A stretch of DNA of 64,000 nt, from the NCBI GenBank assembly GCA_030272585.1, contig BSYQ01000011.1, positions 3,286,001-3,350,000 on the forward strand. The letters run 5' to 3'. Of the stretch, positions 1-64,000 are shown in pieces (the first letter of the stretch is position 1; every line of letters starts with the position of its first letter). The notes beneath the pieces were generated by a model. The model saw nothing but the letters and a program-made list of their open reading frames with translations. It did no database searches and was not told the DNA's origin. The position numbers and the translations under genes were made by a program. Source of the DNA: Bryopsis sp. KO-2023. Lineage: Eukaryota; Chlorophyta; Ulvophyceae; Bryopsidales; Bryopsidaceae.

Positions 1-54
1 AGCCTAACGCTTTAACACTGAACCACACTACTTCACGATGATTTAGGGGCTACC

Positions 55-180
55 GTAGCTATACCGTACCTGTTCCGTACCGTAAAAACAACATATTACT
101 CCGGTTACGGTACGGAGTTACGGCCGTAATACGGAACCGTAACTCGACCGTAACCGGACCGGACCGTAGCCGGACCAGAA
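55..180. repeat. Degenerate ACCGTA/TACGGT-rich repeat
   Basis: The words ACCGTA, CCGTAAC, TACGGT and CCGGACC recur on both strands in an irregular palindromic pattern. It overlaps the 3' end of the coiled-coil ORF. It may be a terminal or subterminal part of a DNA transposon cut by the window edge, but no paired end is visible. Confidence 0.35.
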
Positions 181-964
181 TTTTGGCCCAAGTCCTATCT
201 CTGTCCTCCGGTATTCCCAGAGTATCCAAAATTGCATTCTTCGTCAGGCTTGGTGGGGGTGAAAGCCTTTCTTGTATGTATGATTCCCACTGATCGAGGT
301 CATCCCTCCTCGCATCGTACAATCCCTCAGTGGTTTCCCTGACTCCTTCCAGCCTTGTGTTCACTCTCTCCCACTGCTCGCACTGAACGTCATAATCCTC
401 CAATTGTTTTCCTTCAATCTCCCCCAGACGACGTTGCAACAGACGATCTTCCTGCTCAGCCACTATCTCTCTCGACTTCACATGGTTGGTCAGGGACTCA
501 ATCATATGGGTCGTATATTTCTGGTTCGCCCTTATCGTCTTGGTCACCGACTGGAAAGCGTTGTCCACGCGCTCGTCCAAATCCCGCCTGACGCGTCTCA
601 CAGCATCGTCCACCACTGTTGCGAGTAAATCTGTGTTTGCGTGCGCTTTGTGGAGTTCCTGGTGAAGGGATTGGTTGAGCACGTTGATTCGATTCCCAAC
701 ATCGCTTTGCACTTGGGCGACTTGGGCGACAGCACTATCCACCCGTGCGACTCGTTGCTCGACGTCCACGGCCAGATTTTGTTGTATATTCTGAACGTTC
801 TGAACGAATATATTCCCTTGGCCGGGGTTCGGCTGACCCCCGTTTCCGTTTGGCCTTTCGTCGTGATTGTGATGCAAGGGGACATGGTCCGCCACCATGT
901 CTTCGATATCTTCATCGGCCTCCAACATACGAGGATCGTTCAGAGCGAGGGCAAGGTCGTCCAT
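59..964 (-). CDS. Coiled-coil ORF, possibly gag-like, unrecognised
   Basis: Open frame of 301 codons on the minus strand with an ATG start. The first 50 residues are acidic and then Asn/Gly/Pro-rich (NGNGGQPNPGQGN). Residues about 50-240 look like a long coiled coil with many Glu, Gln, Arg, Val and Leu and no Cys/His cluster. I recognise no enzyme motif. The last 40 residues are read from DNA rich in ACCGTA/TACGGT words (about 55-180), so the natural C-terminus may lie elsewhere or the frame may be cut by a repeat. The Asn/Gln-rich start followed by a coiled coil resembles N-terminal parts of Gag proteins of plant and algal Ty3-type elements, and it lies beside such an element. That is inference only. 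It could also be a host structural protein. Confidence 0.35.
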   Translation of the reverse strand: MDDLALALNDPRMLEADEDIEDMVADHVPLHHNHDERPNGNGGQPNPGQGNIFVQNVQNIQQNLAVDVEQRVARVDSAVAQVAQVQSDVGNRINVLNQSLHQELHKAHANTDLLATVVDDAVRRVRRDLDERVDNAFQSVTKTIRANQKYTTHMIESLTNHVKSREIVAEQEDRLLQRRLGEIEGKQLEDYDVQCEQWERVNTRLEGVRETTEGLYDARRDDLDQWESYIQERLSPPPSLTKNAILDTLGIPEDRDRTWAKILVRLRSGPVTVELRFRITAVTPYRNRSNMLFLRYGTGTV

Positions 965-1255
965 GTTTGACCCGATTTTCGATTTCTGGCTCCTTTGGTT
1001 TTGAACGGGAGGATGTTAGCGCGTGAGGCGAGTGCAGTGGCAATAGGGAGCGTTCTGGAGATATGCCTGGCAGCGGAGCCAACCAATGCTCCGAAACCAG
1101 TTGTTATGGCCAAACGCGAGTTCCGACCCTCGCGGCACAATGCAACCAGGGTTTGCTAGTAGATTGGCTAGTAGGCTGAAAAGTGGATATTTTCTATTAA
1201 TACCTACTGACTAGTTACATAATTATATATATCAAAAAAGAAACTGGGCGACAGT

Positions 1256-1335
1256 TGATATAGGCCCTAAGACCTTCGAAACACAGGCGCTCCCCCTTAG
1301 GGAAGCTACAGGTTACTAGCAAGAATAATTTTTAC
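1256..1335 (-). repeat. Short LTR (3' LTR of the chromovirus)
   Basis: 80 bp matching 9728-9807 essentially base for base. It lies downstream of the gag-pol frame in minus orientation, so it would be the 3' LTR. An LTR this short is unusual for an autonomous Ty3/Gypsy element. Confidence 0.7.
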
Positions 1336-1748
1336 TTTACTCTCCCTTGCTCAAATCCTCTCAGTCCCACTCGCAATCCAGGTCCCTGACAATCAAGGTC
1401 GACATTAACCCAACACTTGATCCAATGTCGCCATCCCTTGATATCGGTCGCTAAAAGCGTTTTGGCCTGTATTTTGAGTGAGCCTCCCCGGAGGTAGAAC
1501 TGACCCTAGACCCGTTCTGCGAACCGTCGTAGTTCTGGTCAATAGATAAAAGTACTACCCGTTCGTAGGAAAAGACTGGGATCTGTTCCAGATTTTTCCA
1601 CAAGTTCTGCTTGGCAGTTTTTATCTCAAGTCAGCTTGGTATCCCTTTGTGGATAGTTCTCCAAGTAGACTTCCTTTACTTAATATGTCTCTTCTCGCGA
1701 GAAAGATAGTATCAAGCAAAGACTAACCAGAGTGGACATGACCCCTAC

Positions 1749-4700
1749 TTAGGTTCGGGTTCTCCGTTGGGTCTTAGTCTTTTTCTTAGTCTTTTCCGTA
1801 GTCTTTTCCTTAGACTGGGTCCTCTGTCTGTTCTCCGGTTTGTTGGCTAAGTATTCCTTGAGCAAGTCCTGAGCATTGGCCAGGTGGCTCTCTGGCTCCC
1901 AGGTGGCTTCCATCAAGTCGTAACCCTTCCACAGAACCAGGTACTCCTTTCGAGTAGTGCCCCGGTCTCTGAGGATGCGTTCGACCTCGAACTCGATGGT
2001 TCCATCCACTAGTTCCCCCCCTGGAACTTCTATCTCTCGCTGATCGTCATCAAGTCGAGAGTAAGCCTTCAGCTTCGACACGTGAAAAGTCGAGTGGATT
2101 GTCCAGTGCTCCGGTAGTTCGAGTCGATAGGCAACAGCCCCAATACGGCTTGTCACCCGGAAAGGTCCAACAAAGCGTCGGCGAATTTTCGGCGGAATTC
2201 TCTGAAGTGAAGCAAGGGGAATAAACTTGCTTTTAACGAGCACTTCATCTCCAACCTGAAAGTTCACCTCCCTGCGACGTTTGTTTGCTGAGTTGCACAT
2301 ACGAGTCTGTGCTTCTGCGTATTTAGCTTTCGCCATTCGCATTTGTTCGTTCATGTTACGAACCATCTCAGCCGCCATTTCCGATTGCTCTCCCGTTCGA
2401 ACTCCTTTTCTTGCAACAACTATCTGCCCCATGTTCTGTCCATATAACAAGTGGGCTGGCGCGTAGCCGGTGGAGACATTCCGTGAATTATTTGCGGCAA
2501 ACTCAGCCGTCGGCAAATAATCCACCCAACGGTCTGGATACCGTTCCACGTACGGACGTAAGAAATCCTCCAACACCCGAATTGTGACTTCCGACTGCCC
2601 ATCCGTCTGAGGATGGTATGCAGTACTCATTCGGAGTTGGGTACCTAAAAGTTTGAAAAGGGAGGTCCAGAAAAGACTTGTGAACCTTGGGTCCCGATCC
2701 GAAACTATTACTTTAGGTAGTCCGTAATGCTTGTATATGTTCTCCACGAACAGCTTGGCGTATTCCGGCGCCGTGATAGTCTTGTTGCAGGGTACAAACC
2801 TCGCATACTTCGTCAATCGGTCTACAAAGACAGCGATTGCAGTGAAGCCATGGGAAGACGGTAGGTCGGTAACGAGATCCGTCGTGATCTGTTCCCATTT
2901 CTGGTCTGGAATCGGCAACGGCTGCAAAAGACCTTTCTGTCGTTGCAAGTCCGATTTGTTAAGCTGACATGTTGGACACGTTTTCACGTATGTCTTGATG
3001 TCTAGCCCAACGCCTTTCCACCAGTAGTTGCGGGTAAGTACCTCGGTCATGCGGTCTGCTCCAACATGTCCGGCACTTGGCACGTCATGGTGCTCCTCCA
3101 AAATCCGTTTTTGAAAGTCCTCGGGGACCACAAGTAAACTTGGACCTGTTTCTGTTCTGGTATAATACAGAAAACCGTCCTCAAGTTGATACTGCGGAGA
3201 AACCCCTCGTTCCATTTTCTCGAAAATAGGCTTGAGTTTTGTGTCGCTTCTCAAAGCCTCTTTCCATGTGTCCTTCTCTGCCACTTCCCAAGTGGAGAGG
3301 TTTTTTATTTGGTCCGGCTGACCTGGAAGGCTCCGGGATAATGCATCTGCCAATACGTTGGCTTTTCCCTGGATGTAGACGATTTTTGGACCTATGGAAT
3401 CGAAAAACCCTGACCTCATCCACCGGGTTTGGGTCCGCGACAAAGTTGCCTGGGTCATGAAGTGGGTGATGGGTTTGTGGTCTGTCAACACCGTCACACC
3501 CCCATGGCATCCCTCAAGATAATGTCGCCATTGGGCTACAGCATAAGCTATTGCCCCCAGCTCCCGCTCGTATGCGGAGTATCGCGTTTCAGCTGGTTTT
3601 AATCGTCTGGAAAGGTAAGCAATAGGTTGCAAACCTTTCCCGTGGTCCTGGGTCAGAACTGCTCCATACGCAGTTCCGGATGCATCCGTTATCACGGTGT
3701 ATTCTCTCGCCGGATCAGGAAGGAGTAGAATCGGTGCACGGCTAATCCGATCCTTAAGTTCGTTATAGGCTTTGCGCTGGTTCTGTCCCCATTCCCAAAC
3801 AGTATCTTTCTTTGTCAGATCTGTCAAGGGACTCGCAATCCTAGCGAACTCAGGAATGAACTTACGATAGTAAGAAACCATTCCCAGGAAACTTCGTACA
3901 TCAGTTACCGAAGTTAACTCCTTCCAACGTTGAATAGCCTCCACCTTATCCTGCATCGGTTGAAGGCCTTTCCCGGACAAATGGTACCCCAAATAGTCCG
4001 TCTCTAAGACTCCTACTTCGCACTTACTGGCTTTCGCGTACAGCTTATGTTTCCGCAACCGTTCAAAGACCAATTTAAGGTGTTCGACATGGTCTTCCAC
4101 TGAGTTGGAAAATACCAAGATGTCGTCGATGAACACCACGACAAAGTCGTCAAGGAACTCGCCCAACAGATCCTGAACCATTGTCTGGAACTGGGCTGGA
4201 CAGTTGGTCATTCCGAACGGGCAAACGAGAAACTCGTAATGTCCGTATCTTGTCCGGAATGCTGTCTTGGGAGTATCCTTGGGTCGAACGGGGAATTGCC
4301 AGTAGCCCGAGCGAAGGTCGATCTTTGTATAGATCTTTGCCCTCGCGAGACGGTCCATTAACTCCTCAGGAAGCGGTAGTGGATATCTGTTTTTAACCGT
4401 GAACTTGTTTATCCAACGGTAATCCACACACATCCGAAGTCCGCCGTCTTTCTTTGGAACAAAGAGTATGGGCGCACCCCAGGGACTCTCGGAGGGACGG
4501 ATTTTCCTTTGTTCGAGGAGATAATCCACTTGCGACCTGACTTCATCCAGCTCCGCCGGAGAAAGTTTGTACAAAGGTCGGTGGATTGGGGTCATTTGCT
4601 CATCCTCCAGGTCCACCTTAAATTCGTGGCCTTTCCGCACTGGAGGGATTCCGGGTGGTAAGTCTTTCGGGAAAACATCCTGAAAAGTTGTGAGGACAGT

Positions 4701-7700
4701 CTTGATCCTTGGGTCGATACCCGGGTGCAATACCTTCTCCACATCCGTCTGGAGATGAGCCGGTGGGGTTCCAGTAGCGTTCAGCTGTTCCTCTGGAAGT
4801 CCCGGATACGGATAGTGCATTAAATGCGACATATCCTCCGGTGTGGTCTCTCGAACAACCACAAGGTATGCTTGATCAATTTCCGGACTGTTCTTCACCA
4901 ACGAGAAAATCTTTTTTGCTGAAATCGACTCTATTTCTGGGGAAAGAAGCTGTAGATAATCTGATGGCCGTTCCTTCATTGGAACCGAGGTCCATCCAGC
5001 TCCTACTGGCACTTTTAGCGTACCTCTTGCAAAGTCCAGTCTGGGATTGGTTTGCATCAACCAAGGAAGCCCTAAGATAATGTCATATGACAGGTTGGGA
5101 AAAACGTCTGCGGAAAGGGTTGTGGTATAGGTACCCATCCGGATCTGCAAGTTTTCGCAACGCTGTTCAAGTGAACATAGGGTTCCGTCCGCTAGTGTGA
5201 CTCCCTTTTTACACCCAGTAGTCGGTAAATTCAGTCTCGCTGTCAACTTTTTGCTGATGTAGTTCTCCGTAGCACCACTATCAACGTAGGCGGAGATCGG
5301 TACTCCTCCTAATCGAGCTCGAATCTCATATCCCATGAATTTCAAATGGTTAGATCCCCCTAGTGGTAAAATACGCTCAGAAGGTGAATGCTGACCTTCT
5401 TCCACTTCCGGATCTCTACCTGTTCCCTGAACAGGGGCTGCTGACTCGTCAGTTGGTGGTGAGCGAGTTGCAGGCTTATCTACACCCTTGTCTGGACCCT
5501 TTTCCAGACTTTTGTCGGGTTCCCTTCCTTCAGGAATTCGTTTCGTTCCTTGAGGCGGAAACGATACCGAATCTTCACTTCCTGGAGGACTACCAAGGTC
5601 TCCATGAACAGAGTTAACAGGTTCTGAATCAACTTTGGAATCTGTTTTAGTAGGCGTGCTGCACCTACTGGATCGATCTCCCAACGTAGCACTCATTATC
5701 GATCCCTCTGCACCTTGGGTAGCATTCTTTTCCCGTTCACCTGATGCTTCTTTATTCTCTTGCGCTTGTCGAGCCACCCTTCCTTTTCGTAGGAGTTTTC
5801 GGCGCTGTTTATATCTGTGGCGGCGTGCCCTTTTCCGTCTTGCTGAACGAGTCTGGGCTCTGTTCAATTGGCTTTTCCGTTTTAACCATTTCTTGAACTT
5901 CTCACCTTCCGGACATGTACTTTGGATGTGTCCAGTTTTTCCACACATAAAACACTTGGGGTTTGCGCCTCCTCCTCCTCGTCCTTGGTCTCGACCACCA
6001 CCTCGTCCACGGCCTTGGCCACCACCCCGTCCGCGACCTCGACCACGTTCTTGACCCACGTTTTGGGCTTGGTCTTGAGGTTGCGACTGATTTCCCATCT
6101 CGTTTGTAGGACCAGTCTGGGGTTGGTTCTGCTTTTTATCCTGGCCTTGACCTCGGCCTCGAAAGGTTCTGGATGAAGCGATGGCATCCAGTCTAGCCGC
6201 AGTCTGGATCGCCTGCTCAATGCCATAAGGCACCTGAGCGACAGTTTGCTGTTTTATATGGAATTTTAACCCATCGACGAAGAAGAAGTATTGCTCTTCA
6301 TCCGTCATATTGGGGATTCTCAATACTTGTTCCCGGAAAGAAACAATGTATTGCTGCACCGACCCTGTCTGTTTCAGGCCTCGAAGAGTGCGCCTGGCAA
6401 CATCAGACATTCGTGCGGGTTCGAATGCTTGAACCAATTCCTCAACAAACTCTTTCCAGTTCGTAACTGGTTTTCTTTTCCCTTCCCGTATACGCAGGTC
6501 CTGAACGTTCCGCCACTGAGCAGCAGCTCCGGTCAGGTTACTGCGGAAGAGCCTGAACCATACGCTCTCGTCAATGTCCAGAGTTTGACAGTAAACCGTC
6601 ATTTCCAGCTGCCAATCTCTGATCCATTGCTGGCCATCTCCTGAGAAAGCCTTGGGTAAAGGAATACGGACAGATGACGGAATCCGTCCGTGACGATCCT
6701 GCGGGGCGGCAAAGCCTTGGTTTGGGTCTGGCGGACCCCCACCTTCACCTCCACCTCCTCCACCACCACCACCACCACCACCAGGGCGGTATGGCCATCC
6801 ACCACCTCCTGGAATAGAAGGGAAAGATCCCCCTCCGTTACCAGGAAATCCTCCTCCGTCTCCACCTACAGGACCACCTCCGGGACCACCTCCGGGTCCA
6901 CCTCCACCACCGCCAGATCGATTTCCACCCTGTGGCTGGCCTGATGGAGGTGAGGGATACGAACCCCACCCGTAATACGGGTTGCTCATGGAAGGTGTTC
7001 CGTATTGGTTCACGGATTGTCCCATGGTTGGTCCCATGCTTGGTTCCATGCTTGGTTCCATGCTTGGTTCCATGCTTAGGCCCATACCTAGTCCCATGCC
7101 TGGTTGGGTACTAGAAGACGGACTAGTATAGAGGATTGTTGTGGGTAAAGTTGCCGGTGGTTGTGTTAACATGGATGACACATGTGGTGTACTCACTGTA
7201 GGAGGAGTTATGCTAACAGGTCTGGACGAACGTCCCACTAAGGGTGTGTCCACTTGACCCGCTTGGCCGAACGATGTCCCCATTGCCAGAGTTGCCGGCG
7301 GGGATACAGATTGAGCTAAGTTGGCAAATACGCTCCTCGTGAAATATTCATGCGCACTTGGATTGCCAACAAAGTCTGAGACAGTTGTGGATGGGTTTTG
7401 TAGCGAACCAAGTCCTCCTAAAGTTGTGAGACCAGAAAACGTATCCAAATCCGGAAAAGGTGGTAACGGAATTGGTATACTGGTCAGAGGTTTTGGTTGC
7501 TCTCCAGGAACGCTTGTGAGTTCAGCTATCGTGGTCGGTTCCTGTAAAGTTACCGTACCAGTTCCTGTACCCATGATCCCTACTACGACTGAGTCCTGTG
7601 CTGGAACTACACTTTTCTCTCCAACTTTCTCTCGTCTTTTCCATGCACTTAGGGTCTCCACAAGTTTCGAATCAACATACTCGGAAAGATGGCTTTCCCA

Positions 7701-8603
7701 AGTCTGTTTTTCCGCTGTCGCGTCTGATAGAAAGGTTTCTACCATCTGCATCGACTCTTGTCCTCCTGCCGTGTCTCCAGAACTAGAACTTACACTGCCT
7801 CGGTCCGCTCTCCAGTGTCGGTTTTGTTCCTCGGCTTGTTCCATGTTCTGTAGCACGTTTAAACTTATGTTCACCAAGTCAGTGAGTTGATGGAGTTGGT
7901 TTTGGCAGTACTCCTGCTTATTCCGAGACTTAATCACAGTGTTTGCAAGCTCGCCAATTGTCTCTTGTTGAAGGTGCATTCCTCCAACCATCTCAGTAAT
8001 AGTCGTTTGAAGCGCCAGAATTTGCTCAGCTCTTAGCTTGTCCCGCTGCTTCTCTTCCTCAGCTTTGTCAGCTGCTTTTTCTTGCAATCGGGCAATCTGA
8101 GCGTTCAACATCTCCTTGTTGTCAAACTTTTCCAAGGGATGATTGTCGGTCCATGGGAAAGATTCTATCTTTTCCTCCAACAATTCCTGCTGTTTGTTCA
8201 GCATCTGTTGCTGCCTTTTTATAACCTCAGCATTATGCTCAACCAGCTTCTGGACTTCTTTTCGAACGAAGAGGAAGTTGTCCTCGTATTCCTCCTTGAG
8301 ATGAGACTGTACGTTTTGGATCTGGTTTTGGACCTCCAGGTTCAGTACAACCTCCATTTTTTCGTCATACTTTTCCCCGGGCTTTTCCAACGACTTTTCG
8401 GACTCTTGTCCTAAGTCTTGGTTTCCTTCCGGTTCTCGAACCTGGTCAGGGACATGTCTCTCCCACTCTCTTTTCCTTAGCTGTTGCGCCAGTGGGTGCA
8501 CCACATTCGAATATACCACTGGAATCGATTGATTCTCATCCACTCGCTTTTCCTCAGGAGGAGGGATATGTGGTAGTTGTGGTGTTTGGTTAGACATTTC
8601 CAC
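1749..8603 (-). CDS. Gag-Pol polyprotein of the chromovirus (2,284 aa)
   Basis: A single frame carries all expected Ty3/Gypsy parts in order. Residues about 30-330 form a charged coiled-coil N-terminal extension. A Gly/Pro/Met-rich linker follows, including short Met-Glu-Pro-Ser repeats. The retrotransposon Gag core is at about 660-760 and a CCHC knuckle (CFMCGKTGHIQSTC) near 880-895. A basic linker leads to the aspartic protease with DSGATENYIS near 1107. Reverse transcriptase carries FIDDILVF near 1489. RNase H is near 1640. The integrase HHCC region is near 1840-1880 and its DDE core at about 1900-2050. A chromodomain (YLVLWKGYDLMEATWEP) is near 2210-2270. The chromodomain would target insertion to marked chromatin. 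The gag-pol frame looks whole. Fused Gag and Pol in one frame is known for several chromovirus lineages. Confidence 0.93.
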   Translation of the reverse strand: MEMSNQTPQLPHIPPPEEKRVDENQSIPVVYSNVVHPLAQQLRKREWERHVPDQVREPEGNQDLGQESEKSLEKPGEKYDEKMEVVLNLEVQNQIQNVQSHLKEEYEDNFLFVRKEVQKLVEHNAEVIKRQQQMLNKQQELLEEKIESFPWTDNHPLEKFDNKEMLNAQIARLQEKAADKAEEEKQRDKLRAEQILALQTTITEMVGGMHLQQETIGELANTVIKSRNKQEYCQNQLHQLTDLVNISLNVLQNMEQAEEQNRHWRADRGSVSSSSGDTAGGQESMQMVETFLSDATAEKQTWESHLSEYVDSKLVETLSAWKRREKVGEKSVVPAQDSVVVGIMGTGTGTVTLQEPTTIAELTSVPGEQPKPLTSIPIPLPPFPDLDTFSGLTTLGGLGSLQNPSTTVSDFVGNPSAHEYFTRSVFANLAQSVSPPATLAMGTSFGQAGQVDTPLVGRSSRPVSITPPTVSTPHVSSMLTQPPATLPTTILYTSPSSSTQPGMGLGMGLSMEPSMEPSMEPSMGPTMGQSVNQYGTPSMSNPYYGWGSYPSPPSGQPQGGNRSGGGGGGPGGGPGGGPVGGDGGGFPGNGGGSFPSIPGGGGWPYRPGGGGGGGGGGGGEGGGPPDPNQGFAAPQDRHGRIPSSVRIPLPKAFSGDGQQWIRDWQLEMTVYCQTLDIDESVWFRLFRSNLTGAAAQWRNVQDLRIREGKRKPVTNWKEFVEELVQAFEPARMSDVARRTLRGLKQTGSVQQYIVSFREQVLRIPNMTDEEQYFFFVDGLKFHIKQQTVAQVPYGIEQAIQTAARLDAIASSRTFRGRGQGQDKKQNQPQTGPTNEMGNQSQPQDQAQNVGQERGRGRGRGGGQGRGRGGGRDQGRGGGGANPKCFMCGKTGHIQSTCPEGEKFKKWLKRKSQLNRAQTRSARRKRARRHRYKQRRKLLRKGRVARQAQENKEASGEREKNATQGAEGSIMSATLGDRSSRCSTPTKTDSKVDSEPVNSVHGDLGSPPGSEDSVSFPPQGTKRIPEGREPDKSLEKGPDKGVDKPATRSPPTDESAAPVQGTGRDPEVEEGQHSPSERILPLGGSNHLKFMGYEIRARLGGVPISAYVDSGATENYISKKLTARLNLPTTGCKKGVTLADGTLCSLEQRCENLQIRMGTYTTTLSADVFPNLSYDIILGLPWLMQTNPRLDFARGTLKVPVGAGWTSVPMKERPSDYLQLLSPEIESISAKKIFSLVKNSPEIDQAYLVVVRETTPEDMSHLMHYPYPGLPEEQLNATGTPPAHLQTDVEKVLHPGIDPRIKTVLTTFQDVFPKDLPPGIPPVRKGHEFKVDLEDEQMTPIHRPLYKLSPAELDEVRSQVDYLLEQRKIRPSESPWGAPILFVPKKDGGLRMCVDYRWINKFTVKNRYPLPLPEELMDRLARAKIYTKIDLRSGYWQFPVRPKDTPKTAFRTRYGHYEFLVCPFGMTNCPAQFQTMVQDLLGEFLDDFVVVFIDDILVFSNSVEDHVEHLKLVFERLRKHKLYAKASKCEVGVLETDYLGYHLSGKGLQPMQDKVEAIQRWKELTSVTDVRSFLGMVSYYRKFIPEFARIASPLTDLTKKDTVWEWGQNQRKAYNELKDRISRAPILLLPDPAREYTVITDASGTAYGAVLTQDHGKGLQPIAYLSRRLKPAETRYSAYERELGAIAYAVAQWRHYLEGCHGGVTVLTDHKPITHFMTQATLSRTQTRWMRSGFFDSIGPKIVYIQGKANVLADALSRSLPGQPDQIKNLSTWEVAEKDTWKEALRSDTKLKPIFEKMERGVSPQYQLEDGFLYYTRTETGPSLLVVPEDFQKRILEEHHDVPSAGHVGADRMTEVLTRNYWWKGVGLDIKTYVKTCPTCQLNKSDLQRQKGLLQPLPIPDQKWEQITTDLVTDLPSSHGFTAIAVFVDRLTKYARFVPCNKTITAPEYAKLFVENIYKHYGLPKVIVSDRDPRFTSLFWTSLFKLLGTQLRMSTAYHPQTDGQSEVTIRVLEDFLRPYVERYPDRWVDYLPTAEFAANNSRNVSTGYAPAHLLYGQNMGQIVVARKGVRTGEQSEMAAEMVRNMNEQMRMAKAKYAEAQTRMCNSANKRRREVNFQVGDEVLVKSKFIPLASLQRIPPKIRRRFVGPFRVTSRIGAVAYRLELPEHWTIHSTFHVSKLKAYSRLDDDQREIEVPGGELVDGTIEFEVERILRDRGTTRKEYLVLWKGYDLMEATWEPESHLANAQDLLKEYLANKPENRQRTQSKEKTTEKTKKKTKTQRRTRT

Positions 8604-9727
8604 TGAGTTGATCCAACTGGAATTTCGGCGTGCAGGACGGTTTCTAGGAATGGCTTGGAACTTTTCCTAGGACTTTTCGTAGAACCGTTGCCAGAACTTC
8701 CTTAGGTTTAACCCCAGAACTGTCTTGGGTTTAATCCCAGAACTTTCTCGCGTTCTGTCTTGGGTTTTATCCTGGGTTTTATCCTAGGACTTTCCCGGGA
8801 CTTTTCTGGAACTTTTCTGGCGACAGGTCTTGTCTTGGACCTGTTCTCCGTCTTGTTTTGATGACAGACTAACGTGTGTGACTCTAACCCGTTCGTGATT
8901 TCGTTTCCAGCCGATTTAGTAATCGAGTCTGGAGTTAGGCGGTGCGGGATTGGTACACGGAAAGTGTGAGGTCTAATAGTTGGACGGGGTGACAGACTTT
9001 CTGGTAAAGTCTCGCTCCCGTTCTACAACTTTCTCCCAACCTTTCTCGCGACCTTTCTCACGACCAGTCGCACTCTTTTCGTGCCTCCAGTCACGGGTTT
9101 AGTTAGCGACTGAGCTGCGGGTTTTCTGATTTCTGGCAAGTCGTCAGAAAATCGTACTTCGCGCTCTAAGTCTTTTTCTTTTTTTCGTGGGGACAGGTCG
9201 CCTACTTTCTCGACGCCTGCGTTCCCCTGAGTTCACACTTCCGTCGTTTTTCGCCTCCTTTCCAGATCACAGATCTGGCTTGCTTTTTTTCTTAGATCTA
9301 GATTACTTTTTTTCTTAGATCTTTTTCGCGACTTCGCCAGGGACGAACGACCGGCGACGACGAGTCGACGCGGTTCGTTGTTCGTTTTTCGTTCCCCTGT
9401 TCGCCTCCTTTCCGTCGCTTTACTGTGAGTTCGCCTCCTTAAAAAGATCTGTCGATCTATCTCCGAAACCAAATGATATAGGAATCTGCAGATTTTCAGA
9501 TCTTCGCCACTACTTTCGCCAGGACGTCAAACGACGACGCGACGACGTCGTTTGCACTTGCTATAGGGTGCTCGCCCTCGTCGTTGCCCCTCCCAAGCGT
9601 CGCCTTAGCGATCGCTTTCGTTTTCGAATTTCTGTGGGTTACCCTAATTTAGGGGTTGACCTCGCTTTGGGGGGGCTCGACCTCCTTTTGTAGTTGCGCC
9701 TGGTTTCGCCTAAGCTCCGAAACCAAA
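8604..9727 (-). other. Leader/untranslated region of the chromovirus
   Basis: About 1.1 kb between the 5' LTR and the gag start without a supportable gene. It is rich in TTTCTCGCGAC, CTTTTCGTAG and ACTTTTCT-like words that recur irregularly, which suggests short internal repeats. It also holds the second copy of the LTR-end/primer-site string at 9464-9485. Confidence 0.5.
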
Positions 9728-9808
9728 TGATATAGGCCCTAAGACCTTCGAAACACAGGCGCTCCCCCTTAGGGAAGCTACAGGTTACTAGCAAGAATAA
9801 TTTTTACA
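9728..9808 (-). repeat. Short LTR (5' LTR of the chromovirus)
   Basis: Read on the minus strand it begins TGTAAAAATT and ends CTATATCA and is followed by a TGG-starting primer-binding-like site. The junction string CTCCGAAACCAAATGATATAGG (plus strand) occurs again at 9464-9485, so the LTR end plus primer site is partly duplicated inside the leader. Confidence 0.7.
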
Positions 9809-9976
9809 GGAAGGGCCCTAGCCCTTTAAACCCTGTCGTACACATTACCCTTAATCGTACTATACCCCATCAAACCCACGCCCACTACTATCAACTGTAC
9901 TACGCTGTCGCGACATCATTCTCACGCTGCATGTGCGATATCGGAACTCAGCACAGTCGGTCATAAGGATATCTCA

Positions 9977-10353
9977 ACCAGGGGTTGCTAGTAGATTGGC
10001 TAGTAGGCTGGAAATACTACTAACGCCTACTAGCTACTAATTATGTAACTAGCCTATCCACTACTTTCCCCCACAACTTCCATCTGGCTTGGACGGCTTG
10101 GATGTGTGAGGTTGTGTGTCACGTGAGTGCCTTTGAGCGAGGCTTAACAAAATCAATAAAATGTGCATTCAAACATTGATTAGTACGTAGACCGACCTAC
10201 CAACTAGCTACTAACTAGGGCATGCTATTAATAGATACTATTAAGTAGGAAATTTCCCTACTAACGACTTTATTTAGTAGCCTTTCACCTCGTGCGAATT
10301 TTGACCTTCATTAGTTAGTAGATCGTTGCAAATTGATCTACTAGCAAACCCTG
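9977..10353. repeat. hAT subterminal region with a second left-terminus copy
   Basis: The stretch starts CAGGGGTTGCTAGTAGATT, one base different from the outer left terminus, and contains many TACTAG/CTAGTA words before the shared right terminus at 10336-10353. The left flank here (ATCTCAAC) does not match the right flank (AATGCAAC), so this is not a clean separate insertion. It is more likely an internal duplication of the terminus or the remains of a second nested copy. Confidence 0.5.
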
Positions 10354-10546
10354 AATGCAACTGTGATAAGAATTAATTTACAACCCGTTGTCTCTCCCTA
10401 AATCACCAACTCTAACCGTTGTCCGACATAACATCCCTATGTCAGACTCAACCTCAGTCGGTCATATCAACATTTCTATTCGTGCGACGTTTTCTTTGTG
10501 CTCGTCACTGTTCCTGCAAAGCAGGCAGCCGACAAACGAGGCGCAA

Positions 10547-11406
10547 ATGGCGAAAGAGATTCGCCTCTACTTCGCACCAAAGAGCTTCTCTTCCCAGATC
10601 GCTCGGCTCGCCCTTGTCGAAAAACGCGTCGCCTTTGAAGCAAGAGTCGTCGATATCTACAAGGAGGAGAATTTCGCATCCTGGTATGCTCGGCTCAACC
10701 CCAAACTCTATGTCCCCACACTCCTACACGGTGAGAGGATAGTAACCGACTGTCACCAGATCGCAAGATATGTAGACAGAACTTTCGCTGGGCCGAAGTT
10801 AGTCCCCGAAAGTCCCTCAGACCTGAAGGTGATGGAGAGCTTGATCGACTTGCAGACCGGCATCAGAGAAAAGGAACTAACTTTGTCTTGTGCGGGCTCG
10901 AGTGGTGCGGACTTCGTGAGAAAGAAAGTCCAGCGTCTGAGGGACCTAGTTGGTGAAGAGGGGGAGTCTGTCGATGTGTTCAAATGTAAGTTGAAGGAGT
11001 GGTTGGCACTGCAAAACGCAGTAGCGCAACCAGATCTGGCGGAAGCAATTGGTAGTGAGGTTGATTCAGCACTGGCAGGACTGGCAGAACAGCTGACACA
11101 AGGTGGGGATGTCTTACTTTGCTCTTGATTCTTGTTATAATGTCACAAAAATCAGCCCACACCCAATAATTTTCTATTGTCATTGCTCATGTCTTGGGTG
11201 TCTGCACATTTCCAGTTGAAGATTCGGGATTCTACGTTTTGGGCAGCTGTTACTGTTTGGCAGACATAGTGTGGACAGTTCTGCTGGCAAGACTGAATCG
11301 ACTTGGGCTGAGCAGTAAATTTGATGCCTCGACTCACCCTCTTGTGTCCAGATATTATGCTCAACTCCAGAAGAGGGCAAGCTTCCATCAAGCGGAGATC
11401 TCATGA
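10547..11406 (+). CDS. GDAP1-like glutathione S-transferase family protein
   Basis: Two exons, 10547-11102 and 11216-11406, joined in frame by a GT-AG intron of 113 bp (donor AAG|GTGGGG, acceptor TTCCAG|TT), give 248 residues. The start ATG lies in GCGCAAATGGCG; no other ATG in frame upstream is needed for the fold. Residues 1-80 form a thioredoxin-like GST N-terminal domain: LYFAPKSFSSQIARLAL matches the SFSSQ-VRL motif of GDAP1 proteins, and YVPTLLHGERIVTDCHQI contains the cis-Pro loop. Exon 2 supplies the C-terminal helical domain with LADIVWTVLLARLNRLG and a YYAQLQKR ending, again GDAP1-like. GDAP1 proteins are usually tied to mitochondrial outer membranes, but I see no clear tail anchor here. 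Catalytic glutathione use is uncertain because the usual N-terminal Tyr/Ser/Cys is not evident. The hAT insertion ends about 190 bp upstream. Confidence 0.8.
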
Positions 11407-12690
11407 GACCTGGAAGTTCAAATTCAGGAAGTTGTTCAAACTTCAATTTGTTCTCGAGTTCAACAAGAGCTTTGTGTTGAAGGATTCTTTTTGTGGAACA
11501 GATTCCCATGGTAGGACCATGATTCATGTTTGTGCAGCAGGGCTTCTAGGCTTTTCCAGCCGTGGCCCACATGCAACAGTCTTTGAGAATTTTCCATGGC
11601 CTGGCCTTCATTGAAAGCTTGAAAAATGAAGTGGTACATGTCCTCTGATTCCTTCTAGCAACATTTATCTGGATTCAGTTTTACTGACTGATCTCATTTC
11701 CAATCATAGTCGTACCTGATTTGACCAAACTCCAACCTCACACACTCATCCACCTTCCGAAAAATAGCACACTTCCCACGATCTTCACATCTATATATAT
11801 ATATATAGAGAGAGAGAAAGATTGAAAAGTGATTCATGGTCATGCCATCAAGAGCAGATGGGTTTCTGAATTCAACAAAATTGAGTGTTGTACTGGGTTC
11901 AGTGAAAATGCTTTGGGTGGGGATATGACGCTGGTTGTGAATGAGAAAATGCTATTAAACACTGTTAAAATAGGAGGGACCAAAACTGTTTATAGACTTA
12001 ATATCCGTTCCACAAGTCTCTTCATCCTTTTCAAACACTCGTCGCCACCACAAATAATATCAATTCTGAACCACACATCTTAGCGACGAATGTCCACCAC
12101 TCCAATTCGACTATTCGTAACCACACAAAGCCTCGTTGTTTTGTTGTCCACTAAACGCACAGCACCAGACTGAAATTCAATCGTTCTTGAATACCTTGCC
12201 GATTCCTCCGCCTTAACAATTAAACCATCCATTTGGCATTCGAGGGCGTCTGTGCCCTTAGCAATGGATGCCAAAAAAAGCTATGATTATTCGATCGATC
12301 CATTCATTGGTGGCGTTGCACAGAATACCTCTTGTTTGGAAAGTGAATCCAAAGCTAATTTTTTTTGTTCAATTTTTCTTCTTGTGGTGAAATGTTTCAA
12401 ATTAGGCAGCGAACAAATGCACAGCCGCCAGTCGGGCACAAACAGAAGCCACACACCAAATAAAAATGATGCAATTCACTATCGTTTTGAGTGCATTTTA
12501 CAACCCCGTCAAACCAAAAGAGTCAAATCCACTTCTCCATCTCCTCCTGCTTTTTTTTTCTGTTGTTTTTCAAGGTTTTCTCAATCACCGCAAGCCATAT
12601 CAAGGCACCCCAACCCACCAAGTTCTTAACACATCTCACAATTCCCCGTATCATAAATTTAAGAAAAAAACAGACAAAACCCTAAAATAG
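11407..12690. other. Intergenic stretch without a supportable gene
   Basis: AT-rich spacer between the GDAP1-like gene and the 3' end of the maturase-like gene. It contains a TA/GA microsatellite at about 11790-11818 and no frame with splice or motif support. Confidence 0.6.
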
Positions 12691-15600
12691 CTAACTGATT
12701 TTCAATTGCCTAGCTTTGAGGGTGAACTCTCGAGCCTCATCCCCGGTGACTACTCTGGCGGTCGATGGAGGAAATTTCGGTTTCAAGGGCCTTTCTATTC
12801 GAGCATAAGGGTTGATATCTCGACCCGACCAAACATCGGCACCATCCTCTACTGACTTCGGAGGGGGCATGACCGCTAATAACTTCCCATCCGAATCAAA
12901 AATCGACAAATCTTTCCCAAACCGCCTCGTTACCCAATGCAACCTCTTCAGACTCAGCTTTTTCCCCAGGGTCAAAGCGCAGGATTGCTTGAGAATATCA
13001 TACAGCAAAGAAAGACAATGGTAGTTATCCGCAAACTGGTAATAAGCCAAGAACATCCTTGCAGTCACATCATAATACTTGACAATTTCATGAGCTTCCC
13101 AGTGAACCAATCTCCCCACGAATGTCGGCCTCCGTTTCACGGGGTCAGTAAAACCACATTCTTCCAGTTTTAGCATCAAATGTCGAGCAGGGACGCACAT
13201 TCTGGGCGTGGTGGGCAATCTGGTGTTTTCCTCACGGATCGCCGAGAAACCGGGAATCGATAGTTGGGGTGCCACATAAATCTCTGCTCCTAAAAACATG
13301 ACGTATTCTTTGTCTGGGCTTGATGAGCTGGCAATTTTCGAGTAGGCCCCTTTCGTGGGCAGAGCGAGTTCGTTACGAACAAACCACTGCAGATCTTTTT
13401 CGACCCGAACGGCATCGTCCGAAGAGCCGTTGATACCAATCAGAAAATTCCCACCGTATCGAACATACTTAATCCCAGCCATTGTCCACTCCCTCCAACA
13501 GAAGGCTGGCTGGATCCTGCGTGACGCCCATCGATCACGATTGGACACCACATTCGCCCGAGCTTTCGTCGAACCGCCGCCACCGACATTTTCATCGCCC
13601 ACCTCCAGGCATCGAATCAAATCCTCCATGAACAGGTCCAGTTTATGTAAATAGATGTTGCACATGATGGGGCTGACGAGCGTCGTCTGGGGTATGCCAA
13701 TACATCGATAGCACGCCTCAGACATGTCTAGATATCCTGCCCGAATCGCCCTGTTCACCAGCATAAGAAACTGATCGTCCCGAATTCGAGTTCGTAGTGC
13801 ATCCATCAATGCACCCTTTTCGAACCCAGCCATGCACTGACTGATATCCACCTCCAGGAAATAATCCACCCCTCCGAAATTCTGTTTCACTTCCTTGAGC
13901 GCCGAGTGGCAGCCTTTGTCTCGACGAAATCCATGCGAGAGTCTCGAGAAATTCTGTTCGAAAATCGCCTCCAGAACCATCCGCATTGCTTCCGGCACCA
14001 TCTTGTGCCACCATATCGGCACGCTTTCAAATTGCACCCCTTTGGTTTTGTTTCTTGGCTCCAGCTGGCTGGGATGAGGGAAAGTGTAAACGCCAGTTTC
14101 GAGTCTTGCAGCAACTTTGGACACCCAAGACTTGCCCACCTGAATTTCATTTCACAAGCAAAAAAAAAAAAAACAAGCCACACTTTTTGCACGAGATCCT
14201 CAAAGTAATGCATAAACAGCATCTAACAAAAAGGAGTAACCATCCGGAAGCAGAAGTCTCAACCCGGAGAGATATGCCTTCACACGAAACCTTGACCTTT
14301 CATTTCGGACAAACTTAATCCAAATTCACAACCGCTTCCAGGAGCGTGCTGGTTACACTGCAGCGATCACAAAATTTTCACATTTGCGATCGCAAGGGGA
14401 AAAGAACGCTTTCTCTTAAACAAAATGGACTCCAGTACAGCAATGTTGCATCAAGCTACATACAAGCTAAACTCTTGTGCCACACTGTCAGATCGCCACC
14501 CCTTGTTCGACTCACAGAGTGATGCCAAGTTCCATAACTCAGGAAACACTTTTTGTTTTTCCTGTCGCTTTGAGAACAAAACACACACCTACCTCCTCGA
14601 AATGCTTCTCAGCTTCGGAAAGATGCCCATGGCGCAAATACATGCTCAAAAACGCACTTTCCAGTACTGAGGGGTCCGTCAAAATCTTCATCACGTTCTC
14701 GTTCACCAGATGCGGATCGGCTCGATTTTGCCGTTTCAGGTTTTCCAGGACAGTCACCGACCTGAGCGACGAGTTCCTCAATTTGACTTCCCATGCATGA
14801 TACGATAAGCCCGAGGGGTAAGCTTGGAATCTGCCAGCGGGTGGAGAGGGAGCGCTGGAGGTTGCGTTTGTGGAGGAGCCTGGCATCGATTGAGGGAGGT
14901 TGGCTTCGCCCAATTCGGGTGGCCTGCCTCTGGGTGGATTGCGAATTTCACTAGCTCCGCCGGAAGATCGAAACTCATCTGAGAGACCACAGCATGCGAT
15001 CAAATCGATTGATTTGATTTGCTTGTGAAGGAAATCCAACAAAGCAATGTCGGCATCGATACTCAACACAAGAGGCCTTTACTTTCTTTTTCTATTTTAA
15101 TAACACATAGTTTTGATCTCTTAAGGTGCAGATATGAGGGGTCCAAAAATACGAGTTCCCCTTGGTGTAACTTCTTTATTAACGATCATAGCAGCATTAT
15201 CATCAAAATTGTATTAAAGATCAATTTTTTCAACGAAAAGGCTTACATGGTCTTACAATTACAGCTCGAACAATTTCGGATTTTTTTTTGGGTATATTTG
15301 GAGTTGATTGTTTAACAACACCTAAAATGATATCTCCAATTTTAGCAAATTTTCGACCTCCACAATTTAAAATGCGAATACACATAGCTCCACATGCCGT
15401 GTTTGTCAAGATGATTCTGCATATTTTTTTGTTTAAAAAATTATCTGCTTGTTTTAATTTTTGTGTGAAACAAAACCACACCTATGTCCTCTCGATGGCG
15501 TTTCGACCCATTTTTTCGCTTCAAAATCTCCAAAGATGCCAGCGCTTTTGCATCGTTCGACGAAGAATTTGCACCATTTCGATGCTGACGTCCGTTTTCA

Positions 15601-16797
15601 TTTTCCACAGCGTCGCGGTTCCAAGGTCTGTCTTGACTCATCCTCTTCCTTTAAAAAAAAACAAAAACAAAAAACAGAACAGGGGTTGAATCTCTCCCCC
15701 ACTCCTAAAAAAAAAGAAAAAACAAAAATTGCAGGAGGGCACTGTTTTCACGTCCACATGCCAACACCTGTTGAAGATTAATTTCTGGAAATTAAATCGA
15801 CTCGAGGAAAACACAGCACAAAATACAAACTCTCTCCACCCAGAAAATAATAATAATAATAAAAGTTCTTATTTTACGTAATAAGAAAAAATCGAATAAA
15901 ATTCTTTACCTGGGTGTGAACTGCAGGGATTCCATAACTGTTTCACCGCCACCATCTGATTCCAGCTCAGTCCAAGGTTCGTTCTGTATCGCAGCCTCAG
16001 CTGCAGCATCAGCATGCTGTGGAGATGGGGTGGTGGTGAACCACTCACGATCAACCTTTTTTTTTTGGGGGTGTGTGTGTGTGTCAACACATGCAATTCT
16101 TAAATTCTTTTCAATTTTTTTTAAAATTTCATTCTTTCAATCCGCAACATTTTCTGGGGGCAGATGTGGTTTCTACACTCTGGGATGATTTCCTAGAGGA
16201 AGCATATTTAATTGTGAGATATATCTATGGTCTGACAGCAGCAGTCAGAAACCCAAATATGGCTTCGTAGTTTTACCAAGTTTTTCTTTTTTTTTTAAAT
16301 GCAGCCTATCCCCCATGAAAATCAGTACTCTACCGGCATCACAATCCTTTGTTCGTTTTCTTCTTATCTTTTCGATTTTCCTCTCCCCAAAGAAAGGGAT
16401 ATGCCAACAATAATTTCTTATGCCAAACTTAGCCATTCCAGAAAGAGTAAAAAATTAAGACGAAACAGGGGCTCCTGTTGGAATGAATTTTGCTGAATGC
16501 AATCACCTGGTCGACGAAGCTGTTCAATACGCTCGTAGCGCCCTTGTCCCACCAGAGGGCAGCTCGGATGCCAAACCCGATGCCTTCGAACCTCAGGAGT
16601 CGAGACATTGCAGCGGGGATAGATGGCAAGGGCACTTTCTCTTTCCACTTATTAAAACACCATATCGCTCCAGCCCTCCGTCTCCGCCAGAAGGAACAGG
16701 AGGTGTTCGTCAGCCATCGTTTAAAAAGCGATGTACAACAGGGCACGTGATATCTAAATTTAGACCATGATGTCGGGTGGGTGTTGAGGGGTTCCAT
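12691..16797 (-). CDS. Nuclear group II intron maturase-like protein, RT site lost
   Basis: Five minus-strand exons in matching phase: 16507-16797, 15910-16016, 15482-15648, 14593-14978 and 12691-14139 (799 aa). A second ATG at 16608 starts [20 protein letters not shown], which looks like a mitochondrial presequence and may be the true start (736 aa). Exon 4 holds the maturase N-terminal helix region ([15 protein letters not shown]). Exon 5 holds a degenerate RT domain: [21 protein letters not shown] near 412-418 and [12 protein letters not shown] near 465. Its catalytic YADD is replaced by YGGN at about 545-548, so polymerase activity should be lost. Domain X follows at about 660-760 ([19 protein letters not shown] and [11 protein letters not shown]). 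No HNH endonuclease is seen. This is the state of plant nMAT proteins, which aid splicing of organellar group II introns. That role here is inferred. It is divergently arranged with the Ca2+-ATPase gene. Confidence 0.82.
14979..15481 (-). pseudogene. rpl14: Organellar (plastid-type) rpl14 copy filling intron 3 of the maturase gene
   Basis: Intron 3 runs from donor ATAG|GTGTGG to acceptor CTCTCAG|AT. About 350 of its 503 bases translate as ribosomal protein L14 on the same strand: [20 protein letters not shown], then [16 protein letters not shown], then in another frame [12 protein letters not shown] and PRGTRIFGP. These match the conserved blocks of bacterial/plastid uL14 (MCIR-IL, IGD, SEVVRAVIVRTCK, FDDNAAV, GTRIFGP). 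Near residue PCK the frame shifts and an in-frame TAA precedes FDDNAA, so it cannot make L14. The DNA is much more AT-rich than the neighbouring exons, as organelle DNA usually is. I infer a nuclear insertion of plastid DNA that became, or landed in, an intron. A mitochondrial origin cannot be excluded. Confidence 0.75.
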
Positions 16798-16960
16798 GGT
16801 AGTTGGCTGCGCAAGGGGGGGGCAGAGGAGCAGAGACTTGTTTTCCTATGACACTTGTAACCGGGGACGAAGCGAACGATACATTTATCGGAGAGAAATT
16901 CGTGCCGGATTGGTTCGCGAGGTGACGGTCGATCGTCAGTCCAACAGGAAACTCTTCAAG
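16609..16960. promoter_or_regulatory. Likely bidirectional promoter region
   Basis: If the two downstream ATGs are used (16608 minus and 16961 plus), the maturase-like gene and the Ca2+-ATPase gene are divergent with only about 350 bp between them. If the outer ATGs are used, both start at the same CCATGG palindrome at 16794-16799, which is implausible for both at once. No TATA box stands out. Confidence 0.35.
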
Positions 16961-19900
16961 ATGCTCTCTCTCCTGACGGCTCCTGGTCGGTCTCGGAATC
17001 TGTGCCTTTGTTTCGGTAATGGGGCGGAGGTCGTTGGGATCCACCGACGCAAATTTCCTCACACTTGCACGGGTCATTGGGGTCGTGGAGTGGCGTGGCG
17101 AAGACACAGCGCAATTGTGCGGACGGACCGCTCCCACCCTCGTCACCGGATCCAAACTTGTTTCATTTCGCAAGGAAGGGGTTTCGGGGGCAGGGACATA
17201 GTGTGCGCGTCGAAGAGTGGTGTGTCGGAACTGGTCGGATCCCGTGACAGCGACAGGCAGTCGTCGTCTCTATCCAGCAGTTTTGACGACTTTGGCCTTT
17301 CAGTGGATGAACTGCGACGTCTGCCCGAGAGCTTCAACAAAGACTCAGTCTTCACCAGGGGGTTCATCGCTCAGGCTTTGAAAACAGATCTGAAACAGGG
17401 CATAGCCGGCGACGTCGAAGACCTGCGCTCGAGACGCGCCAGATTCGGGGGAAACCGCTTGAAGGAGCCTGACCCCGTTTCTTTTCTGGAGTTGTTTTAT
17501 GACGCCCTCAAGGACTTCACCCTGATCGTGTTGTTGTTGAGCGGTACGTTGTCCCTGGGGTTGGAATTCACGCTCCACAACAGCGATGACAGTTTGCAGT
17601 GGCTGGAGGGCGCCGCGATTTTGGCGACGGTGGTGGTGGTCGTCCTGGTGACGTCCACGACGAACTATCAAAAGGAGTGCAAGTTTCGCGAATTGTCGTC
17701 AATTAATCAAGACGTCAAGGTGTGACGCCACCATCAGTAACACCAACGTCACACTATTCCGTAATCTTTTTGCATGTGTCGTACCAACCTGGTTTAATCA
17801 GGGTATTTTTATAGGTATATATTACAAAAAGATACATAAGCAATTGTATGCGAACACTTTGGGTATTTTTTGGTCAGCTTTCATCTGGCTTGTCTTTCGA
17901 ACAAGATCAGAAAACTTTTTTAAATAAAAACTTCTTAGGGATATTTTTTGTATCTTGGACTCGAAAGGAATTTTTTTTTTAAACATTGAAAAAAAGGGGA
18001 ATGTTGTTGGGGTCAGGTCCGTGCGATGCGTCATGGAGCTGAAATTGAGATCAGCACTTTCGATGTGGTGGTTGGCGACATACTGTATGTCGAAAGTGGG
18101 GACATCCTCCAATCTGATGGGTTCCTATTCATGGGCGATGAAATCAGGTATTCCGATTGTTTGTATGTTTTTTTTTGCTCATCCAGACCTTTTCGAATGA
18201 AGTCATTGTTTGTATGTTTTTTTTTGCTCATCCAGACCTTTTCGAATGAAGTCTTACTCAACTCGATTATGACCTGGTGCATCAGAATTATTTGAAAGTG
18301 AATAAGATTTTTTTTTTTTTTGTTAAAACGAAACCCAAGGTAGAAGGAATTTCTTGGACAGAATCCATTGGGGTTTGGGCTTTTCATGTGAAATTTCTGA
18401 AATGAAAAGGTGTCGAAATGATCTCGTATCGGAAATGAGTCCCCACCCTCAATCGTATTTAGTGTGGGTCTTTCATGATCGATAATAGACCCCCAGTAAT
18501 AGATCAGACCACACTAATTCATTGAAAACCAAAACGTTACCAAAAAGTGTAGATTTTGGAAATATATATATTTTTTATTTCATTTTTGACTATTTTATTT
18601 TAGTCACACACTATTTTATCTGTTTTCTTAAATTTCTGCCCTTTTTCTGCGGAAATAGCGCAGGCTACACTAAATCCGATTCAGGTTGTGCAAAAATTAT
18701 GAGTCATCAAGAAGTGAAGATGGCAAGCCTTTCCTATTCCTTCTTGAAAGGCGAGTCGGCTATTTTTAAAAATTGGTCAATAGTTGAAGGAGTCGTTCTA
18801 TTGTAAATTAGATAATATAATAATATGTTATTATTTATTGGTGGTCCTGTGTTTGAATTCTGGCAGTGTGGATGAAAGCCATTTGACGGGGGAATCCGAT
18901 GAAGTTTCAAAGCATCCACTGGAAGACCCGTTCATCTTTTCGGGTTCTCGAGTTTTGGAAGGCTTTGGGAAAATGGTTGTGACTGGCGTCGGCCGGAATT
19001 CCAAACAAGGTGCCATAGCCGATCTGGTTGCAAGTCAAGGGTCTGCTCAAAACAGTGAGAATGGTCTGAGGTAGGTTGGTCGGAGAAAGTTGAAAGATGA
19101 AAATTGAAACAGACTCGATTAAAATACTAGTACTCCATCTCGGAAAATCACCAAGAAAATGGAGAAATGAAACAATAATATTTTTTGTAAAATCGTCAAA
19201 AAAAAATTTAGAAATGAGACGAGAATGTTAGCTGTGGTTTCTGGTATCAGGAACCACTGCGTATCGGATCAAGGGCATTCGGTGCTTGGACAACTGTTGT
19301 CGGAGCAGGGATTCGAAGTGAACCACCATTTCATGGATTGGCGTTTTGGTGGTGCAGGAATACGACGGTTTTGACCGAAAAACTGGAGGGTCTGGCTGGC
19401 GATATCGGTCGAGTTGGTGTGATGGCATCGTTGGTAACTTTTTTAGCCATGTCGAGTCGTTTCACCTTTGAAACCTTTTTTGTGGAGGGTGCAGCTTGGG
19501 ACTGGAGGTTTTTGCAAGACTACTTGGAGCATGTGATCACTTCTATAACTGTGCTGGTAGGCCCAGGGGCGAATTCTCTGTTGAAAAATCAAAGTGATTT
19601 GATTCTGAAAGGGACCCTGTATTGGGTGCATGCAAAACATCCAAATGCATGTATGCATCGATGTATGCTGCTGCGAAATGGATTCAAAGCGATTTTTTTT
19701 TTTTTTTTGAACTCTTTGACAGCAGATTTATTATTTTATTTTATTTTCTATAGGTGGTGGCTGTACCTGAGGGGCTTCCTCTTGCAGTAACATTGGCCTT
19801 GGCGTTTTCGGTGCAAAAAATGATGACGGATAATAACCTCGTTAGAAATTTGGATGCCTGTGAAACGATGGGCTCAACCACCACGATTTGCAGGTGACTA

Positions 19901-22900
19901 AAAAAAAAAGGCGTGATATACTCTAGGTAGAATATTGTTGTTTCTATTATTATGAATAAATTGATTTTATTATTGCTGGAGCAGCGGACACATATCAGTC
20001 ATTTTTTTTAAATCGCTGGACAGGTTTGTATTAGGGGTGTTCACCCTCGATGCATAAAAAGCATTCGAACAGCAAGAATTATCTTTTCTGTTTTTGTTTT
20101 TTTTAAATCATAATTCATGGATGCGTTCAACACATTGCTTTCAATTATTTTATTTTTCTCAATTTTTTTTATTATTCGACATGGGTCTCCTTCTGGATGC
20201 ACCGTCGGAGAAAAAAAAAAAAAAAAAAACACAGAAGAGGTTTTTCATCGCTTCGCTTGATTAAGTATTACATTTCTGGTTCTTTTTTTGAGGGTTTTTA
20301 TTATTTTTTCCCTCACAATGCATTCACAGCGATAAGACGGGGACTTTGACGGCCAATGATTTGAACGTCAAGAGGATTTGGATCGGAAACGAATCGATCG
20401 ATTTGAATGGTGAAAATCAGCTCAATGCTGATGGTAGTTTTGCCAAGGGATGTGTCCTTTTCACCCTTTTGGGTGAAGCAATTTCTTTGAACTCAACCGC
20501 ATCGATTGAAGCCGACCCAAACACAGGTAGAAATTTAGACACAGATTTAAATTTAAAAATTTACTTAGGTTTTCCCTCCTTCTTCTGTATCGATAAAGAC
20601 CCATGACCTGCACAAAATACATGTGTTTCGTTTTTGTTTTTGGAGTTGAATGCATGGATTTGGTGTTTTGCAAATTTCATTAAGATTATTAGCTTCCTCA
20701 CATCGTTCAGTTGTCCACGCATATATCTATGTCTATATATCCTTTTCCAATGTTTCAGGGAAGCCGACTGCCCTCGGCAATCGAACCGAATGCGGTCTGT
20801 TGAAGTTTGTTTCTGGAATTTTGGATGTCGACTACCTGTGGATTCGAAATTCAAGGCAAATTGTCAGAAATTATCCGTTCTCCTCCAGTCGCAAGAGGAT
20901 GGCTGTTCTAGTGGAGGATTTTTTGGATCCGACTGATCTTGAATCAGGGCCCTCAACAACCTTGCATGTGAAGGGGGCGGCCGAAATTGTATTGAGATTA
21001 TGCTCCAAGAAGGTATGCATTCACAACGGACTGTGGTGGGTGCTGTGCGACAGAACTTTTCGATATAAATTTGTTATATAGAGGTCTTTCTTTCGTGTGG
21101 AAGAAAGGTCATGTCAAAAGGTGTGATTTGAGTGTGATTTTTTTCACGCTCAGAATGCCCCCCTCTAAAAAAAGAGTGAGATGGGCCCACCTGTTCCAAA
21201 AAGATAGGGTCCGAGTTCCGTGCAAAACGAATCCAAATTCTGCAGGAGAGTCTTTATTTGTTGTATGTTTTTTTTTTTATAGATGCTGGATGATGGAACA
21301 ACGGAGCATTTATCGCTGAAAGAAAAAGATAAGTTGATGGAGGAAGTGGGTCGAACGGAAGCAGGGCTGAGATGGCTGTGTCTGGCCTGCCGTAATTTTG
21401 CTCAGGAGGACTTTCCCTGTGGAAATGGGGCCAAAAGGTAAGATCGTTAGCAGCGAGGAAGAAACCAAGCAGAAATGATGCAAAGTATTGAATTATGTAA
21501 TTATGCCATCGATGTATTGTGTATGTTGACCGCAGTGGACCAAAGCTGGAGGCCTTGGAGGAGGACTTGACTCTTCTGGCATTGATTGGCTTGTCTGACA
21601 CCATTCGCCCGGAAGTGCCAGAAGCAATCAACCAATGCAAGCGTGCAGGTAGACATTTTTTTTATAAATAAAATATCTATATAAAATATAAAACATATGC
21701 ATTCTTTTTTCGATTTTGTCATTTGTTTTTGTTTATTCGTCGACGTCTGGAAGCCCCATCTAGTTCTGCATGCCCACATTGAATGTGCATTTTTGCTCTA
21801 TTTTTTGCTAATTTTTTGGGGGAGTTAGGGGGGGTTGAATAGTATGGGGAACCTTGCTTCATTGCTCGTTTCAGAAAAAAAATCAATAAAAAAAGAAAAG
21901 GGAATTAAAACATTTGGTATTGATATCGAACGTTCGTATTCATGTAGCGAGACCTGTGCATGTGTTTATGGACAGGTGTTTCGGTCAAAATGTTGACTGG
22001 AGACAATGCCGAAACAGCAGCATCGATTGCCACACAATGTGGTATCTTGACACAGAACAATTTTGTGACTGTGTCGGAAGATCTGGACGTATTTCCCGAA
22101 AACGATTCTGATGCTCCGTTGGTACTGGAGGGGCCACAGTTTCGAAAGCTTGTGACAGACTCCCAAACAGGGTCGATCGACGAAGACGTGTTTGAAAGAG
22201 TGTGGAACCGTATGACTGTCATGGCACGGTGCTCTCCCGAAGATAAATATGTTTTGGTCAAGGGAATCCGGTCTCTTAGGTAAAAAAAATAAAAATTTGC
22301 TCATGGTCAAACATATGTTCCAAGCGACGGCTCGAAATCAAATTACGATATCGGGTCGATTTGTCCAGGATATCAAAAAGTGCCCTATTGTCATTTTTGG
22401 CTATTTTTGTTTTGTCGAACGCTGTTGTGCCCGTCCACTGAGCAAAAATGAGTGATATGGGCCTGCTGCTGGTTTTTTTATTGGAAACTCAGTCTGTCCA
22501 ACGGTCGGTCAAGAGAAGTGATTGCTATGACTGGGGACGGAACGAATGATGCCCCAGCTTTGAGAATTGCCGACGTGGGTTTTGCGATGGCCTCCGGAAC
22601 CCCGGTGGCCAGGGAAGCTTCCGACATCCTGCTGCTGGATGACAGTTTCGAGAGCATCGTCAGTGCCATGAAATGGGGCAGGAACATCTTCCAGAGCGTT
22701 ACCAAATTCCTGCAGTTTCAATTGACCGTAAATGTGGTGGCGGTGGTGACTGCCTGTGCTGGAGCGATTTGGCTGAAGGAATCACCTCTATCGGCTGTAC
22801 AGGTATGCATACCCCCCTCCCCCCCCCCCCCCCCGACCCATCCCTTGTAAAAAAGGAGAAAGCTCATGCTCAAGAGTAGCAGCCAACACAACTCCACAAG

Positions 22901-24151
22901 AGCATCTTATTATCCCCCCCCCTTCCCTAACCTCTCATGCAGTGCTGTGGAGGAGGGTTGCACCACAATCTAAACGGAAATATGTAGGATAAGAAGCCCG
23001 TGGACAGGCTTTGTTGGGGATTTTCTTGACGGAGATAGAAGCGCTTTTGGGGGGGGGGGGGGGGAGGATACACAATGACCTCTGTTCCGTTTGTTTTGTA
23101 GATGCTTTGGGTGAATTTGATAATGGATTCATTGGCGAGCTTGTCGCTGGCGACGGAGCCTCCCAGCGATTCTGTGTTGGACTTGGAACCTTTCAATCCA
23201 GAGGAGTCCCTCATCACTCCGACAGTGCTAAGAAACATTGTGGGCCAATCCCTGTTCCAGCTTTCCGTCATGTATGGCTTGGTTTTCCACAGCCAAGAGT
23301 TGCTGGGATTGGACGACCAGCACCACCAGTTCACCATGGTGTTTAATGCCTTCGTTCAAATGCAGCTTTTCAACCAGGTCGGGGGGGTCGGATCTCTTTG
23401 AGGCTATTTTTAGAATCTTGTTTTTGCTTATTCGATGCATTTCATTTCATTTTTGCGTTTTTTTTTTTTCCTGGAATTCATTTCTTTTTCCAACTTTATT
23501 GCCCATCCTCTGTGGAAAAAAGTCGATCGGGTCATTGAAGGGGAAATAGAGGCAAAAATTAACAACGCTATTTCTGGTGCTCAGATCAATGCGAGAAAAA
23601 TATATGGCGAGGATTTGCTGGAAGGTCTGTTTGAAAACAAACTGTTCTGTGGAATTTGGGCTGGCGAGTTCATCCTTCAGGTGACACCTCCAGGAAGTCC
23701 CTCATACTTTTGTTTCGAATGAAAAACACTACATTAGGCCAAATCTTGAAAAGAAGTCCAGTTCGAATAAATTCGAGATTCCGATGCCATAATATTGCTT
23801 ATTTTTGTTTATTTTTTTTTTGGGAGGGGGGGGGGGAGGGGTTGAAATTTCAAGACGCTGTCACTTATTCAGAGGAGTAAGAATTCGCTTTGCATATGCT
23901 TGTGTGAATTTATGAACATTTTGCCATTTTTATCGTTGGGCCAGTTTTTTTTACAAACACAACACATTAGAGACGTAAAGAAACTGAAAAAAGTGATGGA
24001 ACGATCGGTGCTGTAGGTTTTGATCGTGCAATTTGGAGGAATGGCGTTTTCGACAGTGCCTTTGACGCCAAAAGAGTGGGCCATATGCATTGGCCTTGGG
24101 TTGCTATCGCTGCCCCTCAGGGAAGCTTTACGGAAAGATCTCCATCATTAA
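16796..24151 (+). CDS. Plasma-membrane-type Ca2+-ATPase (P-type IIB), 14 exons
   Basis: Exons in consistent phase: 16796-17719, 18017-18147, 18867-19070, 19358-19556, 19754-19893, 20330-20526, 20759-21012, 21283-21437, 21536-21648, 21976-22279, 22493-22802, 23102-23377, 23585-23680, 24017-24151 (1,145 aa; 1,090 if the ATG at 16961 is used). Motifs in order: [14 protein letters not shown] (M1), [28 protein letters not shown] (A domain, TGE loop), [12 protein letters not shown] (M4, near 490), SDKTGTLT with the phosphorylated Asp near 534, [18 protein letters not shown] (nucleotide domain), [22 protein letters not shown] (hinge), and [19 protein letters not shown] (M6 with Asn and Asp that bind one Ca2+). 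One such site and the PMCA-like sequence fit type IIB pumps that export Ca2+ in exchange for H+. The 190-residue N-terminal part lacks a clear calmodulin site and the C-tail is short, so autoinhibition, if present, is probably N-terminal as in plant ACA pumps. Confidence 0.93.
18153..18250 (+). repeat. 48-bp tandem duplication in Ca2+-ATPase intron 2
   Basis: A segment containing TTTGTATG, a T-run, GCTCATCCAGACC and TTTTCGAATGAAGTC occurs twice in direct succession, starting just 8 bp after the 5' splice site of intron 2. The copies are essentially identical, so the duplication is recent. Confidence 0.8.
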
Positions 24152-25639
24152 AGCATGGAGCAGGAGGCGTTTTCATGGGGTAGGTTGGTTTTTTTTTGTG
24201 GGGGGTGGGTGGGTGAAATGCTGCCATGTTTGAACAAGGCCTGAATGTTGCTGTGTAAAAACACAAAAAAAGGAGGAAAAGGAGCGATGCTGCAACTGGG
24301 CCGAAACCAATTTTGAACGAATGTCTCTATTTTTTTTTTTTAATTGGTGGAATTATTTCTTTATACAAAGCCAGGGAACGAATTCTGGTCTTGATGTCCC
24401 CCATCAATATGTATTATCATATAGGGTTGGCCATATTTTAAACACAATTCCATGTCTCCGATGGAAGGCATTCAGGATTCTGTTTTGGGGGAAAGAAAAC
24501 TGTTCGATTCAGTCCGAAGTGGGAGCGCTTGCAATTTTGGATTTTTTTTTTTTTGGTTGTAAGAAAAAAAAACCCAAGACTTTTTGTAAAAAATCAAAAT
24601 TTTCTTTCGGTTAATTCTATAGCTTTTGGTCAAAAATAGATCTGTTCGAGTTACTCTGGCTTTGGGTTTAATTTCGGTTGATCGAATTGCATTGCATTGT
24701 GGAGGGAAACTGAGTGTTTGCAACAATCAATCATCTTCCATCTCTTCAAAACAAGTTTCTGGAGAATGAAAGGTCATTATTACAATTTGGAGTCTGTCGA
24801 AACACACACATACATATATAATATCTATCCACATGTGTGTCCAGAAAAACCATTATCAAGTTATACAGAAAGAAAGGCGAGCAACAGCACCACGAATCCG
24901 TTGAGGATTTGCCCAAAACAACTTGCTCGCCACCATCCTCGAAAAAAAACAAGAGGTCCCCACCAACCTAAAAACTTTAAAACAAGCGAGTAAAACCCCC
25001 AACAGCATATATAGCCAATCTGCTGTGTGTTACACAGGCAACACATTTCTTCCTTTTCCCCCAAAGTCGCACTACATTTCTCGACCTTACCGAAAACAAC
25101 ACCAGTGCTTCTTTCCCCTCCCCACCCCGACCCCAAACCCCCCTGGTGACTTTTTCTTGTTTTCTCCCCGAAGCTATCACTTACGAATAATAAGATAGTT
25201 TAAATTTAATTTTTGTTGCTAGCGTTTTTCGCCAGCCACTGCACCTTTCTTTTTAATGCCAATTAAGATTTCTGTGGATCGACATGAAATCCACACATTC
25301 TCTTCCAAAAAAAATCATAAATCATGAGCCACCGAGCAATCCCCCTTCCCCCCCCCCCCAAAAAAAAAAAAGAAAGAAAGAGAAAAAGAAAAAAAACGGG
25401 TCTTCGATTCTATAGCAACATTTTTTTTCCATTTTTTTGTTTTGACTAACGTGGGACTCATTCCCTTTGTATTTTTTTGCAGATATATATATATAAATAC
25501 ACCTGAGAGATTTAGATATCACTCCAAATAACAAATAGCAAATAAGAAAACACACATATGCGCGCACACACAAACCCCCCCCCTCCCACCAAGAAGAGAA
25601 TTAAAAAAAAAAAAGAAAACAACCTAAAATGGCCTTCGT
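24152..25639. other. Spacer between convergent genes, no gene seen
   Basis: Contains the presumed 3' untranslated parts of the Ca2+-ATPase (plus) and of the basic-protein gene (minus), several T-runs, a C-run/A-run near 25350-25370 and another C-run near 25575. Confidence 0.6.
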
Positions 25640-26739
25640 TCATCCTCCATCTTTCGCATCTGAAAAAAGCTCGTCATCGTCTTCGACGTAATTCATTCTT
25701 TTCCTGGCTGTTTTCCTCAACGGCCTTTTCCTTTTTGGCTGTGATGCGGTGGTGGTCGTAACGGTCGAATCCGAACGACTCCTCTTGTGAGGTCTCGAAG
25801 AAATATGCTGGTCAATGGCTTCGTCGCGAGCCTCCAATCGCCAGCCGCCCCCAGCAGCAGAGAAACACACCAAAAACTGACCAATTTCAGCCCCAAGGTG
25901 CTTCTTCAGTTCTTTGGATTTCGTCAGCGAGTAATACCCTCCAGATTCCTTTTGCCACCACTTGATTTCGCAAGTATAGCGCTTCTTTCCGACCTTTGCC
26001 TCGCCGACCTCGACGTCCACCGCGTAAGGCTCCGCCTGCCGACTGACATCGTGATAGAGCGATTCGAATTCTGCCAAAGGTAATGTAACGTCGCTGCGTT
26101 TCGTATTGACATCGCTGCTGGACAGCCTTTTTTCAAACAGCAAGCGGCCACAGCGTCGAGGGGGAATTCGCCGAACGCCATTGCCTGTCGTTGGGGTCCA
26201 GACCCTCGGGGAAGAAGATTTCGGCTTTCCAAAAACTTCCTCTCGCGCCGCCGGCGACACCGCCGCCACCGCCACCCCGCTAATCCTGGATGAATTTCCC
26301 TCGTCGCGCTGTGAACACACGCACAGGGTTCAACCCTCTCAGCCATCAATTTACGCTGATAAGCCTAAGTAAACACACTTTTTCCCCCAAAGCGTGGAAT
26401 ATGATTCACACAAAATCGAAACTGCTACAGCGTAACGCCAACCTGTCGGAGAGAATCGCACGCAACGAAATTCGGAGGCGGCACTGGGGGCTGAGCGAAC
26501 GGCATGGGTTGGCTTGGTGGCCATTCTGTTATTCCCCTTTGCCACATCCATTGACCCGGCGGTGGCTGCAGCGGCGGCGGCGGAGGTGGCGGAGGGGGAG
26601 GCGGCGGCCTCGCTGACGACCTCCGAATGGATTTAAAATTTGATATTGACGACTCCGTTGGCTTCCAGCGTTTCCCGCATATTTCCAAACCAAATCGGCT
26701 CGTCGAGGGTGGATCTCGCCGAGTGCCTGTGGGCGACAC
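25640..26739 (-). CDS. Unrecognised basic, proline-rich protein (two or more exons)
   Basis: The 3' exon is 25640-26308 (first codons CGC GAC GAG) after acceptor TTCACAG. It joins in phase 0 to an upstream exon that ends at donor CGACAG|GTTGGC (about 26443). That exon is open to about 26739 and encodes a run of 12 prolines and then QPMPFAQPPVPPPN. An in-frame ATG (MWQRGITEWPP) lies just after the proline run, so the true start is uncertain. The 3' exon has a folded-looking block of about 100 residues (VTLPLAEFESLYHDV ... CEIKWW ... YYSLTKSKELKKHLGAEIG ... FLVCF). It loosely resembles a B3 DNA-binding domain, but I cannot confirm that. A basic tail, PKRKRPLRKTARKRM, looks like a nuclear localisation signal, and the end is acidic (VEDDDELF). 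A nuclear role is inferred only. Confidence 0.55.
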
Positions 26740-28870
26740 AGTGCGTTTGTTATGGCGGCCTTCGCGTTACTAATCCTGACACTGAACTGCAACTGGGAAA
26801 AGCCATCGCTGAGGTCAAGAAAAGTAGAACACACTGCAACAGTTCCAAGAAGGCAAACTGGTTTAGGACAATGATTGATGGCACTGAGTTGGAAACACAA
26901 AAAACAATATAAAAAAAAACTATGTATGTGTATATAAAATATTATGTTGAATGTGTGGCTAGCATCCCCACCAGGCGTCGGTTCGTTATCGTCCAATGGC
27001 TCCGTTTCCCCACACAATAAATCATCTGTCTTTCCCTTCAGCACACAACAAAGTTCCAAAAAAAAAACCCAGAAAAAAAGCAAGTCAGCTGACCATCCGG
27101 CCAATATCAATACATGTGAGGTTCACAGCTCGATAAATGCATTTAAATAAGCAAAATATTTTAATAATAATAATAAAAAAAACCAGAGCCAGAAGATACA
27201 ATGGATGTATCGTCATTGCATTTATGTACAAAATCTTTCTTTCTTTCTCCGGCCTTTTCAAAAAAGACCCCCCCCCCCCCCTCCTCCTAAAACCCAACAG
27301 GAAAAAATGACATAGGGAACAGAGAAAACAGATTCGGAAGCCTTTTTTTCAAGTTCGACATATGTGCATGTTTTGTGAAAGCAAAAGGATCAGGTCTTTT
27401 AGAAAAACAAATCGTGCGCATGCCTGCATTGCTGTGGATTCAGCCATAGAAACTCCATCATAGTCCGCTCTTACTCGTGTCAAGAGTGCATCTCCACCTG
27501 CACCCACACCACCATTCTTTCTTTCTGCATGAATCACTATACAATACAAAATACAGAAAAAAATATTTATTTTGAGAATATTATTAAAAAGAAAAATGAC
27601 TATTATGTTATTATGCTGTCTAGAAACGGCTGAAAGCAATTGTTTGTCCGTCGTTGAATGTATCGACCTCACGTCTGCATCTTTCAGACCAACTTTGAAA
27701 AAGACCGTCAGCAATTCGAGGATGCATCCATGTGTCTAGTGCCTACTCTTGCTTTCGTATAATACTAACATACAATATATAACATAATTTGAAATCTTTT
27801 AAGGTGGTTCTAAGCAACTGAAGAAGTCATATCAATGGCGAGCACAAACTTGCAGTTTTTTTTTTTCTTTTTTTTTTGGCATCCCTGGAAATGTGATCCT
27901 TCCCAAATTCAAGAAAACTTCTTTTCGAAAGGTATCCCAGAAATTCACCAAATCAATATGCTCAAAGGAAGCAGACATGATAATAAATCCTATGAAAAAA
28001 ATGTGTTTCACTTTTCCAGGAATTCCTTTCACTTTCAGAAGCAGTTCTAAAGAACGTGGGACGTATTGTGCGAATAGCTTGGTTCGGACCCATTCTGACC
28101 GGACAGGGTGTTGAGGCAAAACGTGACGTTGGGGGAGAAAGCGTCAACACTAAGATACGCACGCGTTAAGACATGCATTCCGACACGGTGCGTTTCATCA
28201 TCGTGCAGCCGAGCATTCCCAACCGTTACAGACACGTTTTGCCGTGGAATCTTAAACCCCGCCCGACATCCGCCGGAACAACTCGGAATCAAAAGCCTAC
28301 GTCGACACGGGGCGGAACCAGACGCGAGTCTCAGAGCAACTCGAATCTACTTCACACACGAAAACTGTCGATGGCTTCGGCTTGCGACCCGTTCGAATCC
28401 CCTGAAGCGTAACGCGTCGGACAATCCTCCGAGACAACTCGCCTTTTGCATAAAGTCGCACTCTTTCCGTCGACGACATAATCCTGCCTACGTCGACACT
28501 CTCGGCGCCTCAGCCAGAAGCAAAAGACGCCCAACTGTCAAAACACGGACAACCGATCCCTCCGTTTCTGCCACGGACTCATTTTCGAGCTCCCAGAGTT
28601 TCTGGATGTTGCACGCGCTGCCAAGCACCCGCTTACGTGATCGTAACCCCCCCTTCAAACCGAGAATCGTCATTTCGCCAACGATCGCAGCCTTTTAACG
28701 CAAAGCACAGCTTGTTTCTTCCACCTGCACACGGAGAGGTCTGATCGTTGGGGATCCAATTCTGAGTGAACAACTCCAGCAGGAACTGTTCAGAGCGTTG
28801 TTTGCGACCGGAATTGCCTGGCCGACTCAAGAGGAGTCGTCAGCGTCTCCACTTGAGGTCTTTCGACACA
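26740..28870. other. Spacer and 5' region of the Z-alpha gene
   Basis: 26740-28020 is AT-rich with homopolymers and no supported exon. From about 28080 to 28870 the base composition becomes GC-richer with many CpG, consistent with a promoter/5' untranslated region. A 196-codon plus-strand frame (28108-28698) exists there but shows no known motif and is not clearly protein-like. TACGTCGACAC occurs at 28296 and 28488. Confidence 0.45.
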
Positions 28871-31223
28871 ATGGGGGATGGTATGGGCACCTATCCACAG
28901 ATATCCAGCCGCCACAGGTTTCTGCTGTTCCTTGCTTTCAACTTCTCTTCTGAAAGTTGCAGCTCTCCTTTGTTGAGGGGAGGGGAGGGGCACCCACCCA
29001 ACCCCAAAAAGAACGAGTGCTTTACTCATATGTATATATATAGATGCTCACTCATTCAATAATATGTGAAAAGCTTGTTTGTTTGAGGAAGCAGATTAGA
29101 GAGGAAGGGAACCAATGATTGAGGTTGTGTTTTATTTATTTTTTCTCTTGGCTGTTGGGCAGCCCAACTGGAGCTCCAAATCGAAAGGTTGCTTGTGGAT
29201 CGGTACCCTTCAAGTATGACAGCCCTGGAGATAATGCGAGCCTTGGCACTCAAATCAGCGACGAAAAAATCGGTAGGTGTTTTATTGGCGCTGGGGTAGA
29301 GAGCTATATAGGGACATTTGTGATGATCCGGGTGGTTTGTTTCTGAGTCAGACTGTAACTGATTTCCTCGAACAGGCTGCACTCAGCCGTTTGGCCTTGT
29401 GTAAACTACTCTCTATTCAGTGTAATTGGCAACTACTTCTTTCATCCAGCATAACGGCTGGTGATGGTTGAGCTGCTACGACAGTTTGCTGTATTTTTTT
29501 TGGCCTCATGTTGAGAACAGATCAACCGAGTGCTGTATCACCGGATTGCCACCAAAGGGATGGCCAGCGTCAAGGAAGGCACCCCACCATGCTGGACAGC
29601 GACACTCGCCTTGCGGCAGAAACTTGGCTCGGACAAACAAGGGGCGGTGGATGCGTGCAGGGGGCAGCTGGGGAACGGAGCTGGTCAACCTCAGCAGAAC
29701 TGGAGTGGAGGAACTCAAATGATGTCTTATCAGCCCAGTGCAATGGCTCGCAATGGAATGCAATCTTCTGGTAAACACATTGGAGCGGTTTTGTGTTAAT
29801 TATGTTTGTTAATTATACATGCCTCGCCATTGCAACAGAAAATTCCCAATCATTCAGAATTTCCAGAGAAAATTCACTTTTCTGAAGTGCATGTTCATGG
29901 ATTTTTGAAGCAGGGAAAGGAAATGAGTGAATTCAAAAGATAGTCGATTTTTTGAGACAGGTTGAAAATGCTCTGTTCGATTTCTGTGTCAACGAAAGCC
30001 CCTGAAAGAATCTTTGAAATACATTTCGGGTTCGAATCACCACGGAATGAAACACAAGGCTCAGTTTTAGAGAAGAAAAAAGTTCATTCTATTTTCTCCT
30101 TCAAAATCCCCCCGATGAGATTTTTTTTTTCAAAGAGCAAATCCAAACTTGTTTTCGCCCATGCACACCTGGGCAGATCGTCAACTTTTTTGTTTTTGTG
30201 TCGAAAGACACCAAATTACACCAATTTGGGTTGCCCTTTGTTTCAGCTTTGGCGCTGAGTTCCCCATCTCAACAACCCTCAATGCAAGTCATGCAAACGG
30301 CGGTGGGAGTGGTCCAACCCTGCAATCACGTGCATGTTGTTCCGGGGGTGCTGGCCTATTCCACCGGCGGCACTTGCTACGCTTGCCAAGCAGAGCAGGC
30401 ATCATCGCAACCACCCAACCCCCAACCCCAAGGACAATCCCTTGCACAATCAACAACTCAGGGAGCGGCGTACAGCAGCCAGGCAGTCATGAGCCATGAG
30501 ATGGGAAACCAGCACTTGCACCAACATGGGCATTCACATCAGTATCACAATACACGTCAATCAGAATACGGGGGACAGCAAGTAGCCATGTCGACTAATC
30601 ACATCCAACAAGGCGGTGCTGTTGACCCTAGCCAGCTTTCAAGAGGTGGAAATCCTCATCCGAGTGTGCAACATTCTCCACCAGTAGTACATGGCGGGGC
30701 TGGTCACCAGCACCAGCAGCACTCAGGATCCATCAATCATGGAATGGCGTGCTACATGAGCAATGAAGCAAACTCAAGCTACCATATGGCTCAGCCGGGA
30801 GCGACAGGGTACCATCAAATGGGTGGAATTCCTGGTGGTGCTACATACCAGCAACAGCCACAAGGGTATCTTTTTCCGGGAGGGGCTGATTATGGGGTGC
30901 AAATGGGAGGAGGAGGTGGTGGCGGCGCACCAGCTCACGGAAATAGGACCAGCTTATCGCCCACCCAAACCCCAGGGTGTCAGTATCAATATCAAAATGC
31001 TACCCATGGCGTGGGGTCTGTGTTGAGGAATGATGCTGGGGTGTGTGCTCAAGGCTCCGGCTCTGGCAATCTGACTGGAAAGCTTGGTCAGACTTTGACC
31101 GCGGCTGGAATTGTGTATGGGCATCAAGAGCAGGGAAAAGTGGGAGAAGGAACGAATGTTGGTAGCGTTGGGCAAGAGAATGAGTCAGATCTGAATCGGG
31201 GAGGGTACAATGGGGGGGTTTGA
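28871..31223 (+). CDS. Z-alpha domain (Z-DNA/Z-RNA binding) protein with low-complexity tail
   Basis: Four exons in phase: 28871-28880, 29163-29272, 29521-29770, 30247-31223 (448 aa). Exon 1 codes only MGD plus one base before donor GATG|GTATGG; an in-frame stop lies upstream, so this ATG is the first available. Residues about 4-67 form a winged helix matching Z-alpha domains of ADAR1 and ZBP1: helix 1 QLELQIERLLVDRYP, helix 2 TALEIMRALAL, recognition helix TKKSINRVLYHRI, and the wing KEGTPPCW. Every residue known to contact Z-form nucleic acid in ADAR1 has its equivalent: Lys, Asn and Tyr of the recognition helix (KKSINRVLY) and Thr-Pro-Pro-x-Trp of the wing. The other ~380 residues are Gln/His/Gly/Ser/Pro-rich with no fold I recognise (HLHQHGHSHQYH, a Gly run, NRTSLSPTQTPG). 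No deaminase, kinase or RHIM is present. Binding left-handed duplexes is inferred from the domain; the cellular role is unknown. Confidence 0.85.
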
Positions 31224-31982
31224 ACGAAAGGGAGAGTGGAGGGTGGAGGAAAATTGACTGGGGAGTTCTGGAGATTGCACCAGGGAGGGAAGGAATTCAT
31301 GGGTGGCCTTGCCAAGTAAAGGAGTTTTGTTCATGAGAGCCACTTTTGTGTAGGGAGCTTTCGATAGTTGGGTTGGTGTTCTGTTTTTGGAATGTTGCAA
31401 GGAGGGGGGGGTTTGAGCGACGGAGAGATGAGGGCAATGAAGGAAGGAGGTGTTTCGGGGAGAGAAAATTGAATGAGAAGGTTTTTTTGGTTACATATCA
31501 AGCTTGGAGGTCGATAGCAAAAAGCTCTTAATCACGTTTTGCTTTGTATGGTGCCCCACGAGAGCATATATATCGCACCTCGCTCCAATTCGAATCCACC
31601 CACCCTCTTCGCAATCCATCGTGCGCTCTGACCATCCATGTTCGATTGTTTTTCAACTGTGTTTCATTCGCACGTAACTTCATTCGCGCCAACAAACTGG
31701 AAAAGCCATTAAAGAGATTCACATGACAGGTACTCGTTCACAGCACACAGCCCACACCAAATCAGCTTTTGTTTTTTTTTAGCTTTCCAAGCCAACACTG
31801 CCCATAAAGAGCCCCCCCCCCCCCCCCCCCCCTCTTTCCAGAAAACGCCCTAGAGTATTTTATGCACGCCGGAAAGGGAAAGAGGTCTCTGCTGGGGAGG
31901 GAAAAAGAAACGATCACGTTTCGGGACGTTTCGTAAGGTCGTCGTGGAACGAACAGAGAATCGGTTCGTGGGCCTGGATCGA
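31224..31982. other. Spacer between Z-alpha and F-box/Tubby genes
   Basis: 3' region of the Z-alpha gene followed by a C-run of about 21 bases at 31812-31832 and the 5' region of the next gene. No supported coding exon. Confidence 0.55.
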
Positions 31983-33737
31983 ATGTCGAAGGGGAAGCTT
32001 GATTCAGCGAAGGGCACCATGAGCTACGGAGTTCTGCCAGTGGATAGTGGGAAAGGGGGCTCTTGTTGTGGGCAGTGGAGTTCTTTCGATGGGGTGACGC
32101 TTGACGCTCGGGATCGGACAGTAGTCGTCACGTTGTGGGGCCATCTTCCCGAACTCGTACTGGACAAAGTCCTGACGAAGCTTTCTGAAAGCAGCCTCGA
32201 CCATTATTGCAAACGAGTGAGTGGGGGTGCCCTACCGTTTCGTTTTCCGTCGCTATGGTTTCATATGATATTCGATGCTACATTTGATGGGCCTAAACAC
32301 CACTCTCCAGCATGAAGGAGCAGTACACAGTTTTATTTAAAGAAAAATAAATAAATAATAGAATATGTACATATATTTGATGGGGGAAAATATCCACCTA
32401 TTCAAAAACATATGCGCTTTTCTTGAAAAACTTGAGGGACAAAAAGAGAGAGAAAAGAAATTCAAACCCCAAAGTTGTCAACAGAGAATGCACACCTTAA
32501 AACGAAAACCTTCCTCTGTTGTTATCACATCGAAGCTGAAACCCCCTATGTAACTCATTCACTGGGCAATTGAGTGACATGCAACAGCGAAAACTAAATT
32601 TCATTTTTTTCATTTTTTTTTTTTTTGGGGGGGGGGTATTGCAGGCCCTATATTCAGCAGCTGCTGTGTGCAAATGCTGGAGAGAGTCTGCTCTACGAGC
32701 GATCGTGAAAAAATTTTGGAAATCTGAAATTCTATTGACCCATCCAGCACAGCTTCTGGCTTTGGTAAGAAGCTTGAAACTTGATCGACATACATGAATT
32801 GCACTTATTTCCTATTTTGTGTTTTCCTTCTCTCCATTTTTTGCAATCAGGCCAAAGCACCCCAAGTCCTGCCATTCCTGAGGAGATGTCTGGATAAGAA
32901 AATGTAATGGAAATCGAACAAACAAGAACGAAAAATTCTACGTTATGGGTGTCGACAATTGCCAGCCATTCTCCTACTTTTCTGAGTGTATTCTATGCTG
33001 TTCGCTGAGTCGCGTCAGATTTCTTTTTCCTTTCATAGATATATATGGACAGGAAGCCCCCTGTAATCACCACACCATTCCAGTCAAACAAGTGTTACTT
33101 TATTTATCAATAAATAAATAAATAAATAAAATCTTGTACCCGGTACCCGGCACCACTTTTTTTTCCCCACATGTATAAGCGAAAGAGGGAAATACATATA
33201 CCGTAAAAGTCTGAAAATAAGCCCCGGGCGTATAGAATAGTAAGCCCTAAAAAGGGGGCGTATACATGGGCAGGGGCTTATATTCGGGCAGGGGCGTATA
33301 CACGGATCAACTTCGACTTCGTCGATCCAGTGGATGAAAGCGCGCCGAAGTGCTCCGTTTATGTTTCGGAACTCTCGAGTGTGAGTATTAGGCAGTAATA
33401 GTCAATCGAACATGTTGCTGGGGATGTCATTGCGCGAGACGCGAGTTGTACGACCAGGGGGCGTATACACGGACCACGAGTGTTGTTTTTCGTACCGGGG
33501 CGTATACACCGGGGGGGGGGCGTTATTTGAGGGGGGGCTTATTTACAGACTTTTACGGTATATCTAAATGAAAAAATATGCAGAATCTTGGTAGCAGCCC
33601 CCCCCCCCCCCCCCCCCCCCCCCTCCCTCCTCCCAACACACACACACAGAGAGACGCTTTCTTGAAAAAATGAAAAGCACCCCCTTCAGTAAAAAGTGAC
33701 ACTCTCTTTTCTTCCGGGTATGTTGATGTTAAGCTTC

Positions 33738-33773
<36 letters not shown>

Positions 33774-35771
33774 TCCTCCCGTTTTCTTGCGCTTTGCAAA
33801 GCAGAGTCCTGTTGCCGTTCCAGACAGACATGTGAAGTGCTGCTTGAGGAGAGAAGTCATTTCCAACTGTATTTTTGGAAGGCGATGTATGTATTCCCTT
33901 TACTTGGAGGATCCAGGAACTGGCATGCCAGGAAAATTCCTTTTGTCTGCCGTGCAACAGTCATGGTGATGGCCTAAAATGAAAAGGATTTTTTTTTTCC
34001 CTTAAATCTTTCACCGAAAAGAAATTGATAATAATCAGAAGATATATACATACATTTATATTTTCATAAATATATATGTGTGTGCGTCAGTCTGTAGATA
34101 TTCTAGAAATAGATATTCTAGAGATGCAAAAAGATGTATTGAGCCAAACTTCTACACATTTCTGTGGGAAAGGCTGCGTGGTTGACCTGGTTGAAAACAT
34201 CTTAAATAAAATTAAAAAAAAAAACTCGAAATGTATATCTAGTTATCGACAGCAGTCGTGTCTTTTCAAATACGTTGAAAGAGGAGGGAAAAAAAAAAGC
34301 TTCATGCTGCCCATCCCCACTGTAAAAGTATCAAAGCGAGTTGACCCACAGCTCGAATAATGATAACAATAATAAGGTTTATACCCCTGGCTAAATCACC
34401 TCATTGTGGATGGCCTTCGCTCGGCAAGTTTGAAAAATGTAATTAAACATTAATTCATTCATAGCACTGTTATTTAATATTAAACAATAGTATATCAATT
34501 TTTGATGTTGACTTTTTTCTTGGGGGCAGGGGGGAAATCTTTTGCACGTGTGTATGTACAGGCAGTCTTTGTCTTTCTTTTTCTCGAGGGAGGAAAGGAA
34601 TAAGCCATGCGGTGCCCTGGTGTCGAACGCTTGGGGATTTCAATACAGCCTGTACAAAACGGATGCAGCGAATTTTCACGGTGTTTCTTCTCAACTACAG
34701 ATTCCTTGCTTTCACAATAGGATCGGAAGTGTAACATACAGAATCAAATGGAAGAATTTAACAAGGTTTGGCAGGTGAAGGCCATATGTTTTTTTGTTTT
34801 TTTTTGGGGGGGGGGGAATATTAATAACATTGGTGAAAAATGATCCTATAGTTGTATATGCAACATGGCATTTTCTTGTTGTGGCTTTTTTCTTCTTCCG
34901 AATGTTGACAGGTGCTCATCCCTTTTTTCGAGTTTTAGTTGTTTTTCTCACATCAGTATGGCAGACACGCACACACATAATGGGATGTCGATTTTCCTTC
35001 ACATGATTTTGACATGTTTGATGAAGTTTCTCGCTGGGCTTTTTTTTTTTTTCAAGTTTTTTTTTAGTTTCTCTTTTTCTTAGAAGTTCTGCAGGGGGAA
35101 GAAGAGGGGGGAGGGGGTGGGTGGGTGAAACGAGCATTTCCTTACTTAAAAAGGAAATAATACAATTGTAATTATATTACCAGAGTCATTCACTGGGTTG
35201 AATCGCCCATCCTCTTCCACTTGAAATCACTGACACGATTGTGGGTTGCTTTTTTTGGGGGTTGTAGGGTGAGACATTGGGACTTGTTCATGGATGTGAA
35301 GCTTCCGATGACTAATTCTGAGAAACCCATTGTAAGATTAGTCAACAATCCTCCAAAATGGAACCAAGGCTTGAGGTGTTTTTCTTTAGATTTTCGGGGA
35401 CGGGTAAAATTAGCGTCGGTGAAGAACTTTCAGCTCATGAATAAGCATTCCGCCAGCGTCAATGAAGAAGTTGTGCTGCAATTTGGAAAGGTAGGGGGAT
35501 GCATGAGGGCATGTGCAAGACATATCCAAATGATGCCATGACTGCCTGCCTTTTCTGTTGTTCAATATCAAAGATGAAAAATAAAAATGAAAAAGAACTC
35601 TCGCTTTCTTTCTTCTCGGTGCTGCTGAAACTCGACTGGATTTGATGACTTTGTGTGGGTTCTGTTCGTTTCTAGGTCGCCCAAGATAACTTCATTCTGG
35701 ATTTTGACCCCACTTTGCTTTCCACGTTTCAAGCTTTTGCAATTGCCTTGGCCAGTTTCGAAGCGACATAG
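31983..35771 (+). CDS. F-box plus Tubby-like protein (plant-type TLP)
   Basis: Exons in phase: 31983-32216, 32645-32764, 32851-32903 (less certain), 33807-33965, 34562-34774, 35268-35490, 35676-35771 (365 aa). If 32851-32903 is skipped, the next exon can start at 33802 and still join in frame (349 aa). Residues about 51-105 form an F-box (LWGHLPELVLDKVL ... AAAVCKCWRE) that would bind SKP1 of an SCF ubiquitin ligase. The rest is a diverged Tubby barrel: MYSLYLEDPG then GKFLLSA, NAWGFQYSLYKTD (for the usual SNFLGTKFIIYD), PPKWNQGLRCFSLDFRGRVK, ASVKNFQL, and the signature ending STFQAFAIALASFEA at the extreme C-terminus. The Tubby domain in known proteins binds phosphoinositides. F-box/Tubby fusion is characteristic of land plants and green algae, so it supports the lineage call. 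The Lys/Arg pair for lipid binding is not clearly kept. Confidence 0.82.
33199..33560. mobile_element. MITE with 27-bp TIRs, TA target site
   Basis: Left end TACCGTAAAAGTCTGAAAAT continues into AAGCCCC; the right end at about 33534-33560 is its inverted repeat with one mismatch. The element is flanked by TA on both sides (33197-33198 and 33561-33562), which suggests Tc1/mariner-type mobilisation. It is 362 bp, has no coding capacity and carries internal repeats of GGGCGTATACAC. It lies in an intron of the F-box/Tubby gene, about 250 bp before an exon. Confidence 0.85.
33738..33770. repeat. (GT)n microsatellite
   Basis: About 16 GT dinucleotides in the F-box/Tubby intron, 30 bp upstream of the 3' splice site and next to a C-run of over 20 bases at about 33599-33623. 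Alternating GT can adopt the Z form. Confidence 0.9.
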
Positions 35772-36966
35772 CATCGTCTCGACAAAAAAAGAAACAAAAA
35801 TTCGAGAGGAAAAAAGAGAGAGAGAGAGAGAGACAGAGAGAACAAACACACAAGCACCAGAAATATACATCCACATTAAATCCACAATGGAAAAAAAAAA
35901 AGAAAAGATGATTTTCCATGCAGCAAGGCGAAAAAAAAAAAATACTTCCAAGGGATTCAATGTATGAAGGGGTCGCCCTGCCCTGTACCAAAAGGGGTGA
36001 TTTGAAGAAAAATGAAAATGGAAAGGTGGAGGGGAAAAAAGCAGGAAAGGATTCTATACTGCCTGCGTCAGCTACTTTCAAAAAAAAAAAAAAAGGCCCC
36101 AAAAACAAAAAATTACTTAAAAAACAAAAAACAAGATTTGAAAACGGAATGGAAACAAATTGGCTCGAAAGGGATGAAGAAAGCAAAAAAAGAGATTTGG
36201 GGAAAAGCGACAGCCTGGGTAAACCTATGGGTCCTCTTTTCTTTGATACCACTTAAATTTCATCAAAGGGGTTCCAAGTTTTGAGTGAATGCGTTTGTCC
36301 CCCAAGCTGTTTTCTTCTCTTTCATTGCTTCTTGGGATCATTTGGTGAGAAGAACACCATTTTACGATCGCAATGTCACTTTTTCAAATTCCTGAGCTTG
36401 CACTCTGGGTGCCACTGTCTGCTGGTCCTGGTTTTGTTGTCGGATTCCAGACCGGCATTGGACCGGTCTTCGACCGGGCTGCGGTCATGGGCTCCTCAGG
36501 GTCGGTCTGATTTCGGGCCGAGTTCACTCTGAATAGGGCAGCCCAACGTAAGCCATTCGACAAAACATTCAAGCCCAAGTCGTGTCAGAAAGGACCCCCA
36601 AACACCCACCTGTTCAAACGCGTGCCTGGAGAAAACTCGCCTGCCCTCTTGCCGTACAGCATCACCAATGTGAGTCCTCCACATCCCTAAACCGCTGACG
36701 ACTCTTCTGATTTGCTGTTGAGATTCTGTTCTCCCCAGCTGAAACCCAGCCACTCGTCTCTCACCAACTGGGGATCTGCCCAGCAACTTGACGAGCACTC
36801 GAGTGATCGTTCCATCTGCAGCACAATTCGGGCGTAATTTAGCTGTTGAGGTTTAATCATTCATAAATTACGAAGCCGTCATCGAACAACAAGAAACCGA
36901 AAACCCACGCATCCCCCAACTTCAACGCGTATTTCTGTAGCAGAGGCTTTCGAAAATCTCCCGAGT
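35772..36966. other. Spacer before the GT8 gene
   Basis: 35772-36270 is A-rich 3' sequence with a GA microsatellite near 35816-35842. 36400-36900 is GC-richer, includes repeated GACCGG words and is the likely promoter/5' region of the GT8 gene. A 100-codon minus-strand frame at 36496-36798 has no recognisable motif and is not called. Confidence 0.5.
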
Positions 36967-39900
36967 ATGGACAAACTGGAGGGCATAAGCGGTGTCGCCG
37001 CCGGTTGGGCGGGTGGTGCGACCGCTGCTGAGTCCCTTCGAGTTCCGGGAAAGAAATTCGCGTGGGTCGCTCTCGTCATGGGGCTCGACTTGGCGTACGT
37101 CGGAGCGGCCCTGGTTCTCGGCTCGGCGTTGAAAAGAAGGTCCAAACGGGCTGACGTGGTAGTTATGGTGACGAGGGACGTTCCGCAAGATGCGCGGGAT
37201 TGCCTGGCGCGCGTGTTCGATTCCGTCGTGGAGGTGCCCTACCTGCAAACGCTGGCGCTGCAGAAATACTCGGAGCGATTCGACTCCATGTACAACTATT
37301 GGCTCGACAAGTGCTTCACGAAGTTCGCGATGTTCAGTCTAACGCAATACTCCAAAGTCATCTTCCTCGACGCAGACATGCTGGCTGTTGAGGAGCCCGA
37401 CGATTTGTTTGATTGCCCGGCGCCCGCGGGGATTTGCTCGGCGGTGCGTGACGTCGAGGAAAACGAAAGGCTGCACGGGAACCGGCTTCCAAGGGGTGCG
37501 GTGGAAGAAAGCTTGAGAAACGGACTGGGTCGGTATGGCATTCGGGGGTGCCTCCTGGTCGTGGAACCGGAGTACGAAACTTACGCGAAAATCAGAGGGA
37601 TGGTGAAAGGCGTCGATCGATACGGTTCTCTGGACAGCATGGTGGGGCCCGACGAGTATCTTATCACCCGATTCTATGCGGACAAGTGGAGTCATATTCA
37701 TGCTAAGTATGGATGGGTGTCTTGGGCAGACCGGGAGGAGCTGGGAGTTGACCCTGTGTTTCTACACTATGTCAGTCAGAAGCCCTGGGACGAGGGGGAG
37801 GAGTGGGACGACTTCGACTATTGGAAAAAGGAGGCCGGTGAACTGGTAAAGGAAGTTCCCGAGAGCATATGGTGAGTCGGGTTGTCAATACGAACCGCTG
37901 TCGCGTCTTATTACCTTGGAGCCTGGGAGCGAGTGGTTCCACCAGCACTAGATAGGGCTGCAGCTCCACACTTCCCGAAAGTGCGTGTGTAGTAGGGGAA
38001 TTGGGTTCAGCGTTGCACGGCCATTCGTGACTTGGTTACACTAAACGAGCGCTGTCGGGGCTGTGGCGACGGTGGGTCGGAGTCGGTGTGGGCTGGTCGG
38101 GTTAACGGGTCGCAAACAAGATGAGGGGCGAGGTCCCCCATCCCCACGCGGATTTCTTTGGTTTAGCGTTCTGGTTGTCGAGTGTAGACCACGTGTCTTG
38201 CTGAGATAGTGTCGCCCGTTGAGGTGTTGCGGCGGGGAGAAGCGGGAGGATCCCTGTACCGTATATGTGTGCGTAGGCATGCGCTCGTTTTGTGGTGCGG
38301 TCGTCGAGTCTGACGCGCAGTGCTGTGTCGTGTGTCTCTTTGTAGTTACTTCGGACGTCTCATGGACGACATTTCCAAGCTGGCTCAGGTCCCAGTGACT
38401 CCAGAAGATCGGAAAAAGGCAGAGTGAGTTGGCAAGACTGTGTTCTTCCCCTCCAGTTTCAAAAAATTTCTGGTGGTGGTGATGGTTTTAAAATGGTTTT
38501 AAAATGGAGCATCAATCAGAGTTGTGCAGGGCACAAAGGGAGTGGGGCTAGAGGACAACGGGAGGAAAGAGTCTTGGGTGGCCTTGCTTGCCCCTCTTTG
38601 CATCGTTGTGTTTCTGGGGGAATTTTTAGAGGTGTCTGTTTTAACCACCACTGTTGAAGTTGAAACCCCTCACTTTATACATATATATAATGGAGTTATG
38701 TGTGGGTGTCTGACAGGGAAATAAAAAAACTCTCCCAGGAGCGACGGGTCGCTGAAAAAGCTAGAAGAGAGGGCAGTGCGGCGAATCTCGGTGTGGATTT
38801 GACCTCAACCTCCTCTGCAACCCCTCACACCACCCCCCGTGATCTCAACGGAATGTGGAGACCTCTGAACAGTGCCCGGGCCCCCCTAGTTCCAGGGCCG
38901 TCGTCCACCACCCCCAGGGTAGCCCCGCCCCCCTTGCCCTTGTCAGCCAGGGGTGCCCCAAGTGAAGAGAAAAAAAAAGCGGAGTTGATTGTGAAGGCCA
39001 ATTCTAACATCCTGGTCGTCCACGGCTTCAAGCGACCCTACCCATCGAAGCCCCGCGAAGAGAAACCAAAAAAATCTTCTGCTGGCAAGGGAGATGGAGC
39101 CAGAGACTCGGAGGCATCAGCAAACAGTGCTGCCCCCGTGAAACCATCCAAGCCCTCAAAAGCCTCGAAAAAATCTGGAAAATCAACGAAGCCGGCATTA
39201 GGCCTGGAACTTGGAACGAAGGGTACCGGTACTCTTGTTCCAAGGTTGAACTTGGCTACTTTGAATGATGAGGATACCAGCCAGAACTCAGGCTCCAGCA
39301 AGAATGATGACCCAAGTGGCAAAACTTGGATGGCCGACCATTGGAGGAAACGCCACGGAGGCGACCCAGACACCCACAGGAGCGCAGCTGACCTGGATGA
39401 CAATTGGAGGATGCCATCCGCAAGGGTTGCGACTGTAGCTGATGAGGGGGATGCCCCAGTTGATGCATCAGCTTCTGCTGCTGTACCCAACAGTGCCCGA
39501 CCTTGGCGACCCCAGCAAACACCTGGGAGTGCAAGAGGACAGGCCCCCCCACGAAGTGCGCGCAACTCAAAATATCAACGGTGGGAGAATCCTCCGAAAT
39601 CGTCGCGAGCTGATGAGGCCTCGTCATGGAGGACCACTCCCAGAGGAGAGCCGGCAGATTCGACCAACAGCTGGCGTGCAAGCAAGGAGGGGGACAATAC
39701 CAAGAGGGAGATGCATGCAGATGGGTTGAATGTAACTCCTCGTGGAGAAATGCCTCGATTGCCTTTGAATTCAACGCCTCGGGGGGATGTTCCTCCGCTT
39801 GCTCCTAATCTCACCCCTCGGGGCCATGCAAGGCTTCCCCCAAGCCACACACCACGGGAAATGGGTCGTCAGGCTCCTCTGGCGAGGACTCCACGGAATC

Positions 39901-40502
39901 ATGTTCCAAGGCAAAACGCACCTCACATGAGCCCGAATCTAACACCCCGAAATCAGGGAGCACTCAAGGTGACTCCTCGTAATCTTGTTCCGCGCTTGAG
40001 CCCCAGGATAGAGCGTTTCAGCCCGAGAGACTTCCGAAACGACCCGCCTGCAAACGGGCCCTACAGTGCTCGAAATGCTGGTCCTGCAACAGCGAATGGA
40101 CACAGGGGAGGCAGCGGGCGTCGAGGTGCTGGGGGGGCAGGGCGGTACAAACAAGATGGTGGAAACGCACCCAACAGTGCAAGATATGCCAGCGGACCTC
40201 CAGGCCCCTCAGGGGAAACGACTTCCTCAGTTTCATTGCAACCTGACAGTGCGGGGAGCAATGGCGGCCGCACTGGATCAGGGCGCTACAGCGCTGGAGG
40301 AAGAGAGTCTGATGGGCGTGGATCTCGGCGAAACGGAAATCGTGGTGGAAGCACTGGTGGAAATAGTGGTGGAAATACTGGTGGAAACAATCGTGGGACC
40401 TTTGGAAGTTTTGAAAGGAAGGCCAATCGGGGGTTCGGAGGTTTTCAAGGAGCTAACTCGAAAGACTGGACAGTCCAGAGGGCAGCAAGGCCGCAAACAT
40501 AG
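36967..40502 (+). CDS. GT8 glycogenin-like glycosyltransferase with long repetitive tail
   Basis: Three exons in phase: 36967-37871, 38346-38423, 38717-40502 (922 aa). Residues about 28-300 are a GT-A glycosyltransferase of family 8: WVALVMGLDLAYVGAALVLG matches the first strand and helix of glycogenins, the metal-binding DxD is LDADM at 135-137, and HAKYGWVSW and FLHYVSQKPW fit the C-terminal GT8 motifs with the second metal-binding His. It should transfer a sugar from a UDP-sugar. Priming of starch/glycogen is possible but not shown; the Tyr of autoglucosylation cannot be placed. Exon 2 encodes a helix (CYFGRLMDDISKLAQVP). Exon 3 adds about 600 residues of low complexity: Ser/Lys/Ala-rich, then repeated NSAR/YSAR words, about eight TPRG/TPRN-containing repeats and a Gly/Asn/Arg-rich end (NSGGNTGGNNRG). 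No transmembrane anchor or signal peptide is seen. Confidence 0.83.
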
Positions 40503-43500
40503 AAATGTGTGTGGGTTCGTTTTAAGTGGTGGATGAAAAAGTGTCGCAGGATGGATTGTATTTCCTTTCAGTGATGTGCAGGATATGGAAGAGAAACCAC
40601 GGGTTGATGGGATGGGTGGGTTTTTGAGAAACACCAAAAAAAAAGGTAGGGGGGGGGGGAAGTAAAAGTTTTGGTGGTGGAATATGCAGGAGATTTTTCT
40701 TCCCGAACAAACCCGAATGGTGTCTTTGCTGATTAGCATTGATGTTTGCAAAGAGATCCAGGGAGGGAGGCTTGCTTGGCAAGTTTTTTTCTTTTTAAGA
40801 CGGGTTGAACAACAACAGAAGGTGTCTTTTTTTTTTTTTTTTCGCTTTTATATCTAAAAAATAGATTATCTATTTTCCCTCCGTGTGCCTGTTTTTGTTT
40901 TTTTTCTTTCTTTTCCTTGTTTGTTTTTTGGACTGGTATGAATGACGGGAGGAAAGAGAGCCTGTGTGTGTATGCGCCTGTGTTTCTTTTTCTTATTTCC
41001 CAAACAAGTGGAGGAAAAAAAAAACTAGACAGGCAGGAGATTTGTGATTATGGCCAGAAGATGTATTTCCTTTGTTTCGGTTTTTTTTTGTGAAGTTAGG
41101 TGTGAGAAAAGAGGGGTGGAGAGAATTTGGTAGGTGTATGGTTTTGAATCAGGAATTCTGGGAGGAAAATGGTTTTATGTTCAGGGGAAAGGAAGGGAGG
41201 CAAAAGAAAGAAAAGGGCAGAGAGAAAATATCAAAGAAAGAGTGAATGTCTTTTTGGGAAGACCAGGTACTCATTCTTCCCCCCCCCCCCCCCAACCCCC
41301 ACCCACCCCTCCTTCCTTTCTCTCTCCTTCAGAAGGAAAACAAGAAAAGAGTGTTCGAGAATGGGGTGATTTCTGCTGAGGAATAAGGCGTCTACCAACT
41401 GATTTGCTCACTGTATTTTATTTGAAGGGGGAAAAGAGAGGGGCATGAAAAGATGAAAGGGAAAAAAAAAAAGAGTGCAGTGGTAGACTCGCAAAAAAAG
41501 AAAAAAAGGGTGAGGAGGAAAAAAAATGGAAAAGGTGACTCGGTTTCCGAAAAATTTTAGATGGTAAGAAAAGAACTGGGGGTGGTAAAAATATGGGTAA
41601 TGAGAAATATTCTGAGGGAAAAAATATACAGCGTGCCATGGTGGTGGCTGTTCCTCACAATTTGTACGGGCTGTTTATTGAGGGTTTTGTTTGGGTTTTC
41701 CTATCGGAATGGGGGGAAAAAAAAGAGAGAGAGAGAGAGAGAGGGAAAAAAAAAGGGCTCCTCAAGAGCATCCATTTCTTTTTTGGATAGACTTTCACAA
41801 GAGACCAAGTTGGTAGAAGTTTTGTGAATCGAAAAAGTCGCCAAAGATTCGGACCATGTGTGGAGGTGGGTGCATTTCATCCTTTTCTAGATTTTGAAAG
41901 GGTGTTTGGTTTGCTTCGTTTTTAAACGAGTTGCTATCATTTGTCTCAAAAACAGGCCTGGCTTTGCAATAGTGTGTTGCAATTGGTGATGGTGGCGAGG
42001 AAAACGAACAGTGCTCTTATTTCAGCAATGCAACTTTTCGGTGGATTTGTTTTGATGTGTACCCTTCTTGTGTGTGTGTTTTTGGTTAGATGTTATATTG
42101 AAGATATATTTTTTAACAATGAAAAAAAAAGAAAATCGGGCGATCGGAGAGAGGATGAGATATTGGGGAAAGGGAGAGGGGGGTGGGGTTGGAAGGAAAT
42201 GACAAGGCTGGAAAAAAGAAGGCGACAGACTCGAGTAAAAACGTGTGTTTGCATGATTTTGATATTTCCTCGAAAAGTAGAGAATTAATGAAGTTGAAAA
42301 AGAAAGAAATTCGAAAAGAACAAATAGTTGCAAATCGCTGGGATGAAAGGACTATATAAAAAAATGCTTGGAATGGAAGCCAAGAATGCAAAGACATAAC
42401 ACAGAGAGAGAGAGAGAAAAAAAAAAAGAGAAGAAAGAAGAAGCAAAGGAAAACAGTTGTGTATATAGATCATGAAACGACTATCGCCTGGTGTTTTGCT
42501 TTTCCCGAGACGTACATTTTCCCCACGGCTGTCTAGGCAGGAAATAAGCTCTCTTCTGGGAGGGGGGAAAGGGGAACAGCCGGGTGAGAATTTTGATGGT
42601 TTTAATATTGTTTCCCGGACAAAAGATAAAGATCAAAAAGATAAAGATTGGTTTTCTTGGAAGAGGCCAGATAAATGGGAGGGAAGAGAGAGAGAGAGAA
42701 AAGAGGCCAGACGAAAATAGACAGCAAATTGCCACGGTCAGACATAGGCTTTGTTTGCCTCTTTTACTTAATCTTCTCAGATTCCTCCCCAGTCGTCCAG
42801 AGACACAAAAAAAAATGAAGAAAAAAAAAATTGGATATCAATAAGCTCAATTCGGTTCAGTATGAGGGGAGCAAAATTTGTGGAGTTTGGTTCGAAGCAT
42901 ACAGTATTTTATGGTAGAGCAGCGGTTGTGTTGGTGTCTTCCCAGCATTAACCAGGCAAGAGGAAAATGTTTTGGATTTTTTGGCCAGCTATTGAGAAAT
43001 TGGCAGCTGTTGAAGGAAAAAAAAAAAAAAAGCAAGAAATGTATTGTATCTGCTTGTGCTCCTTTTGAAATGATACAAAAATGTATGTACATTTTTTTTT
43101 CTCTTTCTCTGATATCAAAAATTGACATGGGCTTCTCTCCTCCCTCCCTCCCTCATTCCTGGCTAGACCCCAGGAGAAGCTTCAGTCTTGAATGGAGAGT
43201 CGGTGGTGAAATATCTGGCAGTAGTTTTGTTGGGGGTGAGTGGATGATTTCCTTGAGTGGGGAGTGTTATTATTTGAGGAAGACGATTAGGGTTTTTTTG
43301 CTTCTTCTCTTAGGTTTGTTTGCTTTTCTTGTTTTCTTAGGGTAATTTTTGCTGTTGTTTTCTTTATGATTTCCTGTCCCTCTCTTGTCTCTGGTTTACT
43401 TTCCAGGGATGAGGTGGGCACCACAGCTGGGGTCAGTTCGTGATGCATGTTGTGTGTATAAAGACTTTACTGGGAAGCTATTATTTTGTTTTCCTTGTTT

Positions 43501-44938
43501 TGATGGATATGTTTTTTTTTGAGAATACAAAGATTTGGGGTTTCCTTGTCCCTCACCGCTGAGGCGGTGCCTTGGCGAGAAAAAAGAAAGAGAGAAGGGT
43601 GGGGAAGGGGTTCAATTGGGTGATTGTATTTGGAGTCAAGGATGATGATATGGTCGCAGGCCTTTGTAACTTGGGGTGGCTGGAACAGTCAAAAAAAGAA
43701 AGAACTGCTTAGATTCAAGTGGGATTCTCTGAAGTTCCTCGCATCAAGGCAATGTATGGTAGTTCCACTAGTGTAAGTTGAAATAAGGGGGGGGGAAGGG
43801 GGGTTGCAAGACTGGTATCAAGTTGTTTGTCAGTTTTTTGCAACAAGCAGGCTGTGTCCTTCGTAAAGCCTCATGCAAACAAACCACAGGCTTCCCCCCT
43901 ATCACTGTTGACTCAACCCCCCTTCATCGTCAAATTGATTCTGTTCATCCATTCAGAGACAAGAACTCCACTGGAATTCACACAGTGTAACAGTCTTTCA
44001 CTTGCTCTTAGAACCAGCGATGTACAAATTCGGCTGCTGCCTCTCCCAGGTGTATGTGGCATGCATCAATAGTGTTCCCCCTTCTATATCTATGTGCAAA
44101 CCAAGCTCTTTTTCTCTGTGCTCTGGCAGGGACATGGGATTCATCGTCAACAAGGAGATCTGGATGCAGCAAGCCGTTTCCACACATAAGGCACGTTTTC
44201 TCAGACGAGATTGAGGATGCTTTGCTCATCGCAAAGCAAAGGGTCGAGACTGACTCAGGAACGAGTTCTAGGGGGAGGGCTCTTGCAATTTCTGTTTGCA
44301 AGTCTCTTCTTTTTTTTTTTTTTGGGGGGGGGGGGGAGGGGATTTGTTAGTCAGGTGGTGTAGTGGGGTGCAGTAAAAACAAAGAGTGCAGTTGGTGCCA
44401 GTCACCAAATCTCTACGGCGAATCGAAAACTCAGATTTAAAAAAGACGCTAGAAGACACTCTTGTTTCTTTTTTCAGGATTCAAACAAAAGAAAACACAT
44501 TTAAATACCCAGTTCAGTGGGGGTCAGTCAGATGAGCAAGTCGACTTTAAAACTATGTGTTACAACCAATGAGGAAATTTCCCTCAACTCACTTCAATGA
44601 CAAACCCAAAATCTCACTACTTTTCTATGTGTATATTTTATTTGTGGGAAAAAAATCTGCATCTGCAGATGGACTCCTCCAATGACTCCCCCCCCCCCCA
44701 AACTTGGAGCAGACCTTTACCCCTCCTACATTATACAACCACGAAAAAAAAAAGGGAGAAAAAAGGGAGAAAACAACACCCCTTCCCTAGGTAAATGATA
44801 CCAAAAAAAACTACCAACCTTCGCTCGAGATCTTAACAGTGTGGAGAAACCCCACTCCAGATGCATATTTTGAGTATTGCATATGGGGAGTGCCAGAGAC
44901 TAATCACAGAACATGGAAAAAAAAAAACACGATGCCAA
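40503..44938. other. 4.4-kb stretch without a supportable gene
   Basis: Lies between the 3' ends of two convergent genes. It is low in complexity: purine-rich on the plus strand, with GA microsatellites near 41735 and 42405, G-runs near 40652 and 44325 and a C-run near 41281. Short frames around 43970-44300 have passable splice signals but no motif and no consistent gene model. Confidence 0.55.
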
Positions 44939-47887
44939 CTACGAGTCATATCCTTTGGGGTTGCTTTTGGCCCAATTCCATTGATGCCTGCACATGTCTT
45001 CTAAAGTATACTCAGCTTTCCAGCCCAGTTCTTTTTCAGCAAGGTCAGTGGCAGCCCAAACGGCATCCGCATCTCCAGGTCTCCGCTCTAGAAATCACAG
45101 GATAACTTTGCTAAGAACCAGGAATTGCTCCAAACATTGTACGCCAAGTGTTTCACTAATCGATGCAACCACTCATAACGCCGAGGTTCAAAAAGCACAT
45201 GATTTTTTCGTCCATGGGAGAATTCCCACGTTCTTTCAAAAAAAGCTTCGCAGAAAAACAGAAACAAAACAGAAAAAAATTACATCAGGTTTTCCAACAC
45301 CTACACCGCTAAGACATACCACAGAATCACCTTTCTCGAGGAATCGACACCTCTGTGTGTTTCCTAGTAGTTTTGAGCAAAGCCAACGTTATTATTACAG
45401 CGCTTTGAGTTTTTTGTTTTTTTTTACAGCCCAACATTTGAATATTTTTATTCTTTTCTTTGCACCACATATATATCACCGAATGCCTTACTCACACACT
45501 CATCTAAAGCTAGCATCCATCCCGACTTAATACAGCCGACTCTGCCGACTCACCTGCGATCACGTACGGAACTTTCGCCTGGCTGGCATCCTCGAAAGCT
45601 TTTATCATTTCTAGAACAGTGGTGCCCTTCCCTGTGCCGATGTTGATCGCTCTACATCCATAGTCTTTGTTCTTTTGAACCTTGTTCAAAGCTGCAACGT
45701 GGGCGACAGCAAGGTCCATTACGTGAATGAAGTCACGGATGCAGGTTCCATCCCTCGTTTCGTAATCACTGCCATACACTTTCAATTCCGAACGCATGCC
45801 TAAAGCCACCTAGGCACCCGCAACAAGAAAACTACGGGTCAGAAAAACAGCAATGGTTATTAGGCACTGAGCCATGAGTGAGGATGCCACTCCATCGCCC
45901 TGCTGGTGACTTCTCCTCTTAAAACGTGTTTTTCAACATCCATTATCGGAAGTCAACGTGGAAATGTACAGCATTTCTGAGCCGCACCTGCTTTTCTACT
46001 TTGCTGAAATCTGCTGATTTTTTCACTGATGATTTCCGAACCTGTTGGACATAAGGCATTAGATTCAACGGAACCCCCTTTGGATGCTCTCCAAGCCGTC
46101 CAGTAGGATGGGCTCCAACTGGATTAAAGTACCGGAGAAGAATGATTCGCCAATCGCTGTCCACCTTCGCTATATCTTCCAGCATATGCTCGATCATCAA
46201 CTTTGTTCGGCCATACACACTGACTGCTGATCGAGGCTGGTCTTCTGTTAATGGGGTTACTTTTGGCATTCCATATACTGTACAGGAACTCGAAAACACC
46301 ATCTATAGGGAAAGACAACAGCCACACTCGTGTCAGTCATGGATCAGGGTCGAGGTGGAGTCCAGATGCTTTTTTTTTAAGTCAAGACGATCGATGGACG
46401 ATGTCCATTATGGGAAGGGGTGTATGAGCAGATCAGTCAAAGATGCTGGTGGATTAAGTTGAAATGCTTGCATACAAATCGACACGAAAGAATTCCTGAA
46501 AGTCAAGCAAGATCCACACACAGGCACCAAGCATTGCTCCTACTCAATCGATGTTCTTTTCCTACGTACCGTTTTACACCCGTGCTTAGACATAGCCCTC
46601 ATCAGATTTGCAGTGCCAACGAAATTGTTTTCATAATACATCATGGGGAACTCCATGCTTTCCCCGACTGCCTTCAACCCAGCAAAATGAACCACAGCAG
46701 CAAACCTGGCGTCCAAAAAAAAACAAACACTAATTACCATAGCTGTCCAATGACTTGCTGTTTGAGTTTTGTGGTAACTGACAAATGACTGTGGAATACC
46801 TACAGTTTTGTGCATTCAGCTGTCTTGGATTTTCGGGTTGATTCTGGGTCAGACAATCTGTCACTCACTTCTCAGATCCCAGCAGCTTGTCCAATGCTTT
46901 TTCGTCCCGAAGGTCTGCCTGGGGACATGAACCGACCCTTTCAATAAAACAATAAATATTTTGGCTGCTTCGAAGAGCGCACATAACGAATATGGTCGTG
47001 ATTTGAATGAGAATGTGTGAACATAGATTTCACACAGATTTCGCTGCCACAGTTATTTGGCAAGTGAGGTGTAAAATACTTGAAAAATAAAACAAAACAA
47101 CATATTTCCTTTCTTTTCTCTGTAAAATACTTGAAAAATAAAATAAAACATATTTCCTTTTTTTTTTCGCTTACTTAGCTTGGAGGGGAAAATGATTTTG
47201 GGACAGAAACGAATTTGAGAAGAAAAAAAATCTGATTCTTCTTGTTCTGTTGTCAGCATTTGCATGCAAATTGGAAATTGACTGCCGACCTTCGTGTAAA
47301 TTCCGCGCAGTCACAATTACAAATAGATACAGTACTTCGTAAATTATTTACAGTACTTTGGGTGTTATTTTTTCGAAACAATCTTCTCGGCTTCCAGGTT
47401 CTCGGCGCCACCTTTTCGAAACGCATCCACGACGCTTTGCTTCCGGCAAGTGCTTTCATTCTGCTGAAAGCTTTCAAGGAAGAATTGTGCAAGTTGTCCA
47501 TAAGCGTCACTCTGCATCCAGCGTCCAATAAGGCCAAAACAGTGTGGCTTCCTGAACGAAAAGTCATATTCTCGTGTCACTCGGGGACAAATTGGACACA
47601 CTGCGAGTGCCACCGTTCTCAGACATCCCGCGGGCATGCGGCGGAAGGGGTTCAAGTATACGGCGAAGAAACTTTCCTCTCACAGTCGTTGTCCGCTGGT
47701 GTTCCTACTCACCAATGAAACCGAGGCCCCCAGTAACGAGAACATTCTTGGTCGGTAAGGCGTCACTATCCGTCAATTGTCCTGCACAGCTCAGCTTGTG
47801 CTCTCCAAATCCCAGCCATTGGCGAAAGGTCGCCCACTGTCCAGAGCCTAGGCGCGCACGAGCGGTTTCCAATATTTGCAAAACCAT
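44939..47887 (-). CDS. GALE: UDP-glucose 4-epimerase, seven exons
   Basis: Minus-strand exons in phase: 47713-47887, 47412-47551, 46869-46918, 46570-46705, 46042-46302, 45554-45809, 44939-45087 (388 aa). It interconverts UDP-glucose and UDP-galactose using bound NAD. Residues 48-59 carry the Rossmann motif [12 protein letters not shown], split by intron 1 before [35 protein letters not shown] and the catalytic YGRTK (Tyr197, Lys201) follow; then [53 protein letters not shown] and [11 protein letters not shown] complete the family pattern. The C-terminus ends GYDS. A 47-residue N-terminal extension precedes the fold, longer than usual. It is not obviously a transit peptide; a downstream start is not available in frame. 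The usual product is cytosolic. Confidence 0.93.
47068..47162. repeat. ~50-bp direct duplication in GALE intron 2
   Basis: TGTAAAATACTTGAAAAATA followed by an A-rich stretch and CATATTTCCTTT occurs twice, starting at about 47069 and 47122, with small differences. Confidence 0.7.
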
Positions 47888-49073
47888 CTCTCAACAGTTT
47901 GGGGAAAAGAAAACCAAAATCTGTCCGTTGGGAGCCACGAAAAAACAACCCCGACAGCGCGAGGCGGTCAGTACTGGAAAGGTGACTTCTTGACTCTCGC
48001 CATACGCCTCCCACCCGTTGATGCCACGAAAGAGTTGACATAACCTGGGATGGGCAGGTGTGCGGCGCTGTGAGCTCAGCGAGTGCAAAATCCATCGCAA
48101 ACACCACGACCTGAGGAATTTGCGGTCGTTCGCGCCCCCCCCTGCACGCGCTGTCAAACTAACACAGGATTACATGTCGCCGATGCCGGCCCCACCGCTT
48201 GCGGTCAGCAGGGCGGCCTGCGAGCGTTTCAACACCTGGGATTTTGCCCCATCTGCGAGTTATCTGTTCCGTCCGATTAACCTGTATGTCTCATGCTTCG
48301 ACAAAGAGAGGGAAATCGAATGTAAACGAAACCGTCGTCCGACACACGAACTTGTGAGTCGCGATCGCCGAAAGTGCGTCGCACTACGCGCAGCGCCCTC
48401 GTTTTTTTCCAAGTCGCAGCAGTCGGGCTGTTTTGGCGCAGGGCGACGCCCTTGCCCAGTTGGCCTTTTCATAGTACTTCGCTGCGCTGTGCGCAGGGCG
48501 ACGCCCTTGCCCAGTCGACTTTTTTTCTTTAAAGTACGCTGCTGGGTGATGGCTTCTTTTCTTGTGGGTTGTAATTACCGAAAGAAGTGCTTCGCACTGC
48601 GCGCAGCGCCCTTTCCCAAGGCGCTCTTTCGTTGGTTTTTGTTTTTTTCTTTCGAACTCCGAGCGAACCAGATATGGGCGAGGGCGCTGCGCGCAGCGCC
48701 CTCGTTTTTTCCAAGTCGCAGAAGTCGGGCTGCGCTGCGCGCAGCCCGACTTTTCTCTATTTGGAAAATCGAATGTTAATGAGATTTTTCTCTATTGAAT
48801 CCCGATCGCGAGGAGTTTGTCGAGGCTCCAGCCCCCGATCGAAATGTCCCTGCGTCGCCGGTCACGCTCCGAGGCCGCATGTCTGATTTTCGAGGCGCCA
48901 TGTCGGTCGACGCTGCGCGCATGGCGGACATGCGCGGAGCGCAGGTCCGACTCCCACGACTTTGCGATTCCAGGGCGTAAGGAAAGAAAAAAAAGAAAAA
49001 CTGGCGGACAACGAGGGGGGAAGGCGTTGCGTGCACTTCACCACGTCAAAGAAGAGGCTGAACCGAGCACTCA

Positions 49074-49490
49074 GCACTTTGTCGCGCTCGAAACGAGTGA
49101 GAAACGAGTGAGAAAACCCAGTTTCTCTTTTTTCACAGAAACTGGCGTAACTCCCTCGTTTCTCACCCGTTTCGAGCGCGACAAAGTGCTGAGTGCTCGA
49201 AAAAATGTCGCCTATACTTCTGTCTGGCCGTTTTTTCGATCGAAGTATCCGGAGAGTGATTCCGAGGACTCACCTGATGCATGCATTTTAAATGCACGTC
49301 GGAACCACTCCCAAGATATTTCGACTTCGAAAACGACCCAACAGAAGTATGGGCGACATTTTTTCGAGCACTCAGCACTTTGTCGCGCTCAAAACGGGTG
49401 AGAAACGAGGGAGTTACGCCAGTTTCTGTGAAAAAAGAGAAACTGGGTTTTCTCACTCGTTTCTCACTCGTTTCGCACGCGACAAAGTGC
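49074..49490. repeat. 417-bp fold-back palindrome
   Basis: The 150-bp arms 49074-49223 and 49341-49490 are reverse complements with about four mismatches. The 117-bp centre is itself imperfectly palindromic (TGCATGCATTTTAAATGCA). Each arm also begins and ends with inverted copies of GCACTTTGTCGCGCTCGAAA, so the palindrome is nested. It resembles a fold-back/MITE-like element. I see no clear target duplication. Confidence 0.85.
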
Positions 49491-49740
49491 GACGCGCTCT
49501 CGGTGATCGCCAGGCATGTTGGAAAGGAAAGAGGGGCTGAGAGTTCGGAAAAAAAAAAAAAAAAAAAAAACCGAAAAAACGCCTTGGGAAAGGGCGCTGC
49601 GCGAAGTACGACGCACTTTCGGTGATTGCAACCCACAAGTTCGTACGACTGTACGACAACGAAAAAAAAACGACGAAAGACGACCGTTTGGTTGGCGTTC
49701 GATTTTCCTGTCTCCGTCGAAGCCATGAGACGGACCGGTT

Positions 49741-50020
49741 AATTGGGAAATCGAATGTAATGAAGATTTTCCTTGGATCAACGATTTTGTCCCCGCAGGG
49801 TACTAGCCCTGAGGGCGATTTTCCCTGCGTAGCCGGTCACGCTCCGCGCTCGCATGTCTGATTTTCGAGGCGCCATGTCGGTCGACGCTGCTCGCATGGC
49901 GGACCGGCGCGCAGCTGCAGCGAAACTGCGCGGAGCGCAGGTCCGACTCGCGCGACTTGGGTGGTTTCCAGGGCGCTGCGCGAAGCGCAGCGAACTGGCG
50001 GAGAACGAGGGGGGGAGGCG
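49741..50020. repeat. 280-bp direct repeat, left bracket of the array
   Basis: This segment and 56814-57092 are essentially identical and bracket the minisatellite and the higher-order array. Both contain the ~165-bp core module (GTACTAGCCCTGAGGGCGAT ... ATGTCGGTCGACGCTG). Confidence 0.8.
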
Positions 50021-50099
50021 CGAAGCGCAGCAAAGGCGAAGCAAAGTCGAAAAGGAAAGGGCGAGGGAGCTGCGCGCTGCGCAGCTCGCTCTTTTAAAA

Positions 50100-50575
50100 A
50101 GGTGATGGGCGAGGTCGCTGGGGGCAGCCCAGCGACCTATTAATTTTAAAAAAAGTGATGGTCAGGGAGCTGCGCGCAGCGCAGCGACCGCTTTCAAAGT
50201 GTGAGGGGCCAGGGAGCTGCGCGCTGCGCAGCGACCTGTCAAAGTGACAGGGGTGATGGGCGAGGGAGCTGCGCGCTGCGCAGCGACCTGTCAAATTGAC
50301 AGGTGGGATGAGCGAGGGAGCTGCGCAGCGCGCAGCGACCTGTCAAAGTGACAGGGGTGATGGGCGAGGGAGCTGCGCAGCGCGCAGCGACCTGTCAACT
50401 GAACAGGTGTGAGGGGCGAGGGAGCTGCGCGCTGCGCAGCGACCTGTGAAATCGAATGTAACTTTGAAAGTGTGATGGGCCAGGGTGCTGTGCGCTGCGC
50501 GCAGCGACCTGTGGAGTTAGGAAGTGTGATGGGCGAGGGTGCTGCGCGCTGCGCGCGGCGCCCTCCCCAAGGTCT
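50100..50575. repeat. 51-bp minisatellite of hairpin units
   Basis: About nine units of roughly 51 bp. A typical unit is GTGATGGGCGAGGGAGCTGC, a GCGC-rich palindrome, GCAGCGACC and then CCTGTCAAAGTGACAGG. Each unit holds two inverted repeats: the GC-rich GCTGCGCGCTGCGCAGC type and the CCTGTCA/TGACAGG hairpin with a 3-base loop. Similar units recur inside the 2,460-bp repeat, for example at 51020-51370 and 52200-52690. Confidence 0.85.
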
Positions 50576-50861
50576 GGTTCGCTGGGAGTTCGAAAAAAAA
50601 AAAAAAAACGAAAAAGGGGTTACCTAATGTAAAAAGGGAAACCGAATGTAACTTACAGCTTGTGGTTCGCTGAGAGTTCGTTCGCTGGGAGTTCGAAAAA
50701 AAAAAAAAAAAAACGAAAAAGGGGTTACCTAATGTAAAAAGGGAAACCGAATGTAACTTACAGCTTGTGGTTCGCTGAGAGTTCGTTCGCTGGGAGTTCG
50801 AAAAAAAAAAAAAAAAAAACGAAAAACTGTTACGTTCGATTTCCCTCTCTCTGTCAAAGCG

Positions 50862-53800
50862 ATGGCGGACCGGCGCGATGCTGCAGCGAAACTGAATGGG
50901 TGAGGGAGCTGCGCGCAGCGCAGCGAACTGGCGAAGGACGAGGGGGGGAGGCGCGAAGCGCAGCAAAGGCGAAGCTAATTCGAAAAGGAAGGGCGAGGGA
51001 GGCGCAGCTCGCTCTTTTTTAAAGGTGATGGGCGAGGTCGCTGGGGGCAGCGCAGCGACCTATCAATTTAAAATTAAAAAAAGTGATGGGGAGGGAGCTG
51101 CGCGCAGCGCAGCGACCGCTTTGAAAGAGTGAGGGGCCAGGGAGCTGCGCGCTGCGCAGCGACCTGTCAAAGTGATAGGTGATGGGCGAGGGAGCTGCGC
51201 AGCGCGCAGCGACCTGTCAAAGTGACAGGGGTGATGGGCGAGGGAGCTGCGCGCTGCGCAGCGACCTGTCAACTGAACAGGTGTGATGGGCGAGGGAGCT
51301 GCGCAGCGCGCAGCGACCTATTCAATTAAAAAGTGTGATGGGCGAGGGTGCTGTGCGCTGCGCGCGACGCCCTCGCCCAGATCTGGTGCGCTCAGACTTC
51401 GAAAAAAAAAAACAAAAACCAACGAAAGAGCGCCTTGGGAAAGGGCGCTGCGCGACTGGCGCGACTTGGAAAAAACAAGGGCGCTGCGCGCGACGCCCTG
51501 GCCCAGATTTGGTTTCGAAAAAGAAAAAAAAAAAAAACACGTTTTTTTCCAAGTCGCGCCAGTCCGACTTCCGCGACTTGGAAAAAAACGAGTTCGCTGC
51601 GCGCAGCGCCCTAGCCCAGATCTGATTCGCTCGGAGTTAGAAAAAAAAACAAAAAAACCCACGTTTTTTCCCAAGTCGCGCCAGTCCGACTTCTGGTTCG
51701 CTGGGAGTTCGAAAAAAAAAAAAAAAACGAAAAAGGGGTTACCTAATGTAAAAAGGGAAATCGAATCTAACTTACAGCTTGTGGTTCGCTGGGAGTTCGT
51801 TCGCTGGGAGTTCGAAAAAAAAAAACAAAAAAAAACGAACAACTGTGACGTTCGATTTTCCTCTCTCCGTCGAAGCGATGAGACGGACCGGTTAATTTTG
51901 GGAAATCGAATGTAATGAGATTTTCCGAGGATCAACGATTTTGTCCCCACGGGGTACTAGCCCTGAGGGCGATTTTCCCTGCGTAGCCGGTCACGCTCCG
52001 CGCGCGCATGTCGGATTTTCGAGGCGCCATGTCGGTCGACGCCGCTCGCATGGCGGACCGGAGCGAAGCCGAATCGAAACTGAATGGGGGAGGGAGCTGC
52101 GCGAAGCGCAGCGAACTGGGGGACGACGAGGAAGGGGGGGCGCGAAGCGCAGCAAAGGCGAAGCAAATTCGGAAAGGAAAGGGCGAGGGAGCTGCGCGCC
52201 GCGCAGCTCGCTCTTTTTTAAAGGTGATGGGCGAGGTCGCTGGGGGCAGCGCACCCACATTTCAAATTAAAAATTGTGATGGGTGAGGGAGCTGCGCGCA
52301 GCGCAGCGACCCCTTTAAAAGTGTGAGGGGCTGCGCAGCTCGCTCCTTTGAAAACGTGTTGGGCGAGGTCGCTGCGCGCAGCGACCTGTTAATTTAAAAA
52401 GTGTGATGGGTGAGGGTGGTGCGCGCAGCGCCAGGGAGCTGCGCGCAGCGCAGCGATCACTTTAGTAAACTGATGGGACAGGGAGCTTCGAAACGGAAAG
52501 GGCGAGGGAGCTGCGCGCTGCGCAGCTCGCTCCTTTAAAAAGGTGATGGGACAGGGAGCTGCGAAATTACAGACGACCACTTGAAAGAAGTGATGGGCGA
52601 GGTCGCTGGGCGCAGCGCAGCGACCTGTTGGAGTAAAAAAAGATATGGGCGAGGTCGCTGGGCGCAGCGCAGCGACCTGTTGGAATAAAAAAAGGGATCT
52701 TAAAGGGATGGGTTAGGTCGCTGGGCGCAGATCTGGTTCGCTGAGAGTTAGAAAAAAAAAAAAACAACGAACGAGCTCCTTGGGAAAGGGCGCTGCGCGA
52801 CTGGCGCGACTTGGAAAAAACGAGGGCGTTGCGCGCGACGCCCTGGCCCAGACTTGGTTTCGAAAAAAAAAAAAAAAAAAACCACGTTTTTTCCCAAGTC
52901 GCGCCAGTCCGACTTCCGCGACTTGGAAAAAACCAAGGGTGCTGCGCGCAGCTCCCTAGCCCGGATCTGATTCGCTCGGAGTTAGAAAAAAAAAAAAAAA
53001 ACGAAAAAGGGGTTACCTAATGTAAAAAGGGAAATCGAATCTAACTTACAGCTTGTGGTTCGCTGGGAGTTCGTTCGCTGGGAGTTCGAAAAAAAAAAAC
53101 AAAAAAAAACGAACAACTGTGACGTTCGATTTTCCTCTCTCCGTCGAAGCGATGAGACGGACCGGTTAATTGGGAAATCGAATGTAATGAGATTTTCCTA
53201 GGATCAACGATTTTGTCCCCGCAGGGTACTAGCCCTGAGGGCGATTTTCCCTGCGTAGCCGGTCACGCTCCGAGCGCGCATGTCTGATTTTCGAGGCGCC
53301 ATGTCGGTCGACGCTGCTCGCATGGCGGACCGGCGCGATGCTGCAGCGAAACTGAATGGGTGAGGGAGCTGCGCGCAGCGCAGCGAACTGGCGAAGGACG
53401 AGGGGGGGAGGCGCGAAGCGCAGCAAAGGCGAAGCTAATTCGAAAAGGAAGGGCGAGGGAGGCGCAGCTCGCTCTTTTTTAAAGGTGATGGGCGAGGTCG
53501 CTGGGGGCAGCGCAGCGACCTATCAATTTAAAATTAAAAAAAGTGATGGGGAGGGAGCTGCGCGCAGCGCAGCGACCGCTTTGAAAGAGTGAGGGGCCAG
53601 GGAGCTGCGCGCTGCGCAGCGACCTGTCAAAGTGATAGGTGATGGGCGAGGGAGCTGCGCAGCGCGCAGCGACCTGTCAAAGTGACAGGGGTGATGGGCG
53701 AGGGAGCTGCGCGCTGCGCAGCGACCTGTCAACTGAACAGGTGTGATGGGCGAGGGAGCTGCGCAGCGCGCAGCGACCTATTCAATTAAAAAGTGTGATG

Positions 53801-56734
53801 GGCGAGGGTGCTGTGCGCTGCGCGCGACGCCCTCGCCCAGATCTGGTGCGCTCAGACTTCGAAAAAAAAAAACAAAAACCAACGAAAGAGCGCCTTGGGA
53901 AAGGGCGCTGCGCGACTGGCGCGACTTGGAAAAAACAAGGGCGCTGCGCGCGACGCCCTGGCCCAGATTTGGTTTCGAAAAAGAAAAAAAAAAAAAACAC
54001 GTTTTTTTCCAAGTCGCGCCAGTCCGACTTCCGCGACTTGGAAAAAAACGAGTTCGCTGCGCGCAGCGCCCTAGCCCAGATCTGATTCGCTCGGAGTTAG
54101 AAAAAAAAACAAAAAAACCCACGTTTTTTCCCAAGTCGCGCCAGTCCGACTTCTGGTTCGCTGGGAGTTCGAAAAAAAAAAAAAAAACGAAAAAGGGGTT
54201 ACCTAATGTAAAAAGGGAAATCGAATCTAACTTACAGCTTGTGGTTCGCTGGGAGTTCGTTCGCTGGGAGTTCGAAAAAAAAAAACAAAAAAAAACGAAC
54301 AACTGTGACGTTCGATTTTCCTCTCTCCGTCGAAGCGATGAGACGGACCGGTTAATTTTGGGAAATCGAATGTAATGAGATTTTCCGAGGATCAACGATT
54401 TTGTCCCCACGGGGTACTAGCCCTGAGGGCGATTTTCCCTGCGTAGCCGGTCACGCTCCGCGCGCGCATGTCGGATTTTCGAGGCGCCATGTCGGTCGAC
54501 GCCGCTCGCATGGCGGACCGGAGCGAAGCCGAATCGAAACTGAATGGGGGAGGGAGCTGCGCGAAGCGCAGCGAACTGGGGGACGACGAGGAAGGGGGGG
54601 CGCGAAGCGCAGCAAAGGCGAAGCAAATTCGGAAAGGAAAGGGCGAGGGAGCTGCGCGCCGCGCAGCTCGCTCTTTTTTAAAGGTGATGGGCGAGGTCGC
54701 TGGGGGCAGCGCACCCACATTTCAAATTAAAAATTGTGATGGGTGAGGGAGCTGCGCGCAGCGCAGCGACCCCTTTAAAAGTGTGAGGGGCTGCGCAGCT
54801 CGCTCCTTTGAAAACGTGTTGGGCGAGGTCGCTGCGCGCAGCGACCTGTTAATTTAAAAAGTGTGATGGGTGAGGGTGGTGCGCGCAGCGCCAGGGAGCT
54901 GCGCGCAGCGCAGCGATCACTTTAGTAAACTGATGGGACAGGGAGCTTCGAAACGGAAAGGGCGAGGGAGCTGCGCGCTGCGCAGCTCGCTCCTTTAAAA
55001 AGGTGATGGGACAGGGAGCTGCGAAATTACAGACGACCACTTGAAAGAAGTGATGGGCGAGGTCGCTGGGCGCAGCGCAGCGACCTGTTGGAGTAAAAAA
55101 AGATATGGGCGAGGTCGCTGGGCGCAGCGCAGCGACCTGTTGGAATAAAAAAAGGGATCTTAAAGGGATGGGTTAGGTCGCTGGGCGCAGATCTGGTTCG
55201 CTGAGAGTTAGAAAAAAAAAAAAACAACGAACGAGCTCCTTGGGAAAGGGCGCTGCGCGACTGGCGCGACTTGGAAAAAACGAGGGCGTTGCGCGCGACG
55301 CCCTGGCCCAGACTTGGTTTCGAAAAAAAAAAAAAAAAAACCACGTTTTTTCCCAAGTCGCGCCAGTCCGACTTCCGCGACTTGGAAAAAACCAAGGGTG
55401 CTGCGCGCAGCTCCCTAGCCCGGATCTGATTCGCTCGGAGTTAGAAAAAAAAAAAAAAAAACGAAAAAGGGGTTACCTAATGTAAAAAGGGAAATCGAAT
55501 CTAACTTACAGCTTGTGGTTCGCTGGGAGTTCGTTCGCTGGGAGTTCGAAAAAAAAAAACAAAAAAAAACGAACAACTGTGACGTTCGATTTTCCTCTCT
55601 CCGTCGAAGCGATGAGACGGACCGGTTAATTGGGAAATCGAATGTAATGAGATTTTCCTAGGATCAACGATTTTGTCCCCGCAGGGTACTAGCCCTGAGG
55701 GCGATTTTCCCTGCGTAGCCGGTCACGCTCCGAGCGCGCATGTCTGATTTTCGAGGCGCCATGTCGGTCGACGCTGCTCGCATGGCGGACCGGCGCGATG
55801 CTGCAGCGAAACTGAATGGGTGAGGGAGCTGCGCGCAGCGCAGCGAACTGGCGAAGGACGAGGGGGGGAGGCGCGAAGCGCAGCAAAGGCGAAGCTAATT
55901 CGAAAAGGAAGGGCGAGGGAGGCGCAGCTCGCTCTTTTTTAAAGGTGATGGGCGAGGTCGCTGGGGGCAGCGCAGCGACCTATCAATTTAAAATTAAAAA
56001 AAGTGATGGGGAGGGAGCTGCGCGCAGCGCAGCGACCGCTTTGAAAGAGTGAGGGGCCAGGGAGCTGCGCGCTGCGCAGCGACCTGTCAAAGTGATAGGT
56101 GATGGGCGAGGGAGCTGCGCAGCGCGCAGCGACCTGTCAAAGTGACAGGGGTGATGGGCGAGGGAGCTGCGCGCTGCGCAGCGACCTGTCAACTGAACAG
56201 GTGTGATGGGCGAGGGAGCTGCGCAGCGCGCAGCGACCTATTCAATTAAAAAGTGTGATGGGCGAGGGTGCTGTGCGCTGCGCGCGACGCCCTCGCCCAG
56301 ATCTGGTGCGCTCAGACTTCGAAAAAAAAAAACAAAAACCAACGAAAGAGCGCCTTGGGAAAGGGCGCTGCGCGACTGGCGCGACTTGGAAAAAACAAGG
56401 GCGCTGCGCGCGACGCCCTGGCCCAGATTTGGTTTCGAAAAAGAAAAAAAAAAAAAACACGTTTTTTTCCAAGTCGCGCCAGTCCGACTTCCGCGACTTG
56501 GAAAAAAACGAGTTCGCTGCGCGCAGCGCCCTAGCCCAGATCTGATTCGCTCGGAGTTAGAAAAAAAAACAAAAAAACCCACGTTTTTTCCCAAGTCGCG
56601 CCAGTCCGACTTCTGGTTCGCTGGGAGTTCGAAAAAAAAAAAAAAAACGAAAAAGGGGTTACCTAATGTAAAAAGGGAAATCGAATCTAACTTACAGCTT
56701 GTGGTTCGCTGGGAGTTCGTTCGCTGGGAGTTCG
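50862..56734. repeat. 2,460-bp higher-order tandem repeat, 2.4 copies
   Basis: Copies at 50862-53321, 53322-55781 and a partial one at 55782-56734. I compared them line by line at an offset of exactly 2,460. They match throughout except for A-run length changes near 55340 and 55445. Within each unit the core module occurs twice, 1,265 and 1,195 bp apart, so the unit is a dimer of two diverged monomers. The left edge of copy 1 joins at ATGGCGGACC after GAAGCG-like sequence, where a deletion between two similar ATG-GGACCGG words probably removed part of a unit. Confidence 0.92.
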
Positions 56735-57440
56735 AAAAAAAAACAAAAAAAAAACGAACTGTTACATTCGATTTCCCTCTCTCTGTCGAAGCGATGAGAC
56801 AGACCGGTTAATTTGGGAAATCGAATGTAATGAAGATTTTCCTTGGATCAACGATTTTGTCCCCGCAGGGTACTAGCCCTGAGGGCGATTTTCCCTGCGT
56901 AGCCGGTCACGCTCCGCGCTCGCATGTCTGATTTTCGAGGCGCCATGTCGGTCGACGCTGCTCGCATGGCGGACCGGCGCGCAGCTGCAGCGAAACTGCG
57001 CGGAGCGCAGGTCCGACTCGCGCGACTTGGGTGGTTTCCAGGGCGCTGCGCGAAGCGCAGCGAACTGGCGGAGAACGAGGGGGGGAGGCGCTGCGCGAAG
57101 CGCGGCGCGGCACCATCGAAAAGGAAAGGGCGAGGGAGCTGCGCGCTGCGCAGCTCGCTCTTTTTAAAAGGTGATGGGCGAGGTCGCTGGGGGCAGCGCA
57201 GCGACCTATCAAATTAAAAAAAGTGATGGGCGAGGGAGCTGCGCAGCGCGCAGCGACCTGTTGAATTAAAAGGTGTGATGGGCGAGGGTGCTGTGCGCTG
57301 CGCGCGGCGCCCTCGCCCAGGTCTGGCTCGCTCGGAGTTGGAAAAAAAGGAAAAAACAGGAAAAAACAGCGAAAAAGAGCGCCTTGGGAAAAGGCGCTGC
57401 GCGCAGTGCGACGCGCTTTCGGTGATCGTGATCGAAAAAA

Positions 57441-58260
57441 CAACTGAGCCTTGCTTCCCTTCCCTTACAGAAATAGAAAAAAACAACTGGGCCGTTCCCC
57501 TCCCCTTGAAGCAACCCAAAAAAAACCACTCTCTCCCTTCCCATCCCCCTTGAAAAAAACTGGCACTTCCTTTTTCCTTTTCTTCAAACAAGGAAAACAA
57601 GCCTCTCTTCTCCTCTCCCCTCCTTTTCCCTTCCCTTGAAAGAACACTGCAACAAATATAAAATAAAACTGGTCCTTCCCTTCTCCCTTATAAAAAAGAG
57701 ACCCCCCCCCCTCCCTTTCCCCTTCAAAAAAATAAAAACTGGCCTATCCCTCCCCTTGAAACAGGGAAAAGGAAGCCTTTGCTCCCTTCCCTTGCTCTAC
57801 TCTGCTCCCTTCCCTTACTTGAAAACATAGAAAAAAAACTGGGCGATTCCCTTCCCCTTGAAACAAGCAACAAAAAACCAGGCCCTTCCCTTTCCCATTG
57901 AAAAGAACACCTGGCCCTTCTCTTTCCCTTTGCTCCGTCTCAAAAAAAATACCCTTCCATTCCATTCAATCGAAAAAAAACAACTCTTCCCTTCCCCCTT
58001 TTCACTTCCCAGGAACCACAGCAAACGACCTATCCTTTCCAAAAAAAAAACAAAAAAAAAACAGGCCCTTCCCTTTCCCATTGAAAAGAACACCTGGCCC
58101 TTCTCTTTCCCTTTGCTTAGCAAAAAAAATACCCTTCCATTCCATTCAATCGAAAAAAAACAACTCTTCCCTTCCCCCTTTCCACTTCCCAGGAACCACA
58201 GCAAATGACCTATCCTTTCCAAAAAAAAAACAAAAAAAAAACAGGCCCTTCCCAACCGAT
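57441..58260. repeat. Pyrimidine-rich tract with a ~180-bp tandem duplication
   Basis: The plus strand is dominated by CCCTTCCC, CCCCTTG and AAAAAA words. A unit starting GGCCCTTCCCTTTCCCATTG occurs at 57881 and 58064 and begins a third time at 58244. No coding frame is supported. Confidence 0.8.
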
Positions 58261-58619
58261 CTGTTTGCTGACGGTGTTTTTACTTCGACTGAATTCAACG
58301 TAAAAAGCTGTCAATGATGGATACCAGGAAGTTTGACAGAAGCCAGAGTTGTGGATGGGCTGCCCCTCACGCCTGCAAATGGTTCAGAGGAAGCTAGCAC
58401 TACGTTTACTGCAAGAGTTCCTTCCCTCTTTACGTTTGTGGTCTCACTTGGGAGTCGAACCCAACCTGGAACCCGCTGTGAGCATTATTTCACGTTCACT
58501 CACCTGCGTTTCTTTCGTCTCCTGGCGAATACCCTCCTCACACGAGTAAGCTCTGGTTTCTCGTGTTTCCGGTCGTCTCTGCCGCCGTCGGCCGTATCGT
58601 CAACACGCAGCGAGTCCAT
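58256..58619 (-). CDS. Possible 5' exons of a minus-strand gene cut by the repeats
   Basis: Exon 1 at 58504-58619 starts with ATG (MDSLRVDDTADGGRDD), is Arg/Lys-rich at its end (RRVFARRRKKR) and stops at a strong donor, CGCAG|GTGAGTG. An acceptor TTTGCAG at 58373 opens a frame in matching phase (REGQPIHNSGFCQ ... FYVEFSRSK) that runs into the pyrimidine-rich tract. I recognise no family. The rest of the gene, if real, would lie beyond or has been replaced by the satellite block, so this may be a broken gene. Confidence 0.3.
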
Positions 58620-58699
58620 GTCGATATCTCGAGAAAGTGTTCTCGCGGATCCCCCCCACCATTCCACCCCACCAAAACCGTGAAGCGAAATCGAAGTCC

Positions 58700-59461
58700 T
58701 CAAGGATGACGTACCTGGAAGAGTGATGTGACTCTCATCCCGTCCCTGTCATTGACGACTTCCGATTCTCGCGTAACCATCGACGATCCACGAAGATCGA
58801 GCAAGGAAAGTCGAGGAAGGAAAAAAAGGCGACGAGCGACGACGTACGCGACGACGCAGGCGTGTTGAGAACGCGAACAAGGTGAGAGAAGAAGGAGGGT
58901 GAAGTGGGTTCGACTCCCACACCTCCTGAAGGCTTATTTCCTGGAAATTCAAACATGTAGGGGTCGACAGAAAAGGTTTTAGGGAAACCTCTCCCTATTC
59001 TTCTTTGTTTTCCTTTTTCTGGCTTGGTTCCACCTTGTTCGCGTTCTTTTTTGGGAGAAACCAACTTCGTCGCCGAAAAGATCTCCCTCCTGTTGAGATT
59101 CTTTATGTTTTTCCTCATAACTTCTCTTATACCGTGTCGTTTCCGACGAAACAAAGCGCGTTGGAAACGTGGAGTCGAGGGGAAGCCACTACATACTATT
59201 TTGTCACGTTTTAAAGGAAAAACTTTAGGTCGATCGTCCTTTGACGACTTCCGGACGTCGGGAGGGATTCGGCCACCCAAATATTGTATAAAACAAAAGA
59301 AAGCTATTGTATAAGCCTAATGGAGTGCAAATAAATGATTTTTTGAGGCATTGACTATCGTGGGTGTTTCGCATGAAAAATCAGCCCAAGAAACCCCTTG
59401 AATCTTCTCTCTATTCACGGAATTTCAATGAATTCGTTTGTTTTTTCGAATATTTGTATAG
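58700..59461. other. 5' region of the Helitron-type gene, no other gene seen
   Basis: No supported exon. TATAAAAC at 59287-59294 is a possible TATA box about 170 bp upstream of the ATG. A perfect tRNA-like T-arm (GTGGGTTCGACTCCCAC) is at 58905-58921 but no matching tRNA body. The 5' end of the transposon could not be placed. Confidence 0.4.
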
Positions 59462-62400
59462 ATGACGTCAGTGGGTGAGACGAGGAGCTTCACAAGGTCC
59501 GACGTGCAAGCTCGATGGATGTGGAGGAATCAAGTGTGCGTGGGGTTGGGTATCCCAAACAGGCGAGTGATCTCTCGTGATCCTTTCGTGATCACTCCAG
59601 TGACGAGTTCCCCGTACGGGAGACAAAATTTTTCGTTATACGAGCAAATGAACGTGGCCCTAGGGGCAGAATTTTTTGTCGATCACAGTTCAGCAAACGG
59701 GGCGTGTTTTTTTAACGCCATATCCAAAGAAATAAGCGGGGACGAAACGAGTGCGGGGACCCTACGAACCTTGGTATGCGACCTGGCGGCGACGCACCCC
59801 GTGACTTTTGCCGCTTTTGAGGGGTGCACCATCGATGAGATAAAAATAAAGATAAATAACATGCGGTCCAACGATACGTGGGCGAGCACGTGGACTATTT
59901 TTGCGGCCGCGACCCTCCTCCAAACCCCTTTTGAAATACAATTATACCAACGTGACTACCCTGTATTCAAATTTAATCCTTTGTTCCCCACTCACTTGAT
60001 TACCACCAGCGCCATGGATAACGTGTTTGTTAGATTATGTAACACGAAAGGTAACCACTACGACAGGGTGTACGAGCGAAACGAGCTCCAAGCGATCACC
60101 CCCGCCTCATTACTTGCGAATATTAACGTGCCGATCGTGGGAAACAGAACTCCCCAACTCAAAAATGAAACCGGAACCGAAACGGAAACGAAAGAAGAAA
60201 GAAAAAAACGCCTTGCGAGGGAAAGAAAGAGGAAGCAACGAAGCGATGCGAAGAAAGCAAAAGAGATGAGGGATGCTGAGAAAGAAAACATTGCGAGCAA
60301 GCCCGAAACAGAGAAGGAAAAAAGGTTGGAGAAACGTGCTTTGCTGAAGCGCGAGAGGGAAGCGAAATTGTCCGAAGAAAAGAAAAAAGCATTGCGTGAA
60401 ACACACGCGAGCGAGGAACGAAAGAGAACGGACACGAGCGAAAAGAAAGCGTCCGACGAGAACACGAGGAAAGAAAACGAGCGAAAGAGGAAAAAGCAAC
60501 GAGAGGAATGGGCGACCAGAAAAAAGATCCACAAGCAAAATCTCAAACGCACGAGCGTCGACGAGCTGATTCGCGATTGGGAGCGTCACTTGGAGCAGAC
60601 CGTTACCTGGCACGGCAACGTTTGCCAGAGTTGTGGAGAGACGGGGCCGGGTGCCGACTTCAGCGATTCCACGTGTGCGAGGTGCAAGAGGAATCCGCGC
60701 TATCGACGAGCGTACAGCGAAGAGAACGGGCTCTGGCCGGATCCCGTTCCTCCCGAGCTCACCGGCCTCACCCAGATGGAGGAGATGTTGATCGCCCGTA
60801 TTCACCCTTGCATGTACATTGCGAGGATCCACAAGAGCGGGATGCATCGGTTGAGCGGTCACTTCATTGGTTTTATGGCGGACCACTCGGAGACGATCGA
60901 GGCCCTTCAGCGCCTGCCGGTGGACCCGAGAGACCTTCCTTGGGTGGTGGTCCGACAACACGGGGTTGATCGGACTCATCAGGATCACATCGTGCGACGA
61001 GGGGTTGTTCTCCGTGCCTTGCGTTGGTTGCAGAAGAACAACCCCTGGTATGCTGGGATTGAGATTGACGAGGACGTTATCGCTCGTCTTCCGGAGCACG
61101 GGAGCCCCGAGGGATTGCGAGAGTTCACCGAGCGGCAGGCCGCCCAGGCTGAGGAGGAGGGCGGGTTCCGCGCCCACGATTCGGACGACGAGGCGGACGG
61201 CGATGTGTCGATGCACTCTCATGCACCCACGACAATCCGTGGAGTTCGAGAGGTCGACAAGATCCGAGCATCTGTCACAGAGGCGATCGATCGTGCCGAG
61301 GGGAACAACGTGGCTCCCTTTCCGGTGCGAGAGAGGGAGCCGATCAAGGAGTTCATGACCCGAGGACTCTTTTCGATGGCGTTCCCCACCCTTTTCCCTT
61401 GTGGCGCTGCCGACTACACGACGGCCGGCTTTCCCGACGTCAATGGCATGCGAGAGTACGCTCTTCATCTGATGCGATGGCCGGATCGTCGTTTCGCGCG
61501 GCATCCACGCTTCAAGTTCTTGGTCGTCAATCTCGCAGATCGCAAAGCCGCGTTTTGCACGGCACGGGTGTTCCTCAAGGGGAACCTAGACATCAACAAG
61601 ATGACGGTGAAGGACTTGAAGGACCTCGTAGATGAGGGTGATTCGAGCCTTATGAGGAAGATTCTTGCCTTTGGTTCAAGGATACGAGGAACGAAGCAAT
61701 TTTGGTCCGATAGACGTGGCGAGCTGGAGGAGATGTTTCGGCAGCTCACGCACCCGGTCGAGGGTAGCCAGGGCTACATGCCCTCGCTCTTCTTCACCTT
61801 GAGCTCCGCCGAGATGTTTTGGCCACAGATCGAGACTCTCCTCCAACTCGACTACTCAGATTGTGCCACGGAGGCCCAGAGGAAGGCGAAGAAGAGGCGA
61901 GCGATGGTGGACAACGCCGATCTCATCGATGCCTACTTCTTGGAGCGATCCGAGTCGTTCCTCAAGAAGGTGATGGTGCCTTACTTCGGCGCGGACGAGT
62001 TTTGGGCGAAGATCGAGTACCAGTGGCGAGGGGCGCCCCACATGCACGGGTTCTTGTGGCTACCGGATGCGCCCAACTTGATGCGGAGCGCCCACGAGGA
62101 GATGAGCGCCGACACGAGAGCAGAGGTCATCGAGTACTTCACAGAGACAGTCGGCATCACCTTGGACATGGACGAGGACTTCCGCAGCGCTCCCTCCACG
62201 CCTCACCCGTCCACGAGGACGTACACGTCGATCGGCACGAGCGACGAGGAGCGTGCAAGGGACTTGGAGGAGCTGTTGAGGGTTCAGGGACCCCACGTGT
62301 GCACCAACAGCTGCTTCAAGTCCAAGAGGGACCGGGACTTGGGCAGGTGCAGGTTCAGGTTCCCGAGGGAGGTGCGGGCGCATGCGGAGATCGTGGAGGA

Positions 62401-64000
62401 TCCGAGGCAAAAGTACAGGCTCGAGCTCGCGAGGAGGCCCGGAAAGCAGCAGCGCTTCAACCAGTACCAGGCGCGACCGATGCTGCAGGGCTTCAGGGCC
62501 AACATCGACATACAACCTATCTTGTCGTTGACGGCCCTCTTGAGATACCTGTGCGGCTACACGTGCAAGGCCGAGGTGGAGAGCGGCGGCTTGATGGCGG
62601 TGTTTTCGGAGATCCTCGACGACGCGTGTCGCACCGCTGAGGAGGCCAACTCCATCTCGGCCGTCGTCAAGATGCTCAACCGCACCATCAAGGAGCATGA
62701 CGTATGCACGATGGAGGCCTTCCACAAGCTTGCCTCGGCCAAGCTCACGATGGCCTCTAGGACTTTCGGTGTCATAGTGCTTGACGATTCGAGAGAGATC
62801 ACCACAGAAGAGGGTGGTTTCCTTCGACGTTCGTGGATGGACGAGTACAAAAACCGTCCGGACGACATCAAGGAGTGCTTGGAGGACTTCTTTCGATGGT
62901 ACGACCTTCCGAGGAATGCGGCACCCAAGCGCAAGATGAAGCCCAAGATCATCAGGATCTTTCCGCCTTGCCGGCCAGTGCCGCGTGATGACGAGCGCTT
63001 TCCCGACTTTTGCCAGCAATACCTTATCCGCTACAAGGAGTGGAGAGACGTGGATCGGGATTTGCTTGGTGGCGGTGAGATGACTTGGGTCGAGGCATTC
63101 GATGCGTTCTTGGAGGAGCAGCCCATGCACAGGGCGATCGATTTGTTCAGAGAGGTTTCCATCGCTCCCGAGGTGGGGGATGATGATGAGGAGGAGGATG
63201 GCTCCGAGGGGAGCGACGACGACTATCGACAGTTCCCCGAGGACGAGCAGGATGATTGGATGCGGGCTTTGGCTGCCCATCCACAGTTTGCCCGACCCAT
63301 GATGGAGGCCTCCGATCATGATTGGCACGCGAGCGCGGCCCAGTACGACGTCCCGACCATGCGGACCTTCATCCAGGACGTGAGACGGGACGGCCCTTTG
63401 CCCAGAGATCGTGACCACCTCGATCGTGATCAGCTCGTTGACAGTCAACGCCTCGCGTATGACATCATCGTGGAGCATGCTCGTTCCGACGACCCTCCTC
63501 CCTTGCGCATGATCGTCGAGGGGACCGCCGGCACGGGCAAGAGTGCCCTGATTCATGCCGTCGTTGCCGCGATCGAGAGAGAGCATGGGGAGGGTTCGGT
63601 CGTGGTTGCCGCTCCGACAGGTTGTGCCGCCTTCAACGTCGGCGGTTGCACGCTCCATTCTCTATTGATGTTGCCCGTGGGCTCGAGGTGCAAGGACCTC
63701 AAGGGCAACGCCTTGAGCCTTCTTCAGGAGAGATTGAGGGGCGTGCGATATCTCATCATCGATGAGAAATCGATGATCGGGGCATCGACGTTTGCATCGA
63801 TCGACTCCCGGGGTAGACAGGCGTTTCCGGAGCACGCGGATCAGTTGTTTGGGGGCTTGTCGATTGTCATTGAGGGTGATTTCGGACAGCTCCCTCCCGT
63901 CAGCGATGCCGAGATGTTCGATCGCGGGCAGAGGCCCAAGGCGGATCGCTTGCGCGGCTTTGCTGCGTATCGTCAGTTCAGGGTGGTGGTTCGTCTCACT
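59462..64000 (+). CDS. Helitron-type transposase: OTU protease, HUH Rep, Pif1-like helicase (partial)
   Basis: One frame without a stop runs from ATG 59462 to the last base of the window (1,513 codons) and continues beyond. Residues about 65-205 form an OTU cysteine protease domain with Asp74, Cys82 (NGACFFNAIS) and His199 (GNHYDRV). Residues 240-385 are highly charged and helical. A zinc finger follows: C388QSC391 and C405ARC408. Then comes a DUF6570-like block (ELTGLTQMEEMLIARIHP ... GHFIGF). The Helitron Rep domain has FFTLSSAEMFWP, the HUH motif PHMHGFLW (His860, His862) and the two catalytic tyrosines of YLCGYTCK (Tyr1029, Tyr1033). The helicase starts with Walker A GTAGTGKS (1354-1361), IIDEKS (Asp1434) and EGDFGQLPPV (1471-1480). 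All residues needed for rolling-circle cleavage are present. OTU-bearing proteins are known among Helitron variants. The remaining helicase motifs lie outside the window. Confidence 0.92.
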   Translation, partial: MTSVGETRSFTRSDVQARWMWRNQVCVGLGIPNRRVISRDPFVITPVTSSPYGRQNFSLYEQMNVALGAEFFVDHSSANGACFFNAISKEISGDETSAGTLRTLVCDLAATHPVTFAAFEGCTIDEIKIKINNMRSNDTWASTWTIFAAATLLQTPFEIQLYQRDYPVFKFNPLFPTHLITTSAMDNVFVRLCNTKGNHYDRVYERNELQAITPASLLANINVPIVGNRTPQLKNETGTETETKEERKKRLARERKRKQRSDAKKAKEMRDAEKENIASKPETEKEKRLEKRALLKREREAKLSEEKKKALRETHASEERKRTDTSEKKASDENTRKENERKRKKQREEWATRKKIHKQNLKRTSVDELIRDWERHLEQTVTWHGNVCQSCGETGPGADFSDSTCARCKRNPRYRRAYSEENGLWPDPVPPELTGLTQMEEMLIARIHPCMYIARIHKSGMHRLSGHFIGFMADHSETIEALQRLPVDPRDLPWVVVRQHGVDRTHQDHIVRRGVVLRALRWLQKNNPWYAGIEIDEDVIARLPEHGSPEGLREFTERQAAQAEEEGGFRAHDSDDEADGDVSMHSHAPTTIRGVREVDKIRASVTEAIDRAEGNNVAPFPVREREPIKEFMTRGLFSMAFPTLFPCGAADYTTAGFPDVNGMREYALHLMRWPDRRFARHPRFKFLVVNLADRKAAFCTARVFLKGNLDINKMTVKDLKDLVDEGDSSLMRKILAFGSRIRGTKQFWSDRRGELEEMFRQLTHPVEGSQGYMPSLFFTLSSAEMFWPQIETLLQLDYSDCATEAQRKAKKRRAMVDNADLIDAYFLERSESFLKKVMVPYFGADEFWAKIEYQWRGAPHMHGFLWLPDAPNLMRSAHEEMSADTRAEVIEYFTETVGITLDMDEDFRSAPSTPHPSTRTYTSIGTSDEERARDLEELLRVQGPHVCTNSCFKSKRDRDLGRCRFRFPREVRAHAEIVEDPRQKYRLELARRPGKQQRFNQYQARPMLQGFRANIDIQPILSLTALLRYLCGYTCKAEVESGGLMAVFSEILDDACRTAEEANSISAVVKMLNRTIKEHDVCTMEAFHKLASAKLTMASRTFGVIVLDDSREITTEEGGFLRRSWMDEYKNRPDDIKECLEDFFRWYDLPRNAAPKRKMKPKIIRIFPPCRPVPRDDERFPDFCQQYLIRYKEWRDVDRDLLGGGEMTWVEAFDAFLEEQPMHRAIDLFREVSIAPEVGDDDEEEDGSEGSDDDYRQFPEDEQDDWMRALAAHPQFARPMMEASDHDWHASAAQYDVPTMRTFIQDVRRDGPLPRDRDHLDRDQLVDSQRLAYDIIVEHARSDDPPPLRMIVEGTAGTGKSALIHAVVAAIEREHGEGSVVVAAPTGCAAFNVGGCTLHSLLMLPVGSRCKDLKGNALSLLQERLRGVRYLIIDEKSMIGASTFASIDSRGRQAFPEHADQLFGGLSIVIEGDFGQLPPVSDAEMFDRGQRPKADRLRGFAAYRQFRVVVRLT
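59462..64000 (+). mobile_element. Helitron (partial; ends not seen)
   Basis: Called from its Rep-helicase gene. Helitrons insert without target duplication and have short, weak terminal signals, so the left end between the minus-strand exon pieces (58619) and 59462 could not be fixed. The gene has a GC content above the surrounding host introns and shows no decay. Confidence 0.75.

Follow-up and report, generated by a model that had tools for sequence, protein, structure and literature searches.

A predicted Z-alpha protein with a low-complexity tail in the green seaweed Bryopsis sp. KO-2023

The Z-alpha domain is known chiefly as an antiviral domain of animals and viruses. Does a gene of a green seaweed encode such a domain, and what might the domain do there with no enzyme attached? 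An enzyme-free Z-alpha protein in a sequenced macroalga offers a way to learn what Z-recognition does by itself in a non-animal host. Bryopsis is a giant single-celled green seaweed, a coenocyte in which one cytoplasm is common to many nuclei. The genome of Bryopsis sp. KO-2023 (Chlorophyta, Ulvophyceae, Bryopsidales) comprises 91,088,769 bases in 28 contigs, and the window analyzed here is the whole 64,000-nucleotide stretch at bases 3286001-3350000 of contig C11. A first-pass annotation of this DNA had proposed a free-standing Z-alpha reader in a green-lineage host, and the host assignment holds, as Bryopsis belongs to Ulvophyceae.

Joining four exons on the forward strand across three GT...AG introns gave 448 codons and a stop, and the spliced product was identical to the deposited hypothetical protein BSKO_12130 (448 of 448 residues). 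The features of the gene, in window positions, are as follows.

28871 to 28880, forward strand: coding exon 1, 10 bases, MGD and the first base of Ala4 (same start in the deposited protein)
28881 to 29162, forward strand: intron 1, 282 nt, GTATGG...GGGCAG (splice model)
29163 to 29272, forward strand: exon 2, encoding the predicted helices alpha1 and alpha2 of Z-alpha and the KKS that opens alpha3 (splice model; AlphaFold helices)
29273 to 29520, forward strand: intron 2, 248 nt, phase 0, at the S40/I41 boundary within the predicted recognition helix alpha3 (splice model)
29521 to 29770, forward strand: exon 3, the remainder of the Z-alpha domain, then the start of the tail (splice model)
29521 to 29595, forward strand: 5' part of exon 3 (75 bases) coding for residues 41-65, which run from INRVLY (alpha3) to GTPPCW (expected wing) (Pfam PF02295; contact comparison)
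29771 to 30246, forward strand: intron 3, 476 nt (splice model)
30247 to 31223, forward strand: exon 4, the bulk of the Gly/Gln/Ser/His-rich tail through the TGA stop (splice model)

The reading frame that holds exon 2 (29123-29299) has no Met from its upstream stop to the exon, so that a small exon 1, or something similar, is needed for the start. Since the deposited BSKO_12130 is identical, the 10-base exon 1 is also present in the public gene model. These results confirm, as a predicted gene model, the four exons of the first-pass annotation, the very short first one included.

Pfam PF02295 (z-alpha) matched residues 31-68, with 22.3 bits for the whole protein and 26.6 bits for a 76-residue N-terminal piece (cut-off 21). 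The match spans profile positions 27-64 of 67, with helix alpha1 outside the scored stretch. For the 76-residue piece, LexA (12.7 bits) and, slightly ahead of it, a helical domain of type III secretion (13.9 bits) were the runner-up models, each far under its own cut-off. In the whole protein, z-alpha was the sole family reported, whether E was limited to 1 or to 10. We also built a Z-alpha profile from ten mammalian or mammal-like rows, with Bryopsis excluded, which gave 22.9 bits for the 76-residue domain and 18.1 bits for the whole protein; neither score was reached by any of 20,000 domain shuffles (best, 12.3 bits). Among the 1,416 reading frames of at least 30 residues in the window, this profile ranked exon 3 of BSKO_12130 first, with 13.1 bits, followed by a frame with 7.5. 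With an E limit of 1, a sequence search of the PDB returned 11 distinct sequences, nine of them ADAR1 (one an MBP fusion) and two chimeras with ADAR1 parts; the E values ran from 5.8e-4 to 0.69, and the best solved relatives were ADAR1 Z-alpha domains. In a BLAST comparison with ADAR1 Z-alpha, 16 of 28 residues were identical (E 8e-9, a value for that single comparison). These results indicate that the N-terminus of BSKO_12130 almost certainly belongs to the Z-alpha family, in agreement with the earlier reading of its KKSINRVLY and GTPPCW motifs.

The two motifs occupy residues 38-46 and 60-65, respectively. All nine ADAR1 contacts that we listed are identical in BSKO_12130, as had been claimed: K38, K39, N42, R43, and Y46 in the helix correspond to ADAR1 K169, K170, N173, R174, and Y177, and T61, P62, P63, and W65 in the wing correspond to T191, P192, P193, and W195. 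Four of the ADAR1 residues (K169, K170, R174, and T191) count among its nucleic-acid contacts. Romero 2024 (PMC11298590) singles out the other five (N173, Y177, P192, P193, and W195) for their importance. The same text gives two sequence criteria for the domain, an NxxxY pattern in helix alpha3 and pPxW within the wing, and BSKO_12130 contains both (N42...Y46 and P62-P63-C64-W65). Judged by these contact residues, the domain probably binds Z-form nucleic acid.

In the stretch from the Tyr to the wing, Bryopsis has one residue more than ADAR1 (LYHRIATKG vs LYS-LAKKG). Owing to this insertion, the pattern Nx(2)LYx[LM]x(8,20)W, which finds ADAR1, has no match in the Bryopsis Z-alpha. Herbert 2024 (PMC11293857) takes this motif from human ADAR to start a search and not as a family definition; its failure therefore leaves the Pfam assignment standing. 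Structure prediction, put forward earlier as a check, lent support to one part of the fold. AlphaFold supported three helices (residues 2-17, 24-33, and 38-52; block pLDDT 77-90 over residues 1-50), but the beta wing carrying GTPPCW had no confident model, and no fold stood out in the structure comparison (96 and 715 chains aligned).

Residues 73-448 form a low-complexity tail of 376 residues with G 17.6%, Q 13.8%, S 9.8%, A 8.5%, H 5.9%, N 5.3%, and Y 4.3%, in keeping with the Gln/His/Gly-rich tail first described. No Pfam family was reported in it at E up to 10, and its net charge is -3, compared with +5 for residues 1-72. The AlphaFold block pLDDT was at most 55 throughout the tail, which is a weak sign of disorder because the alignments were shallow and held no relatives of the tail. 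The tail is probably disordered, and its composition is the stronger reason for this view. Within the otherwise low-complexity sequence we also observed a Cys/His patch, CNHVH...CYAC (residues 149-170; 30321-30386, forward strand), which is possibly a small metal site. As a shared domain it was rejected, since Pfam gave no match for it and the genome yielded no second copy.

We scanned 15 reading frames of the window with Pfam. Six of these had a nameable match above or near the cut-off, one had a sub-cut-off DUF, and eight had none; the matches included a group II intron maturase, a cation-ATPase N-terminus, GST, glycosyltransferase 8, and a Ty3-type retroelement. Around BSKO_12130, no Pfam match was obtained in frames 25640-26329 and 26529-27122 (next upstream) or 31854-32315 (just downstream), and the sixth of the nameable matches, F-box-like and below the cut-off, lies directly downstream. 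The maturase frame (12691-14151, reverse strand; PF01348, 65.9 bits), which also matches reverse transcriptase below the cut-off, is located in a nuclear contig; maturases of this kind serve organelle introns. The Ty3-type frame (1749-8666, reverse strand) is stop-free over 2,305 residues and matches families for gag, protease, RT, RNase H, integrase, and chromodomain. A tandem array at 50862-58253 comprises three copies at 2,460-base spacing, with 300-base reference stretches 100% identical, and GCGC-rich internal sub-repeats of 52 and 104 bases; at 57861-58253 it also has a repeat of 180 bases. The idea that Z-prone DNA, for example in the tandem array, marks the window was not supported: a single run of at least 10 nt of alternating purine/pyrimidine with 80% GC was found, at 37207 outside the array, vs a shuffle mean of 1.2 and maximum of 4 (30 shuffles). 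Rfam reported nothing in the window.

A six-frame PF02295 search gave no match in the Bryopsis genome or in 14 control genomes and missed BSKO_12130 itself, which we attribute to the intron that splits the domain. No second Z-alpha gene was seen in the genome, where a protein query matched only exons 2 and 3 of BSKO_12130 and split or distant copies could escape. A query with residues 1-80, for which only proteins of about 246-784 residues were eligible, returned one match at E<=1 among 51 candidates, namely BSKO_12130. A 110-residue N-terminal query had one candidate and none at E<=10. A three-row query (Bryopsis, human ADAR1, mouse ZBP1) gave 19 matches at E<=10 among 400 candidates, probably mostly drawn by the mouse ZBP1 row; the six named ones were ZBP1 of four rodents, human ADAR1, and one ADAR1 chimera, and the 13 unnamed ones were, by eye, mammalian ZBP1-like (12) or ADAR1-like (1). 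No green relative was found within these three limited protein queries, a result that implies no wider absence. In prokaryote genomes, none of 22 pattern matches was confirmed. The spread of Z-alpha among algae may be underestimated, since a member can escape both the published motif and a six-frame search for the family.

The occurrence of Z-alpha in green algae is already known. In the available parts of Herbert 2024 (PMC11293857), the domain is present in chloro- and streptophyta, with the chlorophyte form tied to p15/PC4; the review text places it in green algae and describes it as discarded in other plants, and, according to the abstract, plants and fungi have not retained the canonical fold. 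The accessible text of Romero 2024 (PMC11298590) predicts Z-alpha in a p15-annotated phytoplankton protein and names Micromonas pusilla in its methods; the word Bryopsis is absent from the main text. The part of PMC8775963 available to us mentions no algal Z-alpha. We found no report of the Bryopsis protein, or of any algal Z-alpha with a low-complexity tail, in the open PMC literature, a search that leaves subscription journals largely uncovered. The novelty first claimed for green algae thus narrows to the architecture of BSKO_12130, which we did not find in print; a green-algal Z-alpha domain, in its p15/PC4-linked form, is published.

Our leading reading is that BSKO_12130 is a free-standing binder of Z-form nucleic acids with a clustering tail, to which we give about an even chance, an estimate generous to the last step. 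The N-terminal Z-alpha winged helix would recognize left-handed (Z-form) RNA or DNA, docking on Z-form or Z-prone duplexes such as double-stranded RNA of viruses or retroelements, or DNA that is transiently unwound. The tail would then gather the bound complexes into condensates, where they would be sequestered or marked. Clustering by the tail as the output, suggested by analogy with ORF112 of CyHV-3, is tentative and somewhat short of even. The first-pass annotation had likewise raised condensate formation as a possible output, though without naming this precedent. If functional, the protein would give a green alga an unfamiliar means of reading left-handed nucleic acids.

Alternatively, BSKO_12130 could be a Z-alpha-derived transcription regulator, in which the winged helix would sit on promoter DNA under supercoiling and activation or co-activation would fall to the Gln/Ser/Gly-rich tail. 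In favor of this explanation, Gln-rich tails are a common feature of activators. The published tie of chlorophyte Z-alpha to the p15 (PC4) transcription family points the same way in the accessible texts (PMC11293857, PMC11298590), whereas BSKO_12130 has no PC4 family match and the PC4-like exons of its own genome cluster on another contig, C3. We consider a role in transcription possible, with chances well below even. The PC4-like cluster comprises seven exon matches (loci L005-L011) in 2.5 kb at C3:7105325-7107767 on the reverse strand, two of which exceed the family cut-off; this arrangement suggests one protein with several PC4 repeats.

The domain or gene might also have been domesticated from a giant virus or a similar DNA virus, possibly starting as a viral inhibitor of host sensing. 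Passages of PMC11298590 report 68 putative Z-alpha proteins predicted in giant viruses, and the lack of a green relative in our limited protein queries is consistent with such an origin. On the other hand, the gene has three GT-AG introns, and none of the 15 scanned frames of the window points to a DNA virus, although the frames nearest to the gene are matchless or F-box-like below cut-off. Three scans of viral contigs gave 127, 74, and 15 pattern matches, none confirmed as a relative, although these scans are weak because they required a short pattern match together with tblastn E<=1e-3. We regard a viral origin as quite unlikely.

A further explanation is a winged helix that looks like Z-alpha and has lost selectivity for the Z form owing to the extra residue before the wing. 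The one-residue insertion relative to ADAR1 and the absence of a predicted wing favor this explanation, as do the bacterial Z-alpha-like domains described as unable to bind in the available parts of PMC11298590. However, where ADAR1 has N173 and Y177, the bacterial candidates in that source show Ser and Asn, whereas BSKO_12130 keeps all nine listed contacts. Lost selectivity appears improbable. Finally, a wrong gene model or contamination, to which the 10-base exon 1 and the predicted status of the model would lend themselves, is hardly credible for a gene inside a 4.6-Mb contig with an identical deposited model, an exon 4 stop-free over about 325 codons, and a phase-0 intron junction that yields one coherent domain motif.

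The genome was scanned exon by exon for further families, and the counts are lower bounds. PF02137 (adenosine deaminase) was found at one locus on contig C8, with an exon resembling PDB ADAR deaminases (E 3.7e-6), which we take to be the tRNA deaminase ADAT1. A dsRNA-binding domain gave one match, on C7. Genes for RNA silencing are located in the same genome as the Z-alpha gene: Piwi-domain exons above the cut-off lie on eight contigs (C1, C3, C4, C7, C8, C9, C11, and C16; loci L012-L019), and RdRP exons occur at three loci on C1, C3, and C8 (L021-L028). Because RdRP and Argonaute/Piwi exons are present too, the Z-alpha and silencing routes would coexist in Bryopsis and not be exclusive, provided that the Z-alpha protein has a defense role. 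Ixodes ticks have both routes according to passages of PMC11293857. More broadly, green algae might possess an enzyme-free, condensate-based form of Z-nucleic-acid sensing, in which a canonical Z-alpha and its tail would capture viral or retroelement Z-RNA or Z-DNA within a coenocyte, beside RdRP/Argonaute silencing, in a design converged on that of a herpesvirus protein; we view this broader proposal as rather unlikely.

Compared with known systems, BSKO_12130 shares the KKxINRVLY recognition helix and the GTPPxW wing motif with the Z-alpha of ADAR1 p150. It differs from ADAR1 p150 in having no deaminase (PF02137) or dsRNA-binding family match, from the ADAR1 Z-alpha in the additional residue before the wing, and in that its gene carries an intron inside the recognition helix. 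ZBP1 and PKZ are, like BSKO_12130, Z-alpha readers without a deaminase. In contrast, PKZ has a PKR-type kinase domain (accessible text of PMC11293857) and ZBP1 is described as acting via RHIM domains; consistent with the first-pass annotation, Pfam reported no deaminase, kinase, or RHIM in the Bryopsis protein. The p15/PC4-linked chlorophyte form is likewise a green-algal Z-alpha, but BSKO_12130 lacks a PC4 (PF02229) match and has a long low-complexity tail.

The nearest analogue is ORF112 of CyHV-3, which, in the available parts of Diallo 2022 (PMC9881149), combines a disordered N-terminal region bearing Q-rich and H-rich segments with Z-alpha and is found in RNP condensates; the Z-alpha domain alone is reported there as enough for normal viral replication and virulence. 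ORF112 is viral and its low-complexity region is N-terminal, whereas Z-alpha comes first in Bryopsis. The comparison is one of composition and design, not of tail homology, between a protein seen in condensates and one known from its sequence. In that design, BSKO_12130 resembles ORF112 in having a Q- and H-containing low-complexity region (Q 13.8% and H 5.9% in the Bryopsis tail) beside Z-alpha, with no catalytic domain reported by Pfam.
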